Assembly: GCA_026075535.2 (NCBI GenBank)
Contig: AP026540.1
Location: forward strand, 1,674,001-1,738,000
Origin: Tricholoma matsutake
Lineage: Eukaryota > Basidiomycota > Agaricomycetes > Agaricales > Tricholomataceae
DNA length: 64,000 nt
Direction: 5' to 3'
Position 1 is the stretch's first letter; each line of letters begins with the position of its first letter. This document shows positions 1 to 64,000 of the stretch, piece after piece. The notes under the pieces are model-generated. The model was not told the DNA's origin. It saw nothing but the letters and a program-made list of their open reading frames with translations, and searched no databases. The translations under genes and the position numbers were made by a program.

Positions 1-2473
1 TATCATCCTCCCCTAATTCATCGATTGAAGGTGGTGAATAGCCTTCATGGCTCTCAAGAAAGTGGACATGATATGAAATATGAACCTTATGCATTGCGCG
101 GTTATAACAGCGATATGCGTTTGATTTCGGCTCGTAGCCTATCAAGATGCATTTGATGGATTGTTCAAGTATCTTGGGATTATCCTTTCCTGGGATAAGC
201 ACAAACGCCCTGCAACCTATCTCTCAAAGATAAGAATAATCAGGTTTTCTCTCGTACCATAATTCCCAAGGCGTTAGGCTTGCTAGTGAATGGGTCATAG
301 TCTTGGCATGCAAGTGGGCAGCTGTGAGGTAGAACTCATCCCACAAATAAGCTGGCAGACCAGCATATATTCGCATAGTGTGCACTTTAGCCATAAGCAT
401 CCTATGCATTCGCTCAACACGGCCTATGTGAGCCGAGGTGTGAGGTGCCGTGAAATGCTGATCAATACCATGAGTCTTCAACCACTCCTTCATTTTGTGC
501 AATTTAAGTTCACCGTTATCGGTGATATAGGTCCCGACTTTGAGGCCAGTTTCGTTCTCCTGGGCAAGTTCCCAAGCTTTAAGTTCCATGAAAGCATCAT
601 CTTTATTTTGCAATGGTATAGACCATGGGAATGAGGTGTAGTCATCTACTATATCCATGATATAATGGTTCCCCACACGCAACGTTACTGAATGTGGTCC
701 AGATAGATCCACCCACACCTTTTCCAGCTTCCTTGTTGCCTTATGGCCTGGTCCCTCCTGACATTTCTTGGGGACTGGAGACTTGGTCTGCTTGCCAAGG
801 ACACAGGAATTGCATTTAGGTAATTTTTGCAATGAAGTGAGCGGCGCACCAGTGAAAGCGCCCTTCTTGGCCATATCCCAGAGTGCCTGGTAATTTGCAT
901 GACCCAGACGACGATGCCATGTCTCGAGAGTAGGGGTCTTGTGAACCATTAGTGCATGATCAGCCTCGGCCGATGCAATGTTGAGCATGTAAAGCTTTCT
1001 AGATATGCACAATCCATGAGCTATGAAGGCCCCGGAGGATTTATCAGTGAACCAGCATGTGTTACTGTCAAAATGTGTGACAGCATTAGAGTCGTCAGCC
1101 AGCGTGCCCACTGAGATCAGCCAAACTGCCAATTTTGGGATGTAGAGGGCATTACATAAAATAATTGATGTGCCCCGGGCTATTCTTAGCTGTATATCAC
1201 CAACACTGACAGCATCAATAGATGAACCACCGACACCTCTGACAGAGCGAGGTGAAATGGGTCATAAGGTGAGGAAGTCAGACTTGTCAGGGGATATATG
1301 TACTGTACCCCCAGAGTCAATAATAAAGGGGAGAGCATCTAAGGTAATGCGTGAGCGACAAGTCTGTGAAAGGGGTTCCACGATGAGTGCATTGTCAGGG
1401 ATGGGTGATGTATGGTGTTTCCAGTCCACTGTAGTGGTGAGCTCCTCCTCCACAGCAACCCATCCTTCATATTCCAGCGCATCCGAAGGGTCTAAAGGCA
1501 GTGGGTCATGAGCAAGCCTGGCAAATTCTGGTGCAGGTGGGGTAGGAATATCGGGGTCAACCATGACAGTGAAGGCACAACCATTAATGTCCTTCATGGT
1601 AATAGGAACCTTCATAGTGCCAGCCGGTAAGGATTTCTTCTCATGGGCGGCCCTGCGAGCAGCGATCGACTCCTTGAGTGATTTCCCAGCCATACCACTG
1701 CCAGGTTTAATGCAATATTGTTTCGTGTGGCCAGGTTTCCCACAGTTAGTGTTGGTGCAGATTGGTGTGTTAGGGAGCTTGGAAGATTTGGACTGTGCGG
1801 TAAAAGCAGCATGGTTTTTGGAATCACCATGCTGATCATTCTCAAGTAATGATTGTTCGTTCTCCAGAAATAATTTGATATCTTTCGAGCCATATGGAGC
1901 TTCGAGGGAAGAAACAGCAATATCTCGTGAAATAATGGAGCAAGCATGTGGAAAATTATCACTAAGGGAATTAAGGAGAGCAATGCAACAAAGAAGATCG
2001 GCCTGTATATCACCCATGGCAAAAGCGCATTCAATTAACGCACAAATCTTTTCTGCCATCTCGGGGAGTGGTGTGTCCTTTGTACACTGGATGGAAAGCA
2101 CTTGTTGTAAGAGCTGGACCTGCCAAACGGGGCCTTCCTTCTGGTGATGGTCCTGGAGAATTTTCCAGTTCACATCAGGGCCTACTTTAATGTCCAGGAA
2201 TTTATGCTCAGACGGAGAGACGCTGGATGCGATAAACGCATACACGAGGCAGGAATTTGCCTTCCAGTTGGCAAGCACTTGGAGTTCAGTAGAAGTTGGC
2301 TCAGGTATTCTGCCCATAACATATTCATAAAGGCCATTTAATGATAAAGCAATAATAATCTCCTCGCACCATTCTTTGTAATTTGATTTAAGTTTGTTGA
2401 GCTTCTCCCCGGTATATTGCACAGAAAGTTTGATAGGGGAAATGGACGGGGGATCAACAGTATCAGTACCCAT
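1..2473 (-). pseudogene. gag-pol: copia-A gag-pol polyprotein, two in-frame stops
   Basis: A single reading frame runs from ATG at 2473 to the window edge. In order it holds a gag domain (about residues 1-220), a zinc knuckle (C-X4-C-X4-H-X4-C, near residue 240), an aspartic protease motif IDSGGTVH near the end of the first open stretch, the GAG-pre-integrase segment (HRRLGHANYQAL, CNSCVLGKQTKSPVPKK) and the integrase core. The core shows VDLSG, VDDYT, ITDNG and HIGRVERMHR, so the three acidic residues are present. The frame is broken by TGA at 1262-1264 and at 224-226. Both segments lie in the same frame, and translation past each stop continues to match copia-B, so these are point nonsense mutations. 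At 224 the relative has Arg, consistent with CGA to TGA. RT and RNase H lie beyond base 1. Confidence 0.9.
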
Positions 2474-2672
2474 GATAGAAAACCGAGGTCAGTGGACGAC
2501 GAGTGTGCAAAGGGAGATGAGAGAGACGCAATGGTAGAGCAGCCGGGTCTGTGAAAGACAAAGGAATTGATCCGAGATCAAAAACGATCAGGGAAACAGA
2601 TCAGAAGGTATGACAAAGCAGAATGTCGAGTGGCTAGGATACTTTCTCCCATTGTTCAAAGATGACGAGAAT

Positions 2673-2683
2673 GGCCCATAACC
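2673..2683 (-). promoter_or_regulatory. copia-A primer binding site (half-tRNA type)
   Basis: GGTTATGGGCC on the minus strand directly follows the LTR. It is complementary to the GGCCCATAACC of the initiator-Met tRNA anticodon region rather than to a tRNA 3' end. This matches the half-tRNA priming known for Drosophila copia and the Hemivirus genus. The same block lies next to the LTRs at 28505 and 11854. Confidence 0.7.
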
Positions 2684-3028
2684 TATAGAAAGTGAATCCT
2701 AGTATAAACAACTCAGTCTCTGGATAAGTGACTGTATTAATCTGTACTATACCTAGTATAAACAACTGTTGTAGTAGAGTAAGTATGCGTCAATAAATAT
2801 GTATAGTAAATATAGCTCACCTCAGTCTCTGGATAAGTGACTGAGGTGATAAAGTAAACTACTGAAGATATATATACGTGTAATCCATAACAAAAGGATG
2901 TGTGTCAAAGGAAAAGAGACAAGGGGAAACTTAAACACGAGCCGACCATGTGGATCAAAGGGAATGCTAAAATAGCACATGCATCAAACACATCAAAAGT
3001 GTTATGGACTCACGGTGTGATTCCAACA
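2684..3028 (-). repeat. 5' LTR of copia-A
   Basis: 345 bp on the minus strand, beginning TGTTGGAATCACACC and ending TTTCTATA directly before the primer site. It resembles the 356-bp copia-B LTRs in its start and in a conserved hairpin, CACCTCAGTC (2818-2827) facing GACTGAGGTG (2839-2848). TATA-like and AT-rich stretches follow the hairpin. The right boundary is set by the point where gypsy gag sequence resumes. Confidence 0.8.
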
Positions 3029-3111
3029 ATTTGCAGTGCGCTCAATAAATATAGAGGAGTCAGAAGAGTTGAACGAGATGATGAAAGTGCACTGTTCCGA
3101 AATTTCATTCT

Positions 3112-5690
3112 CTAATGCTGAAAATCCTCTCGAACTACTTTTCGACGATGGTGCAATTGAGGTATCGAGGGAATGGTAGCGGTCCGAGTTGAGTTAGGAT
3201 CACATATCGTGATGGTTTGGGCTTCGTTCCAATAGTTTCTAATGACGCTTTCTGTTAAGACGTCGAAAGGTTGTCCGAGTAGAATATCGTAAGCCAGGTC
3301 CCGAATAATATGTATCTGCATGTATAAGGTGATTCCACCAAGATCACAGGGCATGTTGCATGCTAAGCTGAGTGTTTCATCCACAGTCCCATTGGCAGAC
3401 TGCATTGGAAGCCTAATCGAGGAGTCGTATGCTAGACTGAGTTCATGGCAAACATCTTCAGCCATCAATATGATCGAGGAACCGGGATCGACGACACTTT
3501 CTACCTGGTTGTTACCATGGACATCCATAATAACTGATCTAATCAATGAAGTTTCTTTAGCAACGATGAAAGGCTGAGGGATTTCACCAGGTCGGAGACT
3601 GCTAATATAGGTCTCATATGGGTCAGGCACAATAATCGTGTCGGGACTAAACATGTTTGTCGCATTGTTTCCGGATTGTGGGACTTGTTTCGGTGTGACC
3701 TGTTCTCTCCATTTTGTTTGAACCTTGGGTGAAAGCGAGAGTAGTTCTTCAGATGTCAGCATGACGATCGGCATCTTCATCGAGCATGCAAAGATATCAT
3801 GCGCGATTTTCTCGTTCTGTACTGGTGCCTGTGTCGCATACGATAGTCCATCTTTTTCCTTACCCTTTGATGCGCCAGCGAAGTTCCTTTTGTGTGGTGG
3901 CAAATAGGCATTCTCCCTGACCGATGCGTATGGGTGTACCGAGGTTTGCGTTGGGGGTATGGTGGTCAATGGCGAAGTGGTCAATGCGGGAGATGTCGAT
4001 GTCGATGTTGGAGCCGTAGTTGAAGTCAAAGGATTGACCGTTGTCGATGAAGATGTCGAGGGTGGTGGGACTAGAGCAGTAGACATTGACGATGCAGGGA
4101 TGGGGGTTGTTGTGGCCAGAACCGAATTTCAAACCTCTTTGTTCAGACACAAAAATGGTCGACCACTTCGAAGCGTGAATATTTTGCGCTCAAGAGCCGC
4201 TATTCTATCTTCGGAGTCAGCTGTCAATGTCAAATTATGATAAATGCCTTTTGTCTCCAATCCCGATGTAGAAATGGCATCGGACTCTGTTATCGAAGTG
4301 ATCGCAGCTGAGGTTGAACTAGTTGAAGTCGAAGGTGCCGATGGTGCAATGCTGAATAAAAGTGTGGCTGCTGGGGTTGCGTCTGGGTTGTGTTTCCACC
4401 ATTTGTCAATGCGTTCCTTGATAAACCTGCCAGGGATACTTCGAGGGGTGAATTGTCTGTTTGGAAGTACGATCTTTCCTTCTGCGTTTCTCTTACACTT
4501 CCCTTCATTCAAGTACGACTGACAAACCATACAGTCAGGAATAAAATGTCCCGATAAACCGCAAAATATGCAAAGGAGTGCATCGATGTGTGCCTGTCTG
4601 TCTGCCGAATTAGTGCGAGGATTTTTAGTACCTGCGATATGTGTAGCGATGGTGCTAGCGAATCGTTCAAACATTGCATTTAGATCTTTGGTTTTAATCG
4701 TAATAGTTCCGGGTGACAAGGTGACCGTATTTCCGATGTTTGATGTCGAGTGTGATGAGGAAGTCAATTGGTGGATTACTGAGTTCAATGTGTTGGAGCC
4801 TGCTAGTACAAATTTTGCCGCATCATGAATGTTGTTGAGTGGATATGGATCGTTGGGATAATGGTCAGGGAATTCAAGTTCGAGTCGTCGAGCAATTCGA
4901 GTCCATGAGCCGGTTTAGAATCCTCGAACATAAGCTCTGCTTTGCTCGGCTTCCGAGATCCTATTCTTTGCTCGCAAAAAGTGAGTAATGTTGTAGAAAG
5001 CACGATAATACATTCCTAGATCACTCGTGTCAAATATCCCAACGTGTAGCTGTTCTCCCACTAATTTGTCCATGTCCAATATGCTCAACTTGCGATCGTC
5101 TTCCGAGCCGGGATAGAGTTTGGGTACTGCTGTTCAAAATTCGTTGAATGATGTGCTGGGTTGATACTCTGGAAGTGATTCCCAGAGTTCTGAAGAGTTA
5201 ATGTCGAGGTAGCGACAAGCGTGTTTCTTCATTAGATTCGATTCAGTAACGCCGCAGGTCAGGAGTAATAGTTCAAGCTCTTCGAAGTATTGTCGAAGCT
5301 CTCGAGGCTGAGTCGGGTCGAATTTCAGAGCAGTCAAGTGCCCACGAGCTGGCATCGCGGTTTGGGTAGTCATGAATGCGATGACTCTAGGGGTAGGGGT
5401 TAAGACTTGTGTAATAGATGGTAGAGGTGTCGAAGTTGTTGGAAGGATGAACGAAGAGGTCGATGATGATGATGAAGAAGTAGATGACGATGTGGAAGGT
5501 GATGATGTAGGTGAAGGAAATAGTCTATGATGAGTAGATTCTGCTTTGGAAACTGGAATCAGAATGTCTCCTGATTGTTTGAGAGATTCAAAGGCATGGC
5601 AAGTATTGATGCAAAGGGTTCTCGCTTGTGTTGGCCTAAGCCGAGGAAGTCGAGGTTGGTCCGACGATGAAATGATTCAGAGACCCTCAT
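3112..5690 (-). pseudogene. gag: gypsy-A1 gag-protease, multiple stops
   Basis: A first ATG (5690-5688) lies just inside the primer site and opens about 45 codons before a stop. The main frame then reads a Ser/Thr-rich segment followed by the capsid-like start at 5373 (ALKFDPTQPRELRQYFEELE). Next comes a zinc-binding segment (CIFCGLSGHFIPDCMVC, about 4570-4520), a Ser/Thr/Pro-rich linker, and a retropepsin-like domain near 3510-3230 (VVDPGSSIILM, then YDILLGQPFDVL). In-frame stops are TGA 5136-5134, TAA 4917-4915 and TGA 4131-4129. All open stretches between them are in one frame, so the gene was continuous. TAG at 3114-3112 ends the last long stretch shortly before the copia-A insertion. The position where the first and second N-terminal frames join is unclear (intron or frameshift). 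Confidence 0.85.
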
Positions 5691-5701
5691 GGTGGGCTCC
5701 A
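5691..5701 (-). promoter_or_regulatory. gypsy-A1 primer binding site
   Basis: TGGAGCCCACC on the minus strand starts four bases inside the LTR end (…CATCATCA) and abuts the first gag ATG. It has the TGG start expected of a site pairing with a tRNA 3' CCA end. The implied tRNA would have U as discriminator base, as tRNA-Cys does. The tRNA identity is inference. Confidence 0.55.
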
Positions 5702-6193
5702 AAAATGATGATACTCAACCCGGGAAAACCACCTAAACTGCCGATGAGGCAATCAATGATATTTGCGATGAGTCAGAGGAAGGTTGCGAGTTGTTCCAAA
5801 TGTTCGTAGCTCAACTGATGGGAAGATGATCAGTTGGTACTAGTTGTGAAGGTAGTGCTATGAGAGACGAAGGCGTTTGGTGTGGTCCGATTGAGTATTG
5901 ATCAATATTGAGGGCAATCAACACAACTTTGCACTCCCCCCCCATATTCCTATCGGAGTCCTAGGAGTCCGAGTTTTCCGATAAGAGTCCGATAGGAGTC
6001 CTACTAGTCCGACAATAGTCCTAGGAGTCTGATAGGAATCCGATCGGAATGTATCTTGATGACCATGTACTTTTATTTCCAAGAAATTCCTAGTAAATTC
6101 CAAGTAAAGTCCTATGCAATTCCAACAGGTAGTAGTCAGAATACCACACCATTTCGGAAGACTTAACTTGATGAAAGTGCTTACAAAATAAAT

Positions 6194-6279
6194 GGGCAGA
6201 GCAGGAATTGAACTCTAGACCTTGGGATATAAGTGACATCACTACCAAACAAGTGCTCAACCAGTTGAGCCACAGGAGC
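6194..6279 (-). other. tRNA-like segment, E1 left arm
   Basis: The minus strand shows an A-box-like TGGCTCAACTGG (6272-6261) and a B-box-like GAGTTCAATTCC (6214-6203) at tRNA-like spacing. The acceptor ends do not pair well, so it is not a functional tRNA gene. A pol III-type start here would transcribe out through the left end of E1. It is homologous to the E2 right arm and E3 left arm. Confidence 0.6.
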
Positions 6280-6669
6280 ATTAATAAATATGTAATATAA
6301 AGTCCATTTAAAGCCCTTAGGATTAGTTCACTTATTTTTAACCTCTCTCACAAGAGCTCGAAAAAAAATTGTTGAGCCCTCGCATCTTCACGAGAGAGTA
6401 AATAACTAATATAGATTTAAAAAAAACCCCCCACACAAACGCGAGGGGGAGAATTGATTATACTATTTAATTATACTATTTTAAATTCTACAAAAAAAAA
6501 CCCACCCCCCCATTTTGTGGGGGGGAGGGGGTGGTGGTGCGTCGCATTGGCTGTCTCGTCAGCCCTGTCCCGTTGTTTCCCCTCCCTCTCATCTCCATCG
6601 TGTCTTGCCTCCCTCACCTCGCCTCCCCTGTGGCTTCTCTCCCCTCCCTCGTCTCCCCTCCCTCATTGT

Positions 6670-7100
6670 TCCACCCACCATCCACCCCACAAGCAGTTGC
6701 TCACGAGGCTGGTGGTGGGTGGTGCGTCATATGTTGGTGGCGGTGTTTGTCCATCGTCCCCTCCCTCCCTCCCCCTCCCCTTAAACACCCTATGAGCAGA
6801 TGCTCATAGGCGTGGTGTTGCTGTCATCTCCCCTTCTGCTCGTCGTTTCCCTTTCCCCTTGTCGTTCATCCCCCTTGTCGTCTGCACCCACGAACCACCC
6901 TATGGGCAGCTGCTCGTAGGTGTGTCATTTGGTGCTGTCGTCATCCCTCCACACCATTCCCATGTTCTCGCACCCCATATACACCCCACGAGCAGTCGCT
7001 CACAGCGGTGATGGGGGGTGCTGGATGTCATTGGTGTCGTGGGGGGTCCATGCACTCACAATCCACCCTATGAGCAGCAGCTCATAGGTGTGGGGTGGGT
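6670..7100. repeat. array of palindrome-cored units in E1
   Basis: Five imperfect palindromes of the type CCACGAGCAGNTGCTCGTGG lie at about 6686, 6789, 6900, 6984 and 7068, separated by 85-110 bp. The spacers are rich in CCACCC, CATCGTCCC and related words. Several copies carry compensating changes that keep the palindrome (for example CTATGAGCAG with CTGCTCATAG-type arms). Homologous arrays lie in E2 and E3. Confidence 0.7.
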
Positions 7101-7664
7101 GCGTTGTTGGTTTGTCAGTGACGTGGCTCGAGGGGAGGGGTCGGGTGGTGCTTACCGGGTCGGTATTCCCCTTCTGGGGTCTCCTGGTGTTGCTCCCCAT
7201 GCTCCTGACCATGATCGATACCCTCACATCCCGTTTTGATGGGGAGGAGGGCGGTTGCCAGGGGCGTCATTGGGTGTGGGTTTGGCTTGTGTCAGTCCGT
7301 CGTTACTCATGTAGATTAGAACCTAGAAACAAAACAAATGAATTAGTTAGTTTACAAAAGTAAAAAACAAATGAAAAAAAAAACTTACTACGGCCCAAAC
7401 GACGATTGCGTCGTTTGGGCATCGTTCAGCATTGAAACCAGTCATTTCCGGTCTTGGGGGCTCGTCTAGAGATGGGGGTGAAGTGGGAGTGGTGGGAGTT
7501 GCTGGGTTGAGGTGGTTGAGGTGGGGGGATGGAGGTGGCATGCTTGTCATCATTGGTGGTGGTGGTGGGAGTTGATGAGCTGGCAGGTGTGATGATGCGG
7601 CTATGTGCTTTGTCATCACACCTGCCGGAAGGTATGTAGTGTAGTATGATCACTTACCTGTAAT

Positions 7665-7742
7665 GACTGTTTAGCCTAATGGTATTGTTGTCAGTTTACA
7701 CTTACATAATCTTCTGTAGTCAAGTGTTCAATTCTCGTCTGT
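7665..7742 (+). other. tRNA-like segment, E1 right arm
   Basis: A-box-like TTAGCCTAATGG (7671-7682) and B-box-like GTGTTCAATTCTC (7724-7736). It points to the right end of E1, is homologous to the E2 left and E3 right arms, and is degenerate as a tRNA. Confidence 0.55.
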
Positions 7743-8958
7743 GTGTTTAATTTTTCATACTATATTACTAAGCAAGGCTGCTTTCATTCCTATCGGAATC
7801 CTATGTTGTCTGATGTCTTAGCATAACTTCGGACTAGTCCTATGTGATTTATATGATCAGAAATTCCTAGGAAATTCCGATAGTCCGATTGGACTCTGAT
7901 CGGACTACATCGGACTGGACTAGGACTAAATGTGCCATTTCATGTCAATTTGGCTGGTGAAAATGACATCGGAATATGGTTGGATTCCGATCGGAGTCCA
8001 ATTGGAATCATTGGAATCATCAGATTCCTATAGGAATATGGGGGGGAGTGTAAAGACCTCGCAATCAATGAGATCGACAGCGAATGAGTTTATCGTTGAT
8101 GGTCGATGTGTGAATTCTGGAGACCTTTCGATAGGTTGATAGTATACAAAGGGTGCAGCAAATGGCTATGAAGTGTTGGAAGGGTTGCTAGTGCTAATGA
8201 TGAGAGGATCAAGGGAGGATCGAGGATGCGATGATCGCAGAGGTTTCTTGTTGATCGAGAAAACCCATAGAGACTTAGATTGTTTTAGAAAGTTGATCGG
8301 ATGCTTAGAACTGTATACGAGATGATAGGTGAAGACGATTTCTTCTATTTCCAAGTAGATACTACAGAGTTTTATATGTTTTAAAGAAACTTCCTAAAAT
8401 GGAATAAGAAACATGTGTAGAACATGAGGCAAAAGATATGAGTTAAGGCACAAGGCCAAAAAGGAGACTGGAATCCGAACAAGAAGGATATATATCATAT
8501 GATGAAAGAGTAATATAGGGTATGGAACTGAAAGGGGACTGTCCTTTGTGTAGAAATCGCGCTAAGTCTCACAGTAATTTGTCCAGCAGGTTCTGTGCGC
8601 AATTGGGACTTGGAACGAGGCTAACCTACTATCAGCAGGTTTGGGCACGAGTTGGAATCCTTCCTGGCACATGGTACTCCACCATATAGATAACAAATGT
8701 GGCGCCTGATGTCGCTCATAGTGTCTCGATATCGATCGATGACGCTCGACAATGGTCAACGATGCTCAATCATGGTCACGGCTTGTTCAAACGTGATCGG
8801 TGATGTTCGATGGTCATTTAGGTGGATCTTAGGGGCTTTCGGGGTAGTCCTAAGGTTGTGCAATGGGCTCTTGATATGATCGATGTCGCTGGTGATGTTT
8901 CAATGCGGTCGATATGATATCACGATCAATAGATTGGGTCGCGCTGTGTCTGGGACGT

Positions 8959-10231
8959 TGATGATGCTCAACCTGGGAAAACCACCAGAACTGCCAATGA
9001 GGCAATCGATGATGTTTGCGATGAGTCAGAGGAAGGTTGCGAGACGTTCCAAATGTTCATGGTCAAACCTATGAGAAGATTACTAGTTAACACTAGTTGT
9101 GAAGGTAGTGTTATGAGAGACGAAGGTGTTTGGCATGGTCTGATCGAGTATCAATCGATATTGAGGGCAGTCGACAAGATCAACAGTGAATGAGTTTATC
9201 GTCGATGGTCGATATGTGAATTCTGCAGACCTTTCGATAGGTTGATGGTATACGAAGGGTGCGGCAAACTGCTATGAAGTGTTGGAAGGGTTGCTAGAAC
9301 TAATGACGAGAGGATCGAGGGAGGATTGAGGATGCGACGATCACAGAGGTTTCTCGTCAATTGAGAAAACCCGCAGAGACTTAGATTGTTTTAGAAAGTT
9401 GATCAGATGCTTAGAACTGTATACAAGACGATATGTGAAGACGATTTCTTGTCATTTCCAAGTAGATACTACAGAGTTTTATATGTTTTAAAGAAACTTC
9501 CTAAAATGGAATGAGAAACATGTGTAGAACATGAGGCAAAAGATATGAGTTAAGGCACAAGGCCATAAAGGAGACTGGAATCCAAACAAGAAAGATATAT
9601 ATCATATGATGAAAGAGTAATAAAGGGAAAGAACTAAAAGTGACTGTCCTTTGTGTATAAACTGTGCTAAGTCTCGCAATAATGCATCCAGTGGGTTCTG
9701 TGCGCGATAGGGACTTGGAACGAGGCTGACCTATGATCAGCAGGTTTGAGCACGAGTTGGAATACGTCCTAGTGCATGGTCTTCCACCATTTAGATAATG
9801 AAGGTGGCGCCCAATGTCGCTCATAGTTTCTCAATATCGATCGATGATGGTCAACGATGGTCGACGACGGTCGATGATGCTTGATCGCAGTTGCAGCTTG
9901 TTCAAAGTTGGTCGGGGATGTTCGATGGTCATGTAGGGGAATCTTAGTGACTTTCAGGGTAGTCCTAAGGTTGTGCGATGTGGGCTCTTGATATGATCGA
10001 TGTCGCTGGTGATGTTTCAACGCGGTCAATATGATATCGTGATCAATAGAGTGGGTTGCGCTGCGTCTGGGATGTCGTAGGAGTTAGCTGATGTGATTAG
10101 AATGATGCTAAAGTGGTGAATCGGTCCTTGAGCCAAGGAGATGACCTATCAACATCGTAGGAGTTAGCCGATGTGATTAGAATGATGTTAAGGTGGTGAA
10201 TCGGTCCTTGAGCTGAGAAGACAACCTATCA
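8959..10231 (-). repeat. gypsy-A1 LTR copy 2 (outer), full length
   Basis: The + strand runs from TGATGATGCTCAACC to GACAACCTATCA, the same termini as the LTR at 55938-57131. It joins copy 1 without a gap, giving a head-to-tail LTR pair. The right end contains an extra 80-bp tandem repeat (10075-10231). Sequence to the right (CCAGAGTG…) is not LTR. Confidence 0.8.
10075..10231. repeat. 80-bp tandem duplication in LTR copy 2
   Basis: Two units, each starting TCGTAGGAGTTAGC and ending CCTATCA, at 10075-10154 and 10155-10231. They differ at only a few bases. The LTR at 55938-57131 has one unit. Confidence 0.85.
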
Positions 10232-11842
10232 CCAGAGTGATCAGTCAGTTATTTTGATGTAAGTACCTTGCTCACAACTTCATACTCCACTCCGAGGGCT
10301 CAGAAAAAAAATGCAGGCTATCTATACTGAAATGAAACACAGGCACATACTCACTTTGAGTTCCCAGTGCGGTGTGCCTGTGCTTGGGAGGGGAGAGGAG
10401 ATTTTGTCTCTTTTGTCACACTTTGTCACAATCAGATTTGTTCTCCACTCGCGCACTGCATCGTCAATGGCCACATTACACACAAAACCAGAGCAACTAT
10501 TTGAATTGAGGTATGTACAACTATGTAGAAAGTAAGGTATGACCTAAAAGATGAAATAAATGTAATATCTACTGAGGATTAACTTGAAATGAGTTATAGG
10601 ATTGGGTATGATCTAAATTGGTGCTTATGGGCTGGGGAGGTGAATGTATGTTTGAAAGCTAGTGTGCAGGTGGGTAGAATGGAGCTACATTTTGTATTCC
10701 TTAGTAAAATTGCATATAGATGCATGGGTACTATGCGATGAAATCCCATAAAACTCCGGAGGGATAGTGCAAGACAATAAAATAAGGAAATCAAAATTCA
10801 GACATCATGGGAGAATACAGACCCGTTGGGCGCCATAGTACCTTTCAATCTAGCACCACAACGTCCAGCTACTGTTTCCTCAGGAGAGCTGACCTGTTAT
10901 TCTGGGCAGGACTGCTAGTGTGGACAAGGAATTTTGTATGTAAGGTTACATAGAACTCTTGGGATAATACTCGCTCATACCATTTTCATGAGTCACCCAC
11001 AACAACCCTACCCTCAGCGTCCCCCCAAATCAAGCACAGGCCCATCTGGTTGGATGCTCGAAGTTGCAGTGAATGATAGGGCATGAATATAGCTGGTGGT
11101 CTCACTTGACTCGATCACTTGGAAATAAGGTTGATAGTGCAGGACCACCAGCTGGAACACGTAATAGGCAACAACACGTTGGGTGACAAGTGTTAGCGTG
11201 TCGAAACATGGGAGTTTGGATTGTGGAAGGACCACATTGACATTCGGAGTTCAAGTTCAAGTATGTAGCATTCCCTAGTCTCATGGTATCACCAGTTATT
11301 GAACAGCATTTAGACATCTTAATGCAAGCTGCCATCCTGCTACACATCAATGAATTGTCATTCTATTCTCAAGGTTGAAGTAACCTTTTGTTATAGCACC
11401 TTATTTCTGATTGCGAAATCCCATTAGCTACTCAGCTTCCATAAACCGACTTTCAGAGGAGGCCCTGTCTACAAAGCTCTCTTTCAACCGCCTCCTGGGT
11501 GCTGAAGATGAAATGGAAATGGAATACCATCTTGTTTTGGCAAGACATGAACTCGTCCAATTGGGCCATGGCTAAAGCCTGGCATGAACGAGTCCTCCAT
11601 TTTAGAGTAATAAGTTGTGATGTGAACAGTTACATACTAGTAGTCAGTCAGGTCAGCACATCCACTCTCCTGGGTGTTGCTTACTGATGACCTGTAAGGT
11701 GGCTCCTTCGCTGACTCTCAGTACCAGTTCGACATCTATGGAAGCTTTGATACCCAGATCTATCCACCAACCCCAATGCATCCAGAACCAAGTCTCAGGT
11801 CGGTGTGTTGTATTGGTGTGATTCCTTTACCCATTTTCCACA
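10232..11842. other. no gene recognised
   Basis: AT-moderate sequence with only short open frames in all frames, none resembling a known domain. No terminal repeats or tandem arrays were noticed. It may hold decayed host or element sequence. Confidence 0.5.
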
Positions 11843-11854
11843 GGGCCCATAACC
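11843..11854 (-). promoter_or_regulatory. copia-type half-tRNA primer site next to copia-C LTR
   Basis: GGTTATGGGCCC on the minus strand directly follows the LTR end CCAATA. It is a 12-base complement of the initiator-Met tRNA anticodon stem and loop, the longest of the three such sites in this window. Confidence 0.65.
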
Positions 11855-12064
11855 TATTGGAAATCAGGCTGGGAAACAAACAGAGAAGAGATAATTCTCT
11901 TAGAGACAAGTGGGGAAAATGAGACAAGGAACATCTTATTAATTCTCCTATACTATGGCTGTATGTAACTGTGCTATAAATAGAACACGCATCAAAACAG
12001 CCACTCTATTAATAATATCTGGCATCCGGCCTCAGACCATGGGCTTGGATTGCCTATCCCAACA
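11855..12064 (-). repeat. copia-C LTR with internal sequence on both sides
   Basis: 210 bp on the minus strand, TGTTGGGATAGGCAATCC to TTTCCAATA. Upstream on the minus strand is the purine tract GAAGGGGAG, as at a 3' LTR; downstream is the primer site, as at a 5' LTR. A single LTR bordered by both is expected from recombination between adjacent or circular copies, not from a simple solo LTR. No copia protein is recognisable on either side. Confidence 0.65.
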
Positions 12065-12423
12065 CTCCCCTTCAAGCCAAGCATGGTTTGAGTTATTAGG
12101 AATGGTTAACTGGATTATCTTTCAGGTGCGTTAAAACCTCTACATAACAGCAGAATTCCCTGGTCACATATTGCAACCAGTAAATGACTTACCTACCAGC
12201 TCACAAGTCAGCATTTCAGATACACGACTGCACTTTCGTTTATTTCTGACAGGGTTTCATGATGTCAGGAGAAATACTACTGAACGACAACAACTCATCC
12301 CCGTCGATCATTGTCACAACCAGTGGTGAAACAAAACCTCATGTTAACTTGAATGTTGTAGTCAGTTTCTTTTATCATTGGTTGTTGCTGACACTGCCAA
12401 AACATATACTGGTGTGGTTTAGG

Positions 12424-13905
12424 ATGCAACGTTGACCACTCCGAGCTCAAGTGACATGGTTACCGTCCCATCATTGGTGGGCAAGACCAACCCCCAGTGC
12501 ATCAATCCACTGACTTCCCCTCTTGCATTGCAAGTAAGCACCCTGCACTTTTGTTCTGGGAAGTTGCTCATGGTTTTTCAGAATCTTTTGACCCTTTCTC
12601 CAGGTTTCTCGCAACAGCTGCAGTTGCTCATGGATATGTGCGTCACTGCAAGCCCAGCATCAGTTGGCTCCTCACTGACACCTTCCTGCACTGAGCCACC
12701 TATTGTGCATGGACATGCTGTAACAATCTGCCAGTTTCCCCTCTTACTTTGCAGATAAGTGTTACAAGTTTTCATCAGGATATTGCTCACAATCTGTATA
12801 CAAAGAATCCTTTGACTTTTTTCAGAACAGTTTGATGTGAATGCCTGTGTTACAGCAATGCCCATGGCAGACAGTATCTTGCCCATGCCTCCCACCACAG
12901 CAACACCCTGTGCTGCACCAGTAGATGGACCTGCCCCGCTCGCCGCCACCCCAACCATATCATCTTGTGCCCGTGGTGCTAAAGTCTGAGGTTGCCTTTA
13001 GTGCAGTTTAACCTAGCAACTGTGAAGGGAGACTCAGATAGACTGAACAGCTGGAGTCCAGAGTGAGCAACTGAAGAGTGCAAAACTCCAGACTCTGCAG
13101 TCTACATACTGTGAAACAAACAGTGATAAACACAAGGTGGAAACTACTCTAAGTGCCCATGAGTGTAACTACAAGTGATAGGACATGGAATAGAAGTAGG
13201 ATAGAAGTAAAATAGAGAGATGGTGAATCATACATTTAACACGTGGCAATGACCTCTTGACTGTCCAGGATAGCCACACTTCCCCAAATGGCTCTCAGTT
13301 ACCTGTGATTTCTGATAACTCGGTCAACCTGGATGGGGAAGCCATTATGATAGTGACACTCACAGGAGTTACCACCAACAATGGGGCAGTGCCCTCAGGT
13401 AGCACTTCTGGGATCTCGCCGACTGCCTTGCCTCAAGTTTCAGGAGGTTCTACATCTCTGAATGCTGATGTAGTGGGTTCAACTGTCAGCGGGCTACAGA
13501 ACCCCATGAAGAAGCCAGCGAAGATGCAACCAGGAACATCTGGTACAGCGAGGTGAGATTGTCATCGCCACCAGGAGATTTGCAGGACTCCTTATCGAGT
13601 TGCTAGGGCTCTATGCTCTCAAGACTGGTGCAAGGCAAACCCTCGAGGAACCACTGCGGAATTCCAGAGCTACGACTCTTCTCTAACCAAGGACGAGCTA
13701 CAGGTTTGGAACAAATCATCTAATGTTTTGGGACATCTATGCTCACGCGATGTGTGGTACCAGAAATATGAAGCACTGTCTGCCACGATACGTGCTACAG
13801 GGAAACAAGTGGGTTCACACCTCTATGACGCGTCATTTGTTGCTGACCGTAATCAGAATCTAGAATGCAAATGCAGCTACGGCTCGGGAGAAGGCATTAG
13901 TGCGT
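12424..13905 (+). pseudogene. decayed gene for a Ser/Thr/Pro-rich protein, not identified
   Basis: Coding-like pieces on the plus strand are low-complexity: TTPSSSDMVTVPSL near 12432, a Pro/Ala-rich piece near 12862-12988, and 13257-13556 (…GSTSGISPTALPQVSGG…). Putative introns separate the earlier pieces (GTAAGC near 12535, several CAG acceptors). After TGA at 13554-13556 the frame continues to about 13905 with ICRTPYRVARALCSQDWCKA and TAEFQSYDSSLTKDELQVWN. This has the look of a small basic fold (HMG-like spacing), but I cannot assign a family. Similar Ser/Thr/Pro-rich proteins with such a C-terminal block are common as lineage-specific genes in Agaricomycetes. Exon boundaries are not resolved, and the stop suggests a pseudogene. 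Confidence 0.35.
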
Positions 13906-14359
13906 AAGCAGATATATACGTCAGGCAGAGGGCGCCCGGGGAACGGCCGCGGATGCTACATACGCTGTTTCTAATTTTAGCCCCGCATCGCATGACCCGC
14001 AATTTTTTATCGTTATGCCTCGCGATACATTGTTTTGAGCAAGGCCTAGTAAGGATCTGAGAAATTCGAGAACAAATTGAGAATGTTCAATAACAATAGA
14101 TGTCTCTAGACTGGTATCAATTGAAAATCGAGGTAGCGCACCATAAATCTGGATATATCAAATTCCAATGAGATCCTCGAGTTATCTCGAGTCTGTTTTG
14201 ACTGGGGTTGAAGGTCAGGTGTTGCAGTAGGCATGAGGCATGTCAAAGCCCAAGTTAAATCAAGGATGCTTAGAAGTCAACTATCATTCTTCAAAAAAAA
14301 AACATATACTAGTCATAATCCTCATACATGTAGAAAACAACCGATGGTAATTGAGAACA
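13906..14359. other. no gene recognised
   Basis: Short intergenic stretch without a convincing frame; a small GC-rich patch lies near 13930-13960. It is bounded by the decayed plus-strand gene and the end of the minus-strand hypothetical gene. Confidence 0.5.
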
Positions 14360-15062
14360 CTAGGATCTTGCGCCACGTGTCGAAGCGTAATCGGGGGCGC
14401 TTAGAAGATTTGCGACAACAGCCGCACTATCCTGGCTCCGCTTGAGTTTATCGTATAACGCTTGGATGGACCGATTCGTATCAAACATTAGCTGCTGTTC
14501 TGAAGGAGGTGCTAAAGAAATATCCGTCGCTGAGGGCACGGGGAGCAAAGGAAGCGCGCCAACGCCTGATTGCCGCATAATATCTGCGATGACGTCGAGC
14601 GTCTGCTTGACCGAGGCGATATTTGCTGTCCTGGAAAGTGAGGACATAATGCTAAAGGTTGGTCTGCCGCATACCTTCGGTTTCAATTGGGCTGTTTCCT
14701 GGATGATACGCGTGTTGGCTGTGGGTGAGATTAAGATCCGCGCTATCAATGTCATTCACGACGAGGAAAGGATACCTAAAGACTTACATCCCAACTGACG
14801 CCCTCTGTGCAAGCTCCTGCAGCCGAACAACATTCTCCTGCACAAGTTGAATATTTTGCTTGAATAACTCTGGCGAGTTTGGGTCTGCGCCTTGATGCAA
14901 AGAGTGATCTGGCGGTAGAAATGGTTGTTGATTTGAAAACGATTGAACGGGAACGGAATTGAATGCTGGTTGAAAACCAGACATTGAGCTCGAACCAAAA
15001 TTGGGCGCTGCTGGTTGCGAACAAATAACGTCAATCAATGTTCGACTTCAACGTGATGACAT
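14360..15062 (-). CDS. hypothetical protein, four exons
   Basis: Proposed minus-strand exons are 15062-15053, 15010-14788, 14718-14675 and 14625-14360. Introns begin GTTGAA, GTAAGT and GTATGC and end CAG. Joined, they give about 180 residues: a short Ser/Gly/Gln/Pro N-terminus (SSPAPNFGSS), PFLPPDHSLHQGADPNSPEL, a helix QNIQLVQENVVRLQELAQRA, then IQHAYHPGNSPIETE, a second helical stretch ANIASVKQTLDVIADIMRQS, GVGALPLLPVP, and a last helix with QALYDKLKRSQDSAAVVANLL. There is no stop or frameshift inside, unlike the surrounding elements, which suggests a living gene. The first exon is the least certain; ATG at 15019 or nearby is possible instead. No membrane segment. The function is unknown to me; it looks like a small helical adaptor or complex subunit. 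Confidence 0.6.
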
Positions 15063-15782
15063 CGACTCCACAACGACATTGCAGTGGGAATCAAGAAAGC
15101 ACTTACTCTTTCGAATACGCACCCGAATTCCTTGCTGTATGGAATGTTATATCAACTAGGGGACCGGGGATAGTCGACGAACAGGAGGCAACGACAAACT
15201 AGTTAATGAATTTATAGGTACCCAGATTATTGCCTAATGTGGACCTCAGTTTCTCTCCGAACAATTGTTGAACTGTCACGAAGTTCCCTGCCTGTTTTCG
15301 TAAGTAGCTACTGCCCGGAAGCGGTAAGTCTTACCTTTTGGCATCTGCGTAACGTTCCACTAAGTAAATTATTTCTTCCCTTGGAAACGGCTTGCCCAAT
15401 GAGACGGCCATTACTTATGTGTGCAGCTTCGGTCACCATTTCTGACTTTCCACTCAAATTTAAACAGCTTCCTCTTCGACGAAACCACAGTCCGCCTGGC
15501 ATTCCACAATATCTCTCACAACATGAGGACACTAGTAGGCACATTGAAATGCTATAGCGTTCATTAGCAAAGTACAGATTGGGCGTGTCGGTGCTAATTC
15601 GTTGGCACACGCCATAGAATACAGGATAATGTTAAGTATAAATGCCGCTCCATTATCTGCGCCCTTCGAAAATCATTGCTCGGCAACCCAGGCATCGTCA
15701 CCTCCTAAAATAGTCCTGGTCGCTAATTAGACAGTGTCACTGAAGTTTCAAATTATCGCGGTCAGCTCACGGTGCATATGTC
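15063..15782. other. intergenic region
   Basis: Lies between the start of the hypothetical gene and the stop of the FAD oxidoreductase gene, both on the minus strand. Overlapping short open frames on both strands (15237-15610) have no support from motif or structure. It should contain the promoter of the hypothetical gene and the terminator of the oxidoreductase gene; no clear signals were seen. Confidence 0.5.
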
Positions 15783-18009
15783 TCATGCAGAAGGCCGCCT
15801 CAAGACATCCCACAGTACTTTCAGGACTAATTTTGGATTGAACAAATCAATCGCTGGCGATAGAAGTTGCATGCCTTTCCAGACTGCTAACCCAGCCTGC
15901 TGATCCTGGTAATGTAAATAGGTCCCCATTGAGGTTTGAATAATCACTCATGATCCAAGGGACGTACGTAGAACGAGACCATATTCAGCCTGTGTGAATA
16001 CCATCGAAAGCCTCGACCGGCTGTCAAAGTTTCCCCAGGTACCGGGATAGTGCACTCGTATCCATAATCTACACAGTTAATCTGTGGTTATTATTGCGGA
16101 CTGATGAAAGGAATTGACTATGCGCACCAAGAGTCTTCGTTCCCTCCCTGGATCAACATTAGCAACAACTCTTTAGGTATGTCGATAGAAGCCACACCAC
16201 ATGGGATCAATTTTCGCAGCTTGAGCGTCAAAAAAAAGCTTTGAGAAGTTTGCAGGTAAACACCCTGGAGATAGTTGGGACCTTAGGACCGTGTTTAGAG
16301 CAACGGCGCCAAGAATTGCCTTCGAAGTGCCCTGTCTATAAACAACAATCAAGATTGTCGTAGAAGAACGAAGGACGCTGCCAGCGTTACCCGTGGATAG
16401 GATTCATTTTCATTACGCTGTCACCAATAGCAATCCAGTTCTTGGGAAGGTCTGGAGCCTGATGATATCGAATGTATGACAACGGGGCTGGTATAGGTAT
16501 TGTGAAAATATCTCAACAACATCTGAAGAAGGTATCTTACGAAGGCGAACGGTGCTGATTGCGACAGAATCCTCGACGTCATGAAGCTCGTCCAATAGCT
16601 GGAAGCACCATCCAGGCATCGGTTTAGCAAGCATTATATCTCTCGCAAAAGCTTTCACTTTATCAAAGCTTCTTGGACACTCTACATCTCCTCGAGTGCT
16701 ACAAAGAAGCATGACTATATCAACATGAAAAATAAGTAACCCTCTAGCTGAAAGGATAGCATTCGTACGTGTGTCCCATTCACATCTCATAATTCCGAGG
16801 ATCTTTGAGTCTACCCTGCCGCCTGAGATGCATGTATAGATGGCTCTACTGTTGTGGTATCCACCAGGGATAGGTAGACGCTCTGCGAGTGCAGGGGTAA
16901 TGGTAAACTGGAAAGTAGTGTAGCGAACCTTTGGATTGTAGGTAATCTTGAGCCGCTGAAGTGGCTGGACTTCATCAGTGTCAGAATGGAGTTTGGCCAT
17001 TCGAAAGCCTGCATTCTGGAGCCATTTAAGCCCTGCTTCCGCAGCACCTGAGCAATCTGCAAAGATGGAATACATGAGCATTAAGCAGGATCAACAGAGT
17101 ATCCGTCTGCAAACCGATAACCAACGATGCAGAAAGCACCTCATCGCCCTTGTTTGTACGAATCGAGACCCCTTGCAGTCTGGTCGGATCATTCTGTGAA
17201 GGGATAATGCCAGTGACGGTCCCAACTATCTGTTCGATATTCGGATACCCTTTGTTGCCGATGACGAGTCGGCGAAGAAGTTTCTCGAAACCATGTCGGG
17301 TGGCAAACAAAGTATTCGACAGGGAGTCACGGCTTTTCTCATCTCCTAAGTTCAAAAAGTTGCCATAGAACGCGAGCTTAAAATCCGCCGGACCTATGCT
17401 GGAAAATGTATTGATGAAAAACGGTCAAATCATGCGACGATATCAAGTGACCTGATATCAGCTTTCTGGCATTCGCCTCTGAGATTACGGAACCATTTTT
17501 CCAAGGCCATGAACCCAAACGCTGAGAGTCCTATTTTTGTGTGATTAGCTGTAGATTAGTATAATCGGCGGTGGTAAACCTACCATGTAGCGATTGATAT
17601 TGCAATACACGCGCACGAGTCTTCTTCTTCTGTTCCCGTTCTGGTTTCCATCCTTCCGTCGTCGCCAACCAAGCCTCTGGCTCTACGATGACGACCTTCT
17701 CAAAGTGATCATGACAAACACGAGCGGCTGATAAGCCTGCAATGCTGGATGAAATAAACGACAATCCGAGTCAGTGGAATCAAACTTCACACGGGCAGAT
17801 GACCAGACTCACCTTCCTCCGCACACCACAGCTGTTCCTTGAATTTTACAGCCAGTCCGACGCTCTATTCCTAGAAAAGGGACGTCTGCCACTCCAGTAT
17901 GCTTCTGGATCAACTTGCGGCGTAAAAGGCTTGTACAAGAGGATAACAAAAGACATATCCCTCCGGAGAATGTTACAATTGAAACAAGCAAATAATAATC
18001 GAAAAACAT
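15783..18009 (-). CDS. FAD-dependent oxidoreductase (monooxygenase-like), multi-exon
   Basis: The protein can be followed through about nine exons. From ATG 18009 it has a membrane-anchor-like N-terminus (YYLLVSIVTFSGGICLLLSS), then RRKLIQKHTGVADVPFLGI. The dinucleotide-binding motif TAVVCGGSIAGLSAARV is split by an intron (GTGAGT at 17812 to CAG at 17745). It continues with VVIVEPEAWLAT, FKLAFYGNFLNLGDEKSRDS, VIDCSGAAEAGLKWLQNAGF (joined across an intron ending near 17052), and the C-terminal FAD motif APDLPKNWIAIGDSVMKMNP near 16450-16395. The C-terminal block is GQGTSKAILGAVALNTVLRS (after an intron ending near 16335), then DYGYECTIPVPGETL and FNPKLVLKVLWDVLRRPSA with stop TGA 15785-15783. 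This order fits class A flavin monooxygenase-like enzymes of Agaricomycetes; the substrate cannot be deduced. The intron before IRYHQAPD and the last introns are approximate. I saw no disabling change. Confidence 0.75.
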
Positions 18010-18634
18010 TAGCCTGAGGCTGGGATGCATAGATGGGTAGTAACAAGGTGGTCATAGTCTGTCCAGTAATTTTAAGGTCGACTACTCCGTCGTACACGGA
18101 TGATAAATGATGAAGAACACACGGTATCTTGAACCTGATTGATAGATGAGCATAGTCAAGAGACGCATTTGTCGATATCAATTTGTGAGAGACGCGGTAA
18201 GCAAGTTCATTAGTCATCACAACTCCATTAGTCATCACAACTCATGCTATGTTTCATCTTGGTTTCATCGGCTTGGGATTCCGGAACTCAAAAACCCTCG
18301 TACGTCATCCGTTTGTCTCCCGAGCACCGAGGCCAGACGCGAACTTACTTACTACTTGTTGTTATGAAGTTCTATTCAATTGCGCTGCGTGCATTATAGA
18401 AAAACTCCGAAAAACTCCGTAAACCCCGACATCGTCAGTATATGTATGGCATACTGTGGTAAGGACCCGGAAGGTTAGGTGGTGCTTAGAATGCTATATC
18501 ATCATCCACGCCCGAAGTTCAAAAACATTCAGGTATTGCCACCTTCTCTAAAAATAGTAAGTACCAGTTGCAACTTGCTAACCAGGGACTTTCGTTCGTC
18601 ACGGTTACAAAAAATATATATTACGTTTGATGTC
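18010..18634. other. spacer between duplicated oxidoreductase copies
   Basis: No gene recognised. It should hold the promoter of the FAD oxidoreductase. GTTGTGATGACTAATG-like words are repeated near 18211-18240 (tandem CATCACAACTCCATTAGT). Confidence 0.45.
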
Positions 18635-19470
18635 TCATGCACAAGGCCGCCTCCGAGTCAAGATATCCCACAGTACTTTCAAGACTAATCCTGGATTGAG
18701 CGAGTCAATTGCTGGGGATAGAAGTTGCATGCCTTTCCAGACAGCCAACCCAGCCTGTTGATCCTGGTAATGTAAACAGGTCCCCATTGAGGTTTGAATA
18801 ATCACTCATGATCCAACTTGAAGGGACGTACGTAGAACGAGACCACATTCAGCCTGTGTGAATACCATCGCAAACCACGACCAACTGATAACATTTCCGT
18901 CATATCCATAATCTACACGGTTAGTAATCCATGATTATTAATACTGACGAAAGGAATTGACTGAGCCTTTAATCTCTCCCTGGATCGATATTAGTAACAA
19001 CTCTCCAGGTATGTCAATGGAAACCACACCATATTTTCTCAGCTTGAACATCCAATGAGCATCAAAAAACTGCTTCGAGAAGTTTGCAGGTAAGCGCCCC
19101 GGAGATGGTTGGGAATCGATGGTCCTTAGGACCGTGTTCAGAGTAGCAGCACCGATAATTGCCTTTGAACATCCCTGTCTACAAATAGCAATCAAAATCA
19201 TCATAGATGCCGACATCATTACCCGGAGATAGGATTCACTGTCATGATGCTATCACCAATAGCAATCCAGTTACTTGGGAGATCTGGAGCCTGATGATAT
19301 CGAATGTATGACAACGGGGCTGGTTTAGGTATTGTAATTTGTGAAAATATCTCAACAAGTTCTCAAGAAAAGATCTTACAAAGGCGAATGGTGCTGATTC
19401 CAAGTTCTCAGTAATGAGAACGAGGTTTTGTCGATATGAGTGAGTGGAGTGTCCCATGCGATCTATTGTT
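18635..19470 (-). pseudogene. partial duplicate of the FAD oxidoreductase, C-terminal half
   Basis: Closely resembles the last part of the 15783-18009 gene: CSKAIIGAATLNTVLR and PANFSKQFFDAHWMFKLRKYG correspond to GTSKAILGAVALNTVLR and PANFSKLFFDAQ. The region before the stop (18759-18815) matches 15902-15958 almost base for base. The equivalent stop is at 18637-18635. Homology begins near 19465, so the FAD-binding N-terminus is absent, and the block around DYGYECTIPV is partly deleted (18870-18930). A tandem partial duplication on the same strand is the simplest origin. Confidence 0.7.
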
Positions 19471-20022
19471 GCCACAGCACTTTGTGGTCGGGGTTCGAAA
19501 TACCTCGACACAGCCTTGATTTCTATATTTATCTCCAGTGTAAAATCAACTGACCAGCTTGACTATGGCTAACTTTGTAGTTATGCATCACAAACGACAT
19601 TGGTCTCCTTCTTGTGCATTGGATTGAATCAACTTTCAAGCTTTCAAGCTATTATCAAAGTCATTGAACCTGTGTGATTTTCAGTTATTGTCCAACTGCT
19701 TGGGAAGGCCAGACTCCATGTATGACCTTCGGCTCAATGTTGAACATGTCGGAATGATATGTTTTACATGAAGAGCATGGGAGGCTGCAAGAGAATCACT
19801 TGTGAGGGGTTTTGGCAATCACCAGGTGGATGAGGACGAAGGGAAGATGAATAAAGATTGGAACATTTTGATAAGGCTTTTGGTCAACATTCATCTACCT
19901 GGTGGACTGACCAGATTTTGGGCTATTCATCTTCGCTAGAAGAGACTGTCGGGGTCAGAAATCCCCCATCCTTCGGGAGAAGCTCAAACAAGTGGTCACG
20001 ACCAAGGTTAAGACTCGCACTC
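19471..20022. other. no gene recognised
   Basis: No supported coding sequence. The stretch ends at the AAAAT target duplicate of the LTR element that follows. Confidence 0.5.
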
Positions 20023-20027
20023 AAAAT

Positions 20028-20191
20028 TATAAGAGTGCCTCTTACATCATTGCAACTTATCACATGAGTATATAGTCTATACTTGAATACTTGTGTACTG
20101 TAGCTTAGTTTCCTCCCCCGAAATATACTAAGTTCCTAACATGTTTCTGTTCCTATGAGTCTCGAGTGTTGGAAGCTCCAGCTTCCTTCCA
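20028..20191 (+). repeat. 5' LTR of the LARD
   Basis: 164 bp, TATAAGAGTGCC to GCTTCCTTCCA. It differs from the 3' LTR by a 10-bp gap after CACATG and scattered transitions, including the first G to A. Confidence 0.85.
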
Positions 20192-23100
20192 CTTTTTTTT
20201 TGTTATGAACTTACTATCAACACTTGATCAACACACTCTCACACATGCTCTTTTCCCCAAAACCACACCGACCCTGAAAGTTCCAAAATGGTCTAGTTTT
20301 CTCACACCAAATGCTGTACCTTGACAATGCCAGACTATCTGCTCACTCTCTGATTTGCACACCGGCGGCAACCTGCACCCCCACTAGAGCTCTCTTCTTT
20401 CGAATCTCCTGCCAGGGTCCTGTTCAGCCCTTATGCTGGGATGTTTGATAACGAGCCCCACTATACATAATTTTTTTTACCATCTCAACCAATTTTCTTT
20501 GGTTCTTTTTCTGCAACTTGGCTATGCACCCATGTGTTTGCACTAGCATCAGCAAGTCTCATTAATCTCATTTATACAATGCCTCCCTTGTCTTGACCCC
20601 AGCCTACCACCCTGTGCAACGACCATGTCATCATCAACAATGGCCCATTCCCCCATGCTGCCCCACTCTCAACTGAAAACCATGACTCTAAGACGATGGA
20701 ATCCACTACCACACCCACCAGAACACCCCTGTTCACTGCCCATCTCAGCTGTGAACACACTGCCTTGCCCCCACCTACACTCTATGCTCCCATGACATCA
20801 CTAACAACACTGTCTGCAGCTAGATGCACACCCCTCGTTCATCCTCCCCAGCCCTCATTCAGCGCCTAGCCCTTTTCAGCGCCATGTGGCATTGTTTGAT
20901 TTCTTTAAACTTGGCATGTCTGCCATTGGAGCACCTCAACTTTGGTTTGCATTACCTTCTCCAAATGTCCACCCCCACTGTTCAACATTGTCAACATTGT
21001 CAACTTCTCACACCAGCTCCATTCTCTCCTTTTCCCCTCCCATCCTCTCATTTCCACACCCTACTGCATGTTCAACCCTGCACCATGTGGTGTTTTCACT
21101 ACTACTACCATCACCACTGCTGTCTGCCATGTCACCACTGATAATGCCTGCACAGCCCCCATCAGTTACATCAACGATGCGAATGCCATTGACAACGACC
21201 ACTGCCACCTTTTGCCCAGCATGAAACCTGCTCCCAGCACCTCAGAACTGATGGCACACACTCCCAAGTCAACCTACAACCCCACAGAAAACTTCCCAGC
21301 CCATTCCCTCGCATCCTGAGCCTCCCACTATAACCACCACGTCATTGTCAGCAACACTGCCCACAGCTGCTGCAAACACTCCCAAAAACATTGATCTGGA
21401 CCATGACTGGCACCCAGACAACTACCCCCCACCCTGGAGATCCATTACCAAACCATGAACAATGCATGGACACCATCCACAGCCCAGGAAATGCTGTTAT
21501 GCATGTTCGTGCGAATGCATTCATCTGAACACATCGTACAGTTGATGCACCCCTGCCAGCTCCAGAACCCCCAATGAACTTTTGGAGCACCATCTGCACC
21601 ACCCTGTCTACCCCTGCTCACTTCCCAAACCACCGTCATGTATCCTGAGCCCACCGCCACTGCCATGTCACCACCAACACCTCACATTGCCACCTTGTCA
21701 TCAACAACAATGTCTACACCTGGGAACACCACCTATTCACTGCCAACCCTGTCCCAAGCACCCAGCTCGCCCCAAACATGCCCAAAAATATGCCATTTTG
21801 CCACTCACCAAAAAGACTGTCTGCACCTGCGAATACCCCCCATTCCCCTCCTACCACCATTTTATGCCCCCCGTCTCTTGTCCCACCCCCTTTGAACCCT
21901 GTACCACTGCATCCAACCCCTGCTTGCCCATGTTGCTCCCCCAACCCACTTCGCACACCATCTCGCCCAACATGCCTCTCATGACATCACTGATGCCACC
22001 ACCTTTTGTCCCCTCTCGTTCCGCCTGCGCTCAACTCATGTGACACTGGATAGCTGTTTGATATCACTCACCTCTTGTCAACACAGTTCACAAAAACAAT
22101 TGTGACTCAGTGTTCTTGTGGACACATGAAGTTAACTTTGATTAAGTGCTCGTCCTGTAGTCACACCCTGCTCCTCTCATTCCCACACCCCACTCATCTC
22201 ACTCCTGCACCCCCCTCTCTTGCTCCACTGTAAACTGGCCAACCCCATGTGACCAACACATCACCATCGACACCACACTCCACCTCCATCTCCAACAATG
22301 ACCATACCACCCCCCATACCCCCCTGATCCCCCCATTGGCTCCTCTGTCTCCTGTTCACCCTGAAATGCCCAGTACAATGACCATGTCATTGTTGATGGT
22401 CAACTGCTCTGCTCTGCCCCACTCAGAACCATGCGTGGGATCTCTAGAATGACAAAGCACACTACCTGAACCATCAGAACAGCAACCTGTTCCACCCACC
22501 TAGCTTGCCCCAGACCCCCCGTGAATGAGCCACTTGGGTGTTGTCCATGTGGTACACTGCTGCCCATCACTGATGATGCCATCTATCCCCCTTGACTGCA
22601 AATGACCTGTTTTACCATCTCCCACATGTTTTGACTGCATGGAAGACATGGAGTCGCTACCTGTTTCCCTACCTGCCCCATGCCACTGTTCACCTGCCCT
22701 CCTCATTGTTCCCCAACCCTCGTGACATTCTTACAGTCATTATCTAAAGTCTGCAACTCACAATTGAACCCTTACATGTACTGCAGGGAAATTGCTGAAC
22801 TGGACCAGAAACCTTGCGAGCCCCACCCTGCCGCTAGACTTCCCGTTTCACCAATTGATGCACCATCATTTCCCTCCCCACCACTGGAACATAAATGTAT
22901 GCCTTGCATCCCCTACTTCTTCAAAGATTCCTCATGGTTCATTAAGCTGCTGGTTTACCAGAACATATCATCCATTTGGTGGAACCTCCCTACTTGCCCC
23001 ATGATCCTAGCTGAACCTTCAAAACACCCCCTCGCCCTGTCCCAACTGCCCTGCGCACCCCTAGCTATTATTTCAACCCCTTGATCACTACTGCATCCAT

Positions 23101-24519
23101 CAGTTACACAGGTGCCATTGACAATGGCCACTGCTTCCTCAATACCCTTGTCAACCCTGTGCCACATCACCATTCACAATGACCACTGCTCCCATGACAC
23201 TCTCATCAATCCTGGTGCCCTAGTCAACCCTGTCCATGCCTCATCACCCCTGTCAATGCCCTGTTCAACCCTGTCCATGCCCTGTTCAACCCTTGACAGC
23301 CTGTAAATGAGCTGTTTCATTGGAACCTGCATGACTGCACCTGCTGTGTCACCAATGAAGCCCCCCTGTCATCAACAACAATCTAGGAGCCTCCCCACAC
23401 ATTCCAGTCCCCCCTGCTCACTCCCTATACAGGACGAGCTTGCCACAGCACTCCATGCACCACCAGACATGCCACGTCACCATCGATGACAGCTTAATCT
23501 GCCCCATCCAAGACCACAGCCCACAGCTATGAAACAATGGAATGCCTTGCCTGAACCCACAGAACACCCCCAAACACTATTTGAACCACCCAGCTCATCC
23601 CACACACCCCATAAATGTGCTGTTTCCATGTCGTCCTCATGATAGACCCTCCTGTGTCACCAATGATGCCATATCCACCTCTCCCCTGCTTCAAGCTTTT
23701 TCTCCAAAATCTTTGATGGTGCCTTGCCCTCCTCTTCAACTTGGCATCAGTGCAAACTCCACCTTCTTGGGATGTCCACTGTTCCCCTGCACACTCCCTA
23801 GTCACCTGCTTACCATGTAAGCCACCACCACCATGTTATTGGTGACAATGGCAATGGCACTGCAATCACCGCAAAAACAACTAACCAGATCATAACAGAG
23901 ATATGACAATGGTCAACAACCTCGGTCTCCCTTTCAGCAGTGGAAGCTTGAAGTATGCAACTTTCCACAGGCAAGAGCAGCTCTGCACTTGTGAATGCTC
24001 CCCATTCGCCCTGATCCATTTTTGCCACACAGCTCAGCCCACACTGTGACACCGACTCCCCCCTGCCTTCCCCCTCCTGCCCTTGAAAGCACCATCATCA
24101 CCCACTCGCGATGCCTTCTGTGCCCAATCACCTCCTGTTCTTGCAAAATCATCAACCTTGCCATGCTGCCCATGTGGGCCATGCCCTTGTGACTGATGTT
24201 CATATCTTCATCAATGCCTGTCCTTGTCAACACCCTCCCCCCTCTGTCACCTGCCCATCTGCACGTTTGTCAAGATTTCCCTGTCCTTGCCTGTTTCTGT
24301 CAAACACCAGTCCTTGTCAACACCAGTCCTCTGTCCTTGTCAACACCTGTCCCCATCCTTGTCAACACCAGTCCTTGTCAATGCCTGCCACATTCAATGC
24401 CCACTTTCAACATCAGTCCACTACCAGGCAACTCAATGTTTTCACCAACGTGTAAAGTGTGCCTATGACTTGTTGATTCAAGCCCCCCCCCCCCGGTCAT
24501 TTTTTGGAGTATGAGAGAG
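20192..24519 (+). other. C-rich, G-poor interior of the LARD
   Basis: The plus strand is strikingly rich in C and A and poor in G over more than 3.5 kb. It contains diverged repeats of words such as CATCAACAACAATG, TGTCACCAATGATGCC, CCCTGTCCATGCC and CCTTGTCAACACC. The last form a short tandem array at about 24220-24380. Open frames of 60-150 codons occur in several overlapping frames at once, as expected from the composition, and none shows a domain. A poly-C run precedes the 3' LTR (24483-24494). Confidence 0.7.
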
Positions 24520-24693
24520 TGTAAGAGTGCCTCTTACATTATTGCAACTTATCACATGCAACTCAGTTAGTATATAGTCTATACTTGAATACTTGTGTAC
24601 TGTAGCTTAGTTTCCTCCCCCAAAATATATTAAGTTCCTAACATGTTTCTGTTCCTCTGAGTCTCAAGTGTTGGAAGCTCCGGCTTCCTTCCA
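24520..24693 (+). repeat. 3' LTR of the LARD
   Basis: 174 bp, TGTAAGAGTGCCTCTTACAT to CGGCTTCCTTCCA. Its first 20 bases form a hairpin. It is followed by the AAAAT duplicate. Confidence 0.85.
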
Positions 24694-24698
24694 AAAAT

Positions 24699-25657
24699 AT
24701 GACATAGAACTCAGCGCTGGCACCTTTTTTATCCCTGGTTTGCCAATAACCCAATATTTTTTTTCATATATTGAATTATTATCCTTACAGATCAGTATGG
24801 TGTGCTAGGACCCGATGATATACAGATTGAAAATTCTCCTCAACATCTCAAAACTGCCAAAGGCTTGCTAATGGACATCATTTCTTGGGATGTTTTGGTA
24901 TGTTGATTTGGAATCCAAGTCAAAAAAGCCTAACACAAATCAAATGTAGATGACTCAAAATCCATGCAAACCACCTATGGACATTGGTGAGCTAAAATCT
25001 CAGTACTCATACATAAACTAGTTTGGCATCACAAGTAAGTGATTATGACAGCAATACTGCCATCATCATCTGGATGCCCAGCATTGTCTGGCCATTCAAA
25101 AATGCTAACAAAAAATATTCAATCGAACCTGAAGGCTTAGACTGTTGTTTCTCTGGCAACAATGAATTCTAGAACTTGAACAGCATTGCAGAATCCAAGG
25201 AAACAGTTTTGGCTATGCAGCAATGTTCATTTGGGAGTCTTGCTGATCCTTCCATATGGGCATCTACTCTACAATGGATGATAACACCCTGTACAATCTA
25301 GGGTATAACACCCTCATAGGCTTGCCTACAAGTGAGTCTGTTCTATTCATAAAAACTTGAAGTGTTCTGAAATATGTTACGACAGTTTTTTGAAGTTCTT
25401 GATGGTACCAGTGTGAATCAGACATGAATCGGCTATGGTGAGTCAGTGACCAAGTGAGCTGAATATATGCACATTTATTTTTTGCGATGTCAGAACTACT
25501 TGTGTTAGTTTTCTGTGAGTCTCAGTTCCTCTTATGCTTTCTCTCTGTGGTAGGAGCATCCTATGGTCCTTCCCCAGGACCTACTGCCATCACTATGTTC
25601 ACCAATGCTGTCTCAGCAGCATCAGGTGACCCATTTGCATTGTCTGCACCTCTATTA
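24699..25657. other. no gene recognised
   Basis: A 98-residue open frame at 25487-25783 runs into E2 and shows no domain. Before the insertion it would have continued into the sequence now found inverted left of E3. No other support for a gene. Confidence 0.4.
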
Positions 25658-25949
25658 CTAATGCAGAGTACATTACACTCCTCCACCTATTCTGGTCAGA
25701 TTCCGGTCGGAATGCCCATTCTGATCAGAATTTCTGGAATTCTGGGGAATTCCATTTACATATATTTTTCTCACAATTCATAATTCCGATCGGACTGGAG
25801 GGTCAATTTCACCTCTGGAATCCCCGGAATCTACCCAGACTCATTTTTATCTGGAACAGTCGGATCAACCGGATGCACGGCAACTAGCATAACCGGAATA
25901 ACTGGAATAACTGAACTGCATGTGCTTTCCCAAATAAAATTTTGACGTA

Positions 25950-26021
25950 CAACAAGAATTGAACACTCGACCTTGGGTCTGCACACATAACAGCACGCTT
26001 AACCACTGAGCTACCAAGCAA
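25950..26021 (-). other. tRNA-like segment, E2 left arm
   Basis: The minus strand has an A-box-like TGGTAGCTCAGTGG (26016-26003) and a B-box-like GTGTTCAATTCT (25966-25955). It points out of the element to the left. Confidence 0.6.
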
Positions 26022-26689
26022 TATACATTTAATACTTTTATTACCCAACCAAGGTATGTAGTTAATCACAGCCATTAACAGAATAATTAATATTAATACT
26101 AATAAGTACACATATGCATGACATGTGACATGTGACTGCCAGCTCACAACCACCACCACCACTGTCGCCAACGCCGCCTCCTCCTCCTCTCCACTCTACC
26201 ACCACCACTGCATGCGCACCCACCACCACCATTCCCATGCCCACTGCCACCATCACCACCACCTTCAAATGAGCCGACTGGATGGAACGCGGGCCCAAAC
26301 GACGGCAATTGTCATTTGGGCCATAAGTTTTTTTCTTTTTTCTTTTTCTTTTTATCAATCAACTAATTGTAATTTATTGCTTTTTAGGCTATATACTACT
26401 GGGGACGACCTGTTGCAACAAAAAACGCGCAACACATGCTCACAGCCACCCAATCCCCTCCTCCCCTTTCAAATGGGATGTGAGGCTGTCGACACAGGCT
26501 AGGTGGGTGCAGAGGGATGCCAGGAGACCCCAGAAGGGGGATACCTGCCTAGTAAGCACCCACCAACCCCCGTACATGTGCCACGTTGCACTGAAGCACC
26601 CAAACCCCTCCCCCCCCCCCCCCCCCCCCCCCAAGAAAAAAGACAGAAATCCAAATGGGGGACGATGGCGACAAACAATGACAAGCCAC

Positions 26690-26980
26690 CCACCCCCAGC
26701 CTCACGAGCAACTGCTCGTGGGGTGGAACATGGGTGGAACGACGCCCAGGCGCAGGGACAGGAGACAACAATGCACCACCCGCCCCCAGCCTCACGAGCA
26801 ACTGCTCGTGGGGTGGATTGTGGGTGGAACGACAATGATGACAAGCCACCCACCCCCAGCCAACTGCTCGTGGGGTGGAACGTGGATGGAACGATGCCCA
26901 GGTGCAGGGATAGGAGATGACAATGCACCACCTGCCCCCAGCCTCATGAGCAACTGCTCATGGGGTGGATTGTGGGTGGA
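26690..26980. repeat. palindrome-cored array of E2
   Basis: Cores CACGAGCAACTGCTCGTG at about 26703 and 26793, a half copy near 26858 and CATGAGCAACTGCTCATG near 26945. Intervening units contain GGAACGACGCCCAGG-like words. The large open frames seen here in all frames are shadows of this repeat. Confidence 0.75.
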
Positions 26981-27379
26981 AGGACAGACAACAGCGGGGT
27001 TGTGTCCCCTCCCCCTCCCCCGCACTTCGTGTGGGGAGGGATTTTCTTTGTACTTTTAATTATTTATTAGTATTGTGCCCCCCCTCCCCCATTTTGCGTG
27101 GGGGAGGGATTTTTTTCTTCATGTTTTTACCTCCCCCCTCACGTTTGGCGTGAGGGGTTAGCTTTTTATGTATATAAATAAAACTCCTTTTATGTATAAA
27201 TAAAACTCCCTCTTGCATCTTGTGAGAGGGAGGATTTTTTGTTTATGTATGTAATCACAATCATCCCCACTCCCTCGCATTCAATGTGAGGGATGTGGTT
27301 AATTAAAATTTTTTGATCTTAACTACTTTGAAAAAAATTAGAGTGTTATGAATAAACCTTATATTACTAACTAATAATT

Positions 27380-27470
27380 CTCCTGTGGCTCAACTGGTTA
27401 AGCACACATGTTTGGTTTGTCATGTGATCACTCTAATCAAGATGTCTTGAGTTCAATCCTTACTCTGCAC
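27380..27470 (+). other. tRNA-like segment, E2 right arm
   Basis: A-box-like TGGCTCAACTGG (27386-27397) and B-box-like GAGTTCAATCC (27449-27459), directed outwards to the right. Confidence 0.6.
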
Positions 27471-27659
27471 AAATATATTTTGTAGGCACTTTGACAACTT
27501 AAGACTTGAAATTTGACTATCCATTAGGGTATATACTCTAAGTTGAGCATCTGGAGTAACCAGAATCTGGTCGGACTCACTGGAATCCACTGGAATCCAA
27601 TGGAATCCAATGGAATCTGGTGAGTCCGATCAGAATAGGTGGAGGAGTGTAAATTACTG

Positions 27660-27903
27660 AGTAGAAGTGGGAAACCCTCAAAGGCATTCAGGAGAAAAGC
27701 CATAAGAGATACCATCTGCATCATCATAATATTGGCACTGGGACTGGTGATTGACATATGGTCAGACTCATAGGCGACACAAAGTTGGACCTGTGATGAT
27801 TGCCCGCCAATGTTAACCCCCATTGATAATCCATGGATGCTCAGCAACTTCCAGGACCTGTCCAAATGCTGGCAAATAGCCATGACACCATATCATCAAG
27901 ATG
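27660..27903 (-). pseudogene. first piece of an ORF split by E3 and inversion
   Basis: The minus-strand frame from about 27883 reads HGLSMGVNIGGQSSQVQLCV, then SLMAFLLNAFEGFPLLL, and stops being host-like at the E2 edge (27660). If the inverted segment is turned back, this frame joins without shift to 36459 onward (QLPSDHLWGTTMSVFVDDGA). The protein is not recognised. Confidence 0.45.
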
Positions 27904-27908
27904 TCCTC

Positions 27909-28504
27909 TGTTGAGATCAGCACTGTGAATGGCACTTTCGCGCCCCTTTGATGTGGTGTATAGTGTTGCCACAGCTCAGCCGCATTTTTTTGCTACTTTG
28001 AGAAATAAAATGCGGCTTAGCAAGCCACCATCCAAGCTGCTTAAATAATGTGGGAACTGGTGGTCAGATTGCTTAGAGTTGGCAGAGGACCTCTTGGCTT
28101 ATCATGTGATCTAGGTCCTCAAATATTTTCAGAATTTTAGCTATTTTATTTCCCAAAGTAGCAAAAAATGCAGCTGAGCTGTGGCAACACTAGTGGTGTA
28201 CTATTTATAGAACATTGTATGATGTGACATTCCCCCTTGTCTTTTTGGTCCCTTTCTGTCTCATCCTTTATCATATTCATTGTTAAACTTGTAGTATATA
28301 TACTTACACACATATACTAGACACCTCAGTCTGTTATACACTGACTGAGGTGAGTAGATTATGTTGTTCAATGCATACACTCAATTACTTACTACTGTCC
28401 TATTTATAGTTTACTCATGTATTGCTTAGGTACAGTAGTAACCAATAGAGTCTGTTATACACTGACTGAGTTTACTTGTGTATTGCTTAGTTTGGATCTC
28501 TACA
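27909..28504 (+). repeat. 5' LTR of copia-B, with nested MITE
   Basis: TGTTGAGATCAGCAC to GGATCTCTACA. Removing the 232-bp insertion and one 8-bp duplicate leaves exactly 356 bp, the length of the 3' LTR. It contains the hairpin arms CACCTCAGTC (28322-28331) and GACTGAGGTG (28343-28352). Confidence 0.9.
27961..28192. mobile_element. 232-bp hAT-type MITE in the 5' LTR
   Basis: Near-perfect terminal inverted repeats of about 50 bp start TAGTGTTGCCACAGCTCAGC. The flanking 8-bp duplicates are GTGGTGTA (27953-27960, 28193-28200). The 3' LTR preserves the empty site (GTGGTGTACTATTT). No coding capacity. Confidence 0.9.
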
Positions 28505-28515
28505 GATTATGGGCC
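28505..28515 (+). promoter_or_regulatory. copia-B primer binding site
   Basis: GATTATGGGCC directly follows the LTR, with one change from the copia-A and copia-C site GGTTATGGGCC. It is complementary to the initiator-Met tRNA anticodon region. Confidence 0.65.
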
Positions 28516-28703
28516 ACTTTTGTCACCTTTAAAGTGACAATAGAAATCCTTCCTAGCCACTTGATGATCCATGATCATCTCCTTTGATCAATGCTCAATC
28601 ACCTTTTCTGATCTTATCTCATCTCAATGTGTTCTGGTTTTCTGTCGCATTTCCATCTCTTTGTTACCTTGCGCACCTACTCATCTTCCCATGCTGAATC
28701 ACT

Positions 28704-31700
28704 TTGGACCTCACTATGTCTAACTCCCTGGAGACAACTCCTCTGGAAATGAACCCCCCATGTATTCCTCTGATTTGGCTTTCCATGCACTATACTGGTG
28801 TGAAGCTCAACAAACTTAAATCCAACTACAAAGAATGGTGTGAGGACATCACCATTACATTATTCCTCAATGGGCTGTTCAAATATGCTACTGGCGAGTT
28901 GAAGAAACTGACGCCTGCCGAGCCTCGAGCTTGCTCCAACTGGATGGCTAATTCCTGTCTCACCTATGCCATCATTGCTTCTGGAGTGGCACCCTCCAAG
29001 CGCCCTTTCATAAACCCTTCCAAGACTGCACATGAGAATTGGGAGGTCCTTTGGACTTGTCATCAGAAGGCTGGACCAGTTAGGCAGGTTGCTTTATTAC
29101 AGCAAGCTCTCTCTATACAGTGCACAACCAATACTCCCCTACCTGAAACAGCGGAGAAGATTTGCAGGCTCATTGAACAAGTGTTTGCCATGGGGAGTGT
29201 TACTGCTGACCTCCTGTATTATATTGCACTCCTGAACTCCCTTAGTCTACATTTTCCCCATGCCTGCTCCATCATTTCTCAAGATATCTTGGCATCTACA
29301 GAATCTGCACCTTATACATCAAAGGATATTCATTTATTCTTGGAAAATGAACAGTCCCTCCATGAGAACAACACCCATATCCATAACAATAATTCCATAG
29401 CTCTTGCCGCCAGTTCTAAGCCCCCCGATTGACCTCTTCTATGATATGTAGCAACTGCAAATGTCCTGGCCACCTTGTCCCGTTCTGTGTTTCAAAAGGG
29501 GGAGGCATGGATGATGGAAGGCAAGACTATTGAGGGATCAAAAGCAGCGAGGAAGTCAGCATATGAGCAGAAGAAGTCCAGGGGTGGCACAACTAAGTCA
29601 TCTCCCAAAATTCCTGTTACTATGAAGGATAGTACTGGCCATGTGTTTACGGTCATGCTCGACTCCAGTGTTTTGTCCACCGGCCAGGTGGCTCCTACCA
29701 AATTTGCTGGCCTTTCTAGTTATCCACTCCCCAGCACTACAATAGAGGATGCTGAATATGAGGGGTGGCTTGTAACTGAGGAGGAGTTGTCCACATTGGT
29801 CGACTGGACCCAGAACTCTGTTCCAACTATGGAGGAGGCACTCATAGCCACTCCCCTCAACCAAATTCAACATACTGCAGTCTCCCTCATGGACTGTCCA
29901 TACTATGTCAATACTGGTGCTACTATCCACCTTACCCCCAATTGTGGAGACTTCATCAACCTTTGTCCAATTGCCTCGTGCGGGGTTAAAGGTGTGGGGT
30001 CATCCATTGCAGCCATTGGCGTGGGTGATATCAAATTATGCATTGCTTGGGGCGCATCAATTTTCTTACATGATGCGCTCTATGTTCCAAATGTGGCAGT
30101 ACAATCAATCTCTGTTAGTTCACTTGTGAGGGATTCCAAGGACCAAAACAGTGGCTCATTTTGACAATTCATCTTGCTGGATCACCAATAAGTTGACTGG
30201 TGCATGCATAGTGCAGGGTACTCTCCTACAGAATAAGCACCTCTATGCTCTCATACTACAATCTGCAATGTGGAGCATGCACTCACTGTCCACAACTCTC
30301 CTAACATCATTACTTGGCATCATTGTCTCAGGCATGTGAATTACCAAGCCTTGCAAGACATGGCCAGGAGCAGATCCATCACAGGTATGCCTATGCAATC
30401 CTCATTCAAACCCCCTAAATGTGAATCCTGTATCCTTGGAAAACAGACTCAATCACCTGTTCCCAAGAAGCATACAGAAGGGGAGGGGCATAGAGCAATG
30501 CATAAACTGGAGAAGGTCTGGGTAGATCTATCAGGATCACATGCTGTAAAATCACGAGCCAGGAATTCATATGTTATGAATATAGTTGATGACTACACAT
30601 TGCATCCATGGTCCATCCCCCTTAAACTTAAGAGCAATGCCTTCTGTGAACTCCAAGCTTGGGAGCTAGCCCGGGAGAATGAGACAGGTCTTTGGGTGGG
30701 TGAACTCCAGACCCACCAAATGGAAGCGTGGCTCCAGTCGTGTGGAATAGACCACAAATTTACTGCACCTTACACTTCTGCCCATATTGGTTCTGTTGAG
30801 CACATGCACTGGACATTGATGGGAAAGGCACACACTATGTGCCTCTATGCAAACTTGCTTACTTTCCTATGGGACAAGTTATACTTAACCGCCACTCATT
30901 TACATGCCAAAACTACAACTTGTTCACTTAATGGTAGCACACCATGGGAGAAATGGCATGGGCACAAACCTGATTATTCTTACATGAGGGAAATCAGATG
31001 TAAAGCATATGTCTTTATTCAGAACCAACATAATCCCAAGGTCTATGAGCATTCTTTAGAGTGCATCTTCATCGGGTATGAACCAAAATTGAAGGTGTAT
31101 CAATGCTATCACTGAGAAATGAAGAAGGTTTATAGTTCCCATCATGTCAAGTTTGTGGAAACTCACAACAGCCATATGCCTGTTCCCCCACAACCCCAGC
31201 TGGATCTGGCTGTAGTGGAACCAGTTGACAAGCCTTCAATTCATGACTGTGACCTTCATCCTATTGACACTGATCCTGATGATAATTCCCTCACCACCAA
31301 CATTCCCATCCAAATTCCTGTGCTGAACCCGCCCACTTCAATATTAGTACCCACTTCACCAGAACCAGTCCCACGTCGATCCTCCAGGATACCAATACCC
31401 ACTGAGAAGAATCCTGGTGGGGGGCCAGTGATGACTAGGTTTGGGAGAGCAGTGCAGGAATCAAAGGAGTCAGCTGAGCATGTCAAGGAAGTTCGAGTGG
31501 AATGGAAAGGTCAAAGGGTCTTCTGATGACATCATGCTTGGTGATCAGGCACATCACCTCTCCGCATTAATTCTGCAGATGCTAAACGATGGGAAGATGG
31601 TTACTGGGATGAACTTCAATCCCTGAGAGATATGTCTGTCTATAAACTTGTTCCCCATGCTGATGTGCCACATGGTCACTGTATTCACAAAGGTCAGCCC

Positions 31701-33211
31701 ATCTTCTATATTAAGCATGATGAGACAGGTCAGGCAGTTTGTTGGAAGGTATGCCTTGTCTTCAAGGGGTTTGAGCAAATCTATGGCAAGGATTACACAA
31801 AAACTACCTCACCTATGGTGAGCATGGAATCTTGGTGGATCCTCCTACACATTGCCACATCACTCAGATGGGACACCCAACAGATTGACATAAAAACCGC
31901 TTTCCTATATGGCCTTTTGCCAGATGATGAAATTCAGTACATGGAACAGCTGACAGGTTTCAAAGAACTGGGGAAGGAGGATTGGGTATAGGAACTGCAG
32001 TGGGGATTATATGGTATGAAGCAGAGTGGACATATTTGGAATCAGACACTGAACACACAGATGGTATCATGGGGTTTTACAAGATTATCCTGCGAATTAG
32101 TGTTTAAAGGTCCATCTTTTCCAGTACAATTCAGTCCAGTTTCGGTCTTTTTTTCGGTCCTATGGACTGGACCTGCAAACACTACTGCGAATCATGCATC
32201 TGCTATCGCAAAACTGACACAGGTACTATCATAGTGGCTGTTCATGTTGACGACTACCTTTCCATCTCTAGTTGTAAGGAGGAGAATGAGTGCTTCAAGG
32301 ATCAGATGTGGAAGGTATGGACAATCTCTGATCTTGGGACAGCGCGGTTCATTGTCAGCATTGCTATTACCTGGGATGCAACACATTGTACAGTGGTGCT
32401 GTCTCAGATGGCACTGATTGACAAGATTGTCTCGCAATTTGGTCAGACTGACTCTAATCCACTGTTGGCGCCAATGGAACCTGGACAAAAATTATGATGA
32501 GTTGATCGGTCGACCCTTACATCTGATGTGCAGGCTAAACTACAAGGACTGCCCTACTGTTCACTAGTTGGTTGCCTCTTATACCTTGCCATCTCTACAT
32601 GTCCTGACATGTCCTATGCTGTTCAACAACTGTCCCAGTTTCTTGACTCATATTCTTTCAAACATTGGCATGCTGCCATACAACTGGTACGCTACCTGAA
32701 GGGGACACAAGATTTTAAATTATATCTGGGGGGCAATAATCCTGTCTCCCTATTGGTGTACACAGACTCTGACTGGGCTAACTGCTTGGATACAAGACAT
32801 AGTGTGGGCAGATATATGTGTTCACTTGGATCAGGTGCCATCTTCTGGACTGCACACAAACAGAAAACCATTGCAGCTTCATCTTGCGAAGCAGAGTATG
32901 TTGCCACTTTTGAGTCTGCAAAAGAATGCATCTGGATTTGAACTCTACTAACAGCCATCGGATATATACCTATTGCACCTACTCCCATCCTTTGCGACAA
33001 CACTGCATCAATTAATCTGTCCAAGGACCCACTCCTTCATTCCAGAGTCAAACATGTTGACATCAAATTCCACTTCTTATGTGAGCGTGTGCAATCACAA
33101 GAGCTCAGAGTACAGTATGTGCACACCCATGATAACATTGCCGACATATTCACAAAAGGTCTCAATGTCAAAACCTTTACTCACCTCCACGGTTTTCTAG
33201 GGCTCAAATAA
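28704..33211 (+). pseudogene. gag-pol: copia-B gag-pol, frameshifted and nonsense-mutated
   Basis: Gag starts at 28704 (LNKLKSNYKEWCEDITITLF). The zinc knuckle CSNCKCPGHLVPFC is read in a shifted frame near 29450. The protease region follows (29475-30164; YYVNTGATIHLT, where Asn replaces the expected Asp of DTGA/DSGA), then a piece in another frame (30151-30265) and the pre-integrase and integrase (30270-31115). RT runs from 31632 (QQIDIKTAFLYG, LYGMKQSG), is interrupted by a MITE at 32098, and continues in another frame (AVHVDDYLSIS). RNase H follows (VYTDSDWANC, 32528-33211) and ends ADIFTKGL…GFLGLK. The integrase lacks the segment with the second catalytic Asp: copia-A has TYITDNG where copia-B goes straight from GLWVG to ELQTHQM. 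Confidence 0.9.
32098..32184. mobile_element. 87-bp hAT-type MITE in copia-B RT
   Basis: Ends TAGTGTTTAAAGGTCC and GGACCTGCAAACACTA. The 8-bp duplicates CTGCGAAT (32090-32097, 32185-32192) are perfect. The RT sequence resumes as CESCICYRKTDTG after FTRLSCE, so excision would restore the protein. It is a minimal relative of the insertions at 60899 and 62128. Confidence 0.9.
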
Positions 33212-33261
33212 TTTTTTTTATGTGATTCCATGTGAGGAGGAGTATTCACGGTGAGGAGGAG

Positions 33262-33617
33262 TGTTGAGATCAGCACCGTGAATGGCACTTTTGCACCCCT
33301 TTGATGTGGTGTACTATTTATAGAACATTGTATGATGCAATGTTCCCCCTTGTCTTTTTGGTCCCTTTCTATCTCATCCTTTATCATATTCATTGTTAAA
33401 CTTATAGTATATAGACTTACACACATATACTAGACACCTCAGTCCATTATACACTGACTGAGGTGAGTAGATTATGTTGTTCAATGCATACACTCGATTA
33501 CTTACTACTGTCCTATTTATAGTTTACTCATGTATTGCTTAGGTACAGTAGTAACCAATAGAGTCCATTATACACTGACTGAGTTTACTCATGTATTGCT
33601 TAGGTTGGATCTCTACA
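33262..33617 (+). repeat. 3' LTR of copia-B
   Basis: 356 bp, TGTTGAGATCAGCAC to GGATCTCTACA, preceded by the purine tract AGGAGGAG and followed by TCCTC. Confidence 0.92.
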
Positions 33618-33622
33618 TCCTC

Positions 33623-34517
33623 TTCAATGCAAGGAAAGAGGTGTTGACCTGTTTTTCCTTACTTTGGTAAATTAGTTAGACACATTTTGTATTACTGTAT
33701 CAATACATAGCCAGTGAGGTACTTAGATAGTAATGTAATATACACTTTCCTCATCACAAAGATGACTAAGCATGAGAGTTAAGGCCTCAGGGAGGCTGCA
33801 CACCTAGAGGGCTCAAGTTCTAAGGTCCTGGTTAAAGTACATAGTATTATTAAATAGCTTTTGATTGAATATAAAGCAACGACAAATATGTCCCACCTAC
33901 ATGAGACACAGTAGCAAGAAGCTGGGTCCCTACTCAACTACTGAGGCAAAGCTTTCACTGACTGTAGCAGAGTGAGGGAACACAGTCAATCAGTTGGACT
34001 AGGGGACACAAAGTTGAACCTGTGAGGCCAGACAAAGATGACTAGAGAGCACCAAGAGGTCCATCATGCCTACAGGGAATAGCATGCCAGGCTTTTCCAT
34101 GGGCCCCATTGTGTGAAGTTTCATTTGCCAGCTCCTGTGGGGCTTGGCAAATCAAAGATGGATCCAGACTCGCATCCATAAGCCAGGCCCATCCAAATAG
34201 GGAAGAGGGGCAGTCAAAAGCATTCACTGGTTTGAGCGAGCCACTGCTTGAAGCACAGCAGATCTGAGTTCTTAACAGCTCTGATGTACATTCATAATGT
34301 CACACTTCTTATGAAACACCTTCCACAATGCAACATCACCGTTCACAAAGAGGATGAAACATGTCCATACCCTCTTCATGGCAACACTAACCATTTATGT
34401 GCTTGACGACTTCTTCGCTGTTGAATATTTTACTTGGAGCTTCATAAGCACAGACATGGAATCAGAGGAAGTTGGTAATTACAAGTTTTCACCTTTTCTT
34501 TATAATGCTAGAGAGTG
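33623..34517. other. no gene recognised
   Basis: Flanking sequence between copia-B and E3, inside the inverted segment. A short match near 34009 (ACACAAAGTTGAACCTGTGA) to 27780 (ACACAAAGTTGGACCTGTGA) hints at a duplicated host fragment. No supported coding region. Confidence 0.4.
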
Positions 34518-34696
34518 CGCATTAGCAGTAATTTACACTCCTCCACCTATTCCGATCAGACTCACCAGATTCCAGTGGATTCCAGTGAGTCTGACCAGAT
34601 TCTGGTTACTCCAGATGCTCAACTTAGAGTATATACCCTAATGGATAGTCAAATTTCAAGTCTTAAGTTGTCAAAGTGCCTACAAAATATATTTGT

Positions 34697-34785
34697 GCAG
34701 AGTAAGGATTGAACTCAAGACATCTTGATTAGAGTGATCACATGACAAACCAAACATGTGTGCTTAACCAGTTACGCCACAGGAG
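34697..34785 (-). other. tRNA-like segment, E3 left arm
   Basis: Minus-strand counterpart of 27380-27470, with the A-box disturbed (TGGCGTAACTGG) and the B-box GAGTTCAATCC kept. Outward-facing. Confidence 0.55.
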
Positions 34786-35184
34786 AATTATTAGTTAGTA
34801 ATATAAGGTTTATTCATGACACTCTAATTTTTTCGAAGTAGTTAAGATCAAAATTTTTTAATTAACCACATCCCTCACATTGAATGCGAGGGAGTGGGGA
34901 TGATTGTGATTACATACATAAACAAAAAATCCTCCCTCTCACAAGATGCAAGAGGGAGTTTTATTTATACATAAAAGGAGTTTTATTTATATACATAAAA
35001 AGCTAACCCCTCATGCCGAATGCGAGGGGGGAGGTAAAAACATGAAGAAAAAAATCCCTCCCCCATGCAAAATGGGGGAGGGGGGGCACAATACTAATAA
35101 ATAATTAAAAGTACAAAAAAAATCCCTCCCCACACGAAGTGCGGGGGAGGGGGAGGGGATGCAACCCCGCTGTTGTCTGTCCTT

Positions 35185-35560
35185 CCACCCACGATCCACC
35201 CCACGAGCAGTTGCTCATGAGGCTGGGGGTAGGTGGCTTGTTGTCATTGTTGTTCCACCCATGATCCACCCCACGAGCAGTTGCTTGTGAGGCTGGGGGC
35301 AGGTGGTGTGTTGTCATCTCCTATCTGGGTGCCTAGGCATCATTCCACCCATGTTCCACCCCACGAGCAGTTGCTCGTGAGGCTGGGGGTGGGTGGCTTG
35401 TCATTGTTGTCATTCCACCTGCAATCCACCCCACGAGCAGTTGCTCGTGAGGCTGGGGGCGGTTGGTGTGTTGTTGTTGTCTCCTGTCCCTGTGCCTGGG
35501 CATTGTTCCACCCATGTTCCACCCCACGAGCAGTTGCTCATCTCATGAGGCTGGGGGTGG
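35185..35560. repeat. palindrome-cored array of E3
   Basis: Five cores of the CACGAGCAGTTGCTCGTG type at about 35203, 35272, 35361, 35437 and 35526. The last has a small internal duplication (CTCATCTCATGAGG). Confidence 0.75.
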
Positions 35561-36263
35561 GTGGCTTGTTGTTGTTTGTTGCCATTGTCCCCCGTTTGGA
35601 TTTCTGTCTTTTTTTTTTTTTTTTGGGGGGGAGGGGGGGGGGGGGAGGGGTTTCGGCGCTTCAGTGCAATGTGGCACATGTACGGGGGTTGGTGGGTGCT
35701 TACTAGGCAGGTATCCCCCTTCTGGGGTCTCCTGGCATCCCTCTGCACCCACCTAGCCCGTGTCGACAGCCTCACATCCCATTTGAAAGGGGAGGAGGGG
35801 ATTGGGTGGCTGTGGGCATGCATTGCATGTTTTTCATTGCGCATTTTTCATTGCAACAGGTTGTCCCCAGTAGTATATAGCCTAAAAAGCAATAAATTAC
35901 AATTAGTTGATTGATAAAAAGAAAAAGAAAAAAGAAAAAAACTTACCTATGGCCCAAATGACAATTGCTGTCGTTTGGGCCCGCATTCCATCCAGTCAGC
36001 TCATTTGAAGGTGGTGGTGATGGTGGCAGTGGGCATGGGAATGGTGGTGGTGGGTGTGCACGCAGTGGTGGTGGTAGAGTGGAGAGGAGGAGGAGGTGGC
36101 ATTGGCGACAGTGGTGGTGGTGGTTGTGAGCTGGCAGTCACATGTCACGTGTCATGCATATGCGTACTTATTAGTATTAATATTAATTATTCCGTTAATG
36201 GCTGTGATTAACTACATACCTTGGTTGGGTAATAAATGTATTAAATGTATGTAGAGGAATAAT

Positions 36264-36336
36264 TGCTTGGTAGCTCAGTGGTTAAGCATGCTGTTATGTG
36301 TGCAGACCCAAGGTCGAGTGTTCAATTCTTGTTGTA
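36264..36336 (+). other. tRNA-like segment, E3 right arm
   Basis: A-box-like TGGTAGCTCAGTGG (36268-36281) and B-box-like GAGTGTTCAATTCT (36316-36329). Outward-facing. Confidence 0.6.
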
Positions 36337-36457
36337 CATCAAAATTTTATTTGGGAAAGCACATGCAGTCCGGTTATTCCAGTTATTCCGGTTATGCTAG
36401 TTGCCATGCATCCGGTTGATCCGACTGTTCCAGTTAAAAATGAGTACTCCTTCTACT

Positions 36458-36698
36458 GCAACTACCCTCTGATCATCTTTGGGGTACAACAATGTCTGTT
36501 TTCGTAGATGATGGAGCAGACAGATGGTACAGAAATAACTTGAAGGCCACTTCTGTGCCATCCCTCTTGCCCTCTTTTGCTCTTGTCCTCTTCTACTCAA
36601 TCCTGTCCAGCCTAATGCTGTGGTCACTAGTATCCTACTTGTCACTTGAGGGTGATCGAGGGTGGCTTTGTGGGCAAGATAAACTTGTGCTGGTTTAA
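36458..36698 (+). pseudogene. second piece of the ORF split by E3 and inversion
   Basis: The frame from 36459 reads QLPSDHLWGTTMSVFVDDGA and then LPSFALVLFYSILSSLMLWS to a stop at 36698. It is in frame with the minus-strand piece ending at 27660 once the inversion is undone. The C-terminal half is hydrophobic, perhaps one membrane segment. No family recognised. Confidence 0.4.
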
Positions 36699-36779
36699 GG
36701 CCTACACCACCCAGTCAGGATCTCTTGTTCTAAATGCATAAGAATGACTTACAGTGCTGAGCTGTGGATCTAATAGAGC

Positions 36780-37390
36780 AATAGACTGCAGGACTACAAG
36801 CATCTTCCTTCACAACTTTGTAGGAGACCTGGATCTGATTGGAACCACCACAAAAGACACTTGGACTTCTACAATATCACCCTTGTGAAAGACCTGAGGC
36901 CTGCATTGCTCAAACCTATTATAGCATGTGTCCACATCAGAATGTGTAGCAGCTAGTTGTGTAGAAATTTGAATACCTCTGTCTGCCTTCTGTGTCATTG
37001 AAGCTCTTGTAATAAAGGAATTGGTTATCTTCTGCATGAGTATAGATCCTCTCACCTTTGTTTGACAGCATCTCTTCCAGAATGCCATGACTGTCCACCC
37101 TGGCCACAAACAGCATGCTTGGCAAGTCTGGAACATCTTTCACAGGTGTCAGATATCGGTTTGATGCACTGAGAGTGGGCCCATCTGCATTCCATATATC
37201 CCAGTTATCCAAAATGCCTTCAGCAAACACCTGGTCAAACAGCCTGTAGATCTCAAGACTAGCATTTGCTGCTTGGTTAAATAGCTTGGTGCTATGGTGA
37301 CAGATTGTTTCAAGAATTTGTATTCCATGTTGGTGTCCTTAAGATGGTTAGCCCCTTGTCTTGTATCAACCTCCAAGACCTACCTCAGAA
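36780..37390 (-). pseudogene. decayed gene of a multicopy Agaricomycete hypothetical family
   Basis: Minus-strand pieces in alternating frames read SLEIYRLFDQVF(AEGILDNWDIWN), DGPTLSASNRYLTPVKDVPD, LPSMLFVARVDSHGILEEML, EDNQFLYY, FEQCRPQVFHKGDIVEVQVS, FVVVPI and then LVVLQSIALLDPQLST, followed by GTAAGT (a likely intron donor). At least two frameshifts separate the pieces. The pattern GDIVEVQ…VVP…LRSIALLD recalls a conserved, functionally unassigned protein found in many copies in mushroom genomes. I cannot give a function. Confidence 0.5.
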
Positions 37391-38646
37391 CCTCTGTCAA
37401 GGGGGGAAGCTCCATGTTTATAAGCATGCCTTGAATGGTAAACACTGCCTCATTCAAGAATTCTCCTTGACTATCAAGTTTCAACAGATGCCACGATTCT
37501 GGACAAGAATAATGCTCTATCTTGATTGTTTGTTGCCAATTGGCTGCACCCTGATGGTGATCAATACCTGCACCTGCTCATTTAGAAAAAACACCTTACA
37601 TTGACCAATTCTGAAAGATAGTCTGCATCTTCCAAAAAAAGTGGTTCCACAGCTAGTTCATCCAAAATTGCACCTGTTCAGCCATCAGAAAAGCAAACTA
37701 ATGGAGATTGGGAGTGCTTATGTGCTTGGGCAGAGTCATGTTTTGGGTCCATCTGGGCCACAAAGGTAGGAAACCTGCCCCTGTTATAATTTTTTGCTGA
37801 CACCCCTCTTGCAGACAAGATCCATTACCAATGTATTTTTAACTGCTAGATGAGCTTTTTCATTTTTGACACATTTTGTCTGATTACTCCTAAACCCAAA
37901 AAATGTGGTTCCTTTTGTTTTTGATGCACTTTATCTGACTGCTCCTGAGAAAAAATGGTGGCAACCCCTCTATGACTTGCTTATCAAGCTTTTTGTACAA
38001 GGATGAATGACACTGGCCTGAACCAACCAACCCCATGCTATTACTCTGTGTGTGACACACCATCAATACCATCCCTAAAATCGCTGTTAAATTGAACAAG
38101 CAAGTACTTTCCTCTCACAATGAATCAGTTCTCACTCATTCTTCAGAACCAAGCAACCAGTTGCTCCCAAGGCCCCTACTCCAAAGTCTGTAACATCTTT
38201 GATTAATTGTCTTATGTACTGACAACTTGAAGGATTGATTATGACTTTGTTGTGTAAGCCTGACATTTTTATCTTTTTTTTTGGTTCCGCCAATGACATG
38301 CTGCAACCTACCATATTCTAGCCTTGTAGCAGGCAAATGAGGAGGCAATTCTTCATGAGGACTGTGCTGATCATTTGCATGATGCTAACACTCTGAATTG
38401 CTTTAGGCCAAAAACATCTCAGAAACACAAAGAATGAGTTGTCAAATCTAGCTTGCCAGAAATGTGAGTTGAACATCATGTCTATTTAATACTTCATACT
38501 AATTTGAGTAGTCAGTGAGCTTGTTGAGCAACCCTGCAAAGAAGACATGATTCAAAGATCTTGCAGCCATGTCTACCACATGAATAGCAATTTTCTTTTC
38601 TTGTGGGGGGGGTTACATTCCTTATCAGACATCTACAGGTCAATAC
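37391..38646. other. no gene recognised
   Basis: AT-rich sequence with short frames only. The upstream exons of the decayed gene at 36780-37390 may extend here but were not recognisable. Confidence 0.45.
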
Positions 38647-39255
38647 TTGATGAGACATTTCAAGATGCCACCAACCCTGACCACAAGTTGGCATTTGGGA
38701 CTGCTGCATAATTATCTCCATTGTCAATTTGAATCTTTTTATTATTATTACCAAATTCTCTTCTTTGTCCTAAGTCTCTCTTGTTCATATGATGGTGGTA
38801 ACATTTGTCTCATTGATTCTAGGAGGCTCATTATAAAGAGCCAAAAACTAGCTGTGAGCACACCATCAAAGGCAAAAAAGACAACCAAGCAGAAGGTGAA
38901 ATCCCAGGGATTGGGAGATGTCCCTTCACAGTGAGGAGCCATGCTATATGTTATCAATGCTGTCAAACAGATATCTTACAGAATTTTGTCCACAAAAGAC
39001 CCTGTGGAACTGCCTGCAGTGTCTGATGATGAATTGCCCTCCATAGTGGAGTATGCTGGAGCTTTTTTCTCTTTCTACATAATCCCTGATGATTGTCTTC
39101 AGTTTGATGGCATTTTACAAGCAATCTGTGGCAGCTGGCACCTCCAGCAGCATGGTGGTCTGATCCACATGAGTGTTCTCTTTGTCATTGTTCATTGGTT
39201 TCCTGATCATCCAACCAAAAAAAAGTGTGTGTCCACCAGCAGCCCCTGCCAATGA
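38647..39255 (+). pseudogene. unidentified coding-like fragment upstream of gypsy-C pol
   Basis: Two open stretches share one frame, separated by TGA at 38932-38934. They read SKAKKTTKQKVKSQGLGDVP, then DPVELPAVSDDELPSIVEYA and LQFDGILQAICGSWHLQQHG. The density of charged and ordered residues is coding-like, but I recognise no gag, protease or host domain. It may be a remnant of the chromovirus gag or an unrelated host fragment. Confidence 0.25.
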
Positions 39256-39346
39256 AGCCAGAGTCTTGATTTCAGCCAGCTCCCTGACTGACCCCAGATC
39301 AGAGAAAGAACTTGACACAATCTAGGAGGGGCTCGATCAGGAGGAT

Positions 39347-42319
39347 GTGCTGGATGTTAAGCTTGACAACAGAGCTCAGGTGTCTGCCCCCATGTTGCCA
39401 AATCACGATTTGAACTGCCTTGTTAATGAACAGCCAGGTGAAGACAGTGGCTTTACACTACCTACCGATGTGTACCATCACATCAAAGTGAAGCCTGGGG
39501 CACCAATCTCTGTAGGCCGTGCGTACTCTTGCCCGAGAAAATACAGGGACGGCTGGAAGATGTTAATTGAACAACATTCCAAGGCGGGGCGCATACGTCC
39601 ATCATCCTTGCCATATGCTTCACCCTCATTTATCATCCCTAAAGCAGATGGCATGGTGCTTCCCAGGTGGGTCAATGACTACCGGAAACTGAATAAAGTT
39701 ACGGTCCTTGATAATTACCCACTTCCAAGGATCGACGATATCTTGGCTGACTGTGTGAAGGGCAAGGTATGGGGAAAAATTGACATGACGAATTCCTTTT
39801 TTCAAACCTTGGTACACCCTGATCACGTCAAGTACACAGTGACGCTAACACCATTCAGCTTGTGGGAGTGGGTTGTCATGCCCATGGGACTTAGAAACTC
39901 ACCAGCAACACATCAATGCTGGGTGACATTGGTGTTATCAGACCTGATTGGGAGGATTTGCCATGTCTACCTAGATGACATTGTCATCTGGTCATCCAAC
40001 CTAGCGGAACATAAGGCAAATGTAACCGCAGTCCTTGAAGCTCTGTGCAAGGCGCAACTATTCTGTTCCACAAAGAAATCTTCTCTATTCACGATGGACA
40101 TCAATTTCCTGGGCCACCACATCTCTGCAGATGGGATCAAAGCTGATGATGAGAAGGTTAAATGAATCTTAGATTGGCAAGCATCAAGGTCGGCGAAACA
40201 AGTGCGCCAGTACCTCGGCCTTGTAAGATACATCAGCGCGTTCTTGCCAGCACTGGCTGAACACACTGCAATCCTGACGCCACTAACCAAGAAAGAATGT
40301 AATACCTATTTCCCCCCCTGGACAAGTGAACATCAGCGCGTGTTCGAGGCCATCAAAAAGCTCGTACTTGGTAGAGATTGCTTGACGACGATTGATCATC
40401 ATAATCTGGGCAAAAACCAAATTTTTGTTACTTGTGACGCTAGTAAAAGATGGACAGGTGCAGTGCTCTCTTTCAGGGAAGATTGGGAAAGCATGTGGCC
40501 AGTTGCCTTCAACAGCAGACAACTGAAAGGTGCCGAACTACACTACCCAGTCCACGAGCAAGAAATGCTAAGCATAATGCGGGCATTAGCAAAGTGGAGG
40601 GTGGACTTGTTGGGGACGCACATCAATATATACACAGACCACAAAACCATTGAGAACTTTGACAGACAATGGGACCTGTCCCTAAGGCAAGTTCGGTGGA
40701 TGGAGTATCTGTCCCAGTATGAGTACACCATTTCGTACATCAAAGGGGAAGATAATACAGTGGCAGACACCCTTTCGAGGATACCAGAGCCACCCCAACC
40801 AGATACGCGTGTCAATGCAGTTTTCAAAATTGAATCTAATCCAAAGCTGTTCAAGAGAATACAAAATGGATACAAAAAAGACAGTTGGTGCGCCGGAATA
40901 TTGAAGGACTTGAAGCGAAATGTTACAGACTCAAAGTTAGGGTTCATTTTCAAGAACGGGCTGCTTTTCATTGGAGATCGCCTTATCATTCCGAAATACA
41001 AGAATGTGCGCGAGCAGCTGTTCAGACTTGCCCATGACCAGCTGGGGCATTTTGGAGGCGAGAAAACATATACAGCACTGAGAAACGATTTCTATTGGCC
41101 CAACATGAGGTGAGATCTGTTGACGGTGTACATCCCAGGTTGCGGCCCATGCCAGCACAACAAGTCAGCGACGTCTAAAGCTTGTGGCCCATTACACCCT
41201 TTACCTATTCCTGACAAGCGATTTGATTCCGTGGCGATTGACTTCATAGGACCATTACTGCTTGACGATGGGTTCGATGCGATCATCACGATGACAGATA
41301 GGTTGGGCGCGGATATCCAAGTCACGCCATGCAAAACAGACATGTCGGCTGAAGAATTCATGGAGGTATTCTTCAATGTATGGTATTGCGAAAACGGTTG
41401 TCCCCTGGAAATCATCAGTGACCGCGACAAATTATTCATCTCAAAATTTTGGAGCGTGCTCATGAAGCTTACCGGAATAAAACACAAGCTCTCGACAGCA
41501 TATCACCCAGAAACAGACAGCTCCTCTGAATGGTCAAACAAAACTGTGATTCAATGCCTGCATTATCACATCGAGAGGAACCAGAGTGGATGGGCTAGGG
41601 CATTACCTAATGTACATTTTGATATAATGAACACCATCAATGCATCCACCCAGGTCTCCCCATTCATTCTAAAAACTGGATGATCCCCGCGAATCTTGCT
41701 ACCCATTGGTCTATCAGAGAAAGGAGAGGGCACTTCAAACACTGCTGAAGAAATACAAGCAAAAGATTTAGTTGAAAGGATAAACAACAAAGTGGAGGGT
41801 GCGAAAGACTGCCTTTTGGCTGCGAAGATTTCCCAGGCCCATCAAGCAAATAAGGACTGGGGTGCGGACCCAGAATTTGTGGTGGGAGAAAAATTGATGA
41901 TGAAGACGGCGCACCATAGAAGGGAATACATGCAGAAACAGAGCGGCAGAGTTGCCAAGTTCATGCCCCACTGGGATGGGCCATATGAAGTGCTTGAAGT
42001 GTTCCCAGATATGTTGACGTACAAACTGGCACTACTGGACTCGCAATACGCTACATTCCACATGTCACACCTTAAACGACACATAGAAAATGATGACAAA
42101 CTTTTTCCTGGGAGAAAAATGGAGCGGCCTGGTCCTATCGTAACACTGGAGGGATCCATGGAGTATTTCATCGAGAGGATTCTTGACGAGCATCCAAGAG
42201 GTTGAGGGAGACAATACCTAATCCATTGGAAGGGATACAGTCCCGAAGCAGATTCTTGGCTTGCAAGGTCAGAGATGTTGGAGACAGAAGCACTTGAGGC
42301 TTGGGAGTCTAGGACATGA
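39347..42319 (+). pseudogene. pol: gypsy-C pol (RT, RNase H, integrase, chromodomain), four in-frame TGA
   Basis: One uninterrupted frame apart from TGA at 40163, 41111, 41681 and 42203. RT: WVNDYRKLNKVTVLDNYPLP, MTNSFFQT, MPMGLRNSPATHQ, catalytic YLDDIVIWS. RNase H: VTCDASKRWTGAVL, HEQEMLSIMRAL, YTDHKTIENF, VADTLSRI. Integrase: zinc finger with HDQLGHFG and CGPCQ, then AIDFIGPL, ISDRDKLFIS and YHPETDSSSEWSNK, keeping D, D and E. GPY/F-like GPYEVLEVFPD and HMSHLKRH follow, then the chromodomain from about 42160 (EYFIERILDEHPRG, stop, GRQYLIHWKGYSPEADSWLA). At 41681 and 42203 the contexts TG-stop-SPR and RG-stop-GRQYL call for Arg, fitting CGA to TGA. Final stop TGA 42317-42319. Confidence 0.93.
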
Positions 42320-42349
42320 GGAGATGGAATTTTTTGAAATGGGTGAGAG

Positions 42350-42564
42350 TGTAAGAGAAGTGTCTCTTACAATGCAACACGCACATCACATGCCTATACA
42401 GTATACACGATCACACCTATACATGGTCACACTTATACACGATCACATCACTAGTTGACTCTTAGATACGGAATGTTTGTAATAGAACAGTAGCTACTCT
42501 TTAATCAATACCACATTCCTCACACTTGGTATTCTTGAGTGTTGGGAGACCACACTCCCTTCCA
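42350..42564 (+). repeat. 3' LTR of gypsy-C
   Basis: 215 bp, TGTAAGAGAAGTGTCTCTTACA (start hairpin) to CACACTCCCTTCCA. The end and hairpin start resemble the LARD LTRs. It is preceded by AAATGGGTGAGAG. Confidence 0.75.
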
Positions 42565-43424
42565 AGTTTGTACTGTCAAAGTTGTTCCAGGATGAGGCGC
42601 ATGATGCAATGGTGCTCTTCAACCATGTGAGTGAAGATGAGGATGTCGTCGAGATAGATACAAACAATGCCTTTGAGTATGAGGTCATGGAAGATGTTGT
42701 TCATCATGGTCTGAAAGGTGGCAGGACTATTAGTAAGGCCAAAGAACATGATGAGTGGTTCAAAAAGACCACAGTTGGTACAAAAGGCTGCCTTCCACTC
42801 ATCTCCCTCCTTTATCCTCATGTTATTGTAACCCCAATGGACATTGAGCTTGGTGAAGTATTGGGCTCCATGGAGCTGGTTCACAAGTTCAGAGATGAGA
42901 GGTAATGGGTAGTGATTTTTGACTGTGATGTCATTGAGCCTTCTGTTGTCTTGAACCAGTTGAAGTGAGCCATCTTTCTTCTTGACAAAGAAAAAGGGAG
43001 AGGCCATGGGTGACTTCGATGGTCAAATATGTCCAGAGGCCAGGTGCTCGTCAATGAACTGGTCAAGCTGTCACTGTTCTTCAGGAGAGAGAGGATAGAC
43101 CTTGCAGGATGAAGGGGTTGCACTGGGGGTGAGTTTGATCACATGATCCCATGGCTTGTGTGCAGGGAGAGAGTTGAACAATTCCTTGAAGAACATGTCC
43201 CTGAACTCATGGAGATGAGGAAGCAAGGAATCAGTAGAGGATTTAGCAGCATTGTTTTTGTGGAAGGCCTCAGTGAGGTGTTGGGATATGTTCAATGTAG
43301 CACACACCTCATGCAATGGACAAATCACAGTGTAGAAAATCTGATCACCTTCCTCCACTTCCTCTGGCTCCTCCTCATCATCATCTGAGTCTGGCATCAG
43401 ATCAGCTAACTCCACCTCAGGCAC
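42565..43424 (-). pseudogene. pol: RT fragment of another gypsy (gypsy-D)
   Basis: The minus-strand frame from 43424 has an acidic linker (SDDDEEEPEEVEEGD), a pre-RT segment (HEFRDMFFKELFNSLPAHKP, HVIKLTPSA), then after TGA 43073-43071 and one more stop the RT core: [48 protein letters not shown], catalytic YLDDILIF and LILEQL. It ends exactly at the gypsy-C LTR. RNase H and integrase are missing here. Confidence 0.8.
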
Positions 43425-43504
43425 AGGCAGGGGTCTGGCATGACACTTCCAAGCATGTCATACTGAGGCCCTTTGTCCATGGTGTTCTTGTCTGGCTTCT
43501 GTGA

Positions 43505-44788
43505 GCATTTCGATCTTGAGCATGTTTTCATGTTTCACGATCCAGCTTCTTTGATTCCCCAGACCGATGTCACGCAAATATCACATGCATAATCCTCTTC
43601 CCCAAAACCTGAAAACTCAGATTGACAATTACTTTGGTATCGCAATCAGGTTTTCATTGACTCAGAAATATCTTCATAGTAGTTAAAGATCTTTTTGTTT
43701 CTCTCTTAGCTTTGTTTGTAGGCAGCGCGACCATACAAAGCCACGTGGCCACTCAAGAAGCAAGGGTACTTGGGTAATGGAAAAAAACATATGGGGTCGA
43801 TTTTTTCGCTAAGGCCAGTTTAGCTGGACTAACTAACTACATAATCAGGCACAATTCCTAATATAGTAACATGACATCACTTCCATGGGCACTTTGTCCA
43901 GACGCCTCACAAGCCTCGCAAATCCACTTTGTTGGGACCTGTTCCAGAGCTATATGCTCAAGATGATTGTTGATGGTACCAAGGTTGGCTTTGGCTGGTT
44001 GAAAAAGCTAAGTATACTTCCATTCCTCTTCATTTTTGCATTCTTATCTCATTTTGCTTTAGATTCAATGCAAATCTTTGTGCCCTGATGTTGCTTTTCA
44101 AGATTTGGAAGCCCAACCATGCTGCAATGTATGCAAGCTCTGCAATCTGGACACTCTGCATATCCCTGTGCATCGAGGACTGCCTGATTTATCCCAGAAA
44201 GGCTATAATTAGTAGCAGAACATCCCCATGAATTAGTAAATTACATATCTGCTTTACAGATGACAGCAGAGCAGTGGGCTGTGTTATGTAGGTCCAATGT
44301 CGAATATTTTTTTTCATTACCTAACCCTAAAAATTTCAAATTTGTCTGGATTTAAGTACTTCTAGTCCTAAAAGTCCTTGATATACTCAAACTATCCTTG
44401 CTAATGCATCATACAGATGTTGCAACCTCAGATTTTGTTCCAAATAAGGGGGTTCCATTTTTTTTTATGGCCTAGAGGCCAGACTAACTAAGGGGGTTCA
44501 CAACTGGCATTCCGTTACCTGAGTACCCTTGTCAATGGGGTCCGGCAATCCCACCAAACAAAGTGTGACAGAGAAAACAGTATTGCCATTTTTGGAAATC
44601 ATTCCTTATCACCACTGATTTACCAGTGATCAGGTGTGCACCACACTTGATCTAAGTTATCTAGTACATGAATCATTGTAGTAACAATTTATTTGTCTAT
44701 GTAGAGACGAGTGTATGAGTAAGTTATTGTAAGAATGTCAAAAGAGCAATAATTATAATTATAATGTATGATAAGCTTGAGAATCTGG
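43505..44788. other. no gene recognised
   Basis: AT-rich, with short frames only. Two similar words GGACTAACTAACTA (43826) and AGACTAACTAAGGG (44483) occur but no terminal repeats or duplicates define an element. Confidence 0.45.
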
Positions 44789-45422
44789 CTAACAAGCTTG
44801 TTTTAGTGCTCGTGCGACTGTGAGCTGTTTCTGGTTTGGAACACAGCTGGCTCGCATGCGCGACATGTGCGTGAGTTGACATTTCTCCAGATGAAGAACA
44901 TCTCTGGCTGTTTTGGCATGTTGAGCTTTGCGTGCTTTGTTATGTAGCTTGTGAGCATTGTCATCAGCTCGCGTGCACTGCTTTTCAAGTTCTGTTTTCA
45001 ATAGAGCTGTTGGAGAGGTGCGAGGATCACAATTTTCGGTATTTGATGCATTTATCTTTTGTAGATTGCTTAAGCGTTGCACCCGCTGCAGTTGGGACTG
45101 CCAGCGGCCCATCTGCAGCGGGGCAAGTGTTGGATTGGGCAGGTAGGGTAGAAGTCGCGTCCACCTAAGCGAGTCAATCATATTGGATTTCCTAGCCCTG
45201 TGTGTGCAGAGCGCGAGCGGTATGTAGTTTTTGAACCCCCCCTTCAACTCCTTGATTACTGCATTCAGGAGTTTGCTCATAACATTGGTAATTGTCTGTG
45301 AAAAGTACTTCCTAGTTCACCCAGGCAGCTCACCAAGTGACAATGGTGCCACCCCATTCATACCAGAAATCACCCTTTGCGAAGGCTGAGCTGACCCCAC
45401 AATGCCCAATGCTGAAGCTATC
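44789..45422 (-). pseudogene. C-terminal part of an unknown ORF split by gypsy-B
   Basis: Joining 53001-52989 to 45417 across gypsy-B (one CTATC copy) keeps the reading frame: NPDLIAAIASALGIVGSAQP, then SGMNGVAPLSLGELPG, TGA at about 45302, TRKYFSQTITNV, and on to 44789. The last open stretch reads LLNAVIKELKGGFKNYIPLA, LCTHRARKSN, then a basic, Gln/Arg/Lys-rich helix-forming region ending ARALKQAC. The GGFKNYIPL…HRA segment vaguely recalls gag-like proteins of tyrosine-recombinase retroelements, but this is not a firm match. Confidence 0.5.
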
Positions 45423-46129
45423 TGTTAAGAACTGATCCTAGAGGCCACTTCGGAATCCGTCTGGACACTGCGGGTGATGATAGCGGGAGACTGTCAGGTC
45501 GATGCGTATTCTGCAGGAGGGGGAATGGAAAGGACTTGGCTTCAGCTTGTAAGAAGCTGCGCCCTTCACCTCGTCTGGTGTCCTAATTTCAAGTCGAGGG
45601 TTTAGAGGTAGGAGCGGGAAAGTGCAGGTAAACACGGGGAGGAGTATGGAGGGACTTAGGTTGAGTTCAGATGAGACTAGAACTTCAGAGGGAGACTAGA
45701 GGTTGAGTTGAATGTAGTTCAGACTCTTAGAGGACAGGGGTTGGAGTAGAAGGAGGTTTTAGATTGGCAGGGTAAAGTCGAGTCTATGTCGATATACAAA
45801 CTGAGGAATACAAGGTGAAACTAACTAAGCTTAAATACTGTAGTCCGGAATAATGCAGAACAGGAATGAAGACTGCGGCAGTGTCTTGACTGCATAGATA
45901 AATTACCTACGGGAGCCACACAGGAATCCATAGTTGAATTTGCAATAGAGATGGCAGCCTTGGAAAGGCAGCCATGGATGCTGTACAAGGCGGCCTGATG
46001 CACAGCAGTGTGGGCAGTGCAAGGCAGCCAGGAACAAAATCGGGAGGCATAGACAAAAGTCATGTTTGACGTGTGGGAAAAGAATCGGATGGATGCGGGT
46101 TCCGATCAGGCGAGGAATGGTTCTTGACA
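45423..46129 (-). repeat. 3' LTR of gypsy-B
   Basis: 707 bp, plus strand TGTTAAGAACTGATCC to GGTTCTTGACA. It differs from the 5' LTR mainly by C/T and G/A changes, many at CpG. Confidence 0.95.
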
Positions 46130-46130
46130 G

Positions 46131-46142
46131 TATTTCCCCCTT
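46131..46142 (-). promoter_or_regulatory. gypsy-B 3' polypurine tract
   Basis: AAGGGGGAAATA on the minus strand lies one base before the 3' LTR. The same 12-mer recurs inside pol at 48928-48939. Confidence 0.75.
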
Positions 46143-46265
46143 AGTGCCGAGCCTACAAGGCACATGAGGGTTTGAGTCCAAATGAGGAAGTTGGTTGAAT
46201 TTTCTGAATGCGGTAATTGGTTGAAAAAATTTCACATTCTTTCCTTCCCCCATCAACTATCAATT

Positions 46266-47254
46266 ATGTCCCCTCCAGCAGTATCTGTGCAGATCAAATT
46301 GGCCGCGATGAGGGCTCAACACAAACAGAGGGAGTGGGCAATGAAGGAGCAGATGGAACGGGAGATGAAGGAGCTGGAGGAAGCAGCAAGGAAGGAGGAA
46401 CGCTGGGCGCAGGAGGCGCAGAAGGCAGCAGAGGAGGCTGCAAAGGCTGAGGAGGCGCATCAGGCAGAGGTGCGGAAAAAGGAGGCATCAGCTGCAAAAC
46501 AAACAGAGAAGAAGCGGGCGGCTGTGGCTGCAGGTTTGGAGGATGATGCTGAGGGGAGCAAGTCCCCCAAGAAAAAGAAAGTTGCCAAGTTGAAGGCATG
46601 AGTGGGGTCAGAGGAGTCGGAGGGTCCAGTGCAGGTGCAGGCCATGTTGCCTTGCAAAAGGTACATACTTGTTTCCCTTTCCAGTCTCTTTTTACTGACA
46701 AGTGGCCTAGGTGCAAATATCAAAAGATTGCTTGTTTCAAGATGGGTGCAAAGGGATGCGTGTGCGACAACTGCACATGCGTCAAACATAAGTGCGAGGA
46801 GGTAGTGTGGGAGGGGCAGGAAGCCCCTGCAGCAAAACCGGCGGGAACGACGGGGGCAACTGGGGAAAACCCGGAAATAATGCAACAAATGATGAAGTTG
46901 ATAAGGAAGGGGTTCGCTGAGGTGGCCACTGCGGTGCGGGAGTCGATGGGGGAGATTTGGGACACTATGGACCCAGAGTGGGTGGAGGAAGAAAGTGCTG
47001 GGGAGGAGAGTGATGAGGGTGACAAAGAGGTGGAGCGGGCAGTGCGAGAGTCCCAGCGGGAAAGACGCGGGATCCGAAAGTCTGGAGATGACTGGGAGGC
47101 CTTCCAGAGATATCTGGAGAAAAGGAGAGCGGATGATGAGGAGGAGAGCGAGAGTGGAGATGAGGAGGGTGGAGAGAAGGATGAGGGTGGAGAAGAGGGC
47201 GAGGTTGGGGGAGAGGGTGACGAAGACAGAGAGGGAGAAGCGGAGGTAGTGTAG
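46266..47254 (+). CDS. opposite-strand coiled-coil / Cys-cluster / acidic protein of gypsy-B
   Basis: Starts ATG 46266, 136 bp inside the 3' LTR, and runs against pol. Exon 1 codes MSPPAVSVQIKLAAMRAQHK, a Glu/Lys/Ala-rich coiled coil to about residue 95, and a basic stretch SPKKKKVAKLKA. TGA (46599-46601, probably from CGA) interrupts it, then the same frame reads VGSEESEGPVQVQAMLPCKR. A short intron, GTACATAC (from about 46660) to an AG near 46700, leads to exon 2: WPRCKYQKIACFKMGAKGCV, CDNCTCVKHKCEEVVWEG, a 100-residue middle and a very acidic C-terminus (DDEEESESGDEEGGEKDEGG). The Cys pattern resembles a binuclear-zinc-like cluster but is not canonical. Stop TAG 47252-47254, about 90 bp from the convergent pol end. 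Structure and position match the gene at 57280-58660. Function unknown; DNA or RNA binding is an inference. Confidence 0.6.
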
Positions 47255-47341
47255 GGATCCGGTCGGATCCAAAAAAAAATCTTTTTTCAATGAATTATGT
47301 TTCTGAGTACAAACCGAGTGAATAAGCAACGTGAATAGCCT

Positions 47342-49618
47342 TTAAGTGGGTAATGGACCGGGTTTTTGCGGGTAGCAGGTGTGAAAATCCGCAAGGAGTT
47401 CTTGGGTGTGCTCAAGTTCCGTAACAGGTAGCCAGGAGGTCTCTTCATCGGTTCCCTGGTAACCTTCCCATCGGACAAGGTAGAGAATCTTGCAGCGACG
47501 TCGGTTGTCAACTTTGGAGTTGAGGACTTCAGCAATCTCATATTCGAGCTCGTCATCAATGGTGATTGGAGGAGGTGGAGGTTGCACTCAATTTGGAATT
47601 GTGTTTGGGGAGTGTTTCTCTAGTTGAGAGACATGGAAAACAGGGTGAATGGCCCGCATGTGATCCGGGAGCTGCAGGGTGACTGAGTGAGTGCCCAGGC
47701 GGGCAATGATTTCAAAGGGGCCATGGTGCTTTTCGGAAAGTTTCTTGGAAGGACGTGTGGTGTGGATATTTTCCACAGTGACATAGGCAGAGTCACCAAT
47801 GTTGAAGTCGGGTGCGGGTGCCCAATGTTTGTCTGCAGGACCTTGATAATGCTCTTGAGCGGCCGCAAGCTGTTTCCGAAGCTCCTGATGAAGGTCGTCT
47901 AAGTCAACGACGAACTCGCGGGCACGCTGTGAAGCTAAGTCGCGTTCTGGAAAAACGGAAATGTTCGGGTGATAGCCTTTGTTGGCAAAGAAAGGGGATA
48001 CGCCTGTAGAGGCGGAAGGAGCATTGTTGTAGGCAAATTTGCCCAAGGGTAAGAGGTGAGACCAGTCGTCCTGCTGATAGTTGCAGAAGATCCGGAGGTA
48101 CTACTCCAAGGTCTGATTAAGCTGTTCTGTCTGACCATCACCTTGTGGGTGATAACCAGAAGTGAAGTGGATCCGCATGTCGAGTGCTTTTCCGAGGGAG
48201 CGGAAGAAATGGGAGACAAACTCGGATCCCCGGTCGCAAGTGACGTGCAACGGAACGCCATGCTTGGAGAAGACGTGGAGGACAAACAGGTTGGCTAGTT
48301 CTTGGGCTGTGATTTCATTGACAGTTGGGATGAAGATGCCTTGCTTGGTGAGGCGGTCAACGATGACCAGGATAGTGGTGTGACTGTTGGAGTCGGGTAG
48401 TTGTTCAATGAAGTCCATGGAGATGGAGTTCCAAGGTTGTTCCGGAACTGGAAGTTGCTTTAGGAACCCGTAGGGCTTGTGTTGAGGCGATTTGGATTGT
48501 TTGCAAGTGGTACAGGATTTGCAGAATTCCTGCACAAAGGTGCGGAGGTTTGGCCAGACATATTCCCGGCAGACAAGCTGCTGGGTTTTGTTTTGTCTGA
48601 AGTGGCCAGAGAGGATGTGATCGTGTTTGTACTGAAGGACCTTGAGGCGAAGATCCGTGATGTCCAGAACATAAATCCGGTCGAAGTGGCGGAGAAGACC
48701 TGCCTCGTCTATGGTCCAGTTGGGGTCAACAGGTGTTGGAAGATGTGTGGATGATAAAGGGTCAAGGGGTAGGGAGGTGCGGATGTCGTGGTGAAGTTTC
48801 TCAATATCCATGATTACTGCCTGTCGAAGGACGGGTGTGGCAAAATAGGTGGTGTGGAGGGAAGAGGTGAGCTGTTCCTGTGTGAATACAGGTCAGAAGT
48901 TGGTTGGGTTTACGGAGGCGAAGTCGCTATTTCCCCCTTTGCGGTAGACGTCCCAACATCTAGTGAGTGCGTCTGGCTTGGCCCCTAGTTTCCTGGGGCG
49001 GAAGCGGATGACGAGATTGAACTGGGAAAGGTACTCAGACCAATGGGCCTGGCGGTGGGTGAGCAACTTGGTAGTGCTGAAGTACTCAAGATTTTTGTGG
49101 TCGGTGACCACATCAACCGGGTTTGCGGAACCCTCAAAATACTGCTGCCAGTGTTTGAAAGCTTCGAAAATGGCCAAGAGTTCCTTATCATGGGTGTCGT
49201 AATTTAGTTCAGTGGGATTGAAGGAGCGGGAATGAAAAGTGACTGGATGGATTTCTCCATCCGCAGTGTAAACCGAAAGGATAGCTGCTAGGGCATAGTC
49301 GGAAGCATCAGTTTCAAGTACCATCTGTGAGTCAGGTACCCATTGTGTTAAGATGGGGGCATGGGTGAATTCTTGTTTGAGCTTTTCAAAAGCGTCGCGG
49401 CACTTCTTGTTGAAGTCCCATGGTGCGGATTTCCACATCAAGCAGGTGAGTGGGATGACAATGTCTGAATAGCTGTTAATGAAGCAGCAGTAAAAGTTGC
49501 AAAAGCCTAAGAAGGATTGAATGTCCTTAACTTTCCTAGGCTCGGGCCAGTCAAGCACAGTTTTGACTTTATCGGATGTGGTCGAGGTATACAATGACAC
49601 AAACATCCAGCATGTCAC
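47342..49618 (-). pseudogene. pol: gypsy-B pol, RNase H-integrase-chromodomain part
   Basis: One frame with stops TGA 48895-48893 (NPTNF-stop-PVFTQEQL), TAG 48103-48101 (NQTLE-stop-YLR) and TGA 47590-47588. RNase H: LETDASDYALAAILS, THDKELLAIFEAFKHWQQYF, VTDHKNLEYF. Integrase: zinc finger with HDHILSGHF and CKSCTTC, then SMDFIEQLP, VTCDRGSEFVSHFF and YHPQGDGQTEQLNQ, with D, D and E intact. HGPFEIIARLGTHSVTLQLP and IHPVFHVSQLEKH follow, then the chromodomain YEIAEVLNSKVDNRRRCKIL, YLVRWEGYQGTDEETSWLP. This frame follows the RT frame after a deletion. The first stop again fits CGA (Arg) to TGA. Confidence 0.92.
48928..48939 (-). promoter_or_regulatory. internal copy of the gypsy-B polypurine tract
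   Basis: AAGGGGGAAATA on the minus strand, identical to the 3' tract, at the RNase H-integrase junction (coding KGGNS). A possible central plus-strand primer; see findings. Confidence 0.4.
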
Positions 49619-50860
49619 TGAAGATGTTGTTCATAAATTGCTGGAAAGCTGCAGGTGCATTAGTGAGCCCAAAGGGGACCACCAACCACTCGAAGGATCC
49701 GTAGTGGGTGCAGAAAGTAGTTTTCCACTCATCACCATCAGCGATGCGGACTAGGTGATAAGTGTGCTGCAAGTCTATTTTGGTGAACAAGCGGGCTTTG
49801 CGGGGAGAGTCAAGTAGGTTGGAAATGAGAGGAAGTGGGTAGCGGTCTTTCTTTGTAAGACGGTTAAGTCCTCGGTAGTCAACACAAAGTTGGAGACTAC
49901 CATCCTTCTTCTTGACAAAGAGAATAGAGGCGCCATGTGGCAACTTGGATGGGCGGATGAAACCTGAGCGGACATTTTTGTCAATAAAGACTCGTAAGGC
50001 TTCTAATTCAGAGGGGGAGAGAGAATACATTTGGCCTGGAGGCGGAGGAGTATTGTCTTCTGTCTCTATCTTGAGGTCATAAGACTGATGCGGAGGAAGG
50101 GTATCTGCTTTAGTCTTATTAAAGACATCAGCAAATTCGTGATACTCAGGCGGAATCTTGGAAAGGTCAGAAGAGTTAGCAGAATGGGCGGAGTGGGTGG
50201 ATAACCCTTCTGGAGCGAAGGTCATCTGAAAAGCTACTGCCCCAGGAAGTTTGCTAGCATGCGCATAAGCGGCAGCATTGATGAAGGAGATGTCAGGAGG
50301 TGTAAACTTAGGAGGAATGGGGGGTTTGGAAAATGCGGAAGAGTCGAGGATTTCTACCGGAAGATTCGGGGACAAAGGTGACATCAGGGGTGCTGGACCT
50401 CTATGATCTGCAGAGTGGAAAGCGAGTTGGCTTGAAGACCAGTCAATCAATGGATTGTATTGCTTCAGCCAGTTATGACCGAGTACGGTGGAACAGGAAG
50501 AGTCGAGCGAGGTTACATAAAATGACAAATTGAATACTTCACCGGCAGGGAAGGTGACTGGAAGTTTGACGATCTGAGTTATGGTGGAGTTGCAAGTTCC
50601 ATCAAAGAGTCGTAAACCGATCGGGTTAATGGATTCCGTGCTGAGTTGGTTATTCAACACGAAAGAGGAGTCAAGGAAGCAGTGGGAGGAGCCAGAGTCA
50701 ATAAGGGTTCGGAAAGGGGCAGAAGATTCGGAGAAGGTTAAAAGAATGGTTAAGGAGTCAGGGTCGGAAAGAGCGGATGCGTTGAGACGAACGTAGGCAG
50801 CCAAGTGGGTAAGGTCAACGCAACCCCCAGCCCCAATGGCTGTATCCTGAGGGTTGTGGA
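49569..50860 (-). pseudogene. pol: gypsy-B protease-RT, RT truncated at YLDD
   Basis: The frame is -1 relative to the gag end and opens upstream of 50804. Protease: FRTLIDSGSSHCFLDSSFVL, then STVLGHNWL. The linker contains [95 protein letters not shown] and then VIVYLDHIR at 49569, where YLDDI is expected. The roughly 50-60 residues that normally follow YLDD are absent; the next pol frame starts at the conserved SDKVKTVLDWPEPRKVKDIQ. This copy therefore cannot make active RT. Confidence 0.9.
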
Positions 50861-50870
50861 CTATTTTTCC
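50861..50870 (-). promoter_or_regulatory. possible -1 frameshift site at the gag stop
   Basis: GGAAAAATAG: the gag frame reads GAA AAA TAG while the pol frame reads GGA AAA ATA. Pol is in the -1 frame and open on both sides of this point. The heptamer is not a textbook X-XXY-YYZ, so the site is tentative. Confidence 0.35.
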
Positions 50871-52241
50871 GAGTCCATAGTCTCGGGAATGACAGTGGAT
50901 GCATGGGCTTTTGCAGCTTTGGATTTCGGGCAGTTTCCTGCTATGTGCCCTTCCTCACTGCAGTAGAGACAAAGTCGTTCTCTCATGCGATGTTCTTGTT
51001 CCTCCCCAGTAAGCTTGCCGTTCTTCCCCAACTTATCAGAGATGGATGACTTGGGCTTGTCCCGGGAAGTGTTCTTTGTCATGGAAGACTGCTGATTGGA
51101 GGTGTTACCATGGGCGGAGTTTGAAGATGCTTGGTTTGTCAATGGGGAAGGGCTTTTTGAAGAGTCCTCCCGACTAGAGTTAGTGATGTTACTGGAATTC
51201 TTTGTTTTGAAACAGGATTCGTCTTCTTGCATCATCGCTGTCCTGCGCTTTCAAGCGCAGTTCTGTGAGAGTATTGGGTTTACCACCCCAGAGAACTTCT
51301 ATGCGAAGCTGGAGCAGAAGACCACAGAAATAGTGGTCGCGAAGGGCTGCTTCATTCCAGTTGACCCTAGAAGCTAATTCCCAGAAGTCAATGTTATATT
51401 TCGTGATACGACCACCTTTCTTCATTGCTAAATCAGAGAGAGCTTTTTCCGCATCTCCAACCAGGTCATGCGGACCAAAGTTGCTTTCCAGTTCAGCGAG
51501 GAAAGCTTCATAGTTCCACATCCAGTGTGCGGAATCTGTTGGGTCATTCAGACCAGGCTCAAACCAACTGAGAGCTGATCCCTTAAGATAAGAAAGGATG
51601 AATATGATCTTTTTCTCATCAGAGGAAAATATGTGTGGACGGTCGCAGAAATGAAGATTGCAGGAGACTAAGAAGTCTCTAAGTTTCTTCGGATTGGCAC
51701 CGTCGAAAGTGTCGGGGTCGCAAACTTTGATTTTTTCAGTCTTGGGTGTGTTATTCTGGCGAAGGGTGCGGATACTCTCTGAGAGGTTGTAAAGGACATC
51801 TATGAACCTCTCCCCTGGGTCAGGGTTTTCCCCCGTGGGAGGTTGATCCTCAGGATCATTGGGATCAGGGTCACCCCCAGGGCCGTCAGGACCACTAGGG
51901 TCGTCGGGTCCACCAGGGGGTCCATCCTCTAGACCAGGATCTTCCAACCCGAAGGGTTCAGGCTGGTTGATGCCTCCTACGTACTCAAGGGGAGTTCTTG
52001 ATCGAAAACCTTCTGGGTTGCTGGAAGGTTGCGGGGCACGGGTGGACATGAGGTTGGCACTGATTGAGGGAGCTCCTGAGCCAATTTGTCGAAAGATGTT
52101 TGAGGGTCTGGAAGACACTCCAAAAGTAGTGGCGGGTCGAGGGTCAGAAAGGGTGGATTGCTGGATTGCAGAGATCCCTGGAATAGTACTGGCGCATTGG
52201 GAGTTTCTTGTTGTGCGCTGGCGGGTCTCAGTAGGGGTCAT
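50861..52241 (-). pseudogene. gag: gypsy-B gag with one frameshift
   Basis: ATG 52241 lies only 40 bases inside the 5' LTR. The N-terminus is Ser/Thr-rich, followed by a Gly/Pro/Asp-rich stretch, then the capsid-like region KVCDPDTFDGANPKKLRDFL, SYLKGSALSWFEPGL, ELESNFGPHDLVGDAEKALS, LRLKAQDSDDA. Here (about 51224) a one-base shift moves the frame to QEDESCFKTKNSSN and on to a zinc knuckle CLYCSEEGHIAGNCP (C-X2-C-X4-H-X4-C), ending at TAG 50863-50861. Confidence 0.9.
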
Positions 52242-52268
52242 AGAGAGGAAATGGATGAGTGAAGTGTG

Positions 52269-52279
52269 AGTTCGTATAT
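52269..52279 (-). promoter_or_regulatory. gypsy-B primer site, self-priming type
   Basis: The minus strand has ATATACGAACT three bases inside the 5' LTR and no TGG start. The LTRs carry its complement on the element strand at 52661-52651 (AGTTCATATAT) and 45802-45792 (AGTTTGTATAT). Each has one CpG-type change from AGTTCGTATAT. A TATA-like TATTTAAG lies about 35 bases upstream of that point. Confidence 0.6.
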
Positions 52280-52281
52280 AC

Positions 52282-52988
52282 TGTTAAGAACTGATCCTAG
52301 AGGCCGCTTTGGAATCCGTCCGGACACTGCGGGTGATGATAGCGGGAGACTGTTGGGTTGATGCAGATTCTGCGGGAGGGGGAATGGAAAGGACTTGGCT
52401 TCAGCTTGTAAGAAGCTGTGCCCTTCACCTCGTCTGGTGTCCTAATTTCAAGTTGAGGGTTTAGAGGTAGGAGCAGGAAAGTGCAGGTAAACACGGGGAG
52501 GAGTATGGAGGGACTTAGGTTGAGTTCAGATGAGACTAGAACTTCAGAGGGAGACTAGAGGTTGAGTTGAATGTAGTTCAGACTCTTAGAGGACAGGGGT
52601 TGGAGTAGAAGGAGGTTTTAGATAGGCAGGGTAAAGTCGAGTCTATGTTGATATATGAACTGAGGAATACAAGGTGAAACTAACTAAGCTTAAATACTGT
52701 AGTCCGGAATAATGCAGAACAGGAATGAAGACTGCGGCAGTGTCTTGACTGCATAGATAAATTACCTACGGGAGCCACACAGGAATCCATAGTTGAATTT
52801 GCAATAGAGATGGCAGCCTTGGAAAGGCAGCCATGGATGCTGTACAAGGCAGCCTGATGCACAGCAGCGTGGGCAGTGCAAGGCAGCCAGGAACAAAATC
52901 GGGAGGCGTAGACAAAAGTCATGTTCAACATGCGGGAAAAGAGTCGGATGGATGCGGGTTCCGATCAGGTGAGGAACAGTTCTTGACA
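52282..52988 (-). repeat. 5' LTR of gypsy-B
   Basis: 707 bp, same termini as the 3' LTR, followed by CTATC on the outer side. Confidence 0.95.
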
Positions 52989-54583
52989 CTATCGCTGCGA
53001 TAAGATCCGGGTTCAGTGCAAGTTGGGGTGGTGCTGATGCCTGTGAACATGGATCTGTAGTAGAGAGATCAGCCTTTGCATCCCAGTCGGGCATAAATAC
53101 ATTGTGGGCACCATGATGGTATAACTGTGCTGTTGCGAGAGAGCCACCCTGGGCACGTGATGATGCAGGGATAGGAGGGTCGAGAGCAGAAGCGCCCACC
53201 TCTACGTGTTGTGCTACTATATGTGAACTATGCAATGCTGAATTATGCGTGCGAAAATATGCTTGCGTAGGTATGTGCGATTGCGGGTCAACGTGCAGGT
53301 TTTGCAATCCTGACTATATGCATGTCAAGTGCAGTAAATACGGAGTCAAATGCATTATGAACAAGATGCAACTGAGCATGTGCTTGCATGGCCATCTGCG
53401 GGCCCGCCTGAGTGCGGAATGGTGCATTAATAAGTGGTGAATGATGCTGCTTGAAAGGGCTATTGGGAGGACTATGCGGTCTTTGCTGTGGTGCATAAAG
53501 AAAAGTGCCTGGAGGCTCGCACGCAGCGCTTATATGCTCATTAAAAAGCTTCCTACCAGCACTCAGTTTTGCCATGCCTAAACGCCGAGATTCAGGCAAA
53601 TGGACTTTGTACATTATCCCACCAACCACCTAGGCTGAGACGAAGCCTGGGGCATGAAAATCATCTGCTACTGGAACCAAGCCCTCTGCAGCCAACTACG
53701 CCTTGTTGGCATCCTGTGTGTAAAAGGTATCTGAACGCTTTCTCGCTGGAGATGGCATATGAACATTGATAGTGCTAGAGTGCTGGAGGAGAGGATCATG
53801 AGAAATTGGACTAGAGCTGTGTGGTGTGTTTTGGTCAATTGGCATAGGTGAGGTAGGATCATGAGCTCCATCCAGAATGGCCGCCTTGAGATCAAGTGGC
53901 CTTTGTGATGGCCCACCCTGCGAGTGTCCTTGCCAAGCATCAAGCAAACCATCACTCCCGGGCTCCACAAAATGGGTAGGTGAGAAATCCACTGCGGATG
54001 CCAGGTGCAAAGGGTTGTGGACCCGCTCCAGAGTGCCAGGCGCCTCACTAGTTGCTGATTGCTTGCGTCCCTTTATAGCTGCCATGCCGACCGTCGAACC
54101 CGCCCAAGGTGAGCTGATGTCCCAAGAGCCACCAACATTCTCAGATGAGCCTGTTGATCTGCCCAACTGCCCAGGAATCTTGCTGGCCTCCTCAGCCACA
54201 GGTTGTAGGACCTGGTACTGGTAGCCTATGGAAGGTTTCATGCCGGGGGGTGCCTTGATGAGTAATGGCACCTCCATGGGCTCCTGAACATATTTGGACC
54301 TTGCCAGTGCGACACACAATGATTGACAAACATCCGTCAAAAATTGGGCTGCCCCAGCCGGGACCTTAACCCGCTGGCCTGACCTCTTTGTAGCACCTTT
54401 CTCCACCTCAGCAGCTGCCAACTCGAGAGCATCAGAGAGGGGTTCAGACCCGTGACCGCTCTCAGAACTATTTGCCATTGTCCCTGACTGCGAGAACTGA
54501 GCCATTGCCCCTGCTCCTTGTCCTTCTATGCTAGCTGACATGATTTGAGAACAAAAGAAATGGTGTTGCAATCGATGCAACAA
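52989..54583 (-). pseudogene. N-terminal part of an unknown ORF split by gypsy-B
   Basis: The minus-strand frame from about 54583 (ATG 54541, SASIEGQGAGAMAQFSQSGT) reads KRSGQRVKVPAGAAQFLTDV, CQSLCVALARSKYV, EVPLLIKAPPGMKPSIGYQY and a long Ser/Pro/His-rich region. It has TAG 53698-53696 (NKA-stop-LAAEGLVP) and another TAG near 53637. It then continues LPESRRLGMAKLSAGRKLFN and AMQAHAQLHLVHNAFDSVF to 53288. A frameshift near 53300 leads to QNLHVDPQSHIPTQAYFRTH and the run into gypsy-B at 52993. It lies downstream of, and on the same strand as, the tyrosine recombinase. Not recognised; a structural protein of a mobile element is possible. Confidence 0.5.
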
Positions 54584-54996
54584 GTGAGAACGTAAGGAGC
54601 AAGAATCTGGTAACCTGGAGCAGTGGAACCAAAAGGTGAAGAAACAACACCATCACATGATCTCGATGCATCATCATTCCATCCGTGCAAAACACCGGTA
54701 CACTGCACTCATGCCTCGCTCATCTACCTCCACTTTTGCTACTGGTCGAAATAGCTGATTGCCTAGAGATATGCTCATAGAGTTTTGTACAAATCTAATC
54801 TAAGTATACATGCTAATATTTCTGGGAGTGGAAGCAACTGGCCGGAATCTGAAAAACAAGAACCTATTGGAAGACCTCCTCCTGGATTCCAACCCAATCG
54901 AAATGGGGTGAGCTGAGATATGACTACAGTAACCCATATGAGAAGCAAGCCTAAGGCACATCATAGTCATGATGAAGACTCACCTGTGGATGCCCA

Positions 54997-55937
54997 TCAA
55001 GCCTTGGGGAGGCTTCTCATCTGCGGATGCTGTGGTTGCAAACTGATAGGGAGCATCTCGATGTGCATGGCACCTAGATAGTCCAGACAACGCCAATATT
55101 CCAAAAAGGCCTGCGAACGCCAATGGCCAAACTTCTTAACCATATCTGGTGGCACTCCTGCAACGAGGTAGAAGGTTGTTCCTCCAATATGAAAGCAGTG
55201 CCCTGTGATGTGGGGGTATCCCTTGTTCATCGCATGAAGACTTCTATTGACTTGCCAAATAAATGTGGACCTAGTGAGCGTGATTACTTTATCGTGCGAG
55301 GATGATTAATGTCAAGCCTGTTCTTGATAAAATGCTTGTGAATTGCGTGAATAGGATCCAGCAGGGCCTCTTGGCAAGGGATCCAAATGTCGTCGCCTCG
55401 AGCCTTCTGTGCTTTTGACCAAGGGAGGTGAAGGCCGCAGGCGCCATTCTCTGCAGTAGATTGTGCGATGCTAGAAAAGGTGGCATGGCACAGTGGATCA
55501 AATTTCTGGAGGTCCTGAGTTGGTGGTAGGAGCTCCCCGCTGCGAATCTGGGAGAAAAATGAGAGGAAACATATGGCTCGGATACAAATGTCCAGTCCAG
55601 AAGATCTGCTGAGGCCCCGGTTAAGATCCCGAAGGATGGAAATAGTGATGGCCGGCCTCTTGCCACAGTATGAAGATGTGGGCCTGAGCTCCTCCACACC
55701 CTTTAAGACCCGACGCAGTTGCTCTCCACCCTGCCACACCAGTCCTTGCTTCTCATGCTCCTTCTTTATAGCTGATATCTTCGCACCGACCATCTTTCCT
55801 GCAAAACACCTGGCATAGGATGACACCCACACTATGAGAAGGTCCTCCCTAGCTGGAAAAACATCATCATCGTGGATGTTGAGGGCCTTGCAGAAACATA
55901 GGAATTCACATAACCTGCTCGCATCTTTGGATTGTGT
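54997..55937 (-). pseudogene. tyrosine recombinase (DNA breaking-rejoining enzyme), N-terminus lost
   Basis: The minus strand from the gypsy-A2 edge reads STQSKDASRLCEFLCFCKAL (core-binding part), SSYARCFAGKMVGAKISAIK, HEKQGLVWQGGEQLRR, then the catalytic domain: SQIRSGELLPPTQ (first catalytic Arg), HLPWSKAQKARGDDIWIPCQ, DPIHAIHKHFIKNRLD. After TAA (55286-55284) and a frameshift comes GYPHITGHCFHIGGTTFYLV, VPPDMVKKFGHWRSQAFLEY with the likely nucleophile Tyr. The box usually read HCFRIGG has His for the second catalytic Arg. Such proteins belong to Crypton- or DIRS-like elements of Agaricomycetes; no RT was found nearby, so the class is open. Inactive: stop, frameshift, lost Arg and loss of the N-terminus to gypsy-A2. 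Confidence 0.8.
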
Positions 55938-57131
55938 TGATGACACGCAACCCAGGAAAACCACCAAAACAGCCGATGAGGCAATCAATGATATTTGCGA
56001 TGAGTCAGAGGAAGGGAGCGAGACGTTCTGAATGTTCGTAGTCAAACCTATGGGAAGATAACTAGTGGGTACTAGTTGCAAAGGTAGTGCTATAGGGGAC
56101 AAAGGTATTTGATGAGGTCTGATGGGGTATCGATTGATATCAAGGACGATTGATGAGATCAACGGCAAACGAGTTCTATTGCTGATGGTCAAAGTGTGAG
56201 TTACGAGGACCTTTTGATAGGTCGAAAGTATACGAAGGCTATAACTGATGGCTAGGACATATTGGAAGGGTTGCTAGTGCTAACAATCAGAGGATCGTAG
56301 GAAGATCGACGATGACAATGGTCGCAGAGTTTTCTCATCGATCGAGAAAACTTGTAGAAGTTTAGATTGTTTTAGAGGATAGATCTGATCCTTAGAACTT
56401 AATACGAGACAACAGGTGAAGACAATTTCTTGTATTTTCCAGTAGATACTACAGAGTTTTATATGTTTTAAAGAAACTTCCTAAAATGGAATGAGAAACA
56501 TGTGTAGAACATGAGGCAAAAGATATGAGTTAAGGCACAAGGCCAAAAAGGAGACTGGAATCCAAAGAAGAAAGAGATGTATCATATGATGAAGGAGTAA
56601 TAAAGGGAAAGAACTAAAAAGAGACTGTCCTTTGTGTATAAACCATGCTAAGTCTCACAATAATCTGTCCAGCGGGTTCTGTACGTGATAGGGACTTGGA
56701 ACGAGGCTGACCTATGATCAGCAGGTTTGGGCACGAGTTAGAATCCTTCCTGGCACATGGTATTCCACCATATAGATAACAAATGCGGTGCCCGATGTCA
56801 CTCGTAGTCTCTCGATATCGATCGATGATGCTCAACAATGGTCGACAATGGTCGACAATGTTCGATCGCAGTTGCGGCTGTTCGAATGTGATCAGGGATG
56901 TTCGATGGTCATTTAGGTGGATCTTAGGGGCTTTTGGGGTAGTCCTAAGGTTGTGCAATGTGGGCTCTTGGTATGATCGATGTCGCTGGTGATGTTTTGA
57001 CGCGGTCGATATGATATCATGATTGATAGACTGGGTCGCGCTGCATCTGGGACATCGTAGGAGTTAGCCGATGTGATTAGAATGTGTTTAGAATGACGTA
57101 TCAGCCTTTGAGCCGAGGAGACAACCTATCA
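55938..57131 (-). repeat. 3' LTR of gypsy-A2
   Basis: 1194 bp, plus strand TGATGACACGCAACCC to GACAACCTATCA; TG/CA-type termini on both strands. Matches the LTR copies at 5706 and 8959. Confidence 0.85.
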
Positions 57132-57146
57132 TCCTCCCCCTTACTG
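57132..57146 (-). promoter_or_regulatory. gypsy-A2 3' polypurine tract
   Basis: CAGTAAGGGGGAGGA on the minus strand directly precedes the 3' LTR. A 21-base block spanning it (57130-57150) is repeated exactly at 60390-60410 in pol. Confidence 0.8.
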
Positions 57147-57279
57147 AAATTCTGACCATCCCGGTCAGTTGAGCCGAAGTAACCAGGTCATGTGACATTG
57201 TTGATCATTGATTTAAGATGCGTCATGGTTCGAACTTCTCTCTTTCTATTCAATCTCTTTCATCAATCTCCTCGACAAC

Positions 57280-58660
57280 ATGTCCATCCTTGCCGAACTT
57301 GCCCTTCCTATTCTCGATCACACGAAATCAATGCCTGAGGCTGGCAAAGCCGAAGACCTCGACTTCAAGGTATGGGGTCGAGTTTTTTGTGAGAAAATGG
57401 TGTGTGTTTCATTTTTCTTTGCTTATCTGCTTCTTGACATTGTTGATAGGCTGAATATGATGACCTGATTGGGTCATTCAATGAGGCATGCGACGAATGT
57501 GTGCAGGCGACGTTGGATGAGGTGATTGGTCTATTTGCACCATTTGCTCGGGAGGATTGGGTTCCGTGGGGTGGCAGATATCTTTTTGAGGAGTACTTGA
57601 GGAAAGTCGAGGGGGAGAGGCAGAGAGAGGAGGAGAGGGTGGCTCGGCAGGTGGCCATCGAGGCCAAAGCGAAGAGGATTGAGGAACGACGAGACGCACT
57701 GGTTGAGGTGCATCAAGCATTCTTGGCCGAAGTCTGGGCCAAGACAGTTTTGAAGGATGAGTTCCATGATCGAACAGCTGCGCTCGAGGTGATGCACCTC
57801 TCGATTGATCAAGACAAGGCTGAAGAAGAAGAGGAACCTTTGGTCGATGACCAGAAGGTCATCGAGCAAATCGTCGAGAAGAGGAAGGTGGACAAGATGG
57901 ACGAGGAGGAGGAAGGTGAGGACGAGCTGGATGAGGAGCCCATGGTCGCAAAATGGGTGCGATTGGAGGAGGGTGACCTGATCACCTTCCATGGGCCGGT
58001 AAGTAGTCTTTTTCTTTTGGTCTCATTCAGACTAATCAGGCTTTCGATATTGCTTTAGTGTGATCGATGCATAGGACTAAGGACGTCTCAGGAGTGTATC
58101 ATCGAGGAGGGCACCCCAAAGTGCAAGTGATGCACTCAAGGGCTTCAGGGGTGTTACTGGGAGGGAGTGTCAAGGCGAGGACTTCATCGAGGCAAATCGA
58201 GGAAAAAGGTGGGCTCCAAGTGAGCAACACAGAGTACTGTGGAGTCAACAGAGGTGTTGACTCCAAGACGTAGTAAGTGATCCTTCTTGCTGATGAGTAC
58301 AATTGCTAATCTGTATGATTACTTAGCAGTATGCATCCGGGCTATCCAGCCCATCCAAAACACAGAGGCCCCTTGAAAGTCGACGAGCACCTGAAACAAA
58401 TGATGAAGGCAAAGACAAAGTCAGCTGAGAAGGACAAGGGTAAGGGGAAGGGGAAAGCAAGAGCACGAGAAGTAGAACCTGAGGTCACGGGTATGGTCGA
58501 GGGGGCGTTGATGGCGGTGGAGGATGAGATGATGCAGTCGGACACAGCAAGACTCCATCATTGGTATTTGGCAGAAGTACTGGTGCAAAAAAAGCTGGAG
58601 GTGGAAGTTTTAATGGAGGAAATTGAGGTGTTGGAGAGGAAGTGGGAGGAATCCCAATAG
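57280..58660 (+). pseudogene. opposite-strand coiled-coil / Cys-cluster protein gene of gypsy-A2
   Basis: ATG 57280 is 148 bp inside the 3' LTR. Exon 1 57280-57369 (SILAELALPILDHTKSMPEA). Intron GTATGG to TAG 57370-57449. Exon 2 57450-57998: AEYDDLIGSFNEACDECVQA, FAREDWVPWGGRYLFEEYLR, a Glu/Arg-rich coiled coil, an acidic zone (KMDEEEEGEDELDEEP) and VAKWVRLEEGDLITFHGP. Intron GTAAGT to TAG 57999-58058 with an ACTAAT branch-like site. Exon 3 from 58059: CDRCIGLRTSQEC, GTPKC, K-stop-CTQGLQGCYWEG, giving C-X2-C-X8-C-X8-C-X2-C-X6-C, close to a Zn2Cys6 cluster, then a basic tail. TGA 58128-58130 replaces an Arg codon. A further intron near 58268-58326 precedes the last frame (58331-58660), which is basic and ends in a second coiled coil (LAEVLVQKKLEVEVLMEEIE). 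Intact splicing signals but two TGA make it a young pseudogene. Function unknown. Confidence 0.65.
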
Positions 58661-59048
58661 AATTTTGTTGTATTGTTTTAATTTTATTGTTTTTCTTGTG
58701 TCTGAGCGAGATAAGTTTGAAATGAGAAATATCGCATGCGATTGAAGCCAGGAAATGTAAGATATATGCGAAAAAACATAGGAGAGAAAAAGAAAAAGAA
58801 AGTAAGACGGACGATTCATCAAAATGGGACATAGGGGAAAGGCTCAGAACTCCTTCATAGCTGAAAAACCCTGTCGAACTTGCGCGAACACATTTTGAAC
58901 GATATCGCGACTTGTAATAGTACACTGTTATAGGATCAAGAGTTTGTTTTAATATCGCAAGTAAGAAAAAGAAAAGGAAAATGCTCTATTCATCTTTGTC
59001 GAGGTCAGGAATGCCTTCGTCGATGTCTCCGTCGACGTCTGATGTTGT
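58661..59048. other. spacer between the convergent genes of gypsy-A2
   Basis: AT-rich, holding the 3' ends of both the opposite-strand gene and pol. No frame with support. Confidence 0.5.
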
Positions 59049-60929
59049 TCAAAGTTGTTCGAGCTGACAATCATCGATATCAAAGAAGTTCAGAGGAAGG
59101 GGAATCGATTTCCATGCTAGATAGGGTAGAACTCGGAAAGCAGCTACTGGTCGATGCAGAACTGAATCGTCGAGCTCGCAAAGAATATAAGCACCACCAT
59201 AGTTTTGTGCAATGACAATGAGTGGGCCAAGATATCGAGCTCGCATTTTTCGATTAAGAGCTTTCTCGATCTGTGTGTTTCACATGAGTACGAGGTCACC
59301 TTTTTCGAAATTGTAGTCTTGAATTGTTTGCTTGTGAACTTCTTTGAAGCATTTCACAGCTTCTCGTTGAGCGGTGTAGACTCTAGAGTAGAGTACTTCA
59401 AGATTGGTCAAGTGTTTCTGTAGTGCGGGCAATGAGATCAGTGGAGGAGAGTATCAAATTGGGTGGCAGTTGTAGGTATGTTGCTTCTGAGATGTCGAGA
59501 GGGATGAGTGGATGAGAACCTGTGATCACAAAATAGGGCGAACATCCCATTTGTTTTCGAACTGTTACCCATTCTGCCCAAAAGACCGAGTAGGTCCCAA
59601 CCGACCATCAAGTTTGATCGCCATCGATGGCCTTGTAGAGTGATTGTCATACATCGAAGTGTGCTCGTTTGACAAGGCTGTTGGCACGAGAATTGTACCC
59701 ACTTATCTGAATGTGATTGATATGATACCGCTTCGCCCAGTATTCGAGAGCAGCAAGAATTGCTGGGCTGTTGTCAGTAATGATCTCATAAAGTGAGCCC
59801 CAACGACAAATGATTTCTTCGAAGATCCAATCGCTGATGGTCCTCGCTGTTTCATTGCGAAGCATCCTGAACTCCAGCCAGTACAATATCGAACATCGAC
59901 CTTGTACTATATATCGATATCCACCAGGAGGGGGCATGTGCATTGTGTTGATGTAGACTTTTCCAAATAGAGGAGTGGGTGTCGCAATGATTGGTGGGAT
60001 AAGAAGATTTCGAGTTTGTCGCAACTGACAGTAGTGGCACATTCAGATGTACCATGCGATATCGGCTTTCAGGTTGGGCCACCAGAATTGTAGGGCGACG
60101 TGAGACTTCGTGGCAAAGATCATCTTGTGGCCGATATGGTCGTGCGATGACCAGATAATGTCGATGCGATGTTCTGGAATCGTGATGATCTTATGTTCTC
60201 CGTGATGATCTTTTTGCCATAGTTTTCCAGAATCTATGAAGAACTCGGTGCAATATCGCATGAAGGTAGCGTACTCGGTGTCTGATAGATTTGGGGGTCG
60301 CACCATATCGTCTAACCATCTATGAACGAGCAGTAATTGTTTGTCTTCTTTCTTTGCTTTGTCTGATTGAGGTATGTCTTGGTACACAACATCCTCCCCC
60401 TTACTGAAATCTGAAGCTTGAGTGAAAGTCGGATATGTCGCATGAGGGGGGAAAGGTTGAATCAAAACTGGGTTGATTTGGTGAATGAAACCATGTAATT
60501 TGTTGATCCAGTTGCCGAATTCTTCTTCTACTTCGACATCGTCATCTTTGGTCTGTCGAGGACGTCGCGAAAGACCGTCCGGCCCATGGTGCATACCTGC
60601 GACATGAACTAGCGTGAAGTTGAATGTTAGAATGGAAACTATCCATCGGTTGATGTAGCACTAGGCACGATATCGGGATTTGAGAGCATGCCTTTGATAT
60701 ACCTCACATCGACCTCAACGATAAGGTTTCGTACCCCTATCAAATATAAACAAAGTGCCCCAAGGGCTCGATATAGACCATAAAGTTCGAGTTTTGGTTG
60801 CGAGAACCGGGATTCGTGGTTGTTGAGTGTGATCGAGCCGAATCGACTGTAGTATTGTTTTTGAGGGTTATCGTGGTCGCATTGTGTTAGGAAATAGCTA
60901 GTGTTTAAAGGTCCAGTCTGTAGGACCAA
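59049..60929 (-). pseudogene. pol: gypsy-A2 RNase H C-terminus and integrase
   Basis: The RNase H part (60929 down) reads YFLTQCDHDNPQKQYYSRFG, SRFSQPKLELYGLYRALGAL, NLIVEVDVRYIKGMLSNPDI. After a stop and frame change come DGLSRRPRQT and a linker. Integrase zinc finger: SHDHIGHKMIFATKSHVALQ, WPNLKADIAWYI-stop-MCHYCQLRQT. Integrase core: GKVYINTMHMPPPGGYRYIV, EIITDNSPAILAALEYWAKR, YNSRANSLVKRAHFDV. Catalytic positions are hit: Asn in INTMHMP where Asp is expected and Lys in LVKR where Glu is expected, both G to A changes on the coding strand. The C-terminal end (59246-59049) is RARYLGPLIVIAQNYGGAYI, FRVLPYLAWKSIPLPLNFFD; there is no chromodomain. Between 59647 and 59246 the frame is damaged. 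Confidence 0.9.
60390..60410 (-). promoter_or_regulatory. exact internal copy of the gypsy-A2 polypurine tract
   Basis: The 21 bases starting CATCCTCCCCC (plus strand) are identical to 57130-57150. They lie between RNase H and integrase and code DFSKGED. Confidence 0.5.
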
Positions 60930-61726
60930 AAAAAAGACCGAAACTGAACTGAACTGGACTGATTAGGACCGGACCAGTGGTCTATTTATGGACCAGTCTT
61001 TTTCAGTCCAGTTGCTGGTCTTTCGTTTTGAAAAATATAGTAGGACCGATGAAAAACCGGTTGCGACCGGTCTTTCATCCCAACGTATGTTAGACCTTAC
61101 TCCCACACATATTTACTTCATTTTTGATCCCTGGATCATCAAAAATGGTCAAGAATTGGTTGAGATATGACCAAAAACTTTTTTGTATGAGTATTTTGTT
61201 GTATCAGAACAACTTTGATTGCATTGCTTATTACCTGAGCTATAATTTTTTTTGTACAGCTATATAACATCATAAAAGTAACAACAACACACCTAATCAT
61301 CTGTACCATGGGATTTTATTTATATAACAGCCCAAATGAGTGCAACCACAAACTACAAATTACAAACTACAAACTGCAACTTGAATGCATGTCTTTTCGG
61401 TTTTGGCCATATCTCAGTCAAATCTTGACGGAGTTGCTTAAATGTTGGATCGGTCTATGGAGCATTACAATCTCTATCCATGAATATAATATATATGAGG
61501 TGATGGTCATATTTGTTGAGATACATATGGGTTATTTGGCACAATAAATTTTACAACAAAAAACCGGTCCAAACCAGTCTTTTTTTGGTCCATGGACTGA
61601 TTAGGACCGGTCCTAAAGGGTCCAGTTGCGGTCCTCCAATATCTGGGTCGGTCCTAGACCGGTTGCGGTTGCCGGTTGCCCCATTTGGAAGTCAAAAACC
61701 AGACTGGACTGGACCTTTTAACACTA
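60899..61726. mobile_element. 828-bp hAT-type non-autonomous element
   Basis: Ends TAGTGTTTAAAGGTCCAGTC and the inverted TAGTGTTAAAAGGTCCAGTC; perfect 8-bp duplicates GAAATAGC (60891-60898, 61727-61734). Subterminal zones are dense in GGACCGG/CCGGTCC words. No transposase. Confidence 0.92.
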
Positions 61727-61734
61727 GAAATAGC

Positions 61735-62119
61735 CGATCGCGATGCTCAATGTGTCGACTGCGAGGATTACTGGGGTGTTCGAGCTATAGTCGATGGCTC
61801 AAATCGCTGGCGAGTTTAGGAGCACATGCTTGAGATCTTCTTGCGCTGCTACCTGAGATGGGCCGAATTCGAAGGGCACATCTTTTCAAGTAAGATTGAT
61901 TAGCGCAGCTGCTCGATGTGCGAAACTCTGAATGAAAATTCGACAAACTCCAATCGTTCCTAAGAACACCTTAACTTCCATGAGCGTACGACACAGACCC
62001 CACTTCTGAATCTTATCGATACGCGTCGGGTCAGCCATTCAACCTTGAATATTGCATTGATGACCTAAAACAATTATTTCGGGGACACAAGCAAATAATT
62101 TTGGTCCTGAGAACATCCC
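61735..62119 (-). pseudogene. pol: gypsy-A2 RT-RNase H segment between two insertions
   Basis: The minus strand reads GMFSGPKLFACVPEIIVLGH, QCNIQG-stop-MADPTRIDKIQKWG and on through LGTIGV-type connection-domain sequence to the RNase H start. Taking out both insertions with one duplicate each reconnects RT, connection and RNase H. Stops such as QG-stop-MADP fit lost Arg codons. Confidence 0.75.
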
Positions 62120-62127
62120 ACCACAAT

Positions 62128-63432
62128 TAGTGTTTGAAAGTCCGGTTGCATGGACCGAAAAAAAACTGGCAACCGAACCAGACCCAACCGCGGTCCGGTC
62201 TGTCTTGCAGGTTCTGCCGCAGCAGTTGTGGACCGGTCCAGTTGCTGGTTGCATAGTTTTTTCAAATAATTATGGACCAGGTAAAGACCGGTTTCCAACC
62301 GGTCTTTGATCATAATTTGATGTGTTGCTAAGGCAAGTGATCAATTGATTACATGTGATACAAGTAATCTGTGTGCTGGCACTGACTAAATAAGTTATTG
62401 TAGGATTGTAATGCCTTAACAGCTATGTCCATAAACCAGGATTCCACACTGTATAGAGTATATCTACATCCACCCAAATGCACTAGTTCAATGGTGCAGT
62501 GGTTCATTCATGGTAAACACCCTTCCTCCTCATTCCTCTGAAAACTCCGTAGCACTGTAATTCAATAATGGCTTAACCGATCCTTTCGTAAACTTGGATT
62601 AAGTACAATATATATTATATATATATGCTCCCAAAAGCACTAGTCAAACGATGCAACCATTCATCTATGGTAAGCAACCCTTCCTCCTTATTCCTCTCAA
62701 AACTCCGTCGGACTATAATTCAATAATGACTGAATGCATCCTTTCGTAAAGCTGGATTAGACACTATATATAGCATATATATATGCTCCCCAAAGCACTA
62801 GTTGAACTGTACAGTCATTCATTTATGGTAAGCAACCCTTCCTCCTCATTCCTCTGAAGACTCCGTAGCACTGTAACTCAATAAAGGCTCAACCGATCCT
62901 TTCGTAAACTTGGATTAAATACAATATATTATATATATATGTGCTCCCTAAAGCACTAGTCAAACGGTACAACCATTCATCTATGGTAAGCAACCCTTCC
63001 TCCTCATTCCTCTGAGAACTCTGTAGAACTGTAATTCAATAATGGTTCAATGTATCCTTTTGTTAAACTTGGATTAGACACTACATATATGATATAGATA
63101 CACCCCCTGAGGCACTAGCCACATGGTCTAGCCATTCATTTATGGTTTTGTCTGTAGTGTTTACTTATATTACTACTACTAGTTTTCAACTTCGAGACAT
63201 GTATATTAGTGTACAAATAGTCGGTCCTGACCGGTTGTGAACTGGTCAGGACCAGTCTAAGTATGGACCAGTTTTAAACTGGTTTGGCAACCGTGAGGCA
63301 ACCGAGTAGGACCGGTTTACACCAGTCTGGTCCTCAGTTGCCTTGATGTTGAGCATGTAAGCAACCAGTCTGGTCCACGGTTGCCCCTGTTGTCGTCAAA
63401 AAAACCGGACCGGACTGGACTTTTAAACACTA
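62128..63432. mobile_element. 1305-bp hAT-type non-autonomous element with internal tandem array
   Basis: Ends TAGTGTTTGAAAGTCC and the inverted TAGTGTTTAAAAGTCC; perfect 8-bp duplicates ACCACAAT (62120-62127, 63433-63440). GGACCGG/CCGGTC words crowd both ends, as in the 60899 element. The centre is a tandem array (62463-63140). No coding capacity. Confidence 0.92.
62463..63140 (+). repeat. about 160-bp tandem repeat, four to five units
   Basis: Units recur at about 62479, 62637, 62797, 62952 and 63113 (marker GCACTAG followed by CATTCATTTATGGTAAGCAA-type sequence). Each holds CCCTTCCTCCTCATTCCTCT, TCCTTTCGTAAACTTGGATT and an AT-rich ATATATAT block. Confidence 0.85.
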
Positions 63433-64000
63433 ACCACAATACTTCATGCGCTGGACGATGCAATTCAAGTTCTCAAAATGCTCCCATACAAATCATCGAA
63501 TGCCTGAGTTGTCAGCAATTGTTTCATAAGACCCACCGATCGTTCAATATTCCGATTTCGGACCCTTCACTGGTGTGTCGTCGATATAAGGGATTGTGAT
63601 GTGAGGGACCTCAGGTTGTAGGATGAAAGTGACATCGTTGTGTAGGATCAGAACCGAGTTCGTCCAACCCATTGGTAGAGTGACGATTCGAAGTGCACCA
63701 AATGGGGTCTGGAAAGTCATTAGATCTCGAGAGGATTCAGATACAAGCCTTTTGTCAAATGCAACATATAAATCCAACATTCCACCACAAGTGCATCCTA
63801 CAAACTGTTCGGCTAAATGCTTGGGGATTGGGACGATGCCTGAGTGCTGAATCGTAACTTGGTTTAGCGGCTCGAGACTGTGGACTATTTGGAGCAATTT
63901 TGCGTCTTTCTTCGCAACGCAAAACCATTGCAATCGGTATGACAAGTTTGACAACTCGTAGACTCCTGCTTTGATCTTCTTTTTCAGCATCTCGCAAATC
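63433..64000 (-). pseudogene. pol: gypsy-A2 RT
   Basis: The minus-strand frame from the window edge reads EMLKKKIKAGVYELSNLSYR, QWFCVAKKDAKLLQIVHSLE, PLNQVTIQHSGIVPIPKHLA, DLMTFQTPFGALRIVTLPMG, WTNSVLILHNDVTFIL and the catalytic YIDDTPVKGP. TGA at 63544 and a second stop near 63500 follow; the frame then continues FVWEHFENLNCIVQRMKYCG up to the hAT-type insertion. The YIDDxPVKGP type is typical of the gypsy lineage without chromodomain in mushrooms. Confidence 0.9.

Follow-up and report, generated by a model that had tools for sequence, protein, structure and literature searches.

Opposite-strand, apparently spliced genes between pol and the 3' LTR in two gypsy families of Tricholoma matsutake

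In two gypsy-type elements of the fungus Tricholoma matsutake, the stretch between pol and the 3' LTR appears to code on the strand opposite to pol, which raises the question whether each element carries a gene of its own there and, if so, what such a gene could do. The window analysed is a stretch of 64,000 nucleotides of chromosome 3 (positions 1674001-1738000), and the T. matsutake assembly searched comprised 161,040,721 bases in 13 contigs. The features concerned are as follows.

45422..46133, minus strand: 3' LTR of gypsy-B, 96% identical to 52281-52992
46134..46265, plus strand: gene B leader, from the 3' LTR to the ATG; polypurine tract for the pol strand and candidate promoter; low diversity
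46266..46660, plus strand: gene B exon 1, from the 30-locus alignment and used as search query; coiled coil, NLS-like KSPKKKKVAK and first Cys of the cluster; one in-frame TGA in the window copy
46661..46710, plus strand: gene B intron, 50 nt, GTACAT..TACTGAC..TAG
46711..47254, plus strand: gene B exon 2; remaining cysteines of the cluster, KHKC-EE-VVWEGQE block, DPEW and acidic tail
47342..50954, minus strand: gypsy-B pol (protease, RT, integrase, chromodomain-like end), from ORFs and Pfam matches to RVT_1, RVP_2, Integrase_H2C2 and rve
52281..52992, minus strand: 5' LTR of gypsy-B, paired with 45422-46133
55936..57131, minus strand: 3' LTR of gypsy-A2, 82.7% identical to 8957-10151
57132..57279, plus strand: gene A leader, from the 3' LTR to the ATG; polypurine tract for the pol strand and candidate promoter
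57280..57399, plus strand: gene A exon 1
57400..57449, plus strand: gene A intron 1, 50-54 nt among copies
57450..57998, plus strand: gene A exon 2, used as search query; long coiled coil (predicted helix) and acidic stretch
57999..58058, plus strand: gene A intron 2
58059..58272, plus strand: gene A exon 3; C-X2-C-X8-C-X8-C-X2-C-X6-C-YWEG; two in-frame TGA in the window copy
58273..58326, plus strand: gene A intron 3
58327..58660, plus strand: gene A exon 4; basic region and C-terminal coil ending EESQ; frame disturbed near the start in the window copy
58986..60660, minus strand: integrase end of gypsy-A2 pol (degenerate), convergent with gene A; from ORFs, with Integrase_H2C2 in 60043-60660

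Two genes opposed to pol in distant gypsy lineages

Both genes lie on the plus strand and pol on the minus strand, and each gene begins just inside of the 3' LTR. An earlier note, made from the letters of the window, had described such a gene in both families, situated between pol and 3' LTR and running against pol, and the strands, the LTR ends and the recurrence of the arrangement across loci confirmed this. The ATG of gene A (57280) stands 148 bp inside of the LTR end at 57131, exactly as had been given, and that of gene B (46266) stands 132-136 bp inside of the LTR end at 46133, by choice of LTR edge, where 136 bp had been given.

The LTRs measure 712 bp in gypsy-B and about 1.2 kb in gypsy-A, and the 5' end of gypsy-A2 falls outside the window. 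Because pol of family B and pol of family A share only 20% identity over 397 residues (E 7e-9), and pol B found no match in the pol of the second A element, while the two B pols are mutually 88-90% identical, gypsy-A and gypsy-B are regarded as distant lineages. The chromodomain-like end of gypsy-B pol is so labelled from sequence and position, and has no Pfam hit of its own. The gypsy element marY1 comes from the same species and is likewise an LTR element (6047 bp; PMC10211490, from the available part of that paper), but its 426-bp LTRs rule it out as the identity of either gypsy-A or gypsy-B. By eye, two GGTCCAGT-rich insertions resembling inverted repeats, at 60899-61730 and about 62130-63430, seem to break gypsy-A2 pol; part of the former matches positions 1-533 of a stretch from another locus (L065) at 77%, which suggests a repeated non-autonomous element. 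On the minus strand, ORFs at 54997-56273 adjoin or overlap the gypsy-A2 3' LTR and hold a stretch that resembles a tyrosine recombinase by its motif; 55284-56273 gave no Pfam match at E 0.1.

The gene models were refined by alignment of copies from other loci. Gene A, in which two introns had been recognized, proved to have three (57400-57449, 57999-58058 and 58273-58326), and the probable intron at the cysteine cluster of gene B was borne out as a single one of 50 nt (46661-46710). A GTATGG near 57371 was considered as a gene A donor and rejected, not being conserved among copies. Gene B encodes 312 aa in open copies and gene A about 400 aa. The window copies are not intact: gene B is interrupted by its one TGA, and gene A by its two exon 3 stops and the frame disturbance near the start of exon 4. 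The cysteine motif described earlier for gypsy-A2 is present in exon 3 with the spacing given, but one of the two stops falls within it, and in the window copy the motif was counted across that stop. Open copies were found at other loci, where six of 30 B loci read 312 aa free of stops and the spliced frame is stop-free at two of 30 A loci, the first donor being altered at one of these two.

Copies, splicing signature and constraint

A search of the assembly with gene B exon 1 gave at least 151 matches (646 candidates, 150 scored) and one with gene A exon 2 at least 152 (691 candidates, 150 scored). The best 30 protein matches of each search were taken as loci and are not a random sample of copies. 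An LTR match was located directly upstream of the gene at all 30 B loci, and an opposed chromodomain downstream at 26 of them; at the A loci an LTR match abutted the gene in 24/30, leaving 6/30 with no abutting match. In stretches of 9.4 kb around two B genes (L061, L062) and two A genes (L063, L064), LTR matches flank the gene on either side and the integrase matches run against it. These observations support linkage of the genes to the elements, as judged from their sequences. Gene A or B matches were absent beyond the chromodomains of other elements of the same genome in all 12 stretches inspected (L067-L078, chosen among 150 listed places of 5153 candidates and covering about 2.4 kb beyond each chromodomain); because ten of these twelve are alike in long stretches, having a common 3' region of another kind, the result shows only that the gene is not universal.

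Introns were placed by alignment of copies, with 29 of the 30 B loci (L026 dropped) and 25 of the 30 A loci (L033, L043, L049, L052 and L055 dropped; the same 25 served for dN/dS and diversity). The B intron has GT, AG and a branch-like CTRAY in 29/29 copies each. In gene A, intron 1 has GT in 24/25, AG in 25/25 and CTRAY in 17/25, intron 2 has all three in 25/25, and intron 3 has GT in 25/25, AG in 24/25 and CTRAY in 18/25. All alignable B copies (29/29) and all retained A copies (25/25) keep their introns, as expected if only the pol-sense RNA gets copied.

Indels of up to 30 nt, counted against the window copy, numbered 32 in the 164 nt of the gene A introns and nine in the 883 nt of exons 1-3; for gene B there were four in the 50 nt of the intron and twelve in the 785 nt formed by exon 1 together with 390 nt from the start of exon 2. 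Per base, exon indels are therefore rarer than intron indels by about 19 times (A) and 5 times (B). Among intron indels 35/36 are not multiples of three, and among exon indels 13/21, so that multiples of three are not favoured in the exons, as expected if most exon indels postdate insertion. Among copies, the lengths of the introns fall into all three classes modulo 3 and the exons stay in a single frame, in line with the prediction for splicing; the same lengths led to the rejection of in-frame read-through of the introns. By every sequence criterion applied, genes A and B look spliced, which supports the exon-intron structures listed above.

Pooled pairwise dN/dS in the spliced frame was 0.31 for exon 1 and 0.34 for exon 2 of gene B (28 of 30 copies; L019 and L026 were dropped, also from diversity), and 0.17, 0.19, 0.25 and 0.28 for exons 1-4 of gene A (25 copies); because of the shift near the start of exon 4 in the window copy, this exon was read in the frame that the other copies share. 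Purifying selection among copies, which the earlier note had left to be checked, was thus found in both families. Exon 2 of gene B and exons 1, 3 and 4 of gene A lie outside the queries and are free of bias from choosing loci by query similarity. In all six exons, those outside the queries included, the spliced frame has the lowest dN/dS of all frames, which indicates that the signal is more than chance. The end of pol served as a yardstick in family B, with dN/dS of 0.25 for the chromodomain part and 0.37 for the integrase end (25 of 30 loci; L004, L012, L015, L019 and L026 dropped); the antisense genes are under purifying selection about as strong as that on the end of pol in B copies.

Amino-acid changes were further compared between variants common to at least three copies (shared) and variants of one copy (single), two-copy variants being left out, by Fisher's test with sites treated as independent. 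In three of the four tests such changes make up a smaller proportion of the shared variants, namely in B exon 2 (63:58 shared vs 228:76 single, p 9e-6), A exons 1 and 3 (60:65 vs 39:16, p 0.006) and A exon 2 (106:121 vs 68:36, p 0.002); in B exon 1 the difference is not significant (41:36 vs 32:16, p 0.19). Our reading of this pattern is that elements would be constrained while active and that inserted copies would then decay nearly neutrally. Most copies examined carry stops, which are TGA at CpG-type sites in 49/55 cases for gene A (exons 1-3) and 20/27 for gene B (exon 1 and most of exon 2). Together with the wide variation of arginine codons among the 60 loci (L001-L060), these stops bear the mark of C-to-T decay, caused by methylation or by a process like RIP.

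Relatives, leaders and predicted proteins

Two further loci (L065, L066) represent another family, B2, whose pol end is 72-74% identical to that of B and which carries the same antisense gene in the same place; the sequence upstream of it matches LTR B over only about 80 bases. By eye, the L066 intron agrees with that of B in position and phase and holds an in-frame stop, and the intron acceptor of L065 is changed. Protein-database searches found a single relative of gene B (P0001, 218 aa, 46% identity over 47% of the query, encoded on one 970-base contig) and no homologue of gene A among 2461 candidates. A four-row B-type alignment recovered P0001 again as the only relative (7988 scored), and neither this alignment nor one of A exon 2 found relatives among viral contigs. 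Searched back against the assembly, P0001 gave at least 232 matches (1217 candidates, 150 scored), the best at 61% over 170 residues; because none among the matches listed exceeds 72%, P0001 probably comes from another species. It is open and reads across the intron site, and would represent either a spliced message or an intronless copy. The B2 loci and P0001 have gene B at 41-55% identity, and KHKCEEVVWEGQE as well as all six cysteines are common to B, B2 and P0001. The suggestion that the genes form an old shared cassette therefore stands for the B type, whose presence in more than one element family is supported by these comparisons, but a common ancestor of A and B is not established: a profile comparison of 15/30 A proteins with 23/30 B proteins and P0001 aligned the six cysteines and WEG with a probability of 1.8% (E 0.027).

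The leader of gene B is among the least variable parts of B: its diversity is 0.053-0.076, compared with 0.12 for the LTR end, 0.118 for the intron and 0.178 for the stretch that separates the genes. In the leader of gene A, successive parts have diversities of 0.119, 0.138 and 0.173 against 0.166-0.173 in the introns, and are thus low only in part. Pyrimidine-rich runs stand just upstream of both ATGs; such runs resemble core promoters of filamentous fungi. Each leader must contain the polypurine tract for one strand and probably also the promoter for the other, and it is very likely that the genes have an antisense promoter of their own. Between families B and B2, the LTR edge, the polypurine tract and the first 60 or so leader bases are 81-86% identical (46116-46196 with L066 1267-1346; 46115-46192 with L065 1649-1726), and the remainder of LTR B has almost no match in B2. 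This common stretch is perhaps a shared cis element, a candidate priming site and antisense promoter in one. In gypsy-A a second, identical 21-bp polypurine tract occurs within pol, about 3.2 kb in and immediately upstream of the zinc-binding domain of integrase (57130-57150 with 60390-60410; L063 4985 with 8223; L064 1112 with 4345). The two tracts agree without mismatch in 3/3 elements, though these elements differ by 15-20%, and no such pair is expected in shuffled sequence. The second tract looks like a central polypurine tract, as known from lentiviruses and Ty1.

No Pfam family passed the cut-off in either whole protein, so that neither a TRP28 nor an SMC domain was recognised, and the Pfam scans of both proteins gave no bZIP match. 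The cysteine cluster is spaced C-X2-C-X6-C-X9-C-X2-C-X6-C in B, B2 and P0001 and C-X2-C-X8-C-X8-C-X2-C-X6-C in gene A. Proteins of the Zn2Cys6 class (PF00172) have the spacing C-X2-C-X6-C-X5-12-C-X2-C-X6-8-C, to which B, B2 and P0001 conform and gene A, with X8 in the first loop, does not. Two B-type fragments matched Zn_clus at 10.0 and 13.1 bits, below the cut-off of 21, and the A fragment gave no match to it; unlike in the Zn(2)-Cys(6) proteins, the cluster of the T. matsutake genes lies mid-protein after the coiled coil. Structure prediction of the cluster had been suggested in the earlier note, and AlphaFold2 returned confident long helices alone (for A exon 2, a helix at 35-96 with high pLDDT and confident residues about 55-120; for P0001, residues 1-48), the cluster itself receiving no confident prediction. 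A PDB sequence search gave nothing meaningful, and retroviral nucleocapsid zinc knuckles, the best PDB matches of the B-type cluster, were rejected at E 0.07 or worse with about 20 residues aligned.

Known systems, proposed role and alternatives

HBZ of HTLV-1 is an antisense product that is also made from a spliced message. That antisense ORFs are known in plant Ty3/gypsy elements, as the earlier note states, agrees with the available parts of PMC7264820, where ORFs between pol and the 3' LTR (aORF-3R) are described for maize Grande (gene23), rice RIRE2, Silene Retand and PvRetro13, and where a fungal case also appears, brtn of the Boty element of Botrytis cinerea (PMC7264820, PMC8365987). 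The T. matsutake genes share with the plant aORF-3R their place, orientation, many copies and, in family B, a conservation comparable with that of pol (dN/dS 0.31-0.34 against 0.25-0.37 for the pol end). They differ in host kingdom, in showing no TRP28, which the Retand antisense ORFs carry (PMC11963269), and no SMC, and in their conserved introns, numbering one or three, and their Cys6 cluster; the word 'intron' is without mention in the available part of the Retand paper (PMC11963269). Boty-like elements, compared by the description of brtn alone, are likewise fungal LTR elements with an antisense gene, and their host is an ascomycete. The likeness to HBZ, a protein with a nuclear location (PMC11963269, available part), is by analogy only: the T. 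matsutake genes are antisense and, by sequence signature, spliced, but HBZ is a bZIP protein of an animal retrovirus, whereas they encode a Cys6 cluster and coiled coil. In the available main texts of the matsutake (PMC10211490) and bakamatsutake genome papers the word 'antisense' is absent, and the open-access literature searched, outside of which most subscription papers lie, gave no description of an intron-bearing Cys6 antisense form in basidiomycete elements. An antisense accessory gene in such a position is a known kind, and the intron-bearing Cys6 form looks new. For antisense accessory genes of LTR elements no settled function is given in the available parts of PMC7264820; with many copies, introns whose evolution itself reports splicing, a Cys6 motif and selection measured against the pol end, their role becomes testable in mushrooms, and the genes show a route for intron survival inside a retroelement.

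The comparisons among copies make it almost certain that a real spliced gene is encoded by the element. As to function, we propose that its product is a nuclear protein that regulates the element in trans, a reading to which, with all its steps taken loosely together, we give a probability of roughly 0.5. The antisense gene would have a transcript of its own, started by a promoter that lies in the short leader next to the 3' LTR or within that LTR, and splicing of this message would yield a protein that combines a long coiled coil with basic NLS-like stretches, a zinc-cluster-like motif of six cysteines that may bind zinc, and acidic stretches. Most likely this protein would go back into the nucleus as a dimer and there act in trans on the DNA or chromatin of the element, adjusting transcription from the LTR or integration, in the way of HBZ in HTLV-1 and as has been proposed for Grande GENE23, which is described as a nuclear protein with its own promoter (PMC7264820, available part). 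Since the strand with the introns is not the genomic one, they would be present whole and in reverse in the pol-sense RNA, which could not lose them by splicing, and each new copy would regain the full gene. That the product is a nuclear protein binding nucleic acid or chromatin is the somewhat favoured expectation; that its main job is to regulate transcription of the element is more tentative, at a little below even odds. Against the regulator reading, the contig that encodes P0001 need not derive from RNA and may represent an intronless copy. It is doubtful, though conceivable, that A and B have a single ancient ancestor, an antisense Cys6 regulator with introns that mushroom gypsy elements have carried since before pol diverged to 20% identity (or that was swapped between lineages as a cassette); this would be a fungal counterpart of HBZ, its introns acting as a strand lock by which the protein is obtained only via the spliced antisense message and the pol-sense RNA passes the gene on whole.

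The cysteine cluster, basic stretches and coiled coil would also suit a replication or particle factor, either a nucleic-acid chaperone or a carrier of the preintegration complex into the nucleus, a role discussed for plant antisense ORFs (PMC7264820, available part); a separately transcribed and spliced antisense gene is an unlikely source of a stoichiometric particle component, however, and we consider such a factor unlikely. Somewhat less probable still is a suppressor of host silencing of the element, whether by methylation or RNA-based. The heavy C-to-T decay recorded in the TGA stops suggests that the element is exposed to DNA methylation or to a process like RIP, and a nuclear Cys-rich coiled-coil protein could serve to counter it, yet the Pfam scan revealed no similarity to a known suppressor.

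A nuclear regulator encoded by the element itself also has to be set against the very improbable case of a recently captured host gene, or of host genes hit by LTR insertions. The introns are typical of host genes, and antisense capture would keep them, but selection acts among many diverged copies, the B gene is common to family B2 and to a protein from elsewhere (P0001), and every one of the 30 B loci adjoins an LTR, even if the six A loci mentioned above have no abutting match. Non-coding antisense transcripts occur in other retroelements (PMC7264820, available part), and the antisense RNA itself, by forming double-stranded RNA or by transcriptional interference, might be the functional product in place of a protein; dN/dS well below 1 in one intron-joined frame, with 0.65-2.70 in the other forward frames, leaves this scarcely credible. 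The chance that the pol strand codes, for instance for an env-like gene, and that the antisense frame is its shadow is practically negligible, since even the lowest of the reverse frames (0.29-0.49 in a dN/dS range of 0.29-3.06), which mirror codon positions, exceed the antisense coding frame both in dN/dS and in the number of stops (32 vs 0 in A exon 1, 69 vs 22 in A exon 2 and 37 vs 16 in B exon 1), and conserved GT..AG introns are found on the antisense strand only.
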